From NCBI GenBank assembly GCA_947184155.2, contig CAMXCT020001128.1, forward strand, positions 1 through 64,000: a DNA stretch of 64,000 nt, given 5' to 3'. The notes beneath the pieces are model-generated. The model searched no databases, had not been told where the DNA came from, and was given only the letters and a program-made list of their open reading frames with translations. Made by a program: the position numbers and the translations under genes. Source of the stretch: Cladocopium goreaui. Taxonomy: Eukaryota; Sar; Dinophyceae; Suessiales; Symbiodiniaceae. Every line of letters begins with the position of its first letter. The stretch's first letter is position 1. Shown here piece after piece: positions 1 through 64,000 of this stretch.

Positions 1-430
1 GGGCGGAGCCGGTGGGAAAGATCGCCAGGGTCCTCGATACAGCCTCTTGATCTTGCAAAAAATTGGGACCAAAAAGATCCTAACTTCATCAAAAATCATA
101 GGGTATTCCCCCAAAAAAGATGGATTCATTTCAAATCATAAGTTATGTCCATGAATTAATGCATCATCAAATAAATATATCCTAATTTCATTCAATGTCC
201 ATCATTTCAACATGTGTCTCTCCATCCCTGGCCTTGCTCTGCTGTACAGGTTGCAGAGGTTACATCCGAATTCACTGCCGCATGGCTCAAATTCCAAACT
301 GCGCATGGAAATCGGGGGAAGCTGCGTGGCCAAGGAAGCCATCCACTTGCCTTAGAACCATGAGCCGAATGGGCAAGGTGCTCCACCAATGGAAGACGGC
401 TACCCTATTTCCATTGAGCACTAAATTAAC
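1..430. other. unassigned sequence
   Basis: No supported gene, RNA or repeat is visible in this stretch. Short open frames exist on both strands but have no recognisable domain and no consistent splice context. Confidence 0.5.
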
Positions 431-635
431 ACATGCACAATTTATATCTATATCTATAGCTATAGCTATATATCTATATCTATCTATCTATCTCTATCTA
501 TTTATCTATCTTATCTTATCTGTCTTATCTTATCTAATTATCTATCTATCTATCCATCCATCCATCTATCCATCCATCCATCCATCTATCTGTCTGTGTA
601 TAAATATATATATATATATATCTCTCTCTCTCTGT
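431..635. repeat. TATC/ATCC/TA microsatellite
   Basis: Tetranucleotide TATC and CATC runs grade into (TA)n and (TC)n. Open frames through it encode only Ile/Tyr/Ser runs and are repeat artefacts. Confidence 0.95.
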
Positions 636-1635
636 GGGTAAGTTATAATGTTTCACAAAATAATGCCATTTGTGGCTGATTCCCCTTACTAGACATGATT
701 CCAGGGTTCGGTCTGAGGTCATATGATGTATGCAAAGGCTGGGCAGCTGAGTGCCCAGCCAAAGAAGCATGGTGTCCAATGATGTCCAACAAAAATGTGC
801 AAAACCCACCGCCTATTGATGTTCTAGGAGGCTTTTCCCCCTTCCAGAGGCAAGAGCCGGGCTCAACGGCTCAAGGCAAGCTACATCTGGAACCCCCCCC
901 AAAAAAAAGTGCAGGAAATGCTTATCTGGCTTATCTTTTTTCATATGCTTCAGCCTCCCAACTGCCGCCAAGGGGCATTAGCGCGCTGGTGGCTGTCAGT
1001 GAGATGGTGAGCAGGATGGGTGACATCAAATACCTGGCCAAACATGGCCAAACCCTTCGGGGGCAACCACTTTGCATCGCCGAGAGGCTTGATTCGTTGT
1101 ATCATGTTGTATCTTTCGTCATGGTTCAACCATGTTCAACCGGAAATCAGTTCAATACCTGTTCCTCTTGAGCTGTTGAAGCACATATGTGAAATTCATA
1201 CAGTAGCTAAATTTTACATATCTTGCATCACTAACGGCATTTGGAATGGATCTGCATTGCAATAGGGGCAGCCAAATGTGCCTTTTTATTTTGGAACATC
1301 TGAAACTCCCTTCCAGTCATGCAGCAAGGGATGCCCTGAAAGGTTTCCAAAATCTCGCAAGGCACTGGATAAAAATCAGCGTCGTCATAGCAGCCTGAAG
1401 CTCGAAGGTCACTTGCCCACAAAAATCAAGGAAAACAACCACCATGCCGTGGGCAGGGCTTCGAGTCTTCAACTGTGCTTGATAATCTTACTCCGAACTA
1501 CTGATTCGTTGAAAAGAAAAAGCTGTGCCTCTTGGCAGTTTCTAGGAACTCACGAGAGGTCTGAACATCTCTGAGCCTGCACCACTTGAATCTCACTTAA
1601 TGCTGAAATGAGTGATGATTCATGGCAACAGAATG
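636..1635. other. unassigned sequence
   Basis: About 1 kb without a recognisable gene. Several short frames occur but none has a known motif or a convincing exon boundary. Confidence 0.45.
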
Positions 1636-2075
1636 TAGCACAATAACATACATACCATTACAACATACCGTTACATACTAATCATTACATTCCAACACAT
1701 TAGCATTACATACTGTTACATACCGTTATACATACCACTACATTACATACATACATTGCATACATACATTACACACATACATTACACACATACATTACAT
1801 ACATACATTACAGTACATTACATTACATTGCATTACATTACATGACAGTGCAGTGCATTGCATTGCATTACATTGCACTACATACATGCACATATATTTG
1901 TCAACATTTGTGCATGAGTATGCATACATATGTACAGTACATATATGCGCACATATATATATGTGTGTGTACATGTGAATATATATATGTGTGTGTGTGT
2001 ATGTGTGTGTGCGTGTACATATGTATGTATATATTCACATATGTATATGTTTTTAACTGTATATATGCATGCTTT
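1636..2075. repeat. CATTA/CATA then TG/TATG microsatellite
   Basis: Imperfect CATTA and CATA repeats run to about 1890 and pass into TATG and TGTG runs. The block is simple-sequence DNA and frames across it are not genes. Confidence 0.9.
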
Positions 2076-2250
2076 CAACGGTCCAGACCCTATGATCTTA
2101 TGTCAGCTACGTCAAGGACATGGCCAGACCCGCCGTCGCCGACCTTGTCCTGGCCACCCACCTCCACCTGCTCGTCTTGTTGCCAGGATGGTTAAACCAT
2201 ACACCATTGCATTGTAGGGATACTCATGCTTAGGTCTATATATTTATGTA
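2076..2250 (+). other. possible isolated exon-like segment
   Basis: About 2100-2190 on the + strand reads as a 27-residue amphipathic stretch (VKDMARPAVADLVLATHLHL and onward) ending near a CCAGG. It could be a single exon of an unrecognised gene, but no neighbouring exon was found. Low confidence. Confidence 0.15.
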
Positions 2251-2251
2251 T

Positions 2252-2263
2252 CGTCAAATATAT

Positions 2264-2294
<31 letters not shown>

Positions 2295-2465
2295 CATAGA
2301 TAGATAGATAGATAGATAGACAGATAGATAGATAGATAGATACATAGATAGATAGATAGATAGATAGATAGACAGATAGATAGATAGATAGATAGAGAGA
2401 TAGAGAGATAGATAGATAGATAGATTAGATAGATAGAGATAGATATAGATATAGATATAGATACC
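2252..2465. repeat. GATA tetranucleotide microsatellite
   Basis: Nearly pure (GATA)n with a few GACA, GATACATA and GAGA interruptions. Confidence 0.97.
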
Positions 2466-5040
2466 GATACCGTATCTATATACATCTCACGAAAAAATCC
2501 GTTGAAAAAAAAAAACAGCACGTGAACTTAGAATAGTTTGGACGGCTGCCAGTCCAAAGTGCAGTGACCCTGGACCACAATGGACCGCCTGCACCATGAT
2601 GTTGTTGGCCGTGGGGGTCAAGGACACCACAATGGCCACCAACCACTTCCCCGTTTGCACGGGTCCCGGCATCAGCCGGGACACCTGCGCTTAGCGCTGG
2701 ACAGCCAAATGGTTCCCCATGGCTCATGATGTTTGATGATTTTGAACCATCATCTGAGTTCACCAAATGCGGCATCCATCTGCGAAAATCTCCGGCCAAG
2801 GTTGGATTGGATGGAACCAGCTGCTGTGGGAATCAGTGGTGTGTGGGACAACCGCAAACCATCTTCTAGGATGTGATTCCGAAATCCAAGCTGCGCAGAA
2901 GACGAAGAATGCGACGACCGCAGGTTGCAGCAACATCTTGGTCAGAGTCAAACCAATGGCCATACCTTGGCTGCTGCATTTGTGGCATGACAAATTGCAC
3001 CAACTGATCCACCCCGTGCACAATGCATGATTTGTGCGCCTTGGTCGGCCCGAAAGAATATCTGGAAAATATCATGACTAAAATCATCCAGATCATTCTG
3101 GAAAAACGTTTCTTTGTAGTGTGGTTCCTATCTCACAAATCGATGCCCGCTACATCCCCTTATCATATCCCAGTCCACACCCCATCGTTGTCTACATTTG
3201 CATACCGGTGCGGCAATTGTGATTAAGATAAAGAACTTAGATCTCCTACACCGCAACTGTCAAACGGAGGTTTCCCAAGTCATGTGGGTACCCCAAATCA
3301 TCCATGTCAGGAGACTATGACTCAGTATTGAAAACCATGGTGATTTGGGAATCCACCCACCCCAAAATGTGGACAACCCAATCATCATTTATCAATGTTT
3401 ATCCCCACAGGCCCCATATTGCTCCAAAACCCTATACTGTAGATGATGGTTTAGTTCCCTATCGATGGTGAAGTTCCCACATCATGGTTAAAACCCCTAT
3501 AGATTATGGTTAAAAACCCTGTTGTTAACCCTATGATGCTTCACCTGCCGCGTCAACGTTTTTAAGCCGCGCTGCCCACGGGCAGTGCTCTGAAATCTGC
3601 TCCCTTGGACAGGTTGGAGCCCAACATCAGCAGGTTCACCGGCACAGCCGCCTGACCTGACAGGGCATCTTGAAGTGAATATGACTAGTGAAACATGGGG
3701 AAACATGGGGAAACATGGGGAAACATGGTGAAACAGGATGTAAATATGTGTTTTTTTTAAAAAAAAAAGTTAACTCTCTCTCTATATGTATGTATATATA
3801 TATATATCGTAATTATATCGTTAAGTTCATATGTAAAGTCTAGAGTATATCACTTGTTCTATAGCATGAATTATGTATATGTGTGTGTGTATGTGTGCGT
3901 GTGCGCATGTCAATCCGTGCTATTTTATCTATATCTTTGCAATTTTGTCCCTTCACTGACTGCAATATGTGTGTTAATCCCTTCCTCCTTTTACTAAACA
4001 TACCCCAAATGCCAAAAACTAGGGTCCGCATGGGTCCGCGTTTAATTTTGGGAAATTTCAGACTGGCCAATTTGATTTCAATTGATCCCCTTCCGAAAAC
4101 AAATTAAAAATAAAGGTTCCATTTCAGGGTTTCACCCCCTAATAATAAAAACTAGTCAATCGCGGGGTGTTTTTTATTAGGATCCGTCTTTTAAGATCGA
4201 GAAAAAACAAACATATTTTATATTAAGATGTTTAATTTAAGTAGGGGAAAGCTTGGCAATATTTCAATTTTGATTTTAAAAGGAAATCTAATCGATATTG
4301 AAATAGAAAATTTTATTTTTTTTATATTAGGGTTTTTAGTTTAATATTAGGGGGAAGCTCCGCACCCTAATACTAAATACCCCCTAATACTAAAAACTCC
4401 TCCAGGTGTTCATTATTTGGGGATGGACCGTTTAGTAACAGGGGGAATGGATAAATCGGTAATGTCCACATATAATTACACAGATACATGGACACATATT
4501 GCCTTTGGTCCATTCTGTCATAAGTTTCCTTTCAAGCTCCCAATTTGACACTGTTTTTTGGGGGGAATGTGTGATCCAAAACGACTCCGAAACTATGTTC
4601 CCCATCCGACAAATCCAACAAAAAAACGTGTTTCCGTGAAGCGGGTTTTCTGATACCATGTTTCAAACATTGCCTGCTAGCAATCAAATCATCCATTTGC
4701 ATAGGATCTAATCTACCCTCTTTCAAATTAACATAGACCCTGCCAAATAGGGGGATGGAAGGTCAGTTTCCACTCAAAATGATTTTCAGGGCCTATGTTA
4801 ATTTACATAATTTACTGGAGCGTACCATGATTTACACTGGGGCCTTCTTGACATGACATGGCCGGCTGCTCTCCACCCGGCCTAAGGTGCGGATAGCGTT
4901 GTAAGCCCAGTCCAGGGCGCGCTTATCTGGGAGGGTCCAGTCCTCACCGAGCTGACATGAAATGGGGAAAAAAGCAGGTCAACAGCTATGGTCTGCTATG
5001 GTATGTTGTTCTTTTCAATGGGGTTCCATGCGGACATGTA
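2466..5040. other. unassigned AT-rich sequence
   Basis: No gene is supported. Small features seen: four tandem GAAACATGGG-type 10/11-mers at about 3690-3737, a (TG)n stretch near 3880-3905, and dispersed AT-rich DNA. Confidence 0.45.
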
Positions 5041-5097
5041 TACATATATATATATATATAACATATCATTTATATATATATACTCATCGTAGCGGGA

Positions 5098-6165
5098 GGG
5101 GGGGTTCCAGTTCGTCGCCAGCCTCTAAGCCTCTAAGCCTCTAATGTCTGGAGGCAGCCTGTAAGCCTCTAAGCCTCTAAGCCTCTAAGCCTCTAAGCCT
5201 CTAATGTCTGGAGGCAGCCTGTACGCCTCTAAGCCTCTAAGCCTCTAAGCCTCTAATGTCTGGAGGCAGCCTGTAAGCCTCTAAGCCTCTAAGCCTCTAA
5301 TGTCCGGAGGCAGCCTGTAAGCCTCTAAGTCTCTAAACGCCTCTAAACGCCTCTAAGCCTCTAAACGCCTCTAAGCCTCTAAACGCCTCTAAGCCTCTAA
5401 ACGCCTCTAAGCCTCTAAGCCTCTAAACGTCTCTAAGCCTCTAAACGCCTCTAAGCCTCTAAGCCTCTAAACGCCTCTAAGCCTCTAAGCCTCTAAACGC
5501 CTCTAAGCCTCTAAACGCCTCTAAACGCCTCTAAGCCTCTAAACGCCCCTAAGCCTCTAAACGTCTCTAAACGTCTCTAAACGCCTCTAAGCCTCTAAAC
5601 GCCTCTAAGCCTCTAAACGCCTCTAAGCCTCTAAACGCCTCTAAACGCCTCTAAGCCTCTAAGCCTCTAAGCCTCTAAACGCCTCTAAGCCTCTAAACGC
5701 CTCTAAGCCTCTAAGCCTCTAAACGCCTCTAAGCCTCTAAACGCCTCTAAGCCTCTAAGCCTCTAAACGCCCGTAAGCCTCTAAACGCCTCTAAGCCTCT
5801 AAACGCCCCTAAGCCTCTAAACGTCTCTAAACGCCTCTAAGCCTCTAAACGCCTCTAAGCCTCTAAACGCCTCTAAGCCTCTAAGCCTCTAAACGCCTCT
5901 AAGCCTCTAAACGCCTCTAAGCCTCTAAACGCCTCTAAGCCTCTAAACGCCTCTAAACGCCTCTAAACGCCTCTAAGTCTCTAAGCCTCTAAGCCTCTAA
6001 ACGCTTCTAAGCTTCTTGACACCTCTAAGGCTCTAAACGCCTCTAAGCCTCCAAACGCCTCGAAGCCACTAAACGCCTCGAAGCCTCTAAACGCCTCTAA
6101 GCCTCTAAACGCTTCTAAGCTTCTTGACACCTCTCAGCCTCTTGTTGCCTGTCAGCTTCGAAACG
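5098..6165. repeat. octamer satellite (GCCTCTAA)n
   Basis: About 1 kb of tandem GCCTCTAA octamers mixed with the 10-mer variant GCCTCTAAAC. Early copies are broken by a recurrent TGTCTGGAGGCAGCCTGT spacer (four times before 5320). The octamer is the reverse complement of the GAGGCTTA unit in the array at 14.2-15.07 kb, so the two arrays lie in inverted orientation 8 kb apart. Copies decay after about 6000. Confidence 0.95.
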
Positions 6166-6221
6166 TCTCTAAGACATGCCATCTTGAACAAAACAAACAA
6201 TTTGAAATATCTTAAACTTCT

Positions 6222-6292
6222 CTTTCGCGACCTTTCGCGAAGCAAATTACTTTCGCGATCTTTCGCGACCCAGCATTTCTGTTTCGCGAAAG
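6222..6292. repeat. cluster of TTTCGCGA octamers
   Basis: Five TTTCGCGA copies lie within about 70 bp, each containing the palindrome TCGCGA. They sit just past the degenerate end of the octamer satellite. They may be a CpG-rich regulatory cluster or another satellite remnant. Confidence 0.6.
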
Positions 6293-6344
6293 TGATGTAG
6301 TATAACTCCCTTACATAAACAATACATTGAGGTTTTTTTCGTGG

Positions 6345-6372
6345 CTCAAATGATGATGATGATGATGATGAT
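6345..6372. repeat. (ATG)n trinucleotide microsatellite
   Basis: A short run of about nine GAT/ATG repeats. Confidence 0.9.
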
Positions 6373-6559
6373 GTTTATCTGATAGCCTTGTTGGTAGATA
6401 TTCCCTCACAGATGTGACAAGACTCTTAGCTTACTAGTACCCAATGCTGTTTTCAACATGAAATCTCTATAGAATTGTTGACACCAACGTCCACGATAAA
6501 ATCGCAAACGTTGACGTTGGACAGGTACCCCTAAAAAAATCCAAGGGGGATCGTTAGAG
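6373..6559. other. unassigned spacer
   Basis: Nothing recognisable between the trinucleotide run and the TTCCGTT-rich block. Confidence 0.4.
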
Positions 6560-6860
6560 TCTATTCTCTTCTGCTAGGCTAGCGGCCTGTCCTGTTCCGT
6601 TCGGATCCATCCTTTCCGTTACAAGAGTCTTCCGCTAAGAGTCTTCCGTTCGGGTCTATCCTCTTCCGTTGAAGCCTACCTTCTTCCGTCAGAGTCTGTC
6701 CTCTTCCGTCAGAGCCTGTCCTCTTTCGTTCAAGCCCTGTCTTGTTTCGTTCGACTCCTCACATTCGTTTGCAACCTCTCTCTTCCGTTAGACTCCTCCT
6801 GGCTTTCAATCGAAGTCCTTCTTTCGTTTCAATGTTTCTCTCAGAGTATGGCCCGCTAAG
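6560..6860. repeat. outlying block of the TTTCGTT satellite
   Basis: This block is built from the same phrases as the 10.8-13.95 kb array (TTTCGTTCAAGCCCTGTC, TTCGACTCCTCACATTCG) in the same orientation, with TTCCGTT variants. It is a detached, diverged copy of that satellite about 4 kb upstream. Confidence 0.85.
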
Positions 6861-6874
6861 GTTTGCCAAGCCTC

Positions 6875-7400
6875 AAAGCTGCAAAGCCTCTTTGGCGCTT
6901 CACGCCTCAAAGCTTCAAAGCCTCAAAGCTGCAAAGCCTCTTTGGCGCCTCACGCCTCAAAGCCTCAAAGCTCCAAAGCCTCTCTGGCGCCTCACGTCTC
7001 AAAGCCTCAAAGCCTCAAAGCTGCAAAGCCTCTTTGGCGCCTCACGCTTCAAAGCCTCAAAGCCTCAAAGCCTGAACGCTTGGATGCTTTGGCGCTTTGG
7101 CGCTTTGGCGCTTGGCGCTTTGGCGCTTTGGCGCTTTGGCGCTTTGGCGCTTTGGCGCTTTGGCGCTTTGGCGCTTGGCGCTCTTGATGCTTTGGTGCCT
7201 CTTGGCCCTTTGGCGCTTTGCGGCTCTTTGACGCTTTGGCGCTTTGGCGCTTTGGCGCTTTGGCGCTTGGCGCTCTTGATGCTTTGGTGCCTCTTGGCCC
7301 TTTGGCGCTTTGCGGCTCTTTGACGCTTTGGCGCTTCTTGGCGCTTTGAGACTTCGCGGCTCTGTGACGCTTTGGCACTTTGCGGCTCTTTGAGACATGC
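6875..7400. repeat. octamer satellite (GCCTCAAA)n and (GGCGCTTT)n
   Basis: The first half is GCCTCAAA/GCTGCAAA octamers with a repeated GCCTCTTTGGCGCCTCACGC phrase. The second half is GGCGCTTT octamers with an internal duplication (about 7170-7230 and 7262-7322). Frames of up to 193 codons across it reflect the octamer period and are not genes. Confidence 0.95.
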
Positions 7401-7870
7401 CATCTTGGAAAAAAAATGATTTTGTAGATTTTACTTTTTTTCAAGCACCGATTGAAACATAGGTATAAAAGCTGTTTCGGAGAAAAAACAAAGGGCCAGA
7501 TTGTTTGTATTTGAGGGCCAGCGCTCACCTGCAGCCAGCGAACTTACGACTACCTGTTTAGTAATTTTTGTGGGTTGTTTAATGATGGTTTACCTTAGTA
7601 GGTGATTAACAAGCGTGGTTTGTAAGTCGCCGTTTCGCGGGTCATAACATCTTTGAGTGTGTTATAACTTATAACTTTGCTGATTGAGCATGTCATCATT
7701 GATGAAAAGGGTATATTCTAACTGGTGGAGGTTTGAATTCCATCGTCATACCTATAGCAGATCTTATAAACCAGGCCCTGCGGAGTTTTGAAGCCGACCA
7801 TCAATAGATTGGTTGAAGGAAAAATCTCCATCTTGACCAGAGTCTTAATCTTGCTTTTGCTGTTGCGGCT
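7401..7870. other. unassigned spacer
   Basis: About 470 bp without a recognisable gene or repeat. Confidence 0.4.
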
Positions 7871-8500
7871 TTTGTTTTTGTAAGGCAAGGACGAGAACTT
7901 GCAGCGTATCATCCAACATGTCTGAAGGTTGGGGACAAGACCTGACAGCGTAGCACCCAAGATGATTGAAAGTTAAGGACAGGTCTTACAGCGTGTTATC
8001 CAAGATGGCTGAAAGTTAAGGACAAGATCTTACACCGTACAATCCATAATGATTGAAAGTTAAGGACAAGGCCTTTCAGCATAGCATCAAACATGTTTGA
8101 AAGTTAAGGACAGAATCTTGCACCGTAACATCCAAGATGCTGGAAAGTTAAGGAGAGGATCTTGCAAAGTAGCATCAAGCATGTTTAGAACTTAAGGACA
8201 AGACCTGACACCGTAGCATCAAAGGTGTTTGAAGATTAAGGGCAAGGTCTTACAGCGTGGCATCCCAGATTCAAGATGTTTGTAATTCAAGAACAAGGTC
8301 TTAGGGCATAGCTTCCAAGATGTTCAAAGTTAAGGACAAGCTCTGCGAGCGTAGCGTCCAAGATGATTGAATGTCAAGGGCACGATCTTACACCGTAGCA
8401 CCCAAGATGATTGAAAGTTAAGGACAAAGTCTTACTCCATAGCAACCAAAATCATACACGATGCTTGAGAGTTCAGGACAAGATCTTCTTGGGCAGCATC
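7871..8500. repeat. 44-bp minisatellite, first block
   Basis: Tandem degenerate copies of a unit of about 44 bp (core AAGGACAAGATCTTACAGCG, then a GTAGCATCCAAGATG-type half), roughly fourteen copies. The unit is consistent at 7975, 8018, 8062 and 8106. Confidence 0.9.
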
Positions 8501-8509
8501 CAGATCTTC

Positions 8510-8730
8510 CAAGAACTTGTTATTATTTATCTTGTTCTCGTTTTCGTTCGTGTTCTTGTTGTTAATGTTGTTATCGCTGTTCTTGCTCTTGTTGTTTAAC
8601 TATTGTGTTTTGTTATTCTTATTTTTGTTCTTGTTGTTGCTGCTGCTGTTGTTGTTGCTGATGTTGTGGTTCTTGTTTCTAATCTTGTGGTTATGGTTCT
8701 TTCTCTTGTTCTGGTTCTTGTTCTTGTTCG
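8510..8730. repeat. TTG/CTTGTT-rich microsatellite
   Basis: Imperfect TTG, TTC and CTTGTT repeats. The equivalent place in the duplicated copy lies at about 9530-9950. Confidence 0.9.
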
Positions 8731-9525
8731 TCAAGGACAAGAACTTACAGCGTATCATCCAACATGTTTGAGGGTTAGGGACAAGACAAACAGAATCTTG
8801 GAGCGTAGCATCCGACATGTTTGAAGGTTAAGGACAAGATCTTGCTTCGTAGCAACAAAGATTTGCAAGTCAAGGACAAAATCTTACATGGTAGCATCCC
8901 AGATGATTGCAAGATCAGGCTGCGATCTGACAGCGTAGCATCAAGGATGATCGAAAGTTAAGGACAAGCTCTGACTCTGTAGCGCCCAAGATGTTTGAAA
9001 GCACAAGATCTTACGCCGAAGCACCAATGATGTTTGTAATTTATGGACAAGATCTTACATGCTTGCATCCAAGATGTTTGAAGGCTAAGGACAACAGCTT
9101 ACAGCGTACCATCCAACACCCCCTTACAGCGTATCATCCAACATGTTTGCAAGTCAAGGACAAGGCTTACACAGTAGCATTCAAGAGGATTGAAAGTTCA
9201 GGGCACGATCTTACACCGTAGCATCAAAGGTGATTGAAAATTAAGGGTAAGATCTTACAGCGAAGCATCCAAGATGTTTGTAATTCATGGACAAGATTTT
9301 AGAGCATATCATCCAAGATGTTCAAAGTTAAGGACAAGCGCTTCGAGCGCAGCGTCCAAGATGATTGAATGTCAAGGGCACGATCTTACACCGTAACACT
9401 CAAGATGATTGAATGTAAAGGATAAAGTCTTACTCCATAGCAACCAAAATCATACAAGATGATTGAAAGTTCAGTACAAGATCTTCTTGGGTAGCATCCA
9501 GATCTTCCAAGAACTTGCTATTATT
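8731..9525. repeat. 44-bp minisatellite, second block
   Basis: About eighteen further degenerate copies of the 44-bp unit. The stretch 9279-9560 repeats 8281-8560 almost base for base at an offset of about 998 bp, including the flanking TTG-rich DNA. The array therefore grew by a 1-kb segmental duplication. Confidence 0.9.
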
Positions 9526-9529
9526 TCTC

Positions 9530-9955
9530 TTGTTCTGGTTTTCGTTTTTGTTCTTGTTATTAAAGTTGTTATAGTTGTTTGTGCTCTTGTTTTTTATTAG
9601 CACTTCTTATTCTTGTTATTCTGATTGTTGTTGTTGTTGTTGTTGTTGCTGTTGTTGTTGTTGTTGTTGTTCTTGTCCTTGTTCTTGTTATTGTTCTTGT
9701 TCTTGTTTTTGTTTTTGTTTTTGTTCCTGTTATTGCTATTGTTTTTGCTCTTGTTTTTGTTCTTGTTGTTGTTGTTGCTGTTGTTGTTGTTGTTGTTGGT
9801 TGTGGTTGTGGTTGTGGTTGTGGTTGTGGTTGTGGCTGTGGTTGTTGTTGTGGTTGTGGTTGTGGTTGTTGTGGTTGTGGTTGTGGTTGTTGTTGTGGTT
9901 GTGGTTGTTGTTGTGGTTGTGGTTGTGGTTGTGGTTGCTGTTCTTGTTTAAAGTT
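9530..9955. repeat. (TTG)n / (GTTGTG)n microsatellite
   Basis: Trinucleotide TTG passes into hexanucleotide GTTGTG. The six frames give poly-Cys, poly-Leu, poly-Val, poly-Gln/Pro and poly-Asn/His strings, as expected of simple repeats. Confidence 0.97.
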
Positions 9956-10144
9956 GTTTTTGCAAGGTCTGTGTCGCATAGGCCGGGACTGTCTATCACA
10001 CCGGGGGGGGCATTGTAGATAATATCTTTCAACCAAATAGGGAGGAAAATTGCCATTCGTTTAGCCGAATGCTACGTTTCAATCTTTTGGGGGTTGCCAG
10101 AACATCTGCCATTGTTCTTCGGAATTCGCTACGAATTGTCTCGC

Positions 10145-10230
10145 AATATGCAAGCCCGTCCCCTTCTAAACACAGCCAGCCTTTGGTTGCAGACCTCTTT
10201 CCGTAAGCAAGCCCGTCCCCTTCTAAGCAC
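10145..10230. repeat. tandem duplication of about 57 bp
   Basis: The phrase CAAGCCCGTCCCCTTCTAA plus the following CACAGCCAGCCTTT occurs twice (about 10151 and 10208). Confidence 0.85.
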
Positions 10231-10239
10231 AGCCAGCCT

Positions 10240-10790
10240 TTCGTTGGCGGCTCTTTGACGCTTCGGCGCTGTGCCGCTTCTTGAAGCTTTGACGCTTCTT
10301 GACGCTTTGGCGCTTCTTGAAGCTTTGCCGCTTTGACGCTTCGTGGTGCTTCGACGCCTTGGCGCTTTGCGGCTCTTTGACGCTTCTTGACGCTCTGGCA
10401 ACACAGCGGCGATGAACACAGGAGACGGCGGCTGCGTCTCAGAGCTTGCGGCTTTGCGGCTTTGCGGCTTTGCGGCTTTGCGGCTTCAGCGATCCATGGC
10501 GGTGGCAACGCAGCGGCGATGAACGCAGGAGGCGGCGCATGAGTCGCAGAGCTTGCGGCTCGGCGGCTTGGCGGCTTGGCGGCTTGGCGGCTTTGCGGCT
10601 TTGCGGCTTTGCCGCTTTGCGGCTTTGCGGCTTGCGCGTTCCATGGCAGCTTTGCGGCTTTGCGGCTTTGCGGCTTTGCGGCTTTGCGGCTTGCGCGTTC
10701 CATGGCGGCTTTGCGGCTTTGCGGCTTTGCGGCTTGAGCGTTCCATGGCGGCTTTGCGGCTTTGCGGCTTTGACGCTTTTCAGGGTGCGC
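10240..10790. repeat. octamer satellite (GCGGCTTT)n
   Basis: GCGGCTTT octamers and diverged GACGCTTC/GGCGCTTT relatives, interrupted by a recurring GCGTTCCATGGC spacer (three times). A 261-codon frame on the - strand is a repeat artefact. Confidence 0.95.
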
Positions 10791-10799
10791 GCGTGTACC

Positions 10800-13700
10800 C
10801 GAACCCGCGTGCAATGGTTTCTCTCTGCTTTTTTTTTCGTTTCAGGCCTCTCTTTCCTTCAAGTCCTGTCTTGTTCTTTCGGCTCCTCTCATTCGTTTGC
10901 AACCTCTCCCTAACTTTCGTTGGACTCCTGCTGACTTTCGTTGGAAGTCCTTCTTTCGCTTCTCTATGCTCTTCTTTCGTTTGAGGAGACCTCTCTTTCG
11001 TTCAAGTCCTGCCTTGTTCGTTCGACTCCTCTCATTCGTTTGAAATCCTCTCTCTTTCGTTGGACTCTCGTTGGAAGTCTTTCTTTCGTTTCTCTATGCT
11101 CTTTTTGTTCTTTTCAGGCCTCTCTTTCGTTCCAGTCCTGTCTTGTTCGTTCGACTCCTCCTCTCGTTGGACTCCTGCTGACTTTCGTTCGAAGTCTTCT
11201 TTCGTTTCTCTTTGCTTTCTTTTCGTTTGAGTTGAGACGTCTCTTTCGTTCAAGTGGCTTTCGTTCGAAGTCTTCTTTCGTTTCTCTCTGCTCTGTTTTC
11301 GTTTGGAGCTATCTTTCGTTCAAGTCCTGTCTTGTTCGTTCGGCTCCTCTCATTCGTTCGAAACCTCTCCCTTTCGTTGGACTCCGGTTGACTTTCGTTC
11401 GAAGTCTTCTTTCGGTTCTCTCTGCTCTTTTTTCGTTTGAGACCTCTCTTTCGTTCAAGTCCTGTCTTGTTCGTTCGACTCCTCTCATTCGTTTGCAACC
11501 GCTCTCTTTCGTTGGACTCCTGCTGGCTTTCGTTTGAAGTCCTTCTTTCGTTTCTCTCTGCCCTTTTGTCGTTTCAGGCCTCTCTTTCGTTCAAGTCCTA
11601 TCTTGTTCGTTCGACTCCTCTCATTTGTTTGAAATCTTCTCTCTTTCGTTGGACTCCTGCTGCCTTTCGTTCGAAGTCCTTCTTTCGTTTCTCTCTGCTC
11701 TTTTTTCGTTTCAGGCCTCTCTTTCGTTCAAGTCCTATCTTGTTCGTTCGACTCCTCTCATTCGTTTGAAATCCTCTTTCTCTCTCTTTCGTTCAAGCCC
11801 TGTCTTGTTTCGTTCGACTCCTCACATTCGTTTGCAACCTCTCTCTTTCGTTGGACTCCTGCTGACTTTCGTTCGAAGTAATTCTTTCGTTTCTCTCTGC
11901 TCTTTTTTCGTTTGAGACCTCTCTTTCGTTCAAGTCCTGCCTTGTTCGTTCGACTCCTCTCATTCGTTTGAAATCCTCTCTCTTTCGTTGGACTCCTGCT
12001 GACTTTCGTTGGAAGTCTTTCTTTCGTTTCTCTCTGCTCTTTTTTTTTCTTTTCAGGCCTCTCTTTCGTTCCAGTCCTGTCTTGTTCGTTCGACTCCTCT
12101 CATTCGTTTGCCACCTCTCCCTTTCGTTGGACTCCTGCTGCCTTTCGTTCGAAGTAATTCTTTCGTTTCTCTCTGCTCGTTTTTCGTTTGAGACCTCTCC
12201 TTCGTTCAAGTCCTGCCTTGTTCGTTCGACTCCTCTCATTCGTTTGAAATCCTCTCTCTCTCGTTGGACTCCTGCTGACTTTCGTTCGAAGTCTTCTTTC
12301 GTTTCTTTTTTGCTTTCTTTTCGTTTGAGACGTCTCTTTCGTTCAAGTGGCTTTTGTTCGAAGTCTTCTTTCGTTTCTCTCTACTCTTTTTTCGTTTGAG
12401 AGCTCTCTTGCGTTCAAGTCCTGTCTTGTTCGTTCGGCTCCTCTCATTCGTTCGAAACCTCTCCCTGTCGTTGGACTCCGGCTGACTTTCGTTCGAAGTC
12501 TTCTTTCGGTTCTCGCTGCTCTTTTTTCGTTTGAGACCTCTCTTTCGTTCAGGTCCTGTCTTGTTCGTTCGACTCCTCTCATTCGTTTGCAACCGCTCTC
12601 TTTCGTTGGACTCCTGCTGGCTTTCGTTTGAAGTCCTTCTTTCGTTTCTCTCTGCCCTTTTGTCGTTTCAGGCCTCTCTTTCGTTCAAGTCCTATCTTGT
12701 TCGTTCGACTCCTCTCATTTGTTTGAAATCTTCTCTCTTTCGTTGGACTCCTGCTGCCTTTCGTTCGAAGTCCTTCTTTCGTTTCTCTCTGCTCTTTTTT
12801 CGTTTCAGGCCTCTCTTTCGTTCAAGTCCTATCTTGTTCGTTCGACTTCTCTCATTCGTTTGAAAGCCTCTCTGTTTCGTGGGACTCCTGCTGACTTTCG
12901 TTGGAAGTCTTTCTTTCGTTTCTCTATGCTCTTTTTGTTCTTTTCAGGCCTCTCTTTCGTTCCAGTCCTTTCTTGTTCGTTCGAATCCTCTCATTCGTTT
13001 GAAATCCTCTCTCTCTCTCTTTGTTCAAGCCCTGTCTTGTTTCGTTCGACTCCTCACATTCGTTTGCAACCTCTCTCTTTCGTTGGACTCCTGCTGACTT
13101 TCGTTCGAAGTAATTCTTTCGTTTCTCTCTGCTCTTTTTTCATTTGAGACCTCTCTTTCGTTCAAGTCCTGCCTTGTTCGTTCGACTCCTCTCATTCGTT
13201 TGAAATCCTCTCTCTTTCGTTGGACTCCTGCTGACTTTCGCTGGAAGTCTTTCTTTCGTTTCTCTATGCTCTATTTTTTTTCTTTTCAGGCCTCTCTTTC
13301 GTTCCAGTCCTGCCTTGTTCGTTCGACTCCTCTCATCCGTTTTAAATCCTCTCTCTCTCGTTGGACTCCTGCTGACTTTCGTTCGAAGTCTTCTTTCGTT
13401 TCTCTTTGCTTTCTTTTCGTTTGAGACGTCTCTTTCGTTCAAGTGGCTTTCGTTCGAAGTCTTCTTTCGTTTCTCTCTACTCTTTTTTCGTTTGAGAGCT
13501 CTCTTGCGTTCAAGTCCTGTCTTGTTCGTTCGGCTCCTCTCATTCGTTCGAAACCTCTCCTTCGTTCGAAACCTCTCCCTGTCGTTGGACTCCGGCTGAC
13601 TTTCGTTCGAAGTCTTCTTTCGGTTCTCGCTGCTCTTTTTTCGTTTGAGACCTCTCTTTCGTTCAAGTCCTGTCTTGTTCGTTCGACTCCTCTCATTCGT

Positions 13701-13950
13701 TTGCAACCGCTCTCTTTCGTTGGACTCCTGCTGGCTTTCGTTTGAAGTCCTTCTTTCGTTTCTCTCTGCGCTTTTGTCGTTTCAAGCCTCTCTTTCGTTC
13801 AAGTCCTCTCTTGTTCGTTCGACTCCTCTTATTCGTTTGAAATCTTCTCTCTTTCGTTGGACTCCTGCTGGCTTTCGTTCGAAGTCCTTCTTTCGTTTCT
13901 GTATGCTCTTCTTTCGTTTCAGGCATCTCTTTCGTTCAAGCCCTGGTTTG
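10800..13950. repeat. TTTCGTT-rich satellite with 1.1-kb higher-order period
   Basis: Tandem monomers of about 135 bp contain TTTCGTTCAAGTCCTGTCTT, GTTCGACTCCTCTCATTCGT and TTCGTTGGACTCCTGCTG phrases. A much better match recurs at about 1.1 kb: phrases starting at 11437 return at 12531 (nearly identical) and 13645 (partial). This gives a higher-order unit of about eight monomers. All six frames stay open over hundreds of bases, so the Arg/Ser/Phe-rich and Glu/Arg/Lys-rich frames of 60-198 codons are artefacts. Confidence 0.95.
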
Positions 13951-13954
13951 GTCT

Positions 13955-14270
13955 TAGGCGCGTAGGCGCTTATGCGCTTATGGACTGGTCTGGGGCGCTG
14001 AGCGCTTAGGCGCTTATGCGGCTTATACGCTGGTCTTAGGCGCTTAGGCGCTTAGGCGCTTAGGCGCTTAGGCGCTTATGCGCTGGTCTTAGGCGCTTAG
14101 GCGCTTAGCCGCTTAGGCGCTTATGCGCTGGTCTTAGGCGCTTAGGCGCTTAGCCGCTTAGGCGCTTATGCGCTGGTCTTAGGCGCTTAGGCGCTTAGGC
14201 GCTTATGCGCTGGTCTTAGGCGCTTAGGCGCTTAGACGCTTAGGCGCTTAGAGGCTTAGGCGCTTAGAGG
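13955..14270. repeat. octamer satellite (AGGCGCTT)n
   Basis: AGGCGCTT octamers are grouped into blocks ending ATGCGCTGGTCTT, which recur about every 50-60 bp. The array follows directly on the TTTCGTT satellite. Confidence 0.95.
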
Positions 14271-15070
14271 CTTAGAGGCTTATGCGCTTTTGCCCAGTCT
14301 CTGTCGCTTAGAGGCTTAGGCGCTTAGAGGCTTAGAGGCTTATGCGCTTTTGCCCAGTCTCTCTGCGCTTAGAGGCTTAGGCGCTTAGAGGCTTAGAGGC
14401 TTGTGCGCTTTTGCCCAGTCTCTCTGCGCTTAGAGGCTTAGGCGCTTAGAGGCTTAGAGGCTTATGCGCTTTTGCCCAGTCTCTTTGCGTTTAGAGGCTT
14501 AGGCGCTTAGAGGCTTAGAGGCTTATGCGTTTTTGCCCAGTCTCTTTCGCTTAGAGGCTTAGGCGCTTAGAGGCTTAGAGGCTTATGCGCTTTTGCCCAG
14601 TCTCTCTGCGCTTAGAGGCTTAGGCGCTTAGAGGCTTAGAGGCTTGTGCGCTCTTGCCCAGTCTCTTTGCGCTTAGAGGCTTAGGCGCTTAGAGGCTTAG
14701 AGGCTTATGCGCTTTTGCCCAGTCTCTTTCGCTTAGAGGCTTAGGCGCTTAGAGGCTTAGAGGCTTATGCGCTTTTGCCCAGTCTCTCTGCGCTTAGAGG
14801 CTTAGGCGCTTAGAGGCTTAGAGGCTTATGCGCTCTTGCCCAGTCTCTTTGCGCTTAGAGGCTTAGGCGCTTAGAGGCTTAGAGGCTTATGCGCTTTTGC
14901 CCAGTCTCTTTCGCTTAGAGGCTTAGGCGCTTAGAGGTTTAGAGGCTTATGCGCTTTTGCCCAGTCTCTCTGCGCTTAGAGGCTTAGGCGCTTAGAGGCT
15001 TATGCGCTTTTGCCCAGTCTCTTTGCGTTTAGAGGCTTAGGCGCTTAGAGGCTTAGAGGCTTGCGTGGTT
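14271..15070. repeat. 61-bp satellite with trimeric higher-order structure
   Basis: Thirteen copies of a unit of about 61 bp. Each is built from GAGGCTTA/GGCGCTTA octamers followed by TTTTGCCCAGTCTCT. From the fifth copy the sequence just after this tail cycles strictly as TTCGC, CTGCG, TTGCG three times, which defines a trimer of about 182 bp. Confidence 0.95.
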
Positions 15071-15590
15071 TCTCTGAACCCCTTCTCCTACTGCAATGAT
15101 ATATATAACATATTATATGTTATGTGTATATATATACAGTATTGTGACTGTGTGTGTGCATGCGCGTGTGTATATACAATGGAATATACACCTCATATAC
15201 GTATAACTGTACAACCAACAATATAATCTTGGCAGCTATCGGTTTATATAACCTCCAGTGTCATCAAAGCTGGCTGGAAAATCCCTGAACTAAGTGGAGG
15301 ATCTTCCACTGCCATGTTTGATTACAAGTACCAGAGGGTATATACTTTCCATTTCAACAGGGGGGCATGAGTCATCTGCATCAATCATTGCAGGTACAGT
15401 AGTATGTAATATAAATGTGTATGTATATATATATGTATATATATCAAGCCACCAACCAGCTAAAGTTATACATATATATATATATATATGTAATCTCACT
15501 TTCACATTCTGTTTCTCATCATTTCTCCATTCACAAGTCCAAAGAAAACGTCAACCCACTGAGCCCACCATCAAAAATATCTAGACTCAT
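15071..15590. other. AT/TATG microsatellites and unassigned spacer
   Basis: (TA)n and (TG)n runs at about 15100-15180, 15415-15445 and 15470-15490. No gene is supported. Confidence 0.5.
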
Positions 15591-15769
15591 CATGTTACAG
15601 AACATCCCACTTGGATACTACCAAGTGACCTATGACTTTTTTTTTAAGCACGGATCTCAGGTCTGTTCTTCGTATATTCCTAAATTTCACTACCCCTCCC
15701 AAAAGAGACATTGAGAAAAAAACGGATCTTGGAATCTTTTTGCAACTTTCCAAGTTATTCCATCCCCCA

Positions 15770-15900
15770 CCGAAGGCGAGGCACGCAGTCCACCGCGTCC
15801 GCCAAGGCACGTTGAGATTCACGAACTGGTTCTGCAGCAGCCGAATGAAAGCCACCAGGATACCCAGCAGTGTGGCAGCCACCGGAGGGGACAGAAACAT
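15770..15900 (-). other. possible exon with a membrane segment
   Basis: On the - strand about 15770-15900 reads as a 40-residue stretch starting [20 protein letters not shown], with the composition of a membrane helix followed by a basic segment. It could be an exon of a transporter or a pseudogene fragment. No neighbouring exon was identified. Confidence 0.2.
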
Positions 15901-16019
15901 GAAGAGGATGCGCCTTAGCGTCCCTCAAGTCCCTCGTCTCTTGGAGATCTTGGGGTGATTTAAAACCCCTGGGAAAAAAATCATGAATCAAGGCTGAGAA
16001 ATCTAGATGAATCACACAC

Positions 16020-16290
16020 ACACATCTGTGCATAAATGCATATATATATATATACAGTATATATATAGATATATACATATATACATATATACATATATAC
16101 ATATATACATGTATACATATATACATATATATATACATATATACATATATACATATATACATATATACATATATACATACATACATATATATATATACAT
16201 ATATACATATATACATATATATACATATATATACACATATATATATACATATATATATACATATATATACATATATATACATATATATAC

Positions 16291-16321
<31 letters not shown>

Positions 16322-16440
16322 CATATATACATATATACATATATACATATATACATATACATATATATATATACATATACATATATATATATACACATAT
16401 GTATTGATAAATATCTTGTTTCACTCTCTCTCTCTCTCTC
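16020..16440. repeat. (ATATAC)n and (TC)n microsatellite
   Basis: About 370 bp of ATATAC/ATATATAC repeats followed by (TC)n. Tyr/Ile frames of 128-213 codons on both strands are artefacts. Confidence 0.97.
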
Positions 16441-16472
16441 TCTATCGCCATCTCCGAGAGCTTAGCCAAGGG

Positions 16473-16727
16473 CTAAAGGCGAGACATCAGAAACAGGCCT
16501 GGATGATCCCATTTATCAGTGGGGCATACCATATTTGAACCCCACTGCCAGAAAGAATCATGAGAAGCATCCGTGTAACATACTGTAACTGGTTCATCTC
16601 TCCCGTATGAAACCGTTGCAATAAGTTCGCGACTTTTAGTGGACAGTATAGCCCTTGTTGACCAGTCATAATTTGGGATGATCCTCAAAACAAGCACCAG
16701 TTTGTTTTCGCAGTTTGGGGAGATCAA
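16473..16727 (-). CDS. hypothetical open frame, possible exon
   Basis: An 84-codon - strand frame has ordinary protein-like composition (for example [20 protein letters not shown]), unlike the surrounding simple repeats. No family is recognised, no flanking exon was found, and a 60-codon frame overlaps it. It may be an exon or a pseudogene fragment. Confidence 0.2.
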
Positions 16728-18496
16728 ACCGCTGAGTTCGCTGAGATAGCCACATGGTGTTTTTGTGGCGGGGGGCTAGCATGTATCTATCTATATAAAT
16801 ATATACATGTGTATTTATATATATATTTATATGTGTGTGTGTCTATATATATATATATACATACATACACATGTATATTTATATGTGTACATGTGTGTAT
16901 ATATACGGGTAAGTACAATAAATGTCCATGTGCACCCTTCTGTTCAAAATGGTCATTGGAGCCTCATCTAAAATTTTAAAAACGCATTTCATTGGCACGT
17001 GTTTTGACCCATCCCCGTTCCCGGTTGATGTTTTTCTCTATCTTCCAATCACTGCCATGCCCCAAGCCCTAAAAAATCCAGGTTCTTCAAGCGCTTTCCA
17101 CAACGCTCTCGCTGGCAGGGCAGCTGCACGTCCTGATTGATTACCCCACGTCCGCAACTTTGGAAGATTGGGAATATTCTGGAATATTAATTATTAATAA
17201 TACACGTCTGGAATATCACTCCATGTTTGTCAGAAAAAGAACAAGTTTTTCTTATGTTCCTCTTGCAAAATTGCATTTTACTGCGAAACATTGACCCAGT
17301 TCCGAACCATTCTGCACGGTTTACGCAGTAAATTGGAGGCAAAGCCTATGCCAATCGGCAGAACTAAGCGTAAAAAGATCATAGTGACTGGCGCCTTTTG
17401 ACCACAATCACCGCTGAGCAAAACAATTATCCTAGACCTCTATATTGTAGATAATCTGTGAAAGTGGGTCCTCAGCCTGTGGAAATGTAGGTAAGACTGT
17501 ATGACTGGAGCAAGCAAAAATAATACTGTGTCATCTGTGTCCCAAAAAAGGACACGCTCAAATTGGGAAGGTTAGACCACGATATCACTATCTCTTTGAT
17601 CTTAAGAAGAACGCAGTCTGTTCCCATCATTGCATTGCATGCTCCCTCTCTCTCCCTCTCCCATGACCTTCAGACCAAAGGTTCTACTGTATGCTGTATG
17701 CCCCGCCTTTGTGGCAGATAAACACCCAACTGCTCTGGTCTATAAGCCTTTGCACGTAAAAACTCTAAATGTTGCAGTGTTTTTGATGTTTTTGGAGGTA
17801 CAAAGAAGTAACCAACCCCCAAACAGGCATTGGAAAACAGTGCTGTAATCCCTACTGGATGCTCCCTTCTCCCCCAGCCTCCGGTGTCAGGACGTCTTCC
17901 AATTCGGCCTGCGCGGAAAGTCCTGGGCCCACCTGAGCCGAGCTTGGACCGGAGGGAAAAATCTGGGAGGCACATGGTTTTTTGGGGTAGACAAACCCAC
18001 CTAGTGACTCGTGACGACTCGTGCCTATCCCACCTGCGGATATGACATGATCATACGTTCTAGCAGTTCCAGCCAGTTGCCACCTGGATCTTGGGCTTAC
18101 TCTCGAGCCTTGTGAGTGGTATCTGAGCCCCACCTTGAGGGGAGGCTCGATGCCAAAGCTGATGGTTTGGAAGCGCACCTCTTCTCTGCTCTCAGGGACC
18201 TGACACAAAATCCCCGCGATGCGAATTCCAATGGGACTTAACCAATAAAAATAGCTTTAAAACGGTAAATTATATATAATGGTAATCTGAGTGGATTCTA
18301 GTTCGGAAGAGTGGGGATGAACCATTGTTGGGGTAGTTGTAACATGTTAGAACTCCCAAGCATGATGTGAGGGTTCGAAATGGTGTCATTTCTACAGTAC
18401 ATGTGCTATATAAATACCAACGCGGAAACTTCAAATATCGGTTTCAATCGGAAAATCCTCTTCCAAATCCTTCGAGATGCACGGTAATCTGCAGCA
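16728..18496. other. microsatellite and unassigned sequence
   Basis: (TA)n/(TG)n repeats at about 16780-16910, then about 1.6 kb with no recognisable gene. Confidence 0.45.
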
Positions 18497-18520
18497 GCGT
18501 GTGTGTGTGTGTGTGTATGT

Positions 18521-19096
18521 GTGTGTGTGTACCATCTGAACAGATGTAAAACTTCTGATTGGTTTTCACTAATTTGCAGGGGGCCACGGCTCCATTCATC
18601 AGTCCGTGGCCAACGAAGCTACTGATGTTTGGAGAGGATATGCAGTCTGATCAACTGCACGTACCTGCTTTTTTCGGACATAGCAAGGGGCCAAGCTTAG
18701 AACCCCACCCACAATATTATACAATTTGCTGCACTGCTGTCGCAATCTGGAATCAATTTTGAAATTTACATGCATCAGAACCTTCCTCAGATTTTCGCCG
18801 AAACCATATCGCCGACAGTATTATGTTTTTTGACTTATTTTCGCCGAGATCCTGTCGCCGACGAACTATGGGTTATTTTGGGAAACAATCGCCGAAACAT
18901 TATTTTGGATTTCAACATGCTGGTCAAAACTCTATGGAATCTGGTTATGACTACGTTTGACAATTCGGATGCCCTACATCGTTTTCGAGAAGTACCTCAT
19001 GTGGCTCTTTTATTCATCAAATAATCTAGGCTGGTTTGCATGTTTCAGGATTCAGTTCCTGCCGGATCATATAATGATCCATTCTTGTCTAGTGTG
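18521..19096 (+). repeat. left terminal direct repeat of the Penelope-like element
   Basis: This 576-bp repeat matches 31099-31679. It opens with a CATCTG-AA-CAGATG hairpin (about 18533-18546). It then has a canonical-looking 3' splice site (TTTTCACTAATTTGCAG, ending 18579), a perfect 8-bp stem GGCCACGG/CCGTGGCC with a 14-nt loop (18582-18611), and five TCGCCGA heptamers between about 18794 and 18897. The 85-codon frame across the heptamers is probably not a gene, because it is frame-shifted in the other copy. Confidence 0.9.
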
Positions 19097-19580
19097 ATTT
19101 CCATGGTGGCTCCGACATGGTGCCATGGAGCCATTGGAGGCAACCCTCTTCAGGGTGAGTGTTGACAGACTTGAATTCTGAATTTACACTTTTCAACTCA
19201 GTAATTCATTTAAGTAAAGTGCAACAGCCAGCCTTTCGGTTATTCGCCTTTTGTGATGTCCCGCCGCTCCTATTGTCCCAGGGACCCCAGTGCTGCGTTC
19301 TTTCAAGGGAAGCCATTCCGAATGTTCTGAAACCTCCGTTTTGTGCAGCTGCTTTGCAACACCGTTGCATCAAATCATGACAGAGAAATCAGGCAGGCAC
19401 ACGACTTTCAGGTGTGGTGATCCTTTCTTTTGATGGTTGTCTGGTGAGGTGAAACATATTGTGCACCTAATTCGTTGGAACTTGAAAGCTGTTTTATGCC
19501 ATTGCGGCACGACTTGACCACGGTCCCGGTGCAGGGAATAATTGCACGATTTTGTAGGTAGTTAGGGACTGAATCCTGTA

Positions 19581-19597
19581 TGTGAAACTTTTTACAG
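19581..19597 (+). promoter_or_regulatory. putative trans-splice acceptor before first gene
   Basis: The sequence GTGAAACTTTTTACAG lies about 30 nt before the ATG at 19629. It has the form of a 3' splice site, pyrimidine tract then CAG. Dinoflagellate mRNAs usually receive a spliced leader at such a site. Use here is inference. Confidence 0.4.
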
Positions 19598-19628
19598 TTG
19601 TCCACTTTTGTTTTGACCTACTGAAGCG

Positions 19629-21416
19629 ATGCATCCGTGGAACACTCCAACATCATGGCCTGCTCCACCACAGCCTTCGAACCCATCTTCGACGTGGCCG
19701 CAATCGACACCGAGTGCACATTTATTTGGACATCCCTCGGCTTTGCATCCTACATGGTCATCCTCCGCTTCGCTCATGCCGTCTACATCCGCCCCAACAT
19801 CGTTGCCGTTCACCTCATGGACTTCGGCTCCTCATGCAGTACCAGGTCCACAACTTGTACCCACCATGCCTTCACCTTTGGCTCCTGAACCAACTATGGT
19901 ACACACCGCTTCGTCGACTTTTCCATCTCCTATGGCACCTACCGCTCCACCCGCGTGGCCTTCCACTTCGGCTCCATCCCCTACATCGACTACACCACCT
20001 ACATCGACTATGACACCAACTCCTTTGCCCAGTTCTCCATACCCACCTCACCACATTCAACCTCCATTACAGATGGACGCATCGACGATCCCTCCAAATG
20101 AGCCTTCACCACGGCCCCCAGCAGTCAAAGCAGCTCCCAGGCATCGCTCTGACAAAAGACCGGATCGACCGCGCAGACCAGCTCCGAAAACCCCTCCTCA
20201 CGCTACACCATCGACACCTCAGACAGCACCGACTTCATCCGTTCCACCTGAACTTGCATCCCTGGGTTCCACCGCACAACAACTGGCCGAATCTGTTCGA
20301 CTTATCCAAGCTCAGCAACTATTACTCATGGATTCTCAACGGGCACAAGAACAACGTCAACTCCTTCTACAACAAGATGAACATCCACCGAATCCTACAC
20401 CACAGATACCGCCACCTACACCTACACCACCACTGATCGCCACGCCTCCACCTGCACCAAAGGCCAGACCCACCGAACCGGACGTTCAGGACCATCGCAT
20501 TGTCCCAGCTCCAACCATCGCTCCTCCTCACCAACCACACGGTCCACCACCACCAACACGCCGACCACGATCCCGAACTCCAAGATCACGTTCCCATCGA
20601 CCTTCTGTACATTCCTATCGCCTTCGCCATTCTCCTCCACGTACAGAGCGACCTCGTTCTCCTCTCCCTCGTCATCGATCATCTACGAAAACCGACAAGA
20701 GCCGCAGAACACCATCTCCATACAGACGACGCTCACCACCACGACGCCGCTCTCCTGTGGTCCCTCGACGTCACCGCTCCCATCCACGCCCACGCTCCGC
20801 GACACGTCACCGATCCCGAGGCCGTGAAGTCATACTTCGACCTGCTGCAAACCCATCCAATCCGAACTACATTCCTACTCCTGATGCTGATGACACCTGG
20901 GGTACATGGAACGAAAGCCACTACAACGACGCCTACGACCACCACACTGCTCGACCCAATTCTCCTACTGATCCACCACCATCGGAACCACAAACCAACC
21001 CACCAACCCACACTTCAGCACCACTCGGCGCGGTGTCCTTCCGAGTTCCGGACGGCGACAGTGAAAATTCTGAGGTTGCTGATACCATTTCGCTCACCAA
21101 GTTTGACACGAATGACATCGACCTCGATGAAATGGTGGCGGCGGCCAATGACCCCCATGGAGTTCGATGCCTGACCGAGCTTGGCCCCGATCATGTTGTT
21201 CCTCTACGCCAATCATTGACCCCGGCTATCTTGCAGCTCTTCAACCAGTTTGTGGACGCGATGTTCGAACAGTTGGCTAAACCATACCGCACCGTCAACA
21301 ACCATCGTATTTGGATCAAAGCCAGCCAAGCCACCGTCAGGAATATTGCCAGGGCCTTTGCACAATCCGACTTACTGGACATTGAACTTGCAAAGCAAAC
21401 ACAAGCCTTATATTGA
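19629..21416 (+). CDS. Pro/SR-rich accessory protein, first gene of the element
   Basis: The function is not recognised. The 595-codon frame starts at ATG 19629. Residues 1-300 are rich in Pro, Thr, Ser and His. Residues about 300-400 are strongly basic with many Arg-Ser/Ser-Arg and RRSPPRR-type motifs, like RS domains, which suggests RNA or nucleoprotein binding. The last 90 residues are more globular (ending QSDLLDIELAKQTQALY). The end overlaps the next frame at about 21400, where the sense continues smoothly one frame over, so this and the next frame were probably one gene split by a small indel. By position it may play a Gag/ORF1-like packaging role; this is inference. Confidence 0.6.
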   Translation: MHPWNTPTSWPAPPQPSNPSSTWPQSTPSAHLFGHPSALHPTWSSSASLMPSTSAPTSLPFTSWTSAPHAVPGPQLVPTMPSPLAPEPTMVHTASSTFPSPMAPTAPPAWPSTSAPSPTSTTPPTSTMTPTPLPSSPYPPHHIQPPLQMDASTIPPNEPSPRPPAVKAAPRHRSDKRPDRPRRPAPKTPPHATPSTPQTAPTSSVPPELASLGSTAQQLAESVRLIQAQQLLLMDSQRAQEQRQLLLQQDEHPPNPTPQIPPPTPTPPLIATPPPAPKARPTEPDVQDHRIVPAPTIAPPHQPHGPPPPTRRPRSRTPRSRSHRPSVHSYRLRHSPPRTERPRSPLPRHRSSTKTDKSRRTPSPYRRRSPPRRRSPVVPRRHRSHPRPRSATRHRSRGREVILRPAANPSNPNYIPTPDADDTWGTWNESHYNDAYDHHTARPNSPTDPPPSEPQTNPPTHTSAPLGAVSFRVPDGDSENSEVADTISLTKFDTNDIDLDEMVAAANDPHGVRCLTELGPDHVVPLRQSLTPAILQLFNQFVDAMFEQLAKPYRTVNNHRIWIKASQATVRNIARAFAQSDLLDIELAKQTQALY

Positions 21417-22242
21417 GCCAGAGAACTTGCTGACCATCACGGTTCCCACAGGATTGAAGAGGAAACCAATCTACCGTGGCGAACACATGGGCACCTACCT
21501 GATCTACCACAAGACAAGTTGGGAATCAGTTGCCAAAATTCTTGCTGAAGACTGCATCCGCCCGGCAACTTGGACAAAAAACGAAGCCGGTATACCGACC
21601 CAATACCCGTGTTACGGGTTCTTCGGAATGTCCTCTGAGATCGCAGACACCGACAACCTACCCGGCTATGCTGTCAGGATTTGTACCTCTCAGCTTTACA
21701 AAATAGGCAAAGGACAAAACCCATCAGGCCTGCTGGCCATATGCCGCTCACCCAAATGCATCCGTGCCCTAGCTGGAGGAAATGACCAAATCCAACGCTT
21801 GTGCAACCTTGCGGGCATCGCCAAGGGCAAAGACAATGCAACGGCTATGAACTCAAGCGCTGCATCTATATGCTACGTCGCCTCCACTCACCAGGTTTTC
21901 CCGGGCTTGATCACACACCAGACTGCGGAGACCAATGCACCTTCGGAACCTCCTGATGATTCTGCACGTCCAGTACGACCTGACCCTTCTGCCGACGCCC
22001 CAGACCCTTCGGAGCCGGCCCCGGACGACTCTCACAATACACCGAGCCGCCGCGAGACTGCTACCTCTGGCTCCCGGGACTATGCTCGCCGATCTTGGCA
22101 TGACAATGCTGCTTGGAACAATTCCACCTACAGCCGCCGAGATCGCCGATCCTCATATTATGACGACCATTCTCGCGACCAGCACCATGAAGGCCGACCT
22201 CGTTCTCGACATTCGACCCACCACTCCAAATCTCATTGGTGA
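21250..22242 (+). CDS. continuation frame with weak ADP-ribosyltransferase-like motif
   Basis: This open frame begins without an ATG; its meaningful part starts near 21400, directly continuing the preceding gene in a shifted frame. At about 21500-21545 it has LIYHKTSWESVAKIL followed by IRPATW and later GFFG. That pattern (Tyr-His-x-Thr, helix, then a small-residue strand) resembles the NAD-binding start of ADP-ribosyltransferase and Tpt1/KptA domains, but the match is short. The C-terminal third is Ser/Arg/Asp-rich and disordered. A further shifted frame (about 22230-22393, containing FTLEEYQNKYRLFYVGD) may be its true end. The frame could be a degraded gene. Confidence 0.45.
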   Translation: MWTRCSNSWLNHTAPSTTIVFGSKPAKPPSGILPGPLHNPTYWTLNLQSKHKPYIEPENLLTITVPTGLKRKPIYRGEHMGTYLIYHKTSWESVAKILAEDCIRPATWTKNEAGIPTQYPCYGFFGMSSEIADTDNLPGYAVRICTSQLYKIGKGQNPSGLLAICRSPKCIRALAGGNDQIQRLCNLAGIAKGKDNATAMNSSAASICYVASTHQVFPGLITHQTAETNAPSEPPDDSARPVRPDPSADAPDPSEPAPDDSHNTPSRRETATSGSRDYARRSWHDNAAWNNSTYSRRDRRSSYYDDHSRDQHHEGRPRSRHSTHHSKSHW

Positions 22243-22514
22243 ATTCTTTACCCTTGAGGAGTACCAGAACAAGTATCGACTATTCTACGTCGGCGATCCA
22301 GTGAGCCTAGTGGCCCTGCCCGATTATTTTGGAGTAACAATGCTTCTCCCGACATTCGGTACTGCTGCCACTTCTTCCTCAAAAGGTTTGTGACTCGCTG
22401 CATGCTCATATTGTGGATCCTTGCGCAAGATTCGTTTTCACCTTATGTTTCACACACTGGAACCTCGTATTATGTTTCACTTTTTCACTCGCACACTATC
22501 CTTGTCTCACCCTA

Positions 22515-22532
22515 ACATTTCTCGCAGCTTTC
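22515..22532 (+). promoter_or_regulatory. putative trans-splice acceptor
   Basis: CCTAACATTTCTCGCAG has a branch-point-like CTAAC, a pyrimidine tract and CAG. It lies 54 nt before the ATG at 22586 and would give that gene its own mRNA 5' end if spliced leader is added here. Confidence 0.45.
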
Positions 22533-22585
22533 ATTCGGCAGTTCGAGCGCATTTTGACCTATTGTCTCGTGACCCTCTCTACCTC

Positions 22586-23890
22586 ATGGCGTCCCAGGAC
22601 CTGATCTCCCAATACAGCGCGGATATGAATGGAATTCCTCCTTCCCAGCCGGATCGCTCGCGCACACCACCTCGTCATCCACATGGTTGGCACCAAGCAG
22701 TACCGGCGTTCCGTGGCCCGATGCACTATGCCATGACGACCCATCGACCCTTTTGGAACCCATCCGGAATACCGCCTCCACCGCCTACGTCTCCATCGTT
22801 CCCAACACGCCCACCATGGACTTCGCCTACGGCACCTTTTCCGCCCACGCCGCCTCCGAGCTCACAGACACCCCCCAACAACGCCAGTTTTGCACCTCAA
22901 CGTCACCCTTTTACACCGAGATCACCGAGACCTATGTCATCCCCAGGAGCTAGTTCTTCTGTCAACGAAGGATATACATGCAGACCAATTGAAATCCCAC
23001 CAGTTGAGAATTGGAAACCTGATGTCGACTTCCACGACTCCAACAAGATCAATGGTTTGGACTTCCCTTCTAGAATCCGACAGAGCAGATTTTCAAGCTA
23101 CAAGGACATTGAAGGGATGGATCCTTTACAAGTCCCACTCTGGAAGTTCTTGTACCAGGGCTTACACAATACTTGGCTTCGCCGAGTTGCATACGGAAGA
23201 GAAACCTTCGTCCTTCCTTTTGACAACATAGGCACTACAGTATTTGTGGCCGAATTGGTATCACAACTACGCACTCGCAACGTAGACTTGGACAAACTCG
23301 CTACATTCCGAGCTCGTTCAGCAGGCCAATGTCTCAACCAAAAGGAGGCCACCCAAAACATGGCCAAAGATGTTGCTCAACTTCTCCAATCTTGGCTCCC
23401 GACTCAACCTTCTGCTGACGTGGCCAGCCAACAACGCATTCTTGAACTGGAGGCAGAACTGGCCAAGGTCAAATCGGCCACTACTACCTCACCAACTACT
23501 GCACCTCCGGGCTCCACTCCAGCCACGACACCGATTGGACGTGCACTTCAAGGACAACCTGCCGCGTCTACGACCTTTGAACCCTCAACTCTGCTTATTT
23601 CTCCGGGCTCCGTGAACACTTGGCTCGTTGACAACCAACCCACATCATTGTCGGACACTCAATACACCAAGTGGTTGAAAGCTTTGAAGCTACCACAGCC
23701 CAAACAGGACATCCTGGAGAAGAACTTGGAAAAGGTCAATGAATGGTGGCAAAACCAACCCGATGATGCTTCGAAAACTATCCAACGCGCAAGCGTGGCT
23801 ATGGGTATCGACCCTTGCAAACACAAGGGGGCCTCCACGGATGAAGTAGTCCTCAAGGTCATGACGGTGGCGTTATTGATGCAATCCTGA
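22586..23890 (+). CDS. accessory protein, possibly Gag-like, with C-terminal coiled coil
   Basis: The start is set at ATG 22586 (MASQDLISQYSADMNG) because it follows the CAG acceptor; the frame is open from 22421 but has no earlier convincing start. The 434-residue product has a Pro-rich N-terminus of about 130 residues. A globular part follows (WKFLYQGLHNTWLRRVAYGR, then FVLPFDNIGTTVFVAELVSQ), then a short Leu/Glu heptad region (RILELEAELAKVK) and a C-terminal helical region. No known domain is recognised. The order disordered, globular, coiled coil would suit a structural or nucleoprotein role, but this is inference. It ends 45 nt before the first in-frame ATG of the RT gene. Confidence 0.6.
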   Translation: MASQDLISQYSADMNGIPPSQPDRSRTPPRHPHGWHQAVPAFRGPMHYAMTTHRPFWNPSGIPPPPPTSPSFPTRPPWTSPTAPFPPTPPPSSQTPPNNASFAPQRHPFTPRSPRPMSSPGASSSVNEGYTCRPIEIPPVENWKPDVDFHDSNKINGLDFPSRIRQSRFSSYKDIEGMDPLQVPLWKFLYQGLHNTWLRRVAYGRETFVLPFDNIGTTVFVAELVSQLRTRNVDLDKLATFRARSAGQCLNQKEATQNMAKDVAQLLQSWLPTQPSADVASQQRILELEAELAKVKSATTTSPTTAPPGSTPATTPIGRALQGQPAASTTFEPSTLLISPGSVNTWLVDNQPTSLSDTQYTKWLKALKLPQPKQDILEKNLEKVNEWWQNQPDDASKTIQRASVAMGIDPCKHKGASTDEVVLKVMTVALLMQS

Positions 23891-23935
23891 CTAGCAGCAT
23901 ATTTGAAAGCACCTGGCTCAAAAGCAGCCAACATT

Positions 23936-26662
23936 ATGCGAACTTTGGCCGTGGCTCATTCCTGTATTCTTGTTCTCGCACTATTGACTCCTTTCACGTT
24001 GTCCCCTTCTGTTGATGTCTTTTTTGCTTTTCGGATGCTCCAAACAGTATTGATGGGCCAATATGTATTGTTACATCCACGGGCTAATCCGAAACTCCAA
24101 GCCTTGCTAAAAGGCACTCCGATGCAGAGTATTTTCTTTTGCAGATCCTGGGATGACTTGTCTGTCGCTCTCCAATGTTTCAAGCATCCCCAGGCGGTGT
24201 ATATTCGTTTCTGCCACATTGCGAATTTTCAACCTAAGTTTTACATTGGCTCCACGTCCTCATTTGTTTTAGACCGCGAACACTCTCGCTATCGGAAATT
24301 TCTGCAAGTGCAACAACATAAATTCGTGCTGGCCGAAGTAGCCTTACGGTTTTGGTGTAGATTTGACAATTTCTGGATGTGGTCTGTTTTCCCGATCTAC
24401 ACCAATAAATCCAACTTTTGGGCCTTGGAACAGGCCTTAATTCAACTGTGGCAACCTCGATTGAACACTCCGTTCATTTACCAGTTTTTCAACTGCCGAA
24501 AGGGACTCATTGCACGTACCAAATTTTCTGCCTCTCGGCAATTTGGAACATTCTCCTTGTGGCGGAAGCTTCGTTGGCGATCTACACCCCATCATGTTCG
24601 ACACGCTCTTCACAGTCCTCTCTTTCATCGACGAGTACAACTCTGGGAGATTATCCAGGATTTGGGCAGTAACTCCGTTCGACGCTTCCACATGGAGAAG
24701 AGATTACGATCCAACGAAATTGGAGTTCAAGGCTGCTATTTTATTCGACGTCTTGCCAACAACCTCGGAGAACCCCAAAGGTCGTACGCCGTCAATGCCG
24801 TTGACCGAGCTTTGACCTTCTGGAAAGCCAAACGAGTCAGAAAACCGGTTCCTCTTCGTGCGCCTTGGCTACTATGCCCCAATTGGACTCGGGATCTTCG
24901 ACGCCTACTCACCTCCCACGTTCATCAAACCCGACACTACAACACCACATTGCAGACTCCTTCCACGGCGATTGTCTTCACAAAGTTCCCCTCGGTGATG
25001 GATAGCTTGTGCAATCACAAAGAAGCCGCTACCAAATGGGCTGACGGCGAAACCCCAAAGTGTGCCTGTGATGCCTTGCGACCTCATGCTCTTCGTGGTC
25101 TCCCACCCGATCAACACCTGGTCCTCGACGGCGACAACCTACATTTTGATGATGGCCCACACACATCCATTGCGACTGGTTCGCTTCAAAACAAAATCTT
25201 CCCACCTTCCAAAGAAATCCAGACATCGCTTCGCCTGGCTTTGCGGACATGGACTACCCGACACTCACTCCCTTCCTTACAAAAGCCCCATATTGATGAG
25301 CTTTGGCATCGTTCTATTCAATCCCACTACCACACACTCAACAACCACATCACTCACAAAGACATCAGCCGTTTCAAACGTCTTTTTCCAGAAGCCGTCT
25401 TCCACAACGAGGACAAGCGAGCCACATCCCTACGAATCTACTGCCCCGTGCTCTACTTCCAGTGCCTCACTACCACCTTTGCCGACCCGTTGGTATTTCG
25501 CAAATTGGAGCAAAGCCCGAGCGACATCATCGAGCGGACCATCGCCGAGATCAATCGCCATTTTGGCAATTCATACCCATGGGCACTTGGTGCTGGACGA
25601 GATCTGCCGAACGCCTATGTTCTACCCAAAAGGAAAAAACAGTTCAAGGCGGGACGACCTATTGTCAGCTTCTTCACGGCACCTTTCCGACCTATGTTGA
25701 ACTGCACCGCCAAGCTGATTTACAACCTTCTACCTCAAGCGTTTCCCCACAACCTGGCCAGGGGTGATGTATTCGATCTCATCAAGCTCCTCAAGGACAC
25801 TGACTTTGATTCGCTCCCCACTCCACGAATACACAACCAAGATCTTGCGGGCTTTTTCACAAGCATTGACACGGACCGCTTCATCGCGAGCTGGCGACTG
25901 ACCCTGCAGTTCCTCTCGCCCCTCATGAATACCGCCCCCGATGAGATCATCTCCGTGAAGGCAACTCCGGGCAACAACACAGGGGACGTAGTAAAAGGCC
26001 GCACATGCCGTACACTCAATGTGACCAGGAAGATCTTCATTCGGGACATTGAACGCATCATCCTTATGTCCTTGAAGATGACTCAATTCTCCATCGGCAC
26101 TAGGGTTTTTGAACAAATCCGAGGATCCCCTATGGGCTCCCCACTGAGTCCAGCTTTGTGCATGATGGTTGTCGCACTGTCCGAAGAAATCTGGTACAAA
26201 ACTTACCGTACCACCCTTAGCAACATGGATCTTACAGCTCGCCTCCTTCGCTATGTGGACAACAGATTGTGCTTGTCGGACCCCAGCTGGGACTACGAAA
26301 TTTGCTTCGCCAATTTCCTCCACCCGGAGTTCTACGGCCATCCTATCATTTTGGAAACTGAACCGGACCAGGAGTTCTTGGGCTTTTGCATCGAGTTCGA
26401 GCCTTTTGCCCTCCGCTACAGCCCTCCACGCGACTTCAACCAGGTCATGGCGCCATTCTCCGCATCACCTTTGGCCGTCCAACTTTCAGGCTTTGTTTCA
26501 CGATTATTTCTGGTCGCCAAATGTGCGCACCCCACACATGAACGGACACGAGGTTTTGCCGCATTGCATCGTTTGTACAGATCAGCCGGTTTCGCCGAGT
26601 CCGATCTCTTCGCTGCTGCCAAGCCGATTCGTCAATATTTACACGTTTCCTTATTGTGGTAA
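23936..26662 (+). CDS. Penelope-like protein: N-terminal GIY-YIG nuclease plus reverse transcriptase
   Basis: This is the replication protein of the element. The start is ATG 23936; the frame is open from 23903 but begins there with TTG. A GIY-YIG nuclease lies first, about 24200-24480: VYIRFCH, then KFYIGST, an Arg and His on the following helix, and LEQALIQLWQPRLNTPF, which supplies the conserved Glu and the terminal Asn of the family. The RT follows: LPKRKKQFKAGRPIVSF (about 25620), NQDLAGFFTSID (25836; motif A), GSPMGSPLSPA (26122; the Penelope signature motif B) and RYVDNRL (26250; motif C). Motif C has Asn at the second position of the usual Asp-Asp pair. The nuclease is at the N-terminus, not at the C-terminus as in classical Penelope. 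Confidence 0.85.
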   Translation: MRTLAVAHSCILVLALLTPFTLSPSVDVFFAFRMLQTVLMGQYVLLHPRANPKLQALLKGTPMQSIFFCRSWDDLSVALQCFKHPQAVYIRFCHIANFQPKFYIGSTSSFVLDREHSRYRKFLQVQQHKFVLAEVALRFWCRFDNFWMWSVFPIYTNKSNFWALEQALIQLWQPRLNTPFIYQFFNCRKGLIARTKFSASRQFGTFSLWRKLRWRSTPHHVRHALHSPLFHRRVQLWEIIQDLGSNSVRRFHMEKRLRSNEIGVQGCYFIRRLANNLGEPQRSYAVNAVDRALTFWKAKRVRKPVPLRAPWLLCPNWTRDLRRLLTSHVHQTRHYNTTLQTPSTAIVFTKFPSVMDSLCNHKEAATKWADGETPKCACDALRPHALRGLPPDQHLVLDGDNLHFDDGPHTSIATGSLQNKIFPPSKEIQTSLRLALRTWTTRHSLPSLQKPHIDELWHRSIQSHYHTLNNHITHKDISRFKRLFPEAVFHNEDKRATSLRIYCPVLYFQCLTTTFADPLVFRKLEQSPSDIIERTIAEINRHFGNSYPWALGAGRDLPNAYVLPKRKKQFKAGRPIVSFFTAPFRPMLNCTAKLIYNLLPQAFPHNLARGDVFDLIKLLKDTDFDSLPTPRIHNQDLAGFFTSIDTDRFIASWRLTLQFLSPLMNTAPDEIISVKATPGNNTGDVVKGRTCRTLNVTRKIFIRDIERIILMSLKMTQFSIGTRVFEQIRGSPMGSPLSPALCMMVVALSEEIWYKTYRTTLSNMDLTARLLRYVDNRLCLSDPSWDYEICFANFLHPEFYGHPIILETEPDQEFLGFCIEFEPFALRYSPPRDFNQVMAPFSASPLAVQLSGFVSRLFLVAKCAHPTHERTRGFAALHRLYRSAGFAESDLFAAAKPIRQYLHVSLLW

Positions 26663-26835
26663 AATCCTGAACTGTCTTGCCGCTGAAGCTTACGTTTCAC
26701 TGCTCACACCTTGCTGAAAGTCTCACCCCTTTGGACCTTATTTGCATCTATTTGATCACGGAACAGTGCTTTTCCAGCAGGCTTACCCTCAAACTCGGCT
26801 CCATTTACCTGTTGGCCCATACTCGACGCATTGTC

Positions 26836-27468
26836 ATGGCTTCCTCGTCTCCTACGACGTCAATTCCGATCCAAGAACCAGTGTTTCTTCAATTTCTTCA
26901 TGATGTTCACCATGCTTACCTTCTACTACATCGAGCAATGGCGCTACTACCACCCACTCTCATTCCCAACATTGAACCTACTCCTCTTCCCAGTACAGAC
27001 GTATGGAATCAACCTGATGGCCTACGACCACACTATTCGGACCAGACCAATGCCTTCATTGACAATGCCCCCATCCCATCGCCGGATCTGGAAGAAGAAG
27101 AGACACTTATGGATGACCTGGTGGAAACCCATCTTCCCGAGCCGCACCAACATGTTGCTGCTCCGCCTCCTGATGTTTTACCTGCACCTTCGAAGCTTTC
27201 TACTAGAACACCATCACCGCCAAGTCGCAAACAGAAAGCCAAATCTGCTCCAAAGGCTCCTGCCAAGCGTCGTCGCCGCCGTGACCAATCCCGATCCCGC
27301 TCCTCGAGCCCATTATCACTCTGGACCTCTGAAGACAAACAGAAACTACGCACTCTGAAGGTTGACGAAAAATCTCGATTTTCATGGAAGGTGATCTCGA
27401 CCAAGATGGGCAAGTCTGAAGAAGATGTTCGCTCTATGTGGAATAAGATCAAAGACCAACTTGGCTGA
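26836..27468 (+). CDS. Myb/SANT-like DNA-binding accessory protein
   Basis: Start chosen at ATG 26836; the upstream in-frame part (from 26677) looks like leader and contains a CAG acceptor candidate (TGCTTTTCCAGCAG, near 26785). The 210-residue product has an acidic middle (DLEEEETLMDDL), a basic segment (KAPAKRRRRRDQSRSRSSSP) and a C-terminal domain of about 50 residues. That domain has three well-spaced tryptophans (LWTSED, FSWKVIST, SMWNKIKD), which fits a single Myb/SANT/trihelix-type helix bundle. A role in chromatin targeting, transcription or integration-site choice is possible. The fold call rests on the Trp spacing and the KMGKSEEDVRSMW motif only. Confidence 0.6.
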   Translation: MASSSPTTSIPIQEPVFLQFLHDVHHAYLLLHRAMALLPPTLIPNIEPTPLPSTDVWNQPDGLRPHYSDQTNAFIDNAPIPSPDLEEEETLMDDLVETHLPEPHQHVAAPPPDVLPAPSKLSTRTPSPPSRKQKAKSAPKAPAKRRRRRDQSRSRSSSPLSLWTSEDKQKLRTLKVDEKSRFSWKVISTKMGKSEEDVRSMWNKIKDQLG

Positions 27469-27548
27469 CCATTGACATATGCGAATCACAAGGAAAAGGT
27501 ACGTTGCGGTACGGTATTACTGTTTCACCAACCCGTTGGCCTTCATTT

Positions 27549-27576
27549 TGGGAATTTTCTTCTTGTTTATCTTCAG
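27549..27576 (+). promoter_or_regulatory. putative trans-splice acceptor
   Basis: A long pyrimidine tract ends TTCTTGTTTATCTTCAG, just four bases before the ATG at 27581. It is one of the best acceptor-like sites in the element. Confidence 0.5.
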
Positions 27577-27580
27577 AACT

Positions 27581-28315
27581 ATGGACGCTGTTGTCCCATT
27601 GAATTCTGACACGTCGTATCACACAACCCGCCAGCCATTTATTATGTCTCTCCGCGTTCACCTGGACCGCTATTGCCAACAGCGAGCTATGTCCCACGAG
27701 AGGATCTCACCTACACGACGCTCACGCTCTCCAACCAGGACGTCATCTTCCGCTATGGGCTCTACGTCATTCCGGCACCCACCCAACCGGTCTTCGCCTC
27801 CGACACCTCACCGACCGGTTATTTTCCAGTTGGACCTGAAGCCGATGCAACAACTGGCCGTACGCAACCCTTATTACAACATCTTGACCCCCAATGTCGC
27901 GGGCAACCTTCCTACGGCCACCTATGACAGCTTGTTCCAGACGTTCAAGGTCATCTACCCGGACTATGCTCGCAGTCATTTCGTTTCAGACCTCAAAACC
28001 GTAGTCACCGACACACTGCTACAACGCTGGTCCATACACCTACCAGCGTCGGAGTTCTACATGATGATTGACACCGATCAAGGAGCTCAGATGCTTGACG
28101 ACCTTCCTCATTCTCTTCTGGATGTTTTGAATTGGTTCTACCCGAGATGGAAAACTCATCAACATCTCGATGCCTTCACGACCAGCGAGTGTTCTCCGTT
28201 GCTGCTGACACCACATCCAGATGCACAAGACACTGGCTTTGCTGTACATGTTCAAGTGATTCCCCGTGGACATCCATTCGTCACGGCCACCCGATACACT
28301 AAAGCCGCTGAGTGA
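27581..28315 (+). CDS. accessory protein E (paralogue of the gene at 29406)
   Basis: Start set at ATG 27581, four bases after a strong acceptor-like CAG; the frame is open from 27479 but the first part is leader. The 244-residue product has a Ser/Arg/Pro-rich N-terminus (SPTRRSRSPTRTSSS) and a globular C-terminal domain. The C-terminal pattern (LLQRWSIHLPASEF, MIDTD, LLDVLNWFYPRWK, hydrophobic strand near the end) is shared with the gene at 29406 (RLRSQWDIRIDPSNLEF, CDLDGD, LLEAYRPEW). The two are therefore probably paralogues. No outside family is recognised. Confidence 0.6.
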   Translation: MDAVVPLNSDTSYHTTRQPFIMSLRVHLDRYCQQRAMSHERISPTRRSRSPTRTSSSAMGSTSFRHPPNRSSPPTPHRPVIFQLDLKPMQQLAVRNPYYNILTPNVAGNLPTATYDSLFQTFKVIYPDYARSHFVSDLKTVVTDTLLQRWSIHLPASEFYMMIDTDQGAQMLDDLPHSLLDVLNWFYPRWKTHQHLDAFTTSECSPLLLTPHPDAQDTGFAVHVQVIPRGHPFVTATRYTKAAE

Positions 28316-28457
28316 TTAGCTGTCTTGATGGATCTTGACACGGCTCACGTCTATGAGGAAAAAGACCAACATTCGTTGTGATGTCCACCACCCCGGTTCT
28401 GATTTTCCCTTGTGTCATCCTTTTCTCGTTTTCCAGTGGGTGATATTCGTTATTTAT

Positions 28458-28497
28458 TCCTTCATCATTGACCTTCCCCACGGCCTTTTGGCTTCAG
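28458..28497 (+). promoter_or_regulatory. putative trans-splice acceptor
   Basis: CATTGACCTTCCCCACGGCC followed by TTTTGGCTTCAG: a branch-like TTGAC, pyrimidine-rich tract and CAG about 38 nt before the ATG at 28535. A second candidate CAG lies at about 28436. Confidence 0.4.
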
Positions 28498-28534
28498 TTT
28501 AGTATTTCCCGCTATCATATTCTTTTGATCGTAC

Positions 28535-29224
28535 ATGATGACCTCCAACACGGATGATCCTGCTCGATTGGTCTCGCACGGTTTACCACCTACATCCATA
28601 CATGGCCTTGCCTCACACTTGCCACCGGATGATCCCACCTCGGCATCCTATATTCCTCGTGCAGCGAGAATGATTCCGACCTCTACCACTGTCCACTCCG
28701 TCTTCATCAAGAAGCTGAGCTATCCTTTGTCTAACCGTTCAGATGAACTTTGGATCGTGGAAAGGACACTTGATGGTCTTGAAACGTGGAAACCAGTGGA
28801 AACATTCCTGGAGAACATGCACCTCACCAACGACCAGGCAACCTTGCGCACTACAGCTAACCATTGGCGCAGATACTATGATGTACCAATTCAACCATCA
28901 TCCTCCTCCCCTACGGCAACCACTGTTCCCGTTTTACCACACCCTGAACACTCCAACGTCCATGTCTCACAGCCGTACGAAGCGATACCGGACCACCTCC
29001 ATATTTTACAGTCATGCTGGGGACGCTCCGCCCAACACCATTCTCAAGGAACCACTACCTCTTTATATTGGCCACCTTGGCGGTCTACACCACCGTCTTC
29101 CCCACCGGCAACACTACACCGTACTGTATATCTCACTCGCCCCGCTGTCCCTCCTCAACAAGTACATGGTCCGTTGGATGCGAACGATATTGACCCGATG
29201 GATATGTCGGATTCAAGTGTGTAA
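28535..29224 (+). CDS. accessory protein F (paralogue of the gene at 30264)
   Basis: This 229-codon frame starts with ATG at 28535. The central part (VHSVFIKKLSYPL, ELWIVERTLDG, then ATLRTTANHWRRYYDVPIQ) corresponds to VHQIQFKVITHS, ELFIEEIPLLG and WSLRTADYWRHHFEIPLV in the gene at 30264, in the same order. The two are likely paralogues. The C-terminal third is Pro/His/Thr-rich and looks disordered. No external family is recognised. It follows gene E by 219 bp of non-coding spacer. Confidence 0.55.
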   Translation: MMTSNTDDPARLVSHGLPPTSIHGLASHLPPDDPTSASYIPRAARMIPTSTTVHSVFIKKLSYPLSNRSDELWIVERTLDGLETWKPVETFLENMHLTNDQATLRTTANHWRRYYDVPIQPSSSSPTATTVPVLPHPEHSNVHVSQPYEAIPDHLHILQSCWGRSAQHHSQGTTTSLYWPPWRSTPPSSPPATLHRTVYLTRPAVPPQQVHGPLDANDIDPMDMSDSSV

Positions 29225-29307
29225 TATACCACATTCTTTGTCGGCGGAAAAAAGACCTGTGATTCATCGTCTCTTTGTGTGACCATTTACTAGGTACACC
29301 GTTTCTC

Positions 29308-29361
29308 TTTTATTTCTAACACTTTGTGCTTGTTCCTGTGGCTATTCCAACCCATTTTGCA
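29308..29361 (+). promoter_or_regulatory. putative trans-splice acceptor
   Basis: TTTATTTCTAACACTTTG is followed by a pyrimidine-rich stretch ending CCCATTTTGCAG. The TTCTAAC branch-like box and terminal CAG lie about 45 nt before the ATG at 29406. Confidence 0.5.
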
Positions 29362-29405
29362 GCTTGGGCTTTGCGCTTTATCCTCGATACTTCACATTCG
29401 ACGCA

Positions 29406-29999
29406 ATGGCTCGTTCTTCTCGACCCAATCCATATCGCGCCACATCTACGATTGAGACACCGCTTGGTACACGAACCGTTGGGTGGATTGCTGGACATCG
29501 AGGCCTCCCTGGTGATGTGAACCCTCCTCCAAACAGACCTGTCCTTATCTTGGTTGACTTCTCTCCCTTACAGGCATTGACTCACCGAAGCGAACCTGAC
29601 CGTGAACACTACATGGCTCTGGTGAACTCCAATTTTAGACATGTCAGTGGCTTTGAACTTGCAGCTTTGTTTACCTGGTCACGTCAGATGGAACCAGTTG
29701 AAGCCGGCCTCATCCCAATTGCCGAACTCCGCTTTTGTATCTCCAAAAGATTGAGGTCCCAATGGGACATCCGAATTGATCCCTCGAACCTGGAGTTTCG
29801 CTTTTGCGACTTGGACGGTGATACATTCCAAGTTTCCAATGATATGACGGTCTTGCAGCTTTTGGAGGCATACCGACCTGAGTGGCGACTTCGGCAGTAC
29901 AATTCCCGCGAATCCTCTTTCCTCATCCCGGGTACCAGACAGCCTTTCGTACTACGCTTGAAATGCTACAAAATTAGCTCCGGTGTGATCCTGCCCTGA
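29406..29999 (+). CDS. accessory protein G (paralogue of the gene at 27581)
   Basis: Start set at ATG 29406 (MARSSRPNPYRATST), downstream of the acceptor-like CAG at 29361; the frame is open from 29364. The 197-residue product has a short basic N-terminus and a globular domain. That domain includes NFRHVSGFELAALFTWSR, LRSQWDIRIDPSNLEFRFCD, VLQLLEAYRPEWRLRQYNS and FVLRLKCYKIS. The pattern aligns with the C-terminal half of the gene at 27581, though identity is low. It lacks the SR-rich extension of that paralogue. Function unknown. Confidence 0.6.
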   Translation: MARSSRPNPYRATSTIETPLGTRTVGWIAGHRGLPGDVNPPPNRPVLILVDFSPLQALTHRSEPDREHYMALVNSNFRHVSGFELAALFTWSRQMEPVEAGLIPIAELRFCISKRLRSQWDIRIDPSNLEFRFCDLDGDTFQVSNDMTVLQLLEAYRPEWRLRQYNSRESSFLIPGTRQPFVLRLKCYKISSGVILP

Positions 30000-30229
30000 T
30001 GCACTAGCCGGCCAAAAAAAGACCATGCTACAGGGTTTTCAATTCCTCCTTGACACCCCACTAACACAAAGGATTTTTCGATTTCTATTTTATTTGACTT
30101 GGAGCTGTGGCTTCTCCGTCGCAACTGACCCACTTGATTGAGGACTGGATTTCACTTTTTTCATTTTTGTGAATATTATCAATTTCGGGATTGGCTTTCT
30201 TCTGCAATTCTTGATGCTTCAGCCGTTGT

Positions 30230-30255
30230 TGCACTATTTCTCGTATTTGTGACAG
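30230..30255 (+). promoter_or_regulatory. putative trans-splice acceptor
   Basis: GCACTATTTCTCGTATTTGT followed by GACAG lies eight bases before the ATG at 30264. Confidence 0.4.
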
Positions 30256-30263
30256 TTTCACCC

Positions 30264-30989
30264 ATGGAACACAAACGAGACGCGACCGTGGCGGGCTTGT
30301 CTTGGCCTGCGAACTCTACTCGTGGACTCGCTCCTACCGACCCAGTTCAAGTACCAGACGCCTCGACTTCTGCACTATGTCACTCAGGAGCTCCCGACAC
30401 TACGACCAACCCTACTCCGGCACCTTTGGTAACTGACAGTACGGCACCTGCTACGGGTACACTGGCCCATTCTGATACATATTCAGGACCAGCACCTCCT
30501 GGCGTTCCATTTCCGACAGACTCAAGTTCTACACACAACTACTTCCATCGTGCTCAGTTCTCTTCTCGCGTGGTTCACCAGATCCAATTCAAGGTCATTA
30601 CCCACTCCAACAACACCAGGGAGCTATTCATTGAAGAAATTCCTTTGTTAGGGCATTCCCGATGTCGTGACCCTGAACACTATTTCTATGGTCTCTCCGG
30701 CAACTGGGAGTGGTCCCTGCGCACAGCGGACTATTGGCGACATCATTTTGAGATTCCCCTTGTACATGGACACCATCCTTTTCACAATGTGCCCATTGAG
30801 ACGACATCTCCTGGAGATGAACCAAGGCTGACCACCCGGATCCATGAATTAGCCAAAGATCTATCTGACACCTTGAAGGCTGCTACGGCATCGGGGGAAT
30901 TCGATCAGACTTGGGCGATGGTTGAACGCATGAGCTTCCACGATGCTATGGAAGTCCTTCTACAAGCTCCGAATTCCTCTTCTGACTGA
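30264..30989 (+). CDS. accessory protein H (paralogue of the gene at 28535)
   Basis: Start set at ATG 30264 (MEHKRDATVAGLSWP), eight bases after an acceptor-like CAG. The 241-residue product begins with about 90 residues rich in Ala, Pro, Ser and Thr. The central globular part (VVHQIQFKVITHSNNTRELF, EWSLRTADYWRHHFEIPLV) matches gene F in order and spacing. The C-terminus is helical (IHELAKDLSDTLKAA, MVERMSFHDAMEVLLQ). It is the last gene before the right terminal repeat, 110 bp away. No known family. Confidence 0.6.
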   Translation: MEHKRDATVAGLSWPANSTRGLAPTDPVQVPDASTSALCHSGAPDTTTNPTPAPLVTDSTAPATGTLAHSDTYSGPAPPGVPFPTDSSSTHNYFHRAQFSSRVVHQIQFKVITHSNNTRELFIEEIPLLGHSRCRDPEHYFYGLSGNWEWSLRTADYWRHHFEIPLVHGHHPFHNVPIETTSPGDEPRLTTRIHELAKDLSDTLKAATASGEFDQTWAMVERMSFHDAMEVLLQAPNSSSD

Positions 30990-31080
30990 AGTGACCGCCC
31001 TTTTGTACATTAGGTTATTACAGGTTCACTTTCACTGGTGTCTTGCCGATTCCGCCAGCGAAGTTCTTCCAAAAAACCGA

Positions 31081-31097
31081 CCTCGCTACATGCGAGG
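31081..31097 (+). other. short hairpin at the junction with the right terminal repeat
   Basis: CCTCGC-TACAT-GCGAGG is a perfect 6-bp stem directly before the right terminal repeat. It could act in 3' processing or termination; this is inference. Confidence 0.4.
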
Positions 31098-31098
31098 T

Positions 31099-31679
31099 GT
31101 GTGTGTGTGTACCATCTGAACAGATGTAAAACTTCTGATTGGTTTTCACTAATTTGCAGGGGGCCACGGCTCCATTCATCAGTCCGTGGCCAACGAAGCT
31201 ACTGATGTTTGGAGAGGATATGCAGTCTGATCAACTGCACGTACCTGCTTTTTTTTCGGACATAGCAAGGGGCCAAGCTTAGAACCCCAACCACAATATT
31301 ATACAATTTGCTGCACTGTTGTCGCAATCTGGAATCAATTTTGAAATTTACATGCATCAGAACCTTCCTCAGATTTTCGCCGAAACCATATCGCCGACAG
31401 TATTATGTTTTTTGACTTATTTTCGCCGAGATCCTGTCGCCGACGAACTATGGGTTATTTTGGGAAACAATCGCCGAAACATTATTTTGGATTTCCACAT
31501 GCTGGTCAAAACTCTATGGAATCTGGTTATGACTACGTTTGACAATTTCGGATGCCCTACATCGTTTGCGAGAAGTACCTCATGTGGCTCTTTTATTCAT
31601 CTAATAATCTAGGCTGGTTTGCATGTTTCAGGATTCAGTTCCTGCCGGATCATATAATGATCCATTCTTGTCTAGTGTG
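31099..31679 (+). repeat. right terminal direct repeat of the Penelope-like element
   Basis: This is a 581-bp copy of the left repeat with about 1% substitutions and two small indels. The CAG acceptor-like site, the 8-bp hairpin (31162-31191) and all five TCGCCGA heptamers are kept. Confidence 0.9.
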
Positions 31680-31831
31680 TGTGTATGTGTGTGTGACAGT
31701 GTGTGCGTACCGACTTGTTTACGTACTCATTGATGAATTTGTATACGATTACGTGTTTGTTGATTGATATATTATATCATATACATTATTACAAATAATT
31801 AATATATATATGTGTGTGTGTCGTGCGTGTG

Positions 31832-31862
<31 letters not shown>

Positions 31863-31865
31863 TGT
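31680..31865. repeat. (TG)n, (TA)n and (TC)n microsatellites
   Basis: Simple repeats adjoining the right end of the Penelope-like element. Confidence 0.9.
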
Positions 31866-32445
31866 CAGTCAAGATGGATTTCCAAAGCAATTTGGTCAAA
31901 TTGGCTGCATGGGGTCGCCCTAAGATCATCTCAAATCATATCAGATCCATCTATATAGTCGTCATGTTGAAACCAGACTTTTTGTACGCTCAGCATGTGA
32001 AACTTGTTTTTGTGGATTGTCCAATGCATGTTTTCAACATGATGGTCACCACTAAAACTCATCCTGAAGAAGCTCACACAATGGACTCGGGCTGTCAAGT
32101 CCATATCTAGGAGGTCAAAAATTACAGTAACGGACTCCTGAGACAACAAACAGCCTTTCCAGCTGACTGTCAGCCCTTTCAGAATTCGATCGCCCTTTAA
32201 AAGAAGTTCTCAAAATGAAAGTTGCTGAAAGTGAAGCAAATTGGCATGAAAAAGGCTTTGTAAGAATATCAAATGCTGAGCCAAAGTTCCGAAGTGTCTC
32301 AGCAAACGCGTAAAATAAAGTTCAGCAGAAAGCCAAGCAAGAAAGGTACCAAGGGCACCCAACTGCTATCTCCGCAAAAGAGCACTGCAAATTCCATACT
32401 TGCGAAGACACAGCCAGCTCCCAGACTCTGGATTGGACTCAAAAG
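31866..32445. other. unassigned sequence
   Basis: No gene or repeat recognised; a 98-codon + strand frame has no motif. Confidence 0.4.
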
Positions 32446-32775
32446 TGGTGTGGTGTAGTGTGGTGTGGTGTGGTGAAGTGTGGTGCAGTGTAGTGTAGTG
32501 TAGTGTAGCGTAGCGTAGTGTAGTGTAGTGCGTGTAGTGTAGCGTCTTGTAGTGTAATGTAATGTAATTGAATGTAGTGTAGTGGACCATAGTGTAGTGG
32601 AGTCTAGTGGAGTCTAGTGTATTGTAGTGCAGCGTAGTGTAATGTAATTGGGGTAGCGTAATGAGTTGTAGTTGTAGTTGTAGTTGTAGCAGGGTGTAGT
32701 GTAGTGTAGTGTAGCGTAATGTAGTGTAGTGTAATGTAGTGTAGTGTAATGTAGTGTAGTGTAGTGGTGGTTGTA
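32446..32775. repeat. (TAGTG)n microsatellite
   Basis: About 330 bp of TAGTG pentamers with TGGTG, TAGCG and TAATG variants. Long His/Thr/Tyr frames on the - strand are artefacts. Confidence 0.95.
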
Positions 32776-32849
32776 GTTGAAACTGCTGCAAAAACCTCAC
32801 CTTCTTGCTCACTTTTGACAAGGTGCACAATCCCCTGCGCCTGCCACGC

Positions 32850-33150
32850 GAAACGACATCTGAACGTCCAAAAGTGCCCCGTACCCCTCGGGTTTTTTCA
32901 CTTTTGACTTCGAAATGTGCTTCGCACCACAACGGCTTGCACTTTTTCGACATCTCACCTTCCAAAAATGCTCCGGAGCTGCTGTGTTTTGATGTGTTTT
33001 GTACATTTTGACTTGTCGAAGTGTGCACTTTTTCGACATCACAACTTCCAAAAGTGGTCCGAGAATGGTGTGTTTTGTACATGTTGACTTCGAAATGTGC
33101 TTCGCGCCACAACGGCGTGCAACTTTTCATCTCTCATCTGACCACATGGC
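32850..33150. repeat. degenerate dispersed repeat, about 120 bp, two to three copies
   Basis: Phrases GACTTCGAAATGTGCTTCGC, CACTTTTTCGACATC and CTTCCAAAAGTGGTCCGAGA or variants recur at about 32905-32975, 33010-33060 and 33085-33130. Spurious frames across it are probably not proteins. Confidence 0.7.
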
Positions 33151-33900
33151 TCCGCACCCGCCGCTTTAGCGAGCCTACTTTTCGACCCTCCGGAGCCACA
33201 AATCATTGGAAAAACACAGTATTTCGCGACTTTCCTACCCTTTTGCGAACCTGCATCTTCTTTCTTCTCACTCTTTCTCTTCTCTGATCTTCTCTCTTCG
33301 GCTCTTCTCCTCTCTGACTCTCCCCACCTCTGCTTTTCCATCTGTCAATGACTTCTAAACTTCCTTCGATGATTATTATCATCCTAATGAACCTTGGGTA
33401 GTATAATCCCTTTTTCCCCAACAACCCCAGGCCTCTCGAAAAACCGCGTGGGAGGTTGCGGCCCGAGTGACCTGCGCGGCAGGCGGACCCGGACCCTGCT
33501 GGGACGAAGTACGGTGATTTACCGCGCAAGGTGGTCCCTAGAATTAAGATGAATCAAGTATAGTATATCCGTTGATTCGTTGATCGTTTAATGCAAGACA
33601 TGGCAATGATACATATACATACACACATATAATCACATATATATATATTCTAATCCAGCTCTGCCCATTCCGAAAAGTTGTCTCAACTTCTGCTTTTTTG
33701 ATCAGACGTTGAGATCCAAAGTCTTATGGTGTCAGATGCTTTCAACAGTCTTACTCGCAGGATACTGACCTTGCCCAAAGGAACTGCAGAGGTTCACTTT
33801 TGTTTCACCAGCCCATTGTCCCCATTATCCTCCGACCCCAGCTGTCAACTCCTCAACACTAACTGCTGGTTTTCTGTTTGTCCTTGTTTGCACACTGATT
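33151..33900. other. unassigned sequence
   Basis: No gene is supported in this stretch. Confidence 0.4.
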
Positions 33901-33904
33901 TTTG

Positions 33905-34210
33905 AGAAGAACGATGTTTTAAAGAAGAACGATTGTTCGAGAAGGATGCGCAAAGTTGTTTTTTAACCCCCCTAAAATGCAACCCTACCCATTCTTCTCA
34001 AAAATCATTCTCCTTACTTTTTTTGTGAAAAACTGTTCTGCAATTTCCACCAGAGAAATTTGTGATGAGAACGATTGCTCTCGTGAGAACGATCTTTGAT
34101 TGAAATGTGCGAGAGAACGATGCAATGTCACTTCACAGGGGGGAGCTTGATCATTAGTCATTTTTTTGGGCCAAACATGTCCTCAAACATGGTCCATGAG
34201 AACGATGAGT
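33905..34210. repeat. dispersed GAACGAT heptamers
   Basis: Six GAACGAT copies in about 300 bp (about 33908, 33927, 34068, 34086, 34112, 34199), several within GAGAACGAT. Spacing is irregular, so this is not a simple tandem repeat. Confidence 0.5.
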
Positions 34211-35784
34211 GACTTAACATGCATTTCCCCTGTGAGAATGTGTAATCACAGCTTAGATATATATATTGTAATTATACCAATTACACATCATATAACAGCA
34301 TGTAAAGAATGGCAATCTCGACGGAAATCCGATGTCAAAGTACACGAAAGTCTCCACTTTTGCACACTGGTCCCATTTCTATCTATTTATTCCATCCTGG
34401 CAGCGCAAACAACTGCAACGATGTGAACCCTCTTCAAGATTCTTTAAGCACCCCCTGTGTTTGACACAGGTGTTTGTGAAGCTTGCGAGCTGGAGATGTT
34501 GGAGGTTTGCTCAAAACGACAGGACTCCCAGGCACCCATGGTCCCAGGACCTTTCTATTAGAAACCGCAGTTTTGGGAAGCGACCGTGGTCTCTCTGAGG
34601 CCTTCAGACTGCCATAGACCAGTGGATCAGCCATCTCAACTGTTGGTCACTTGGGCTGAATCATCCCAAGGCAAAATGCAAAGGCAGTAATGAAACATTT
34701 AAACTTAACAACGAGCTAAGCTACTTACCGGTTCCAACGGGGTATAGCCTTGACTGGAGTTAACAAAAAGAAGGGTCATGGTTTCACGACCTCTGTTTGC
34801 CAATGTGTCCTCCTTTCTCCTAACTCCAAATATTTCCAGATTTATCACCTGCCACAAGCCGCCACGTCCAAGCAGCCGGAATGGGAACCGACTTGGCAGA
34901 GTAGTTTGAGTCCATGGGCGGAATATCAGCTTCTGGGATTGAAGCTTCTGGAATTGAAGGGATGGAAGCTACCTCGGCGGCCGAGGCTCGGCCAGGATCA
35001 TGGATGATGATGAATGATTTCACCTAGAAAAAGTGAAAAAATCAACAACATTGCAACATACAGTCCTGAAAATGTGCCTCCCAGAAACTCATCTGATTAT
35101 TACTGATTTTTGCCAAGTAAGACCCCAATCTGAACCTAACTTGGGTTGCTCATGATCTCAAGATAAAATTGGGCTGTAACCATGGTGAAATTCAACTACC
35201 TCCACCCAATTGAAGATGCCGCCAGCATGTCAAGCAACTGCGGTGACGTCGGCAGCTGGAGCCGGATTCTCGACATCCCCTGCAGGGAAGGGCCAGCCCA
35301 CTGGAGCAAGTTCCCATGTGCATCCATCACCACCCATCCAAACAACTCTGCAAGGTTGGTCATGTTTGGTATTGAACCACTCCTGGTTTGAGGGTATAAC
35401 GGGTATATAATTGAGCCATTCCTAAAATGTGCAATGGCTCGCCACTAGCATGGTTCTCCAATACCTACCCCATCTCAATAAACCAGTCCTGAAGATGTCG
35501 CGACCTTAGGGCCTTGGAAAATGTAGGAACCCACCGTCCATTGGAGAAGAGGAGAGAGCACCAAGTACCTCATGCGGCCACGCCGAGCATGGCAAAGTCC
35601 CAAGCATCCGCAATGCGACTCCAAACGAGGCACGCTGGCAGGAATAGCAGGGGATCGCCTTTCACCACACCTGGACGATCAGGTCAGGTGAACAGAGACT
35701 TTCCAGGATGGCTGAAACCGCTGGCTGCTCCCATGTTTTGACCCTTGCGTGGTATAGGTGCAAAAAATGCATGTCCTTACACAT
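34211..35784. other. unassigned sequence
   Basis: Short frames exist; the GC-rich pieces at about 34855-34990 and 35205-35360 could be exons but no family is recognised. The second ends at AAGGTTGGT, like a 5' splice site. Confidence 0.35.
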
Positions 35785-35829
35785 GTATGTATGTATGTAT
35801 GTATGTATGTATGTATGTATGTATGTATG
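35785..35829. repeat. (TATG)n microsatellite at the insertion site
   Basis: About eleven TATG repeats directly abut the LTR of the copia-class element. Confidence 0.95.
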
Positions 35830-36063
35830 TGTGAATCGGAGGTTGTCTCCCCGATTATGTATTGTTGCTTTGTCTTGGGGTTGATGTCCAAAAAAACGAC
35901 GACGTCACGATGAATGCAGTTTCGGCATGGCGTTGTTTCTCGCTCTTGACATCTGCAGTAGTCTTGAGCCAAAGGGGCATTTTATGCACACCTTTGGTTA
36001 TGGACGATAGTAGGATGTCTTTGTGGGATTATGTACTGTGCCGTAGCCTACATCCTATTCGCA
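35830..36063 (-). repeat. 3' LTR of the copia-class element
   Basis: 234 bp, ending TGTGAATCGG on the left and TATTCGCA on the right (+ strand). It is nearly identical to 55023-55253. Confidence 0.95.
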
Positions 36064-36071
36064 CCCCCCAC
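36064..36071 (-). other. polypurine tract
   Basis: On the - strand GTGGGGGG lies directly before the TG of the 3' LTR, the expected position for the plus-strand primer. Confidence 0.6.
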
Positions 36072-36585
36072 GCATGGCCAACTTCGTTGGCCACGCGCAA
36101 AGGAGTGTCCTTTAAATCGTTCCAATACATCTGCAGCTGTTCATTTGTCGAATTAAGGAGAGCTAAAGTCCGTTTCAGAACTTCCAATCTACATGGCGGC
36201 TTGCTACGATCTCTACCAAAAAATATAAAAGATCTGTTCACGTGCACGCAGACACGACGTAGTCGGTGTCTAGCGTTGAGGTTCATCCGATGTGGCGTAG
36301 CCAGCATGGATTCCCACTCAAGCATGTGAATTAAAAATCAAACACAAAGATGACTATGGAACTAGAAGTTTACCTTCCCGTTCCTTCGTCGGTTGAGATG
36401 TAGACCGCTGTAGAAACTCAGCGTCTCATGCAATGATGTTCAAAAAAAATGTGTGGTTACAAATTAGCCGGCTCAGAGTCCTCTCAGAAATCATTCGAAA
36501 TGAAGTAGAGGTAAATCTCGAGCACTGATTGCATCCTCGCATCGCCAGGTTCAATCAGGACCCATGCAGAGGTCAGATCGCTTGA
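36072..36585 (-). other. 3' untranslated region of the copia-class element
   Basis: About 510 bp between the last stop codon and the purine tract, with no further domain recognised. Confidence 0.5.
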
Positions 36586-39500
36586 TCATCTATATCCCCA
36601 TCCATAGTATCCCTGATGATTCCAGTCTCCGCCACGATGTGAATAAGATCTTCCACCTTTTCCTTGGTCTTTTCCACCCTTCTTTGGCGGGGTCACTGGA
36701 GCTTGTTTTGGCGGAGGAGCGGTTTCAACTGTTCTCCATGTTGCTGACGATGATGCTTTCGCTTTTGACGCTCGTCCCAGTGCTGGTTCTGCCTTCGGGG
36801 CTGCTTTCGATTTGCCAGCGGCTTGGTCGGTGCGTTCACGATCAGCAGGAGTTGGGGTATCAGCAATCGCAAGTATGTGAGCTTCTGTCAAGTGAATGCC
36901 CCACCTTGGTCGTTGATCTTCCCTTTGCTTGATGTGATTGTAATCATCGATTGCATCATATAGCTTCTGGAGTAGAGGTCGTGGCAATTGTCGGCCATTC
37001 TGAAGGATCAGGTGTAAAAGTGAAATTCTTCGAAGTGGTGGACGAAGAGCACACACAATGTCAACTGGGTTCAATGTGATTGTGTCTTGAAAGTCGACGT
37101 TCCTGAAGAAATAAACAGCATTTACCCTATATGCACCTGCAATGATTCTTCTGACCAAGACGTCTTGTCGGTCAAGGGCGTCGCGGGCCGCTGTGGTCTT
37201 CCTCATCTCGTCCATTGTTGTGTCACGTTTCGACAGCTTCTCCATCTCCTCATCAAAGAAGATGTTCTGCAAGTCATCATACGTGTAGCCACATTCAAGG
37301 GTATATACGAGAAGTCGCTTGAGCACTACTGCTCCGTAATAAGCATTGACGAATCCCTCTTCTCCGATGTCGTCCTTTTGATTTGGTCGGCCGATCTCTT
37401 TGTAGAGCTCTTTCATCTGTTGTGCAGTTGGTTCAATGAGTTCACCATTTTCATCCTCGCCCAGGTAAGGTGTCCTTGAGTCCAGGTCCATCCTAAATTT
37501 CTGGTTCTGTTGAAAATGTTTCCATGCCGTCCCAATGTCTCCACAGAAGTTCCGTTGGAATAGTCTGTAGATCCTGACGATATGTAGTCCCATCTGCAAC
37601 AGGAGGATCTTGATGAATTCTGGTTGAGCATCTCCAATTGTGCAAGGCTCGATTGGCAGGACCTTTGATCCAAACTCAATTCGCTGCATCCACTTGGGGT
37701 ACTCAATCTCTGCATCACGAGCTTCTCCAGCCTCGTACTCTTCAATGTTGATCTCATCGACCGCTGTTTCTTCAACATCATTCTCGTCGGTCGGTTTTCC
37801 CTCTTGATTGAGAAATTCGTCGACCTCATCTTGCTCTCTGAAGTCTCTTTTCTCGTCATTGATGTCGCCCTTCTTCGAGGCTTGGTCATCATTTTCTTCT
37901 TCTGGTTGAGGTTCCTGCTCTGGACTCTTCATGGTGACGTCATCATCACCTGGCATTGTCTCATCATTATCATCATCACCTGTCAAATCGATCTTCACCT
38001 CTTCCCATGCTTTCTTGACATGGTCTTTGAGATCTTCTTCTCGATGATGTGATTCGGCTTTTGGTACTGTCGCCACGGTGATTTTGATTCGCTTCCTCCA
38101 TCCATGACTCACCAAAAATCCTTTGCACATCACACAAATTGACAAAGGCGCAGGGGTTTCCAACAGACATGCGGGGCATAGTCGATGGTCCTCTTTGCTA
38201 GGATGATGGGTGACTGCCAATAATGAAATTGCATCATTCCAATCCGGATGTCCAGGGAACAATCTGTGAGTATGACTGAAGTGGCCTGTCCTGATATCGA
38301 CAAGTTTTCGAAGTTCGTCAAGATCGGGTGATGATTCTTCAGGCACAATGTTTCCAATGAGCTTGTCAAATCGTTCAATGGTGGCCACTCTCTTTGCTCC
38401 TTGCACAGAAAGAACAAGTTGATCTCTTCCCTTTGTGATCATGAGACGGTAATAGTCCTTTTCTTTCCAATCATAATACCAAACTGCATCGAATGATTCG
38501 AATGGAATTGTTTCTTGGACCAAAATGTGTCCGTCTGCTGACAATCTGGGGGAGAACTTGGCGATGGAATCGTATGTGATGTAGATGTAGACAAGATCAG
38601 TTTGATCAATTTTCTTGAATCTCAGCACCATCTGACTTCTAACATCCCACGGCGCGAATGGCACGAAGAACGTATTGATGCGGTCGCCTCCTCCTCCGGG
38701 ACGTAGTCCTTCTCTGAAGATTTGGGCGATGTTGTCAAATGTGGTGCAGTGAAATCCTCCTCCAAGAGTGTATCCTACTCCAGGGTTCATCTGATAGGAA
38801 GTCTTCTTGTCTTCGATTTGTACACCGCCTTGAACTCTTGAATGTGCCATAGGAGCTCGGATTGCCACTGGCCAAAGCCAAATCTCTCGATCTGCTGTGC
38901 CGATCTCCAACCTCAGTGTTTGTCGATCAAGTCTTGAGGTCAATCCATCATCAAAATTGTTCAAGAGGTATTCCAACTCAGCCTTTGTGACTTTGAGTCC
39001 TAGCACTTGAGCTCGGATTCTCTTCGTTTGCTTGTACTCGGTGAAAATCACTCTCTGGAAATTGTTCCACCTCTCAACAAGTATCGGGTAGTTGACGTGT
39101 GTCGTTCCAGCCAATGTGTGTTGGTCTCTCCAAATAGCATCGTACTTCAAGATCGACTCAACATTGACCCAACCCGCCTCATCGCATGGAAGTCCACGGT
39201 GATTTCGATTGTCTCTGACGCAACCCACGGAGTGGCGTAGCGCAGCATTGAACCTTTTCGACAGTTCAACCATCCATGGCGGATTTTCCCACTTGTTGCC
39301 CATCCACTCATTCTCGCTGTATCGATGCACCTTCCACCAGCCCATTCCAAGGTATTCTTCTCCATTGATGCGGGCAAGTTGAAGTGTACCAATATTGTGA
39401 CCATGTGTGAATGGTTGGATGTACTTGAAGTTCCAGTTGTTTCCATGTTGTTTTCTTTCCTCAGTAAGCCATTTCATGTAGACATCATGATCAATATGTT

Positions 39501-40863
39501 TCAAAGCATTCAGCTCTTCAATGGTCGGCAAAACAGGCGGGGACTCCTCAGCTGCACGTTCAATCAGCATGTCAAGCTCATGACGATTCTTCACACCTCG
39601 GCTAATTGGGTTGACCTCGACACCATTCACTAAGTATTGTCCTCCTTCTTCACGATCACCAATATCGTACATAAAGGCTGACTGACTGTAGAAGCACTTG
39701 GTCACTTCCTCTTTCTCAGTGAATCTGGTTCTTCCCCAACGCTTTCCTCGTGGCATGACGTTCTTTGGGAGCTTGTCTTTCCTGCCTCTGGTCGCAGCTT
39801 TGGATCTTTCGGACGATGGTGGGGATTTGGACTTCTGATCCATGATCAACCTCATGCGCCAAATGGTGTCCCTCATGTTCTCATCATCTGGTGTAGTGCA
39901 TTCATCAATGCCATGTCTTCCACCACAAATGAAACAATATTGAACATCCAAGGCATCTGAAATCAACTTCTCAAATCGATCACGGATGTCACGCACCTCA
40001 GTTCGGCGCTTCTTCGCTTCTGAAGGTTGTCCCCCCACGTCATCTTCCTCCTCCTCAATCTCGATGTCACCAGCTCCAGCATCGGTTTCTCCTGAAGTTT
40101 GTTCTGCTCGAGGGCCCCGCGCCGTAGGCGTCGTGGTCTCCTCATCAGGTTCATTAACTTCATCCACCTCTTCATCGCTTGATGAGACTTCAATCATCTC
40201 AGGGTGGTCATCGTAGTTGGCTTTTGGGAGCACTGGCATTCTGGTGATCTTCTTCTGCATGAGTAGGTCAAAAATTCCCGCTTCTTTCAGGATTGTAATC
40301 ACCATGTCATTCTCGACCGGTGGAATGTATGCTTTCCTGGATCGGTTCCTCTTTGTGTTGATGGTGTCGGTAGGTCGACATGAACTGCTGAATAGCCAGA
40401 ACGATTCTTCCAGTCCTGCGAGGCAATTGTCAAGGTTTGCCCCCCATCCAGCGAACATAGTAGGAAATTGAATACCCAGGTCAAGCATTCCAAGCCAGAA
40501 TTCGAAAATGTCGCCGACATACTCAGCTGTTGCAGTTGGATTGATCATTGATTCGATCTCCTCCTTGGTCAGCACGGTCTTCATGTAGTCATGATAAGCG
40601 ACGTTTCCACCATCCCAAAGCAGTCTGTAAAACCATCGCATTCGGTGCATTCCACCTCCGCAATCCTCTGTACGAGTCTCACGTTGTACAGTGAATCGGG
40701 GTAACAGGTCTCGTCTGCATTTCCCTTTCACCATGTATGCAGGCATTCGGATGGCACCTCGATGTGATACCTGCTTGAGCACATCACTTGTCGTCTTGTA
40801 TCCTGAAAGCATTGCAAGTGTCGCAGTGACCAGGAATCCACGTAGGTCTTTCTCGGCCTCCAT
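36586..40863 (-). CDS. retrotransposon-encoded polyprotein part with Tpt1/KptA-like RNA 2'-phosphotransferase domain
   Basis: This is a 1425-codon frame. A CCHC-like knuckle (CFICGGRHGIDEC) lies near residue 313. Residues about 530-800 match the two-part Tpt1/KptA fold. The N-terminal lobe has LSKRFNAALRHSVG and GLPCDEAGWVNVESILKY. The NAD-binding lobe has IRAPMAHSR, GGFHCTTFDNIAQIFREGL, GDRINTFF and GHILVQETIPF. Candidate catalytic residues are Arg543, His674, Arg676 and Arg728. Tpt1 enzymes transfer a 2'-phosphate from spliced RNA to NAD+. A Zn-ribbon-like CPAC...CVMC (about 896-917), a long acidic region and a Gly/Arg-rich tail follow. The frame opens without its true start: sense runs in from the previous frame across a break near 40.9 kb. 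Confidence 0.75.
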   Translation of the reverse strand: MEAEKDLRGFLVTATLAMLSGYKTTSDVLKQVSHRGAIRMPAYMVKGKCRRDLLPRFTVQRETRTEDCGGGMHRMRWFYRLLWDGGNVAYHDYMKTVLTKEEIESMINPTATAEYVGDIFEFWLGMLDLGIQFPTMFAGWGANLDNCLAGLEESFWLFSSSCRPTDTINTKRNRSRKAYIPPVENDMVITILKEAGIFDLLMQKKITRMPVLPKANYDDHPEMIEVSSSDEEVDEVNEPDEETTTPTARGPRAEQTSGETDAGAGDIEIEEEEDDVGGQPSEAKKRRTEVRDIRDRFEKLISDALDVQYCFICGGRHGIDECTTPDDENMRDTIWRMRLIMDQKSKSPPSSERSKAATRGRKDKLPKNVMPRGKRWGRTRFTEKEEVTKCFYSQSAFMYDIGDREEGGQYLVNGVEVNPISRGVKNRHELDMLIERAAEESPPVLPTIEELNALKHIDHDVYMKWLTEERKQHGNNWNFKYIQPFTHGHNIGTLQLARINGEEYLGMGWWKVHRYSENEWMGNKWENPPWMVELSKRFNAALRHSVGCVRDNRNHRGLPCDEAGWVNVESILKYDAIWRDQHTLAGTTHVNYPILVERWNNFQRVIFTEYKQTKRIRAQVLGLKVTKAELEYLLNNFDDGLTSRLDRQTLRLEIGTADREIWLWPVAIRAPMAHSRVQGGVQIEDKKTSYQMNPGVGYTLGGGFHCTTFDNIAQIFREGLRPGGGGDRINTFFVPFAPWDVRSQMVLRFKKIDQTDLVYIYITYDSIAKFSPRLSADGHILVQETIPFESFDAVWYYDWKEKDYYRLMITKGRDQLVLSVQGAKRVATIERFDKLIGNIVPEESSPDLDELRKLVDIRTGHFSHTHRLFPGHPDWNDAISLLAVTHHPSKEDHRLCPACLLETPAPLSICVMCKGFLVSHGWRKRIKITVATVPKAESHHREEDLKDHVKKAWEEVKIDLTGDDDNDETMPGDDDVTMKSPEQEPQPEEENDDQASKKGDINDEKRDFREQDEVDEFLNQEGKPTDENDVEETAVDEINIEEYEAGEARDAEIEYPKWMQRIEFGSKVLPIEPCTIGDAQPEFIKILLLQMGLHIVRIYRLFQRNFCGDIGTAWKHFQQNQKFRMDLDSRTPYLGEDENGELIEPTAQQMKELYKEIGRPNQKDDIGEEGFVNAYYGAVVLKRLLVYTLECGYTYDDLQNIFFDEEMEKLSKRDTTMDEMRKTTAARDALDRQDVLVRRIIAGAYRVNAVYFFRNVDFQDTITLNPVDIVCALRPPLRRISLLHLILQNGRQLPRPLLQKLYDAIDDYNHIKQREDQRPRWGIHLTEAHILAIADTPTPADRERTDQAAGKSKAAPKAEPALGRASKAKASSSATWRTVETAPPPKQAPVTPPKKGGKDQGKGGRSYSHRGGDWNHQGYYGWGYR

Positions 40864-42713
40864 TTCTCTCCAGTCAACACACTCATTGTAAATGTTGAGT
40901 AATCTTGCGCTACTCTTGCATCCTGTGAAAATTCATCCATACCAATGTCTTCAGTACCGTAGATTGCCGCCCTTGTCCAATTGCTTGCGCAATTCAGGCA
41001 TCTTGTGCGGTTCTCAGTGCAGGTATTCAATCTTGAATCATTCTTGTGAAATCCTTTGCACACATCGCACATCAATTCGGAATCTTCGGTGACCTCGACC
41101 CAATGCTCATCCACATCTGTCAGGGGCTCCGGGGTAAATACTCCTCGTCGGATGTCTGACCATGCTCTTCTCTGAACCGCATCCTTCATGTGTTTCATTC
41201 CTCCAATGATGTTTGCCGATCCAGCCTGAGCATCTGCGACCTCTCCAGCACGAATACTGGGAATAACGCGTGGATGTTCTGTGCATCGTTTGATGGTTTC
41301 AATGTCAAAACCGGTGTTCTTCACATGGACACATTCTTCATTCAGGTCATGGACTGTATCATGATCCATTGCACAATGTAAGAAGACCTTTTGTCGCATC
41401 AAGGACTTTTCAAGCATAGCCCAAATGACTTCCTTGCCTTCACCTTCTTTCCAATAAAAGGGTTCACGTCCACAAGCATATATCTGTTTCCAGAATCTTT
41501 CATTGGTGGAGTGAATAATGCCCTTTTCCTTCAAAATTCTTGCAAGCTCCTCGGCCATGGATACAATTGAAGATTGTGACCCAAGAAACCGGGCATCTCT
41601 CAGAATGTTGACGAAAATTGGAAGGTGAGCCGCTTGGCTGATCTCAGTGATGATCTCTGCCAACTTGGTAACGAAGTCTGCGTTTGGCATCAGTATGCGA
41701 GTTTGTCCTCTGAAAAGTGCTGCAAATGAGATCCAAATATGAACAGTGGCACTTGAAAATGCGTTCGCATTGGATCGTAGGAATGTCAATGCATTTGCTG
41801 CCAGTTTCAAGAACTCCTCGGGTTTCTCCAGAGATTCATAGGGAAGTTGGTACACCTTGATGGAAGAAAGACCCATGTTGTCGAGTCCAGTCTCGATGTC
41901 ATTGACGATTCTTGAGCTAGATCTCGTTTGATAAGTCAAATCCGTCAAGATGAGAGCTTTGTTGTTTCTCACTTGTCCTCCCAATTCATCCCATTTGTCC
42001 AACCAAGGTTCCCCAATGATGAACTGTCCAATCTTGTTCCCCAATCTTTTGAGCTTGGCACGAATTCCGCCCTCCACCGTCTCTTCAATGCCCAATGTCA
42101 ACATGGCTAGGACCTCCGTCACTGGATATCCTTTGCATCTGACAAACTCTGTGGTCGTGATGATGTAGTGGTAGAGCTTCAGCCATTCAAAATCATTCTC
42201 ATTGACCATGTGGGAATCAAGTTGGCCTTCTGTTAGCATGTTGAATGATAAGGCAGCATGAAATGTCAATCTTCTCAAATACTGCTTCCAGATCAAATTG
42301 GATCCATACTTGTGAGTAGTGTGAGGGCCCTCTACGATTGAAAGTACAAAATCTTTGCCGGATCGTAGGAATGCAATTCGCTGTTCCTCACGAGCATAGT
42401 CCTCGGCAGCATGGAGACGCACTTCCACTGTTGAAGGTTTCCTCCTCTTCATCCAATCTTCATTTGGAATCCAATTCTCATCTCTTTCTGGTTCAGCACG
42501 ACCTTGGGATGTTGCTCCAGGTCCAGATCGGAAAGCTGCATGGGTCGACGAAGATGAAGCTCCGCCAGTTGATGATCTTGGCATCTTCTTCGGCTGAATG
42601 TTCGAGCTTTGTGATTGTTGTGATGCCTTTGGTTGTGATCCCTCCGTAGGAGCGGATGTATCCTGGGCGCTAGATCCAGTTGATGTGTCATCATTCAGTT
42701 GATGTGTCATCAT
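40728..42713 (-). CDS. polyprotein part with possible SGNH-like fold and Zn-binding motif
   Basis: This 661-codon frame appears to start at ATG 42713, but that ATG lies in a 19-bp tandem duplication. It was probably an internal part of one long frame from 43947 to 36586. Residues about 1-90 are Ser/Gln/Pro-rich. Residues about 235-390 alternate strands and helices (KALILTDLTYQTRSSSRIVN, VHIWISFAALF, LPIFVNILRDARFL) in a way that resembles SGNH/GDSL hydrolases, but the catalytic Ser and His-Asp are not clear. A CDVC...CLNC set near residue 560 could bind zinc. The last 40 residues are out of frame with the next part. Confidence 0.55.
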   Translation of the reverse strand: MMTHQLNDDTSTGSSAQDTSAPTEGSQPKASQQSQSSNIQPKKMPRSSTGGASSSSTHAAFRSGPGATSQGRAEPERDENWIPNEDWMKRRKPSTVEVRLHAAEDYAREEQRIAFLRSGKDFVLSIVEGPHTTHKYGSNLIWKQYLRRLTFHAALSFNMLTEGQLDSHMVNENDFEWLKLYHYIITTTEFVRCKGYPVTEVLAMLTLGIEETVEGGIRAKLKRLGNKIGQFIIGEPWLDKWDELGGQVRNNKALILTDLTYQTRSSSRIVNDIETGLDNMGLSSIKVYQLPYESLEKPEEFLKLAANALTFLRSNANAFSSATVHIWISFAALFRGQTRILMPNADFVTKLAEIITEISQAAHLPIFVNILRDARFLGSQSSIVSMAEELARILKEKGIIHSTNERFWKQIYACGREPFYWKEGEGKEVIWAMLEKSLMRQKVFLHCAMDHDTVHDLNEECVHVKNTGFDIETIKRCTEHPRVIPSIRAGEVADAQAGSANIIGGMKHMKDAVQRRAWSDIRRGVFTPEPLTDVDEHWVEVTEDSELMCDVCKGFHKNDSRLNTCTENRTRCLNCASNWTRAAIYGTEDIGMDEFSQDARVAQDYSTFTMSVLTGEKWRPRKTYVDSWSLRHLQCFQDTRRQVMCSSRYHIEVPSECLHTW

Positions 42714-42714
42714 T
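42677..42714. repeat. perfect 19-bp tandem duplication breaking the frame
   Basis: CAGTTGATGTGTCATCATT occurs twice back to back (42677-42695, 42696-42714). Nineteen is not a multiple of three, so the second copy shifts the frame and creates both the stop at 42691 and the apparent ATG at 42713. Confidence 0.95.
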
Positions 42715-43947
42715 CACCCATGAAGGCTCCTCATTGTTCCAGAAGTCAACTTCGTCGGGTTTTCGTCCATCTTTGAAATTCAGGGGGATGTCCCAGTCAT
42801 CGAAATTGTGCATGCTGCCACCTGTTCCAGCTTGAGTGTCGGTCAATGATGTTGTAAAATCTTTGAGAGAACTATGGCAAGCATGACGTCTTTCTTTCTC
42901 GGTATATCTGGCCCCTTCATCGGCAATTGAGACGTTGTATCCATGCCCAATCAGGATTCCCAACGGAATGTCGAAGGCCTTGAGGATCGAGAACTGCAAT
43001 TCGGTCAGCTCTGCTACTCTCGGCAAATTGTTGTCTCCTCGGGCGCTGGTCTTGTGTCTCTCGAGGGTTGTGCCGAGGGCTAACAAACACAAGAAGTGGT
43101 TCTGGGCTGCACTCCTCCCTTTCGGTTGATTGGTTTCGAAAGCAATCACATCCTTCATCACATCCTGCAAGATGATCTGATCTGATGGGTTCTGCTCATT
43201 GTGATACCTCAGTGCATGTCCTAGGTGCCTCATCTGGATTTCAATCATGTGCTTCATTGCTCTTCGATAGCTGTCATTGTCAGAAGGAGACTTCGGATTT
43301 ACCTTGGTCAACTCGTCCATGACTTTGAAGTACTCGGCTGTCCTCGTTACAGCTAACCATGATGTGGCACTCGGATCTGTGTTGAAAGATGGTGTTCCTC
43401 GGTAAATCTGCTTCATACTTCGGATCTTCGCCTCAGTTTCGGCTGCAGTGGCTTGATCATCAAAGGGTTCGGGAAAGTGTCCTTTGGACAGTACGATCCA
43501 GAGCTCGTCGAGTCTGTCGTAGATCTCTTTGTCCATAAAGCGCCCCACAGTTGCATTCTCGAAAGGGCATCTGCTTGCAAAGACCTTCACGAATCTTGAT
43601 CCCTTCGACAAAAACTCCCATCCTGAACACTTCTTCTCGATGTCCTGCGCTCTCTGCAACAACTTGTAGGCTACTTCCAGAGCTTCTGCAGTGGCTTCAC
43701 TGGTGTGTCTGGAGTTTGCAAAGTATGCTGAGTAGACAACTGCAGGTGGCATACCAAACCTAATCCATTGGTTGGCTGTGTCTTCATCTGAGATCAGTCG
43801 AAAATTCGAACCTCGAGTGTCTCGGAATGGTGATGGAGTCTTGGCTGCAATGGATCCCTCGGACAACCCCTTCAGCACTCGTGATGCAACGGTGATTCGG
43901 CTTCCAGAAAATTGCCCTACTGAGTTCAGATCCTGTGTTTCGGCCAT
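42691..43947 (-). CDS. start of the third coding block of the copia-class element
   Basis: ATG 43947 (MAETQDLNSVGQF) follows about 270 bp that look non-coding although open, so it is a plausible independent start. The 418 residues are mostly helical (EATAEALEVAYKLLQRAQDI, MKHMIEIQMRHLGHALRYHN) without a recognised domain. The block continues, across the 19-bp duplication, into the 42713 and 40863 frames. This would give one third protein of about 2,500 residues carrying the SGNH-like and Tpt1-like domains. It is open to the frame upstream, so a single polyprotein is the alternative. Confidence 0.5.
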   Translation of the reverse strand: MAETQDLNSVGQFSGSRITVASRVLKGLSEGSIAAKTPSPFRDTRGSNFRLISDEDTANQWIRFGMPPAVVYSAYFANSRHTSEATAEALEVAYKLLQRAQDIEKKCSGWEFLSKGSRFVKVFASRCPFENATVGRFMDKEIYDRLDELWIVLSKGHFPEPFDDQATAAETEAKIRSMKQIYRGTPSFNTDPSATSWLAVTRTAEYFKVMDELTKVNPKSPSDNDSYRRAMKHMIEIQMRHLGHALRYHNEQNPSDQIILQDVMKDVIAFETNQPKGRSAAQNHFLCLLALGTTLERHKTSARGDNNLPRVAELTELQFSILKAFDIPLGILIGHGYNVSIADEGARYTEKERRHACHSSLKDFTTSLTDTQAGTGGSMHNFDDWDIPLNFKDGRKPDEVDFWNNEEPSWVNDDTSTE

Positions 43948-46900
43948 CCCGCTTTGTACAGAATAAAGTCGCACGGACCGTAGGTCTCGTGACAACTGCT
44001 CGAACAGCGAAAATAGTTGCACGAACCGTAGGTTTCGTAACAACCAGTCGGAGTCGAATTCAGAAAGCAGACGACACGAAAATGAAAAATGCCACGAAGA
44101 AAGAACCGAAGTTGATGTCAATCTCGAAAAGCACCAGTGCAGTAGCGATCGCTCGAACGAATGGTCAATGGCGTCGAGCTCTCGAGTAGCACAAACGGAT
44201 GTTGCCACCGACTTGATTGGGTGACTGCGGACATTCTCGGAATCACGAGACATTTCAGCTTTCAGTTGATCATCACATGCAAGCGGCTTCCAACGTTTCA
44301 TCACTCTGACGTTCACAAATGGACTATTCCTAATCACATGATCATTGATTCCATTCATGATTATCTTGGCTATCCATTTGGTGTAAACTTGAGTAATGCG
44401 AGTTTCCCTACCGGCACACTCTGCATGGTCATGACGGTGATCACATCTTCTACGAAGCTTCGGAAAAGACACCCCCCAAGTAACGATTTTCCAAGGTTTC
44501 TTGATTGGTTTGGGAGTCTCTTGAAATTGTGATTTCAAGCCATACATGCATCCATCAAACTTGTGCTCATGAGATACAGTTCCTTCTACAAGATCAATCA
44601 TTCTACGGTCCTTCCAGTAGTCGCAACCCCTAGGCAACTCAAGCAAGGCTGGCGACCCCATGTTAATAAGTTCACCAAGCATTGATGCAAACACTTCCCA
44701 CATCGCCCAGAAGATCTGCTTCTTTGCTTCGATGAGTTGTGTTGTTGCTTCGCTCACCCATCGGTTGATTCGGTTCCATGGTGAACCTCCTGTACATGGA
44801 CCTGCAAAGAACATTGAATCAAGTTTGGTCCGTAGGCATCGCCTTGCTTTACTGATTCCGTACGGAGAGAGCATGTCGTCATCTTCGGTGATTGGTACGA
44901 CATGAAACTTCATTTCGTCCTTCATTTTGTTCTGCAAGAACGTAAACCAGTTTCTCTCTTCCGAACATAACAAGACGAAGCATGGGACTGCTTGAGGAAC
45001 TTCGATCAAATTGATTGCAAGGGAAAACTTCGCAAATTTTGATGTCATCAAGTCACATGGCGATTTGGAAAATTGAAATTCCAAAGTTCTGTTTTTCTTT
45101 TCTCTCCAAAGGATTACCGACACTTTAGGATGGTCAACCTCATGTTTGCCTACTTCAATGTGATATTGATAGGGGACAAAAACATCAGTGATGGGAATAG
45201 TTTTCACGTCACTGCAGTTGGTGCATAGCGTGATTACTCCCTGACTCACTTTACAGCTCTTACCTCCATCGATCACTTCAGCATTGGCGAGCACCTTGAA
45301 TGTCGATTTTCCAGTCCAAAATTCATTCAACTTGTTTGTTGATTCATGATTGTCGCCTTTGAATCTCCATATGTCTTTGATCACTCGAGTGTTAGTTTTG
45401 AACTTTTGTTCAGTTTCCCTCTCATCACATATGATCCTAGGGTCACAAGGACAGTCTTCGCAATCCTGTGGTACAAAGTTTTGCCTTCTTGGCGTTTTGT
45501 GAATTCGGATCAATGTCTCTTTCCCATCCCACTGCCAATGGTCTTCATTTTTCTTGCCTAACACTTGGGATTTTCGGGTGGATTTTACAAACGGAATGTT
45601 ATCATTGATGTCCAATTCCGGATGCGAATGACATAGGCCAGGTGTTGAAGTGGACTGTGGGTGCCCCTTTCCAAGACCCTCGCTACATCCTTCACCTTCA
45701 CTCCCCCCATGAACAAGGCGCATGAGCGTATTGATCACACGTGTGGCTGGCTGAAGGCACTGGTGAATGGATTTCGGGTGTTGAGACGGTGATGTCTGTG
45801 CATCTAAAAACAAGGCATCAACCGAGAACATCAGCATTGGTGAATCGGTCAGATGCTGTACACGGTCTTGTTGTGTTGACGCACACGAGTCACGTAGTGA
45901 TCTCGAGTGGGCAGGCGGGGCATGCACGTGCTTTGACGACATCACCCGGTGGGTTGAGGTCGTTGAAACGGATTGTGAAACAGTGTCCGGGATCAACGGC
46001 TGCTTGTTTGGCGAGTGATATTGAAAACACGCTCGTTCAACCCACTTATCAAATCTGATGGCCTGCTCTGGTGGAGATGCACGGTGTTCGACCTTTGTCC
46101 AAGTACCATTGAGAAGAACCCATGTGGATCTCAATACATCTGGCGGCACAATCAGGCCGGGTGGCCTAGGACGATAAAACACCGGCTGCTTGACGACAAA
46201 AATGGGATCCATACCTGGCAAGTATTGTAGCTTCTCTTTACTAGTCAAACCCTTCCTATACACTTCTTTTGGCAAAATAGGGGTTTCCGTGTATGGGAAG
46301 TTTGGGATATCCTCAGTTTTGGATTGGAAAACTTGGCGAGTAGTCATATCGACATCGGTGCTTGGCTGCAACATGTCTAAGACTTCTTTGCTCTGCAAGT
46401 CCTGAGGTTCCAACAAGTTGATTAGCATACAAGCTTTCTTCCATGCCATGGGATTCTTGAACCCTTTAGTATGGATATCGGCTGCCATTTTGGCTGTAAT
46501 TTCATAGATCAATACAAAATGATCCTTTTGGAAATGTTCATGCATGGAGGCAATGGAAATACCATGTGTGCGCTCCAAATGACGCATGGTTGGATTCCGT
46601 CCTGATCTGACAACACCAATCATACCTTGATTATCGTCATGAAACAGGAGTTGAGGAAAAACTTTGGCTAAGACTTTCCACAGACTTAATGCGGGGATTC
46701 CTAGAGTCCTAAGTGCAGTATCTGCAGCCACAATTTCAGCTTCGGGGGTAGAATGACTAACACACCCTTGTCGCTTACTTCCACCAGCAAGTGGGAATCT
46801 TGTGAACTTACCTTGGACTTGTAAGTGCGATCCTGAAGTTGATCTCAAGGATTGGGCACATCCAGCGAAATCCGCATCTGCAAATAGTCCTAATGATAAA

Positions 46901-49005
46901 TCTTCAATTTTGTCTCCGACCCATCCTATCATTTTGAGGGACAATGTGGAATTAACATAACACATTAGGTGATGAAGACGGGCGTCATCATCCTTTGTCC
47001 ATTTAGTCACATTACGTGCTAAAGCATTGATGGATCTCAACAGGTCAAACCGCGCAATGCGGGCTGCATAAAGCAGCTTCATCAGCACACTAGCTGCATG
47101 TGGAGCTAGATTCCCACGGCTCAGCATCTCACTGTCTTGCGCACGACATGAGTTGCCAGTCTCAGAGAGAGCCGGCATATCTGGATCGAAGGAATGTGCA
47201 CACCAAGGACACTCAACTTTGCGTTTTCCATCGGAAGGAGCTCGATACGGGCTGCTTTTCGTTTCCTCTGGAAGGCTTGGAGTTGATACCTTTTTCAATT
47301 TTGTGTCCTTACCAATGATGTCAAGATACTTTTCCACCGATAACTTTAACAATCCTTCCATGTTATAAGTTATGGTCTTGACTTTCTTACCATTATGCAA
47401 TTGGGTCTCACCTTGGGATAAAACACATCCTAGGTAAAGTCCCAAGTCGGTTTCGGGTTCAATGCGCAGAACAGTGCGCAGCATTTCCCAACCTTTGGCC
47501 AGATTTTCGGAGGGCCCAGCAAGCTTAAGATCATCCACATAGATTACCAACAGCAATTTGAGCTCATCATGAAAATACATAGAAGGCCATTCCTCACCAA
47601 TGGGCTTAAAACCAATTTCTTGAACTTTCTTGTCACAATGTTGTTCCCACATCGTGCCTGAATCAGGGTGTCCATACAGGGCTTTGTCGAGTCTTACGAC
47701 AGGGCGACGAAACTTCCAATACTGTATCTCCGGAGGCCATGCATCAGTGGGTAACTCCACCCAACACAAAGGTCCCTTCAACTTAGCCTGGATGTAAGCC
47801 TGAATCGCATCTGCCAACTTGACGGAGTGCCCAGGAAGACAACCGTAAAAATCTGCCCAACGTGAGGCTTCGAAGGAAGCAGGGGAATTTCCCAAATCTT
47901 GGAAGAATGCTGCCTCCCAATGCTGATTCTTCACCTGATTCCCTAGCAGAACGCCTCTTCCCTTGAATTTTCGTCCAGGATTGTCTTCTGACAGCTGGTA
48001 ATTCTTTTCCACGCATATGCCATGGACTCTTGCCATATGTACTTCCTTTTTGTTCTTCTTGGCCTCTGCAACAACGTCGTCATATTCACGAACCATTGTA
48101 AAGTCAAATACCTCTTGATCACGAAGGCCTTTCCACTCCTTGAGCATCGCCTCTTTGGCCTTTGGGTTTGACTCAATCTCGGCTCTGCCCACAGGTCGTG
48201 AAACCATTGCATTGAAAAGTTTGCTTCCAAGACCTTCTGATGATATCTTGGTTCGGTGACTTTGATTTGATGCAGAAGTACACGGCATAGTTGGAAATGG
48301 AATGTATTCATCATCATCAGTGGCTATGTTCTTCGCGTTCTTGACGTTAACACATTTGCCATTTTTGATCATTGTCGACTCTCCTGGCGTAGCCATGGAA
48401 AACCTCGAAATCTCACCTGACAATGTGCTCCAAACTTCACCACTCCACGATGCTTTTGGGCCACGTCCTTTCTCGACCTCCGACCATTCATCCCATTCAG
48501 TGAGATATTCCTCGTCGTCCGGGACGTCAGTAGAAGCGTCGGAACATGGACTAGCATCAGCATTCCTTTTCACTTTTCGACAATCAATGTATCGTCTTCC
48601 ATGTACATCATCATCATCGACTATGTCGTACAAATCAAGATAAGTACTTGTACATGTGATAGGTAAGGTAACTTTGTTCTTCACAACTTCACCAACACCT
48701 GCATCGGATTTCTTTGACTTTGAATGAGAGTCGTCCTTCTTACTTTCATCACCACTTTCATCGTCCTTGGACTTTGGCTCGACCTTGTCTTTCTTTGAAT
48801 CTTTCTTCTCCTTCTTCGTTGCCTTCTTCTTCTTTTCCTCGACCAATCTTTTGGCTTTGTCATCGGCCTCTTTCTTCTCCAACTTCTTCTTCTCGGCTTT
48901 GAGGATGGTTTCGGTCAGATTGAGAGAGTTTGCGCCATTCTTCAGGAGAATAGGTTCCTTTGGGACGCAATGATGTTCTGAACATTCGTCTACCATCATC
49001 TCCAA
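42691..49005 (-). CDS. Ty1/copia reverse transcriptase-RNase H with methyltransferase-like extension
   Basis: A 2104-codon frame. A Lys/Glu-rich linker opens it. The RT lies at about residues 266-560 (SRPVGRAEIESNPKAKEAML, SVKLADAIQAYIQAKLKG, catalytic YVDD at about 485). RNase H is at about 700-850 (FADADFAGCAQSLRSTSGSH, STPEAEIVAAD, FHDDNQG, ADIHTKG). Residues about 1330-1540 carry FAGPCTGGSPWN, LLELPRGCDYW and CDHRHDHAEC. The Pro-Cys and Glu-x-Pro arrangement recalls cytosine C5-methyltransferase motifs IV and VI, but the SAM loop is not evident. The segment before residue about 1687 looks like leader sequence; from ATG 43947 a third coding block begins. The apparent ATG at 49005 is probably not the true start, since the frame joins the Gag-Pol frame in the overlap. 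Confidence 0.85.
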   Translation of the reverse strand: MEMMVDECSEHHCVPKEPILLKNGANSLNLTETILKAEKKKLEKKEADDKAKRLVEEKKKKATKKEKKDSKKDKVEPKSKDDESGDESKKDDSHSKSKKSDAGVGEVVKNKVTLPITCTSTYLDLYDIVDDDDVHGRRYIDCRKVKRNADASPCSDASTDVPDDEEYLTEWDEWSEVEKGRGPKASWSGEVWSTLSGEISRFSMATPGESTMIKNGKCVNVKNAKNIATDDDEYIPFPTMPCTSASNQSHRTKISSEGLGSKLFNAMVSRPVGRAEIESNPKAKEAMLKEWKGLRDQEVFDFTMVREYDDVVAEAKKNKKEVHMARVHGICVEKNYQLSEDNPGRKFKGRGVLLGNQVKNQHWEAAFFQDLGNSPASFEASRWADFYGCLPGHSVKLADAIQAYIQAKLKGPLCWVELPTDAWPPEIQYWKFRRPVVRLDKALYGHPDSGTMWEQHCDKKVQEIGFKPIGEEWPSMYFHDELKLLLVIYVDDLKLAGPSENLAKGWEMLRTVLRIEPETDLGLYLGCVLSQGETQLHNGKKVKTITYNMEGLLKLSVEKYLDIIGKDTKLKKVSTPSLPEETKSSPYRAPSDGKRKVECPWCAHSFDPDMPALSETGNSCRAQDSEMLSRGNLAPHAASVLMKLLYAARIARFDLLRSINALARNVTKWTKDDDARLHHLMCYVNSTLSLKMIGWVGDKIEDLSLGLFADADFAGCAQSLRSTSGSHLQVQGKFTRFPLAGGSKRQGCVSHSTPEAEIVAADTALRTLGIPALSLWKVLAKVFPQLLFHDDNQGMIGVVRSGRNPTMRHLERTHGISIASMHEHFQKDHFVLIYEITAKMAADIHTKGFKNPMAWKKACMLINLLEPQDLQSKEVLDMLQPSTDVDMTTRQVFQSKTEDIPNFPYTETPILPKEVYRKGLTSKEKLQYLPGMDPIFVVKQPVFYRPRPPGLIVPPDVLRSTWVLLNGTWTKVEHRASPPEQAIRFDKWVERACFQYHSPNKQPLIPDTVSQSVSTTSTHRVMSSKHVHAPPAHSRSLRDSCASTQQDRVQHLTDSPMLMFSVDALFLDAQTSPSQHPKSIHQCLQPATRVINTLMRLVHGGSEGEGCSEGLGKGHPQSTSTPGLCHSHPELDINDNIPFVKSTRKSQVLGKKNEDHWQWDGKETLIRIHKTPRRQNFVPQDCEDCPCDPRIICDERETEQKFKTNTRVIKDIWRFKGDNHESTNKLNEFWTGKSTFKVLANAEVIDGGKSCKVSQGVITLCTNCSDVKTIPITDVFVPYQYHIEVGKHEVDHPKVSVILWREKKNRTLEFQFSKSPCDLMTSKFAKFSLAINLIEVPQAVPCFVLLCSEERNWFTFLQNKMKDEMKFHVVPITEDDDMLSPYGISKARRCLRTKLDSMFFAGPCTGGSPWNRINRWVSEATTQLIEAKKQIFWAMWEVFASMLGELINMGSPALLELPRGCDYWKDRRMIDLVEGTVSHEHKFDGCMYGLKSQFQETPKPIKKPWKIVTWGVSFPKLRRRCDHRHDHAECAGRETRITQVYTKWIAKIIMNGINDHVIRNSPFVNVRVMKRWKPLACDDQLKAEMSRDSENVRSHPIKSVATSVCATRELDAIDHSFERSLLHWCFSRLTSTSVLSSWHFSFSCRLLSEFDSDWLLRNLRFVQLFSLFEQLSRDLRSVRLYSVQSGMAETQDLNSVGQFSGSRITVASRVLKGLSEGSIAAKTPSPFRDTRGSNFRLISDEDTANQWIRFGMPPAVVYSAYFANSRHTSEATAEALEVAYKLLQRAQDIEKKCSGWEFLSKGSRFVKVFASRCPFENATVGRFMDKEIYDRLDELWIVLSKGHFPEPFDDQATAAETEAKIRSMKQIYRGTPSFNTDPSATSWLAVTRTAEYFKVMDELTKVNPKSPSDNDSYRRAMKHMIEIQMRHLGHALRYHNEQNPSDQIILQDVMKDVIAFETNQPKGRSAAQNHFLCLLALGTTLERHKTSARGDNNLPRVAELTELQFSILKAFDIPLGILIGHGYNVSIADEGARYTEKERRHACHSSLKDFTTSLTDTQAGTGGSMHNFDDWDIPLNFKDGRKPDEVDFWNNEEPSWVNDDTSTE
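43971..44050 (-). promoter_or_regulatory. duplicated 32-bp motif before the third coding block
   Basis: Two copies (43971-44002 and 44019-44050) share about 26 of 32 bases around ACCGTAGGT. On the - strand they lie 25-105 nt before ATG 43947, together with AG dinucleotides after pyrimidine-rich DNA. They may be a leader or trans-splice region; this is inference. Confidence 0.35.
48860..49005 (-). other. overlap and frame change between Gag-Pro-Int and RT frames
   Basis: The two long frames overlap by 146 nt in different frames, +1 in the direction of translation. Composition suggests the sense passes from SPEEWRKLSQSDRN to KAEKKKLEKKEADD around 48910-48930. This could be a programmed +1 shift, as in yeast Ty1, or a mutation. 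Confidence 0.5.
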
Positions 49006-52000
49006 TCTTGTATGGGTAACCCTTGACGTTCAACTTGACCTTCTCACCATCGTCATTGAGGTATATCTTCCCATCTCCAGCTTTGCCCTTCTTCCAATGG
49101 TCTGGTTGGGCGTCGATCAATTCCTGGAGGGTCATCTCTTCTGGATCTTTGTCTTTGTCGAAGATATCCTCAGAGTCATCAAGAGGCTTCTTTGAAACTT
49201 TTCCACCACTTGGTCCAGGTCCACCGTCGTCTCCGTCATCAAGCTCATCATCATCCTCATCTTGGTCATGTTCATCGTCATCTCCATGAGGCACCTTGGA
49301 GGGATCGCCATCGAGGAGTTCTCTTTCTTTCATTCCTTCCAATGTGGTGTTCACCCTCTCATATTCTTGCTTGCATGGAAATGTCAATGGAGTGACCATC
49401 TCGACCTTTTCAGTCAAATGAGGTTTGAGAAGACGGTGTTCAGGTTTGCTAGCATCGTCACCAAGATTTTGATGTACAAATTCACTCAGAGGCCATACTT
49501 TGTATTGTCTTGACCAATGCATCCCTGGACCAATGTGATACCCTGCAAACACTCCTGGAATAGAATCAGGCCCAAACTTATGAAGTTGTCCCGCTTCTCT
49601 GGTCTTCGGAGGCTTGTAGTTCACACGAGCACCATAGGGAATGAGTTTGCCAGCAAATTCAGATCCATGGAGTTTGCACCAAGCGCTCAATTCATCATCG
49701 TTGGGTTCCACATTGAGTAGATGACATACGCAAAGGATTGCTGTTCTCCAGAAACATGGTGGTAATCCAGCTTCCAAAAGACATGTAGAAGTAGCTGTGA
49801 GAATAAATTGGTTCGTCCTTTCGGCAATTGAATTGGTTTGGGGTCTTCCAGGTAATGAATGATCAATTGGAATCTTCATCTCATTCATGGCTTCAATGAA
49901 TTGAGGAGCATGATCAGAGTAGGCCTGTCTAACCTTCTTGGCGCCGATGAACTGTTTCACTGCTCTAACTACATCATCTTTGGTCATTCGATCAGATGGA
50001 TAAGCACCAATGATTCCTGTATAACAGTCTCTGACAACCAACACTTCCTTCTCGAGGACCAACACGTCATCATGGACTTTGGATGTGTCCACCGCATCAA
50101 AGGTAATGAGGTCGCCAAACTTCTTGAGTTCCCTCTTGTATGCACCACGACGAGTCTTGAAATGCTTCATCTTTGCTCGAATGCATGAGTCGCAATATGG
50201 GTTCTTATACCTGTGGGTCAACTTGTGATTCAAGCTATTAGCTTCTCTCTTGAGTGTTCCTCTTTTGGCTACCCTGGATTCACCTTCAACAACATCAATC
50301 TCAATGTCATCTTCGTCACCTTCGGCGGCGTCTTCAGGAGCACCATGACCATCATCTTCAAGGTCAGTCTCGACCCCATGAGGATCGTCAATCGGAGTTC
50401 CTGGTTCGTACTCGCCGCCCTCAGGATGTTCCTCTTCTTCTTCTCCAGGAGTTGCTGAATGTTTCTGTCGGTTCATTGCTCTTTTCTTCTTCTTCACCTT
50501 GAGCTTCTTGACGTATCGGGAGCAGTTGTGATCCTCAGTTGATGTCTCAAGACCACTTTCTCCATCGAGATGTACTCTTCGTGAGGGTTGACCAACATCA
50601 TCAATGTCATTGAAATCGTTGAATCCGACATGAGAATGTGTCAATAGGTCATGGATCTTCGATGCATGATGACATTCATGAGGAGTGCATTCGTATGTTC
50701 CAAGATCAACGTAGGGGATGTTGTCATGGATTGTCAAATCGATGCGTTCTCCATTCTTCGTAATCATGAAAGGCATCTTACCAGATGGCCATACAAAGGA
50801 ATATCCTTCTTCCATGCATCGTTTCCCAAGAGACATCACGGACGGAGTGTCGTCCAGTACATAGGCATGAGAGGTCACATCAAAGGTTCCCAGGTCAATC
50901 TCTGCTTCCGTCTGAGTAGCAGTTGAACCGTTGGCTGTGTGGAACATGATAGGATCACAAGTTCGCTGCTTCAAGTTCATCCTTTCGGCTTTCCTTGCAG
51001 AAATCAAATCGTGTCCGCTGCCAGAATCCAGGATGAATCTACGATCTTTGGCTTGTACTGGTAATGAAATGCACATTATGTTCTTGGACTTCATGAGAGA
51101 GTTTCCAACTTCGTGTTCAACAAGCTCTTCAATAAAAGTCAAGTCATCACGATCATTGTCCAGTTTGATCAACATGTCGAACTTGGGGCCAATAATGACT
51201 CTAACTTCATCAACAAAACGATGGAGTCCACATCTGTCCATGATGATGGCCTTGGCCCGTGCTCGGACTAAACCGAGGGTGTTGTCGGACTTGGACTGAT
51301 CGTCGGTCAACTCGTCAATCTTCCAGAAGACATATTGCTTGTTGGGGTCACGATACATACGTTTGGGTAGTCCCTCCTGGTAGTCCTCAATAGCAATCTC
51401 GTGCACCTCAGGTTCCAGATCAAATGAGATTCTGCGATCATCAGAAGACTTCTTTGCGCTGGCTATCCTCGGAGAGGTATAATCCATGGAATCTTCATTG
51501 TCGCTATCAAAGAAGGAATCAATGGTAATGGGAGTCGCTTTCTTCTTTGGCGTCTTCTTGCTGGTTCTCTCTGAGGATGCTGAAGGCGATTTGTCTGCAT
51601 GTAGGAATTTACATTTGCTTCCGAACTTGCAGGTACCTTCTTGCCAATTCCAACATACCTTCTTTTTGGGTCCAGCTGAAGATGAACTTCCTCTACTTTT
51701 CCCTCTTGATGAATCTCGACTTCCGCTTCTGCCTTTCTTACCTTTCATCTTGGCATCATAGACCTTTTGAGAATGACTGTAAAGACATTTGTCACCTTTG
51801 TTGCATCCTCCTTTATTGAAGAAATAGTTACAGAAAATCTTCTTCTTGTCCACGGGTGAAGATGATCTTCCCTTCCCACCTTTGCCTTTCTTGTTGTTCT
51901 TGTCGGCATGGGACTTCGGAGAAGGTGTAGGAAGTACTGATGCAGCTTCACTCTTCGCTTTCGCCTTAGGACGTTTGGGAGGATCACCTGTAGACGATGC

Positions 52001-54964
52001 GGCTGCTTCGTTCTCCTTCTTGGTTTTGACGGGAGCGGCAGGCTTGTCTGCATCTTCTAGGGCAGGTGTCGTCTTGTTAGAGGACAATGACAGTTTCACT
52101 GCACGTTCTCTATCTTTCAACAGTCGTTCTTGCTTCCCTCGTGCTATGTATCCCTTGATCATACCAGTTAGGTAAGCATAGGTCTTCTCAGGATGCCCTT
52201 CGTCAAAGGTCTTGTATCGATTGATATCGAAGGCCATAAGCTTTGAATGTTCAATCTTCCGGAACAATGTATCACGCAGGGAATTGTTGGAAGGTAGATC
52301 ATCATGTTTCATATTATATACGATGTCAAGCCACTTGTTGTAGAATGCCTCAAGCTGATCATCTCCATAATAGTTGAACATATACAAATGATGGGCATTG
52401 TAGAGAACTTCAGTATGGTCAGGTGACTTGAAGCTAATCAGTATCATTGCAAATAGTTCTCGTCCCTTGATGAAGTCCCCACTTCTCCCATACAATTGGT
52501 TCTTCATGGACATGTCATACTTCACTTGCATGGATTTGTCCCCAGCATTGTCAATGACTTTTCTCAAGGCATTGGAGAGCTTGGCATCAATGGATTGGAA
52601 TCTCACATCAGGAGCTTTGGCCAATGTCTCCAAGTCAGGTTGATCTGCAAGACACGGAGCAAGCCACGCTTTCCAATCCTCATAGTTTCGATCACCACTT
52701 GCAACGCAAACTTCATGAACAACACTTCCCTTCCAGGATGAAAGTTCAGTGGTCTTAGGCCAGGGTTGGAGGCTGATCTTTTCGGCTTCTCTTAGAGATA
52801 CGGATGACTTGGATCTATCCCTTTCGAGGTTCTCCAACTCCTTGACATTGGTGTTGTACTCGTTCCTGAGCTTCTCGAAGGCTTCAGCTTCTGCTCGGTA
52901 TTCCTGCTCTTCATCATTGGCACGATCTTCAGCTTGAGAGAAATTGTTCTTGTAATAATCTTTCCGATCTTCCATCTTCTTCAACTCATCTTGAAGGTTT
53001 CGGATTTCATTGTTCTTCTCTTGCTTCATCTCGTCCAATTCTGCTTTCAGTTTAGCACACTTCTCTTCACATTCATTTCGAGGCATAGCATTACTGGGGT
53101 ACCCATGTAATGTAGTCGGTCTATTCATTGATGAAGAAGAATGAGCTTGGTTTTCCAACTTCAGGGCAGCAATGGTGCTAGACATCTCTTCTACCTCAGC
53201 GAAACGCTCATTTGCCAATTGATGCATCTCGGTCAAATGGCTTTCGGGAATGGAATAGTCAGTCGCACCTTTGATCACGAGTCTTCTGTCGTTCAACATC
53301 TTGATGGACTTACCTGCATCCCTGTGAGCACGCTCAAGAGAATCTTTTTGGGCTTCAAGTTCAGTGTGAAGGCGAGCAATAGCTGTGTCCCTGTCATTGA
53401 TTTCATTGTGCAAACTGTCAAACAAGTTACTCGTCACATTCGGATTGTTGCTCATGTGATCGATCTTGTTCAGAGCATCATGATACTTCTTACCAGTTTC
53501 ATCGAAATTTTGCTGGAAAGTCCTGAGCAGGTTCTCGGTGTCAATGAGTTCAGATTTGTTCTGCAAGTACAGCTTGTCAACTTCAGCCTTGGATTCCTTC
53601 AAGCTGTCACGCTCACGCACGGCTTGCATGTACATCTCGTATAGAGGTCCTCCATGCGGTGATCTGCTTGGTGAAGATCTTCTGGCTTGTTGACAGGAAA
53701 GTTCATGATACTGATTCTTCGATTCAGTCAGTTGTTGTTGCATTCGATCTAAAAGACTTTGTTTCATGTGTAGTTCAGAACGTAGTCCCATTAACCTCAT
53801 GTCCCGCATGCCGCCCGATTCAGCTAGAGATTCTTCAGAAACCCTGTTCTCAGAAATCGCTAGTCGAGATTGTAAGTTCTCACTGTGGATCACCTGTAAT
53901 CGAAGCTGTGATTCTTCCAAAGCTAAGTGATGTTCACATTCAGCATAACGGTCATGTTCAGATCTTATGTTACTACGGAATTCCTTCATGATCTCGTCCC
54001 TCTTCATGTCAGCAGCATCTAACTCAGTTTCCAGTCGTCTGACGTTCATGGCCATGGTGTGCTTCATGGTCTGGTTCTGATTGGCAACCTCGAGCATCTC
54101 GATTTGTAAAGCACATGTTTGGTCATTAGCATAGCCGACTGCTAGAGCTTCTTGCTTGGCATTCATCTCTGCGTTTTCCAGTTCCAGTCTGAGTTGATTG
54201 ATGTGAGCATTCGCGTCAGTTCCCACATGTACCATAATTGCATTTGCCTGTCCCATTTGTTCATCGAATTCCGAACGTAGTCGTGAATATTTGAATTCCA
54301 AATGAGATGCAGCTTCATTCGACATAGTCTGATACCTTTCCAACTCTTCGATCCTGTAGGTTGCACCTTCATCTTCTTGTTGCGCAGCCTGTAACTCGAA
54401 GTTCAGCATCTGGAGTTGTTCGGTCATCGACATCATCTCTTGATGAGTGGTGCTTTCCAGGAAATTAAATTGTTGATAGGCATAGGCTGTCGTCTCGCTC
54501 AGTCGCGCCTGAAGTACAGATTCTTCTTCAGTGGCCTTTTCCAGTGATGTCTTGTATTCAGATAATTCACTCTGATAGGCAGTGAAGATGTCGCTACCAC
54601 TTGACGGGGCGTTCACTTGTTGATAAGATCCTGTCCCTGATGGAGTAGCGTCTTGAATCGGTGAAGGCGGATTCGAAGACGTAGTCTTTGCCTTAGTCCT
54701 TGGAGTCATCGGAGGCGACGATTGTCGTGCAGATGATCTTCTCTTTCCAGGTGTGCTGTCCCTATCTTCAATTGCTTGCATTGTCGAAATTTGTCTCCCT
54801 CTAGGAGCAACCAGTTGTCGCCTGGGTTGGCTTGTTCTCAATTCTGAGGCATCGCTTCCACCAGTGTCGATACTCTGTGAAGAATTTGACTGCGTGCCGG
54901 CAGCTGGTGCAACGGCATGTCCAGAGAAAGAAAATGCGTTATCACTGCTATCCTGTTCAGTCAT
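48860..54964 (-). CDS. Ty1/copia Gag-protease-integrase polyprotein with CCCH fingers
   Basis: A 2034-codon frame starts at ATG 54964, right after CAG. Residues about 150-780 are coiled coil (Gln/Glu/Arg/Leu-rich heptads, many Met). About 790-1000 is a helical region at the capsid position (LFAMILISFKSPDHTEVLYN). Two CCCH zinc fingers follow: CNYFFNKGGCNKGDKCLYSH (about 1046) and CWNWQEGTCKFGSKCKFLH (about 1103), where most Gags have CCHC knuckles. The aspartic protease motif ILDSGSGHDLI is near 1312, the integrase zinc-binding end (HRYKNPYCDSC) near 1585, and the integrase core at about 1617-1770 with FDAVD, YSDHAPQF and AERTNQF giving the D,D,E triad. The C-terminus is acidic and overlaps the RT frame. 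Confidence 0.9.
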   Translation of the reverse strand: MTEQDSSDNAFSFSGHAVAPAAGTQSNSSQSIDTGGSDASELRTSQPRRQLVAPRGRQISTMQAIEDRDSTPGKRRSSARQSSPPMTPRTKAKTTSSNPPSPIQDATPSGTGSYQQVNAPSSGSDIFTAYQSELSEYKTSLEKATEEESVLQARLSETTAYAYQQFNFLESTTHQEMMSMTEQLQMLNFELQAAQQEDEGATYRIEELERYQTMSNEAASHLEFKYSRLRSEFDEQMGQANAIMVHVGTDANAHINQLRLELENAEMNAKQEALAVGYANDQTCALQIEMLEVANQNQTMKHTMAMNVRRLETELDAADMKRDEIMKEFRSNIRSEHDRYAECEHHLALEESQLRLQVIHSENLQSRLAISENRVSEESLAESGGMRDMRLMGLRSELHMKQSLLDRMQQQLTESKNQYHELSCQQARRSSPSRSPHGGPLYEMYMQAVRERDSLKESKAEVDKLYLQNKSELIDTENLLRTFQQNFDETGKKYHDALNKIDHMSNNPNVTSNLFDSLHNEINDRDTAIARLHTELEAQKDSLERAHRDAGKSIKMLNDRRLVIKGATDYSIPESHLTEMHQLANERFAEVEEMSSTIAALKLENQAHSSSSMNRPTTLHGYPSNAMPRNECEEKCAKLKAELDEMKQEKNNEIRNLQDELKKMEDRKDYYKNNFSQAEDRANDEEQEYRAEAEAFEKLRNEYNTNVKELENLERDRSKSSVSLREAEKISLQPWPKTTELSSWKGSVVHEVCVASGDRNYEDWKAWLAPCLADQPDLETLAKAPDVRFQSIDAKLSNALRKVIDNAGDKSMQVKYDMSMKNQLYGRSGDFIKGRELFAMILISFKSPDHTEVLYNAHHLYMFNYYGDDQLEAFYNKWLDIVYNMKHDDLPSNNSLRDTLFRKIEHSKLMAFDINRYKTFDEGHPEKTYAYLTGMIKGYIARGKQERLLKDRERAVKLSLSSNKTTPALEDADKPAAPVKTKKENEAAASSTGDPPKRPKAKAKSEAASVLPTPSPKSHADKNNKKGKGGKGRSSSPVDKKKIFCNYFFNKGGCNKGDKCLYSHSQKVYDAKMKGKKGRSGSRDSSRGKSRGSSSSAGPKKKVCWNWQEGTCKFGSKCKFLHADKSPSASSERTSKKTPKKKATPITIDSFFDSDNEDSMDYTSPRIASAKKSSDDRRISFDLEPEVHEIAIEDYQEGLPKRMYRDPNKQYVFWKIDELTDDQSKSDNTLGLVRARAKAIIMDRCGLHRFVDEVRVIIGPKFDMLIKLDNDRDDLTFIEELVEHEVGNSLMKSKNIMCISLPVQAKDRRFILDSGSGHDLISARKAERMNLKQRTCDPIMFHTANGSTATQTEAEIDLGTFDVTSHAYVLDDTPSVMSLGKRCMEEGYSFVWPSGKMPFMITKNGERIDLTIHDNIPYVDLGTYECTPHECHHASKIHDLLTHSHVGFNDFNDIDDVGQPSRRVHLDGESGLETSTEDHNCSRYVKKLKVKKKKRAMNRQKHSATPGEEEEEHPEGGEYEPGTPIDDPHGVETDLEDDGHGAPEDAAEGDEDDIEIDVVEGESRVAKRGTLKREANSLNHKLTHRYKNPYCDSCIRAKMKHFKTRRGAYKRELKKFGDLITFDAVDTSKVHDDVLVLEKEVLVVRDCYTGIIGAYPSDRMTKDDVVRAVKQFIGAKKVRQAYSDHAPQFIEAMNEMKIPIDHSLPGRPQTNSIAERTNQFILTATSTCLLEAGLPPCFWRTAILCVCHLLNVEPNDDELSAWCKLHGSEFAGKLIPYGARVNYKPPKTREAGQLHKFGPDSIPGVFAGYHIGPGMHWSRQYKVWPLSEFVHQNLGDDASKPEHRLLKPHLTEKVEMVTPLTFPCKQEYERVNTTLEGMKERELLDGDPSKVPHGDDDEHDQDEDDDELDDGDDGGPGPSGGKVSKKPLDDSEDIFDKDKDPEEMTLQELIDAQPDHWKKGKAGDGKIYLNDDGEKVKLNVKGYPYKIGDDGRRMFRTSLRPKGTYSPEEWRKLSQSDRNHPQSREEEVGEERGR

Positions 54965-55022
54965 CTGTAAGGCCCGCGGCTACCCGCTCGTAGGCTCCGT
55001 AGGAGTCCTACGGCTGATAACC
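54965..55022 (-). promoter_or_regulatory. leader with primer-binding site and palindrome
   Basis: Directly after the 5' LTR the - strand reads GGTTATCAGCCGTAGG. Its complement fits an anticodon stem-loop (CUGAUAACC), one base off the initiator-tRNA loop CUCAUAACC. That is the place Drosophila copia uses for half-tRNA priming. The site overlaps a perfect 17-nt palindrome CCGTAGGAGTCCTACGG (54997-55013), a possible dimerisation or packaging signal. The leader ends in CAG directly before the ATG. Confidence 0.5.
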
Positions 55023-55253
55023 TGTGAATCGGAGGTTGTCTCCCCGATTATGTATTGTTGCTTAGTCTTGGGGTTGATGTCCAAAACGACGACGTCACGA
55101 TGAATGCAGTTTCGGCATGGCGTTGTTTCTCGCTCTTGACATCTGCAGTAGTCTTGAGCCAAAGGGGCATTTTATGCACACCTTTGGTTATGGACGATAG
55201 TAGGATGTCTTTGTGGAATTATATACTGTGCCGTAGCCTACATCCTATTCGCA
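55023..55253 (-). repeat. 5' LTR of the copia-class element with spliced-leader relict
   Basis: This is a 231-bp LTR. On the - strand, 55163-55153 reads TTTGGCTCAAG, identical to the last 11 nt of the dinoflagellate spliced leader, preceded by GCC two bases further up as in the leader. The same sequence is in the 3' LTR at about 35963-35973. An ATAAAA box lies just upstream. Confidence 0.9.
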
Positions 55254-55400
55254 GTATCTATGTGTATCTATGTGTATCTATGTGTATCTATGTGTATCTA
55301 TGTGTATGTATGTGTATGTATATGTATGCGTATGTGTATGTATGTGTATGTGTATGTATGTGTATGTATCTATGTATCTATGTATCTATGTATATGTATA
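55254..55400. repeat. TATC/TATG microsatellite at the insertion site
   Basis: TATGTGTATC, TATG and TATC repeats abut the 5' LTR. Confidence 0.95.
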
Positions 55401-55837
55401 CGCAGTCCCAGTTCCCGAACATGCAATTATACAGTATTGCACACTGGAAATCAAAGTTTGAAGGCAGCCTCTGAGCTATTGCCGAGAGACTGCCATCATC
55501 AAAGGTGTGCTGCCCGGTTTCTTGGCACATGCATTTTTGTCCGCGCTAGCGGCACAAAGATATCGGGCCACCCGTGGGTGGTTGTTCAACGCTGTAAGGT
55601 GCAAGGGTGTGGCGCCAATTTTGGAAGCTATGTTGACGTCGGCGTTGTTTCTTACCTTGGGCCATCACAAACATCATAGGCTAGGCCCATAGGCCATAGA
55701 TCGGAGAGTTCAAAGGTTGCAAAGTCCCAAATTATGTTACATTATGCCAAAATAAAGTCTCTCCATCACTGCCTTGGGGGAGTGAAACCAGATCTGAGGA
55801 TGGAAAAAAAGGCTCTGAAGCAAAGGCTGCGGCTTAC
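55401..55837. other. unassigned sequence and probable 3' region of the ankyrin gene
   Basis: A + strand frame at about 55507-55690 has no recognised domain. On the - strand the piece containing TTAAGG/CGCCACACCC (about 55590-55680) could be a further ankyrin exon (reads like VNIASKIGATPLHLTALN), which would continue the gene below. Uncertain. Confidence 0.3.
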
Positions 55838-56211
55838 AAGACCTTCTACAAGGTCATAGTGTCCATTCATGGCAGCCATGTGTAACGGAGTCACTTCGCT
55901 GGAAGATGCTTTGTGTAGATCCGCACCGGCCACGCTCAAAGTTTTGGCTATGTCCAGGTGACCATTCTTTGCAGCAACGAACAGCGGTGTCTGTCTGTTT
56001 CTGAGAACTTCTTTATTCAAATCTGCCCTGGCGAGGCAAAGGCTTTGAACCACCTCCAAATGTCCATTCAAGCAGGCCATGTACAATGGAGTGGCACTGG
56101 TACAGGTGGGAGTCTTGTTGACATCTGCTCTCGACCTGCAGAGAACCTTCACAACTTTCACGAATCCCTTCGCAGCAGCCAGGTAGAGGGGCGTTGCTTC
56201 GATGTCCTTGG
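55838..56211 (-). CDS. ankyrin-repeat gene, exon with nearly four repeats
   Basis: The 374-bp exon is bounded on the - strand by an acceptor (CGCTTTTGTATCAG, then CC) and a donor (GTAAGC). It encodes about 124 residues with clear ankyrin repeats: ATPLYLAAAKGFVKVVKVLC, ATPLYMACLNGHLEVVQSLC, QTPLFVAAKNGHLDIAKTL and VTPLHMAAMNGHYDLVEGL, spaced about 33-35 residues. Ankyrin repeats bind partner proteins; nothing in the sequence tells the partner. It is part of a multi-exon - strand gene with the exons below. Confidence 0.8.
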
Positions 56212-56748
56212 CTGATACAAAAGCGGTTGGCAACGCTTGGCAGCTGGAGCGGAATAAAGTTGGCAAAAAATCATTGCCAGGCCCGCGCGATCCTGGAACG
56301 GACCACACATGACCACACCGACATCATTGACGTGTTGGAGCCTTTGAAAATCGCATGACCTGCTAGCCTCTCATCGCACATGGTTTCAGAAATAATGACC
56401 TTTGAGCTGTGGGGTTTCCCCGGCCTACCCCGGCCCTACCCCGAGTCACAGCCATTGGCAAATTGACAAATTGCCCAGGCTCGCCAGTTGGTTGATCCAT
56501 TTTGGCCCGAGCCTGGGCACATCATGGCACATCACAGAAATTCCGGGGATTCAACGCATGACCTTTACATTTATACAGATGTTTAAAAAATCACATGTTC
56601 ACGCACCATACATATTGTAGTAGTACAGTATACTATATAATTCCATTGGCGTGATGCAGTCTGAATATATCTGAATATAAATAATATAATTTGTCTGTCT
56701 TAGCTGTCTTAGCTGTCTTAGCTCCACTTTCCCACCACTGGTTCCCAC

Positions 56749-56876
56749 CTGGCAGAGCTGTGATACCACGAGTTCGCAGCCAGCAGATGCAGCTGCATGC
56801 AGAGGTGTGTATCGGTTCATGGCGGTGAGGGGGATGTTCACGTTGGCTTTGGCGGTCAGCAGGATTTGAACCACAC
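56749..56876 (-). CDS. ankyrin-repeat gene, exon
   Basis: Bounded by an acceptor (CCTGGTAG) and a donor (CAG|GTGGGA) on the - strand. It encodes VVQILLTAKANVNIPLTAMN and RYTPLHAAASAGCELVVSQL, one ankyrin repeat with parts of its neighbours. Confidence 0.7.
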
Positions 56877-57054
56877 CTACCAGGATGGGAGGAATCCAGC
56901 CTCGCCACTGGGGTGACCCCACCTACACAGTTGATCAGCTAGCGGCTATATAGATTATATAGTCCCTAAACAAGGCAACCCCCAAAAAAACTGTGAGTCT
57001 CGTACGAACGACCATTAGCGGTTACATGCGATTTCTAGATGTTTAAAGTACAAT

Positions 57055-57125
57055 AGTATACAATAGTGTACAATAGTATACAATAGTATACAATAGTATA
57101 CAATAGTATACAATAGTATAATATA
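57055..57125. repeat. 10-bp tandem repeat ATACAATAGT
   Basis: About seven tandem copies inside an intron of the ankyrin gene. Confidence 0.9.
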
Positions 57126-57184
57126 GTTAGTTGCATTCTGGGGATGGCGCCTCCAGCGTTGAGTCATTGCTTAGCACTAATTAC

Positions 57185-57300
57185 CCCAAAAGCCACGACA
57201 AACGCAGCAAAGGCACTCTGATTGCCCTTGCGGCAAGCCATGTGAAGAGTGGTGCATCCACTGTCCGGCAATGTCTTGTTGACATCTGCCTGGGCTGTAC
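57185..57300 (-). CDS. ankyrin-repeat gene, exon
   Basis: On the - strand it reads ADVNKTLPDSGCTTLHMACR followed by KGNQSAFAAFVVAF. An AG acceptor (AGCTCAG) precedes it and a GTAATT donor follows. Exact ends are approximate. Confidence 0.6.
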
Positions 57301-57554
57301 CTGAGCTCCGCTGGCACTGATCATTCCTTCCCTGCAGATATATATATATATAATTATATATATATCAGTAGATCAATCAATCGTATAAAATACAATATGA
57401 GGAGGGACAAACGCTTCACCAAAGGTAACTATGGTCAACTTGTCCAACAAAGTGAAGGAAATTTAAATATATATATATATAATAAATGGATCATTATCGC
57501 TTCGCTCTTCGTTTTTGCACCAGAACTGCAGTTCCAACATGTTCCAACGAGACG

Positions 57555-57630
57555 ATGGCGAGCCGCATAGGAACTGCACAATCTGACTATGACCTCCTCG
57601 AACTGCCAGAAAAAGTGGTGTGATGCCCAC
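57555..57630 (-). CDS. ankyrin-repeat gene, exon
   Basis: It reads VGITPLFLAVRGGHSQIVQF on the - strand, one ankyrin helix pair, after the acceptor TTGCACCAG. The downstream end is uncertain. Confidence 0.55.
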
Positions 57631-58077
57631 CTGGTGCAACTGGACACTGGAAATCACTGGGACACGCCGCTCGGACACGCCCCAGGTGCCAAAACATGCT
57701 GGAAGAGTTCAACACCCAACTCAGCGCGGGACAAGCCCAATACAGATAATACATGATAATACGGTATATCAGAATCATTCAGAATCCAACATGTTCATAG
57801 TCACCATGGTCCATTTGAGTTATTTTAGTCCTTTCATGTGTGTTAAAACATATTAAAAAATATTAAAACATATTAAAACATCATCCTAGTTGGTGCCTCC
57901 ATTGAACCCCGAGTCCGCCTCTGGGATGTCTCCCTGTCCCCGTTGCGCGTCCGTGGGCTCACTGCTGATGAGCTGTGTCAAATTCTGGGCGACGGCTGAC
58001 AGCGGCGAACTGTTGCTGCGATGAACAGCGCGTTTCTTCTACCATGTTCATCCATTTTCTACCCCCCGGTGTTGCGA

Positions 58078-58142
58078 ATAGTTACCTGTAAAGTTACCTG
58101 TAAATTTACCTGTAAATTTACCTGTAAATTTACCTGTGAAAG
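58078..58142. repeat. 13-bp tandem repeat TTTACCTGTAAAT
   Basis: About five near-identical units. The repeat is partly palindromic (TTTACNNGTAAA). Confidence 0.85.
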
Positions 58143-58676
58143 CTGGTGACAGCGATATTCTCATATATTCTCCATCGATACCACCGCCCAGGCGCAGCTT
58201 TCAAAGTGGCTTTGCAAACGTCGCCCCTGCAGGCGCACAAGTAGCGCACCACCTCACCGGAAGGGCTGACGGCGGCTGACGATTTGGACAAGTGATCAAC
58301 AGCTCTCCCATGCTCTCCCTGTCACAACATCACTGTAGATCACAACATGCAGTATATAATATATTATAATATGCCTAGATCTTTGTTTAAGGCACTCTAA
58401 AAAATATTTTTTTCCCGTGCTGTGGCGTAATTTCCAACTTGCAGCATCTTTTAATTTTTGGTGCGGCATTTCAACAACCACGGTTCGGATTTGTGGCGAC
58501 AAACTGAATAGCCACCTTTATCCACCTTTAAGATTGCAGCACTTGTTTCGTCCTCCAAGTGGATCTATAGCTATACGGTATACGGTATAATAGTAATACA
58601 TAGTGATACGGGTTCGGGTCTTGGGAATTGAACAATGTTGAACATCAGGCACCATCAGCTGAACGGCTGGGGGCAC

Positions 58677-58790
58677 CTCGAAATGCCCGTTCTTGGCAGC
58701 TGCATGAAGCGGAATTAGCCCTGTGTCGGAGGCGTCGACGATGAGGGCTTTGTTGGTGGCCGCACCAAAGGAACAAAGGATCTTCACCAC
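58677..58790 (-). CDS. ankyrin-repeat gene, exon
   Basis: A 114-bp exon (38 codons, phase-neutral) between acceptor CATCCAG and donor GAG|GTGCCC on the - strand. It encodes VVKILCSFGAATNKALIVDA and LIPLHAAAKNGHFE, one repeat period. Confidence 0.7.
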
Positions 58791-58961
58791 CTGGATGTCG
58801 CCATGACCAGCACCCCAGCATCCAACCAGCTAGAGATCTGGCACAGTCACTAAGTGTCACTAGCAGTCAGGTCAAAATGCCAAGGTGAGGCCTAACCATT
58901 TAACCATATTATGGTGCCATGCCAACCCCCATCCCCCATCCCACCCCCTTTTGTCAGCCTC

Positions 58962-59074
58962 CGCATGTCCATACTCTGCCGCAGTGAAGAGGGGTGACGC
59001 ACCGTAGCGCGTCGCGCCCTTGTCGGTGTCGGCGCGCAGTTCGCAAAGGATTTTCACCACACCCAGGTGGCCAC
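58962..59074 (-). CDS. ankyrin-repeat gene, exon
   Basis: Follows the acceptor GTTTTACAG on the - strand and encodes GHLGVVKILCELRADTDKGA and ASPLFTAAEYGHAE, one repeat period. The donor is not a clear GT, so the lower end is approximate; dinoflagellates also use GC and GA donors. Confidence 0.65.
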
Positions 59075-60120
59075 CTGTAAAACACCCTGCGGGACCCGTC
59101 GTGGGACGGAGGGATGGACCTTGATCCGCAATGCTACTTCCGACAAATGGAAGATATGGAAGTTCCACAAATATAATCAAATATTTATATATATATATTA
59201 TATTATATTATATTATATACACAAATATAAGGGACTGCCTATTGCATCTAATACTCCCCACAAATTAGGACGATTGGTGACTAGTGACGACAAATACAAG
59301 AATGGGTGACATGATCAAGGATCATCAAAGAATTGGTCTGCATTTGTGGCACCACCTGGCATCCCAACCGCAGATCTCCGCAGTGCCCCGGCCTTGTGCT
59401 GCTGCATACAAAGCAGTGCGCGAAGCATCATGCAAATCTGCATGAAGTTGTCGTGCTTTCGAAGGACCCACAGCATCCTTCACCAGCACAAGGGATGAAG
59501 CGAAAGAATGGGGACATCAAATTTGTATTTAGGGAAGACGGGTGGCGTTCATCAGTCAGGAAATGTCACAACTTTGTGCAATTCTTTGACATGTGATTCC
59601 GAGTGACCGCTTGGGACTATGCTATGGCAAGCAAAACCTGTGGTTGTCCTCTGCATTATTGTTAAAGCTTTCAGAGGTCTCTGACCTCTTGCCTTCTGAG
59701 ACACATGGGTAAATCAATCTCGAGTATATATAGCCATCCCCACTCAGATTCTCAGATACAGTAGGAATGTGTCTTGTATTACCATTTTTGGAAAGGGAAT
59801 CCCTTTTTCTTATGCATTTTGCGGATCATTTTCCTTCGGCACCGGCCTTGTCTGCCCCAGCCTTGCAAAGAAGCCGTGCACTGATCACCTGACCTGACAT
59901 CCCAATGGCCATGGAAGGACAAAAGAAACAACCTGGTGAAGCAACTGATGGGTAACGTTGCAATCATTGCATATGGAAGAGATATAGAGGATTCACATTC
60001 CACATGTGGATATAGGATGCTATTTATATATTATATAATATTATATCATCTCAGTGTGAGTGTGTGTAATTATCTCAGCAACCACACTTCAAGACTCATC
60101 GTGCAGTAAAAAGGGGATCG
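59075..60120. other. probable intron DNA
   Basis: (TAT)n runs at about 59190-59220 and no recognised exon. A weak + strand frame at 59333-59596 has no motif. Confidence 0.4.
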
Positions 60121-60245
60121 GCACTTCGGCCTGCCATGGCTGCCTTGTACAGGGGCGTGACACCAGGCGGAAGGCTTTGATTCACATCGGCGCCATCGGC
60201 CTTGAGGAATTTCAGGACCAAGCGATAGTCCAAATCCTTGGAACC
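60115..60245 (-). CDS. ankyrin-repeat gene, exon
   Basis: On the - strand it reads RLVLKFLKADGADVNQSLPP followed by GVTPLYKAAMAGRSADP, a further ankyrin repeat in the same orientation. Its splice ends are not certain. The gene therefore spans at least 55.8-60.25 kb. Confidence 0.6.
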
Positions 60246-60637
60246 ATGCGGTGCTTAATGGTGGTGCCATGTGCCAGCAACATGCACATGATTATGGTAC
60301 AACAGATGGTACAACAATGTACAGCATCACCAAATCACCATCCAAATCAGCATCCAATGTTACAATGCACGTGCGTCCCAAATCACTTGGGCTGCTGGGC
60401 TTTTCTGGGGCCTCCTAATTAAATGAGCACATTGCTACAGAATTTAAGATGGCACCGCCCAAATGCGAAGAAATCTCCTGCAGTCAGACTTATTTCTGCA
60501 GGGTGTCCATGTTTCATGTGAACACGTGCGGGCCGCACTTTCCCGTGGGCCAACCTCGACTCATTTCACCAAGTCACCCCTTTGGACTGAAACTTGTTGA
60601 CCAGCTCCTGGAAGGGTGACTCTCAACTGACTACATT
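60246..60637. other. unassigned sequence
   Basis: Probably intron or intergenic; no motif recognised. Confidence 0.4.
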
Positions 60638-61138
60638 TCATTGAGAAGGTTCTTCGTGCAGGTTTGCAAGAAATGGATAGAAATGGCACGAAATGTCTGC
60701 TGCAACCAACTGGGGGCCTGGTGCTGGTTCGGGGTTCGGCTGTTCAATCCGAAAAAAAAACTTTGAACTGCAGAAGATTGTAGATCCTACTTCCATCGAT
60801 TTCCAGCTTCCATCTGGCCCCACAAACCTCCCCGGCTCCTCCCTACCATTGGCCATGGCCATGGCACATTGCTTCGCCAGCTTTTCACTTCGATCTCTCC
60901 AAGCATTGACCTTGGCGCGTTCGCGCAACCACCTGGCGCAATGGACCAACCATTTTTTGGTCACGGAACGGTTCATCTGTTTACTGGCAACTAGAGGGTG
61001 TTGTTGCCTATGAGATCCTATGAGATCCTGAAGCTGGCAACCAGATCTGTCGTATCCGCGCCTCTGAATGCTGATGGCAGCCTTCTCCCGCAAGGGCTTC
61101 ATCTGCAAGAAGCGCTGCACCTGGAGCCAATTCCACAC
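60638..61138 (-). CDS. hypothetical frame, possibly 5' exons of the ankyrin gene
   Basis: A 166-codon - strand frame with basic helical stretches (KKWLVHCARWLRERAKVNAW, RSEKLAKQCAMAMANG). It is upstream of and in the same orientation as the ankyrin exons. It may hold one or two exons, with the intervening part as intron. No family recognised. Confidence 0.3.
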   Translation of the reverse strand: MWNWLQVQRFLQMKPLREKAAISIQRRGYDRSGCQLQDLIGSHRQQHPLVASKQMNRSVTKKWLVHCARWLRERAKVNAWRDRSEKLAKQCAMAMANGREEPGRFVGPDGSWKSMEVGSTIFCSSKFFFRIEQPNPEPAPGPQLVAADISCHFYPFLANLHEEPSQ

Positions 61139-61848
61139 ACTGCCCAGACTGTGAAAGTGTTTCGGTGAGTCAAAAGGTTTGTTATTTGCCAGTACGGTTC
61201 AATGATGTTTAGTTGTTTCGAATGACCTGGGGTGAAATGACCCAATTATAGATAGTGCTAATGATTGTAGCAACACTTACACCAATGATGGTACCAATGC
61301 TTGTAAATTTATAGCTGCTAATGGTATGAAACAAAATTTAATGCCATGGGGGCTATGTTATCCCATGTTGATCCATGGCTAACCTACCATGGCCAAGTGG
61401 CTATTTGGGCAGCTTCTTCTTCGATACCTTTTTGTAACGATTCCAACTGCTTCTGAGCACCATTCCTTGAGTGGCGAAGCTGGAAGGCAGGCACCCAAAA
61501 AAATGCATGGATTCCTACAATCGTACTGGCAATGAAGTGGTTAAATTTTAAATGATGTTAAATGGGCAGATTTTTGTACATCCACATTGAATAAATCATC
61601 TGATTTTGAATAGGTGTGCGAGGGCTGATTCAAATACACATGCTCTCAATGTGCAGCGTGAATTTGCACCTAACCCGAGCACCCTCCTGTAGCATCTCAG
61701 CATGAGCAGCGTCATGCATGCAATGGCAGCCTCCGATTGCCAACAGAGTTAAGATGGAAAACAAAATCAGATGGCAAATGGGTGCCATTTCTACACAAGG
61801 CGTGCTCAAGCCAGGGATTCTTTGAACTACACTAACTACACTCATCAG
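61139..61848. other. unassigned sequence
   Basis: No gene or repeat recognised. Confidence 0.4.
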
Positions 61849-61912
61849 CCGTGGTGCACTTGAGCTTGAAGTTCATCAATCTCAGCCTCAGTGAGGACAC
61901 TCTTTCCCTGGG
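61849..61912 (-). other. possible exon
   Basis: The - strand reads GKSVLTEAEIDELQAQVHHG then stop. A similar EFTEAEMAAQD piece lies at about 63440-63480 on the same strand. They may be exons of an unrecognised gene. Low confidence. Confidence 0.2.
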
Positions 61913-64000
61913 AACAGCGCATGTGTGGAAAGTTTCGCGTATGGAATCCGAAGACAGGCAAATGTCAAAGGGCAAAACCATGTCTATGTCATTTTTGATA
62001 TTTTTGGAGGTTCCATCTTCTTAAGACATGATATCTGAATGATTTTTGGATATGTTTGGTGTCTATCCCCAGCTTTGCCATCAAAGTCCACCAACCCGCT
62101 GCCCAAAGCACGTTTTCTCCTCCGAGGCGCTTGATTCGCTTTGATCGCTTGTTGCAATGCCTAAGATGACCCACTGCAAACTAAGCAGCAACGACGCGAA
62201 AAGTCACGTCAAATATCTTCACATCATGGAAGATCAAGTCAAATCAGATCAACTAACCAGTCCAATTGGACAACACTTTCAATATGTTTCAACTTAGGGA
62301 CATCAAAGGCCATCTGCCCCGCATAGATGTTCTTGCTGCGCTTCTCCCGGCCTTTGGAACTTCTCTTTGGCCTGTTCGTACTGGTGGATATTCCACACTT
62401 GCTGCACCCAAGTGATATCACAAATGGGGGTTTCTTAAAATGGGGGATCCCCAAAACCATGGGTTTCAAATGGTTTCAATACTAAAATGGTCTAACTTTG
62501 GATGATTTCAATACTAAGCCACCATTTTAAGGAAACCTCCACATGATCAAACAATGGAAAGGGTAGCTCTATCCATTTCTTGCCGTTTGCTCGTCCATGG
62601 GCACCTCTTCAGCAGTTTCCGTTCCAGAAAGGCAGCCAATTCCATGCAGCTGTGCATCACGCCATGATCTGAGCGGCCGGCACCGTCGGTATCCGGGATA
62701 TCCAAATAATTAGTTTGGATGGCCTTCAAGGTTGGATATTATATAACATTATATTAATAATAACAATTAATAATAATAATTAATAATAACATTCATAGTA
62801 ATAATAATATAATAACAATAATAATAATAATCAGTAATTAGTAATTAGTAATTAGTAAAAACCTGCGGCGCAAACAAATGGCTCTTGCCGAATTGGTGAT
62901 TAAAAAACCTCCAGTCGAGATTGCGGCCAGCAGCAATGTGGCTCCAATATTCCAACACAAAAGTCGGCTGCGAACGTCAAAGCTTCTGAAGGGAAAGTAG
63001 GGTACATTGCCGTATCCAAATAGGAGTGTAGTTATGATTTTTGTGTCATCTTTTCTCCCTTGTCTTTGTTTGGCATATCTGTTTAACGTATGAGACCAAC
63101 TAAATCTTCTGACAATTCGACAAGGATACCAAGTAACAGAAGGAACATTGGCTCTTTTGACCCTCTAAGGTTGCCTTGTCCAACCGCGGCGCTTCTGAAC
63201 ATCGGCTCAACAACCATGTTCCTGAAAAATGACCGATCCCACAGAATTAATAGATTCATCTAGATTCCTAGATGGGTATGAATCAATACCTATAGGTACA
63301 TTTTTAGTGGGATGAACATCCATTTACCAGCTATTTTGATGTGAACTACAGGGGTACCAGGGTTTTGACCCATCCCCAGATCAAAGATGATCAAAGTGGT
63401 TCAAACTTAACTCCAAGGGGCTGCTGCTTCCATCGCTCCGATCCTGGGCCGCCATCTCGGCCTCCGTGAACTCGCCCAAATGCCTAGCGCAGAACAACAA
63501 CAAACGCTGAATTCTTGCCAATCACGGTTGAATTGCCACGGTTGAATTACCGGGTTTGTACACGTGAAACAGCAAGCATCCTTGTATACCATGTATACCT
63601 GATATCACCTGATGCAGAGTAGGGCTGCAGCAATACTCGAGATGGCCAAGTGGGCGATACACCATGGCCATCCATGGCCGGGAGCTTTTGTAACGCAACT
63701 CGCGGTGTCGTGCATTGGTAGTGGAAATATGTGGAAGTGGTTGTGAAATATGATGAAATATGATCTGCATTTTGCAGCCAAGAGAAGGACTGGGATCATT
63801 TGCGCAGCCACATTTCAGCTCACTCGCATAATTAGCTAGAGGACACACAATGGCATATTATTTTAGGTTTTGAGCGAGGCAGGGGACCTTGGTTGGGACA
63901 CGGAGGGGACAGGTGGGGTGATGGGGGTGGGGAGACACGGGGATAAAGCATGACACAAAGGAAGATGTGACATAAACTGCAGCAATGTCATGTGGCAGAA
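61913..64000. other. mostly unassigned sequence with possible - strand exons
   Basis: Protein-like - strand pieces occur at about 62290-62400 (basic), 62550-62700 (GRSDHGVMHSCMELAAFLER) and 62870-62990 (a hydrophobic LLCWNIGATLLLAAIS stretch like a membrane helix). No family is recognised and no splice model was built. An (AAT)n microsatellite occupies about 62745-62865. Confidence 0.25.

Follow-up and report, generated by a model that had tools for sequence, protein, structure and literature searches.

Tpt1 is known as a tRNA-repair enzyme, tRNA ligases of the CPD type leave 2'-phosphates, and Drosophila copia is primed by a half-tRNA, its primer binding site (PBS) pairing with the anticodon arm of a tRNA of the host. 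KptA, which a few RNA viruses carry inside their polyproteins, has been described as a healer of RNA ends bearing 2'-phosphates (PMC9503650), and an Arg-His-Arg-Arg tetrad has been described for Tpt1 (PMC6333775). LINE and DIRS elements of Symbiodinium and a charophyte Gypsy element carry DNA methyltransferases (PMC5890265). When the literature was searched for Tpt1/KptA together with transposable elements, the titles and abstract openings among the matches listed contained no Tpt1 in a retrotransposon.

The locus described here is a multi-copy copia-type LTR retrotransposon whose large polyprotein includes a Tpt1-family domain towards its C-terminal end. It lies in the window, that is, the whole stretch of 64,000 nucleotides that was analysed, and its features are collected in Table 1. 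Like Ty1/copia elements it has LTRs and a PBS adjoining the 5' LTR, and its reverse transcriptase (RT) matches Pfam RVT_2 with 34.9 bits against a cut-off of 31.6. The LTR pair shows 3 mismatches and 4 gap columns in 234, and the outer flanks agree in four of five letters and are therefore a possible target duplication. The integrase-like motifs of ORF 1 were recognised by eye, a Pfam search for integrase in this ORF giving no match, and the PC-x-GGSPW domain of ORF 2 matched no Pfam family up to E 10. An ART-like motif in a neighbouring Penelope-like element (ORF 21250-22242) was tried and rejected (Pfam empty up to E 10, hhalign below 1%).

Table 1. Coordinates of the element and its features in the window, in element order
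Feature	Position	Strand	Remarks
Copia-type LTR element	35830-55253	-	19.4 kb
5' LTR	55023-55253	-	231 nt; TG start and CA end on element strand; outer flank GTATC
Primer binding site	55011-55022	-	12 nt, abutting 5' LTR
ORF 1	48860-54964	-	gag-like part, aspartic protease, integrase-like region
CCCH zinc-finger motif	51599-51631	-	ORF 1, gag-like part
Aspartic protease	51008-51028	-	ORF 1
Integrase-like region	49805-50107	-	ORF 1; by eye; upstream of RT
ORF 2	42691-49005	-	RVT_2 reverse transcriptase, RNase H-like motif, PC-x-GGSPW domain
YVDD of RVT_2 reverse transcriptase	47521-47547	-	ORF 2
RNase H-like motif	46861-46890	-	ORF 2; by eye
PC-x-GGSPW domain	44776-44802	-	ORF 2; no Pfam family assigned
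ORF 3	40728-42713	-	Pfam searched, no match
ORF 4	36586-40863	-	1425 aa; holds Tpt1-type domain
Tpt1/KptA-type domain	38428-39315	-	296 aa; residues 517-812 of ORF 4
N-lobe motif LRHSVG	39223-39240	-	tetrad residues Arg543, His544
Motif IRAPMAHS	38839-38862	-	tetrad residue Arg669; conserved His674
Motif GFHCTT	38740-38757	-	His705; counterpart of KptA HGT
Motif GDRINTFF	38665-38688	-	conserved Arg728
Motif VLRFKK	38611-38628	-	tetrad residue Arg748
3' LTR	35830-36063	-	234 nt; outer flank GTATG

The first-pass annotation had read ORF 4, with the peptides that it quoted and that are indeed present, as carrying both lobes of Tpt1/KptA in order, and this reading is borne out by profile comparison with controls. 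The domain matches Pfam PTS_2-RNA (PF01885) at E 2.3e-4, so that the profile search which had been suggested is significant, but with 21.7 bits it does not reach the curated cut-off of 26. Because this cut-off is a curator's threshold and not a biological one, we rely on homology and tetrad and class the sequence as a divergent Tpt1-type domain. Relatives in other elements exceed the PF01885 cut-off. A phmmer search against PDB sequences gave no match up to E 1. With hhalign, a query of 30 near-identical rows including the window copy aligned to a profile made from 11 further Tpt1-type domains in the same genome at 98.2% (P 3.2e-14) over residues 12-275 of 296, against 0.4% for the reversed domain and at most 8.1% for 20 shuffles. 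The match to a profile built from 80-odd rows of bacterial KptA and the host-type gene was weaker (84%, P 7.5e-6) and confined to the N-lobe (residues 15-102). Homology spanning both the RNA lobe and the NAD+ lobe is supported by the comparison with the domains of the same genome.

By alignment the tetrad of the window copy consists of Arg543, His544, Arg669 and Arg748, the third position being one at which a second IRA-like segment competes in some alignments. Among the catalytic residues proposed earlier, Arg543 stands; His674 and Arg728 are conserved positions of another kind, and Arg676 is absent from the residues that the available text of PMC6333775 names.

The structure model backs the homology more weakly than the profile comparison does. 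Alignments made by MAFFT with bacterial KptA often shifted Arg669 or the C-lobe from its proper register, and all six motifs were in register in just 2 of 400 random row sets. Rows for the model alignment were then added greedily so as to keep the register in agreement with hhalign, a selection which favours the Tpt1 reading. The AlphaFold model built on this alignment has a moderate pLDDT of 66.4, and 55 of its 283 residues score below 50; an earlier model (alignment A3; pLDDT 52.9, C-half out of register) was left out of the fold search. Against the PDB, the first 12 Foldseek matches of the model are all Tpt1/KptA (E 3.2e-4 to 2.9e-3, the next match having E 1.9), but their TM-scores are low (0.26-0.39 by query, rmsd 8.5-11.1 A) and the KptA rows in the input alignment shaped the model.

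That the domain belongs to the element, as had been claimed from its place between LTRs, is supported by the terminal repeats on both sides, by long open frames and by RT-anchored copies. The accompanying claim of a continuous frame upstream does not hold for the window copy, where the gag-to-Tpt1 span consists of four overlapping ORFs and therefore has three frame changes; it is in other copies that such frames are found. Among 883 first-look candidates for the domain in the genome, 132 scored copies match it nearly end to end, and for 13 of these 132 the open frame around the domain runs to at least 6125 aa, which is as long as the entire span from gag to Tpt1 in the window copy. In a sample anchored on the RT, 14 of 17 readable copies have the domain at the expected place and 3 do not. 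The tetrad is intact in the window copy and in 29 others picked by similarity, and likewise in 13/13 complete RT-anchored copies. The pN/pS of the domain is 0.07 (20 similarity-picked copies) or 0.11 (13 RT-anchored copies); the flanks, at 0.09-0.10, are similarly constrained, so that this is no special property of the domain. Overall, the sequence is almost certainly a Tpt1-type domain belonging to the element.

The domain is also present in related elements, so that the absence which would have spoken against the earlier reading was not found. Other copia elements carry Tpt1 domains too, as does a DIRS-like element, and Tpt1 also lies next to an RVT_1-type RT. With the window type included, the active-site variants seen are RHRR, RGRR and RHAR: in copia-B relatives Gly replaces the tetrad His, and in 6/6 distinct copies of the DIRS form the third tetrad residue is Ala. 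In the tree, the grouping of the RVT_1-type domain with eukaryotic TRPT1 has a value of 29, and the value of 94 falls on another split. Viral contigs hold 42 loci with KptA, and a search of these contigs for relatives of the window, B2 and C domains found none.

The most likely role of the domain, to which we give a probability of about 0.4, would be NAD+-dependent healing of 2'-phosphorylated RNA ends. It would accompany the RT and use NAD+ to work on the phosphates of RNA ends, its most likely task being the removal of 2'-phosphates that arise from RNA cleavage or ligation; a cleaved tRNA primer or a broken genomic RNA would thereby be given back a working 3'-OH or a junction that is clean, allowing reverse transcription to go ahead. 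This role is favoured because the genome has one tRNA-ligase CPD match (48.2 bits), of the type that leaves 2'-phosphates, and because the PBS abuts the 5' LTR and its complement, in our reading, resembles an anticodon arm. The PBS 12-mer occurs 920+869 times in the genome, against 12+9 for the control. A search of the genome for a tRNA gene bearing the PBS arm found none, and no primer tRNA was identified; tRNA-Asn was rejected as primer, its arm being found twice, both times on a contig (C1) that is bacterial in appearance. The lack of such a tRNA gene, the loss of the tetrad His in copia-B and the 3/17 copies without the domain are counted against healing.

Tpt1 and TRPT1 ADP-ribosylate 5'-phosphate RNA and ssDNA ends in vitro (PMC9458441, PMC8883491), and the domain could instead leave the terminal phosphates of the element's RNA or cDNA in place and attach ADP-ribose to them, a mark that would protect or hide the ends. 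The Ala of the DIRS-type copies would fit, as the matching R64A change in Runella Tpt1 slows step 1 threefold and step 2 210-fold (PMC6333775), but the window lineage keeps the residues for both steps, and we regard this as doubtful. A role in counter-defence, with the domain repairing RNA of the element or tRNA of the host after cleavage by host RNases, has a precedent in the proposal made for phage and RNA-virus KptA (PMC9503650), and a shared pressure of this kind would fit the occurrence of Tpt1 in several kinds of element; it appears unlikely, a Pfam search of the window element having found no RNA ligase domain.

The great divergence of the sequence, which is below the Pfam cut-off and has no PDB sequence match, together with relatives of altered tetrad (Gly for His in B, Ala for Arg in DIRS), would also suit a domain that has lost its catalytic activity and whose part in the polyprotein is structural or lies in binding RNA. 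The intact tetrad in all complete RT-anchored copies of the window type speaks against this, and we hold it to be quite unlikely. The same low Pfam score and empty PDB sequence search could reflect chance resemblance or a host gene fragment lying by the element, a very improbable explanation that is contradicted by the hhalign result with its reversed and shuffled controls, by the number of first-look candidates and by the domain's presence in most readable RT-anchored copies.

Healing of RNA ends remains our preferred reading for the copia form, and the sequence evidence suggests that the element may bring its own tool to clean or mark RNA ends. It is tempting to speculate, with rather poor odds, that NAD+-dependent RNA-phosphate chemistry was taken up repeatedly by the retrotransposons of this genome, in an old capture common to the copia lineages (window type, B and C) and in separate ones in DIRS-like and RVT_1-type elements, and that the copia form serves reverse transcription by cleaning the RNA ends which this needs, the DIRS form having lost step 2 and leaving ADP-ribose on RNA. 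LTR and DIRS-like retrotransposons would gain an RNA-repair or ADP-ribosylation enzyme in their repertoire, beside the DNA methyltransferases known from dinoflagellate elements. How an element whose primers or genomes are cut RNA comes by ends fit for reverse transcription becomes a testable matter, and the natural variants provide ready material to dissect Tpt1 chemistry.

Compared with Ty1/copia, the element has the LTRs, PBS, protease, integrase-like region before RVT_2 and RNase H-like region, but it differs in its length, in the CCCH-type zinc fingers of its gag and in a long extension past RNase H that holds the PC-x-GGSPW and Tpt1 domains. With the Tpt1/KptA/TRPT1 RNA 2'-phosphotransferases (PF01885) the domain shares the lobe order and the tetrad, its model points to the same fold at low TM-scores, and it departs from them in lying inside a retrotransposon polyprotein, in an insertion of ~50 residues and in its Pfam score below cut-off. 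Viral KptA is similar in being part of a mobile genome, in two cases within a polyprotein, but its carriers are not retrotransposons, a word which the main text of PMC9503650 does not use. The methyltransferase elements carry a different enzyme, and PMC5890265 states that the Copia elements there have no such domain; the methyltransferase elements resemble the present case in the recurrent uptake of a host-type enzyme with a conserved active site under purifying selection.

Two direct repeats with three mismatches and four gap columns in 234 bound the 19.4-kb minus-strand copia-type element, which on its own strand starts with TG and ends with CA, and whose outer flanks, GTATG and GTATC, lie inside a microsatellite. 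Its coding part consists of four overlapping ORFs running from 54964 to 36586, and this copy therefore contains three frame changes. In the first ORF Pfam recognised an aspartic protease as well as CCCH zinc fingers; the second gave RVT_2 (34.9 bits) and the third nothing. The match of the fourth ORF to PTS_2-RNA (Tpt1/KptA, PF01885), as proposed in the first-pass annotation, was indeed obtained at E 2.3e-4, with a score of 21.7 bits that is under the Pfam curated 26. Integrase and RNase H were assigned purely by eye. Lying between RNase H and Tpt1, a PC-x-GGSPW domain matches nothing in Pfam up to E 10; its PC motif may be reminiscent of cytosine methyltransferases. This domain and the CCCH zinc fingers of the gag-like part are also found in copia B (L041), another Tpt1-bearing copia-type element of the same genome.

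Positions of the features discussed, in window coordinates
Feature	Position	Strand	Basis
Direct-repeat arrays	5100-16300		
Second element	18518-31680	+	
ORF of second element with YHKT motif	21250-22242		
Terminal direct repeat	35830-36063	-	
Fourth ORF (1425 aa)	36586-40863	-	
Tpt1/KptA-type domain (residues 517-812)	38428-39315	-	
PC-x-GGSPW domain	44776-44802	-	
CCCH zinc fingers, gag-like part	51599-51631	-	Pfam
Terminal direct repeat	55023-55253	-	

The second element of the window is flanked at either end by a direct repeat of about 580 bp (98.6% identity between the two). It has four ORFs, the last of which, with weak matches to RVT_1 (0.029) and GIY-YIG (0.2), makes it look Penelope-like; an ART-like YHKT motif found no support from Pfam or hhalign. 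The direct-repeat arrays are large and of several kinds.

Comparison of the window domain with PDB sequences by phmmer gave no match. A genome-wide PF01885 search yielded 1496 first-look candidates, and the 150 scored, which exclude the window's own domain, were all over the cut-off (three at 174-180 bits, 22 at 92-101 and 125 at 45-64). With a bridge of eleven Tpt1-type domains of the same genome, hhalign gave 98.2% (P 3.2e-14) over residues 12-275 of 296; the reversed domain gave 0.4% and 20 shuffles at most 8.1%. Partial bridges were weaker (95.2% for copia B plus host-type gene, 95.4% when B was left out, 1.3-77.5% for families taken singly), and bacterial KptA rows plus host-type gene gave 84%, covering residues 15-102. 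A first structure model was poor (pLDDT 52.9). The second, built on an alignment of 56 KptA rows chosen so that motifs came into register, reached pLDDT 66.4 and pTM 0.60, with 55 of 283 residues below 50. Its first 12 PDB matches were all Tpt1/KptA (E 3.2e-4 to 2.9e-3; next match 1.9), at low TM-scores (0.26-0.39 by query, 0.38-0.58 by target) and an rmsd of 8.5-11.1 Å. This model supports a Tpt1 fold, short of proof since KptA sequences shaped it.

The catalytic tetrad of the Clostridium enzyme, given as Arg18, His19, Arg68 and Arg121 in the available part of PMC6333775, aligns with Arg543, His544, Arg669 and Arg748 of the 1425-aa frame, where His674, His705 and Arg728 are also conserved. 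Among the catalytic candidates first put forward, Arg543 is thus a tetrad residue, while His674 and Arg728 fall outside the tetrad. All seven positions are invariant in the window and 29 other copies picked by similarity, one of the 29 carrying a stop within the domain. Some alignments favour a second IRA-like segment at domain residues 100-102. Two stretches within residues 76-160 (about 84-102 and 131-159) both resemble the Tpt1 NDKQRF...IRA hairpin, and may perhaps represent an internal duplication.

With the window domain as query, 883 first-look candidates were found in the genome, and each of the 132 scored covers the domain whole or minus one end residue at 95-100% identity; six have one internal stop in it. 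The placement of the domain in the element, between LTRs, is borne out by the flanking terminal repeats and by 13 of these 132 copies, whose open frames are at least 6125 aa long (window span, 6126 codons); the upstream frame continuity first claimed holds for those copies and is interrupted in the window copy. Because the 132 came from a ranking on similarity to the domain, a second sample was anchored on reverse transcriptase (131 scored among 2824 candidates). Going down the list, we took the first 20 hits for which no Tpt1 partner was listed nearby on the contig, passing over one further candidate near its contig's end, and examined about 7.9 kb downstream. For two hits there was no such stretch, and for a third it was cut at 373 bases; of the 17 readable, 14 contained the domain (one cut by the contig end) and three lacked it. 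The 13 complete copies all have the tetrad and no stops, one having Arg for His705 and one matching in two pieces. Pooled pN/pS was 0.11 in the RT-anchored copies, and 0.07 (domain) and 0.09-0.10 (flanks) in the similarity-picked ones, from pairs that are not independent, as the copies are related by descent. Because the flank values resemble that of the domain, the constraint on it is that of the whole polyprotein.

Further Tpt1 relatives occur in the genome. At L039-L040, Tpt1 (95 bits) shares one frame with a tyrosine-recombinase-like stretch, downstream of an RT/RNase H-like region; this element is DIRS-like by eye, as Pfam named Tpt1 alone. Copia B (L041-L042) has RVT_2 at 16.3 bits (under cut-off) and Tpt1 at 50.3, and another copia type (L143) 45.4 and 57.5 bits, respectively. 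The element-like L144 (451-6704) combines RVT_1 at 21.3 bits (under cut-off), a Tpt1 ORF at 50.6 and a downstream PLDc_2 ORF. L001 is similar to tRNA 2'-phosphotransferase 1 (PDB 7yw3, E 1.1e-37). The bacterial-looking L002 and L003 are probably contamination, as is probably the bacterial-looking contig C1 (7.4 Mb; L003, L193-L197), on which KptA, several RtcB matches and arms resembling those of tRNA-Asn were found.

Written as tetrad plus two His (order Arg, His, Arg, His, His, Arg), the residues are RHAHHR in five distinct complete DIRS copies, L005 and L040 being one place counted once, and a sixth, partial copy also has Ala. Copia B1 (10 complete rows, one more partial, one interrupted by a stop at position three) and B2 (four complete, one more partial) have RGRHHR, and the L143 type (one copy) and the RVT_1 type (two copies) RHRHHR. 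In the tree the copia-borne domains cluster together (UFBoot 88; 42 for the window with copia C) and adjoin bacterial KptA (77). The DIRS domains make up a second cluster (100). The tree has long branches, and placement of the DIRS and RVT_1-type domains relative to the eukaryotic enzymes is without support (29, 41). For the copia-borne domains, one capture of Tpt1 appears likely from these sequences.

In step 1 of the Tpt1 reaction the RNA 2'-phosphate is joined to ADP-ribose from NAD+, and in step 2 the 2'-OH RNA is released (PMC6333775, available part); the window lineage retains residues of both. Runella Tpt1 R64A is threefold slower in step 1 and 210-fold slower in step 2 (same part of PMC6333775), and because of its third-position Ala the DIRS type is, by analogy, predicted to halt after step 1. 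The assembly contains one tRNA-ligase CPD match (48.2 bits) and, on two contigs apart from C1, RtcB pieces that are perhaps exons, one with four stops. A CPD-type tRNA ligase leaves 2'-phosphates.

A 12-nt PBS adjoins the 5' LTR; the 12-mer occurs 920+869 times in the genome (reversed control, 12+9). At the listed places on contigs C1-C179, four of six window-type copies have it 15.7-16.8 kb upstream of the domain; in the 45-64-bit group the upstream distance is 9.7-10.1 kb in four of five rows. The complement of the PBS looks like an anticodon arm, as in the half-tRNA priming of copia. A primer end with a phosphate would be a natural substrate for the domain. A tRNA gene with the PBS anticodon arm was searched for in the genome and not found, which counts against such a primer; repair of cut genomic RNA by the domain would fit as well. 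Some Tpt1 enzymes reportedly take off terminal 2'- and 3'-phosphates.

Among the papers listed in our literature searches on Tpt1/KptA and transposable elements, which reached few subscription journals, none reports Tpt1 in a retrotransposon. The words Tpt1, KptA and phosphotransferase are absent from the available part of a paper on retrotransposon accessory domains (PMC6338049), and phosphotransferase from that of a dinoflagellate genomics review (PMC11453091). According to the available parts of the respective papers, KptA is present in jumbo phages, one mimivirus and two RNA-virus polyproteins (PMC9503650), and DNMTs are present in Symbiodinium LINE and DIRS elements (PMC5890265).
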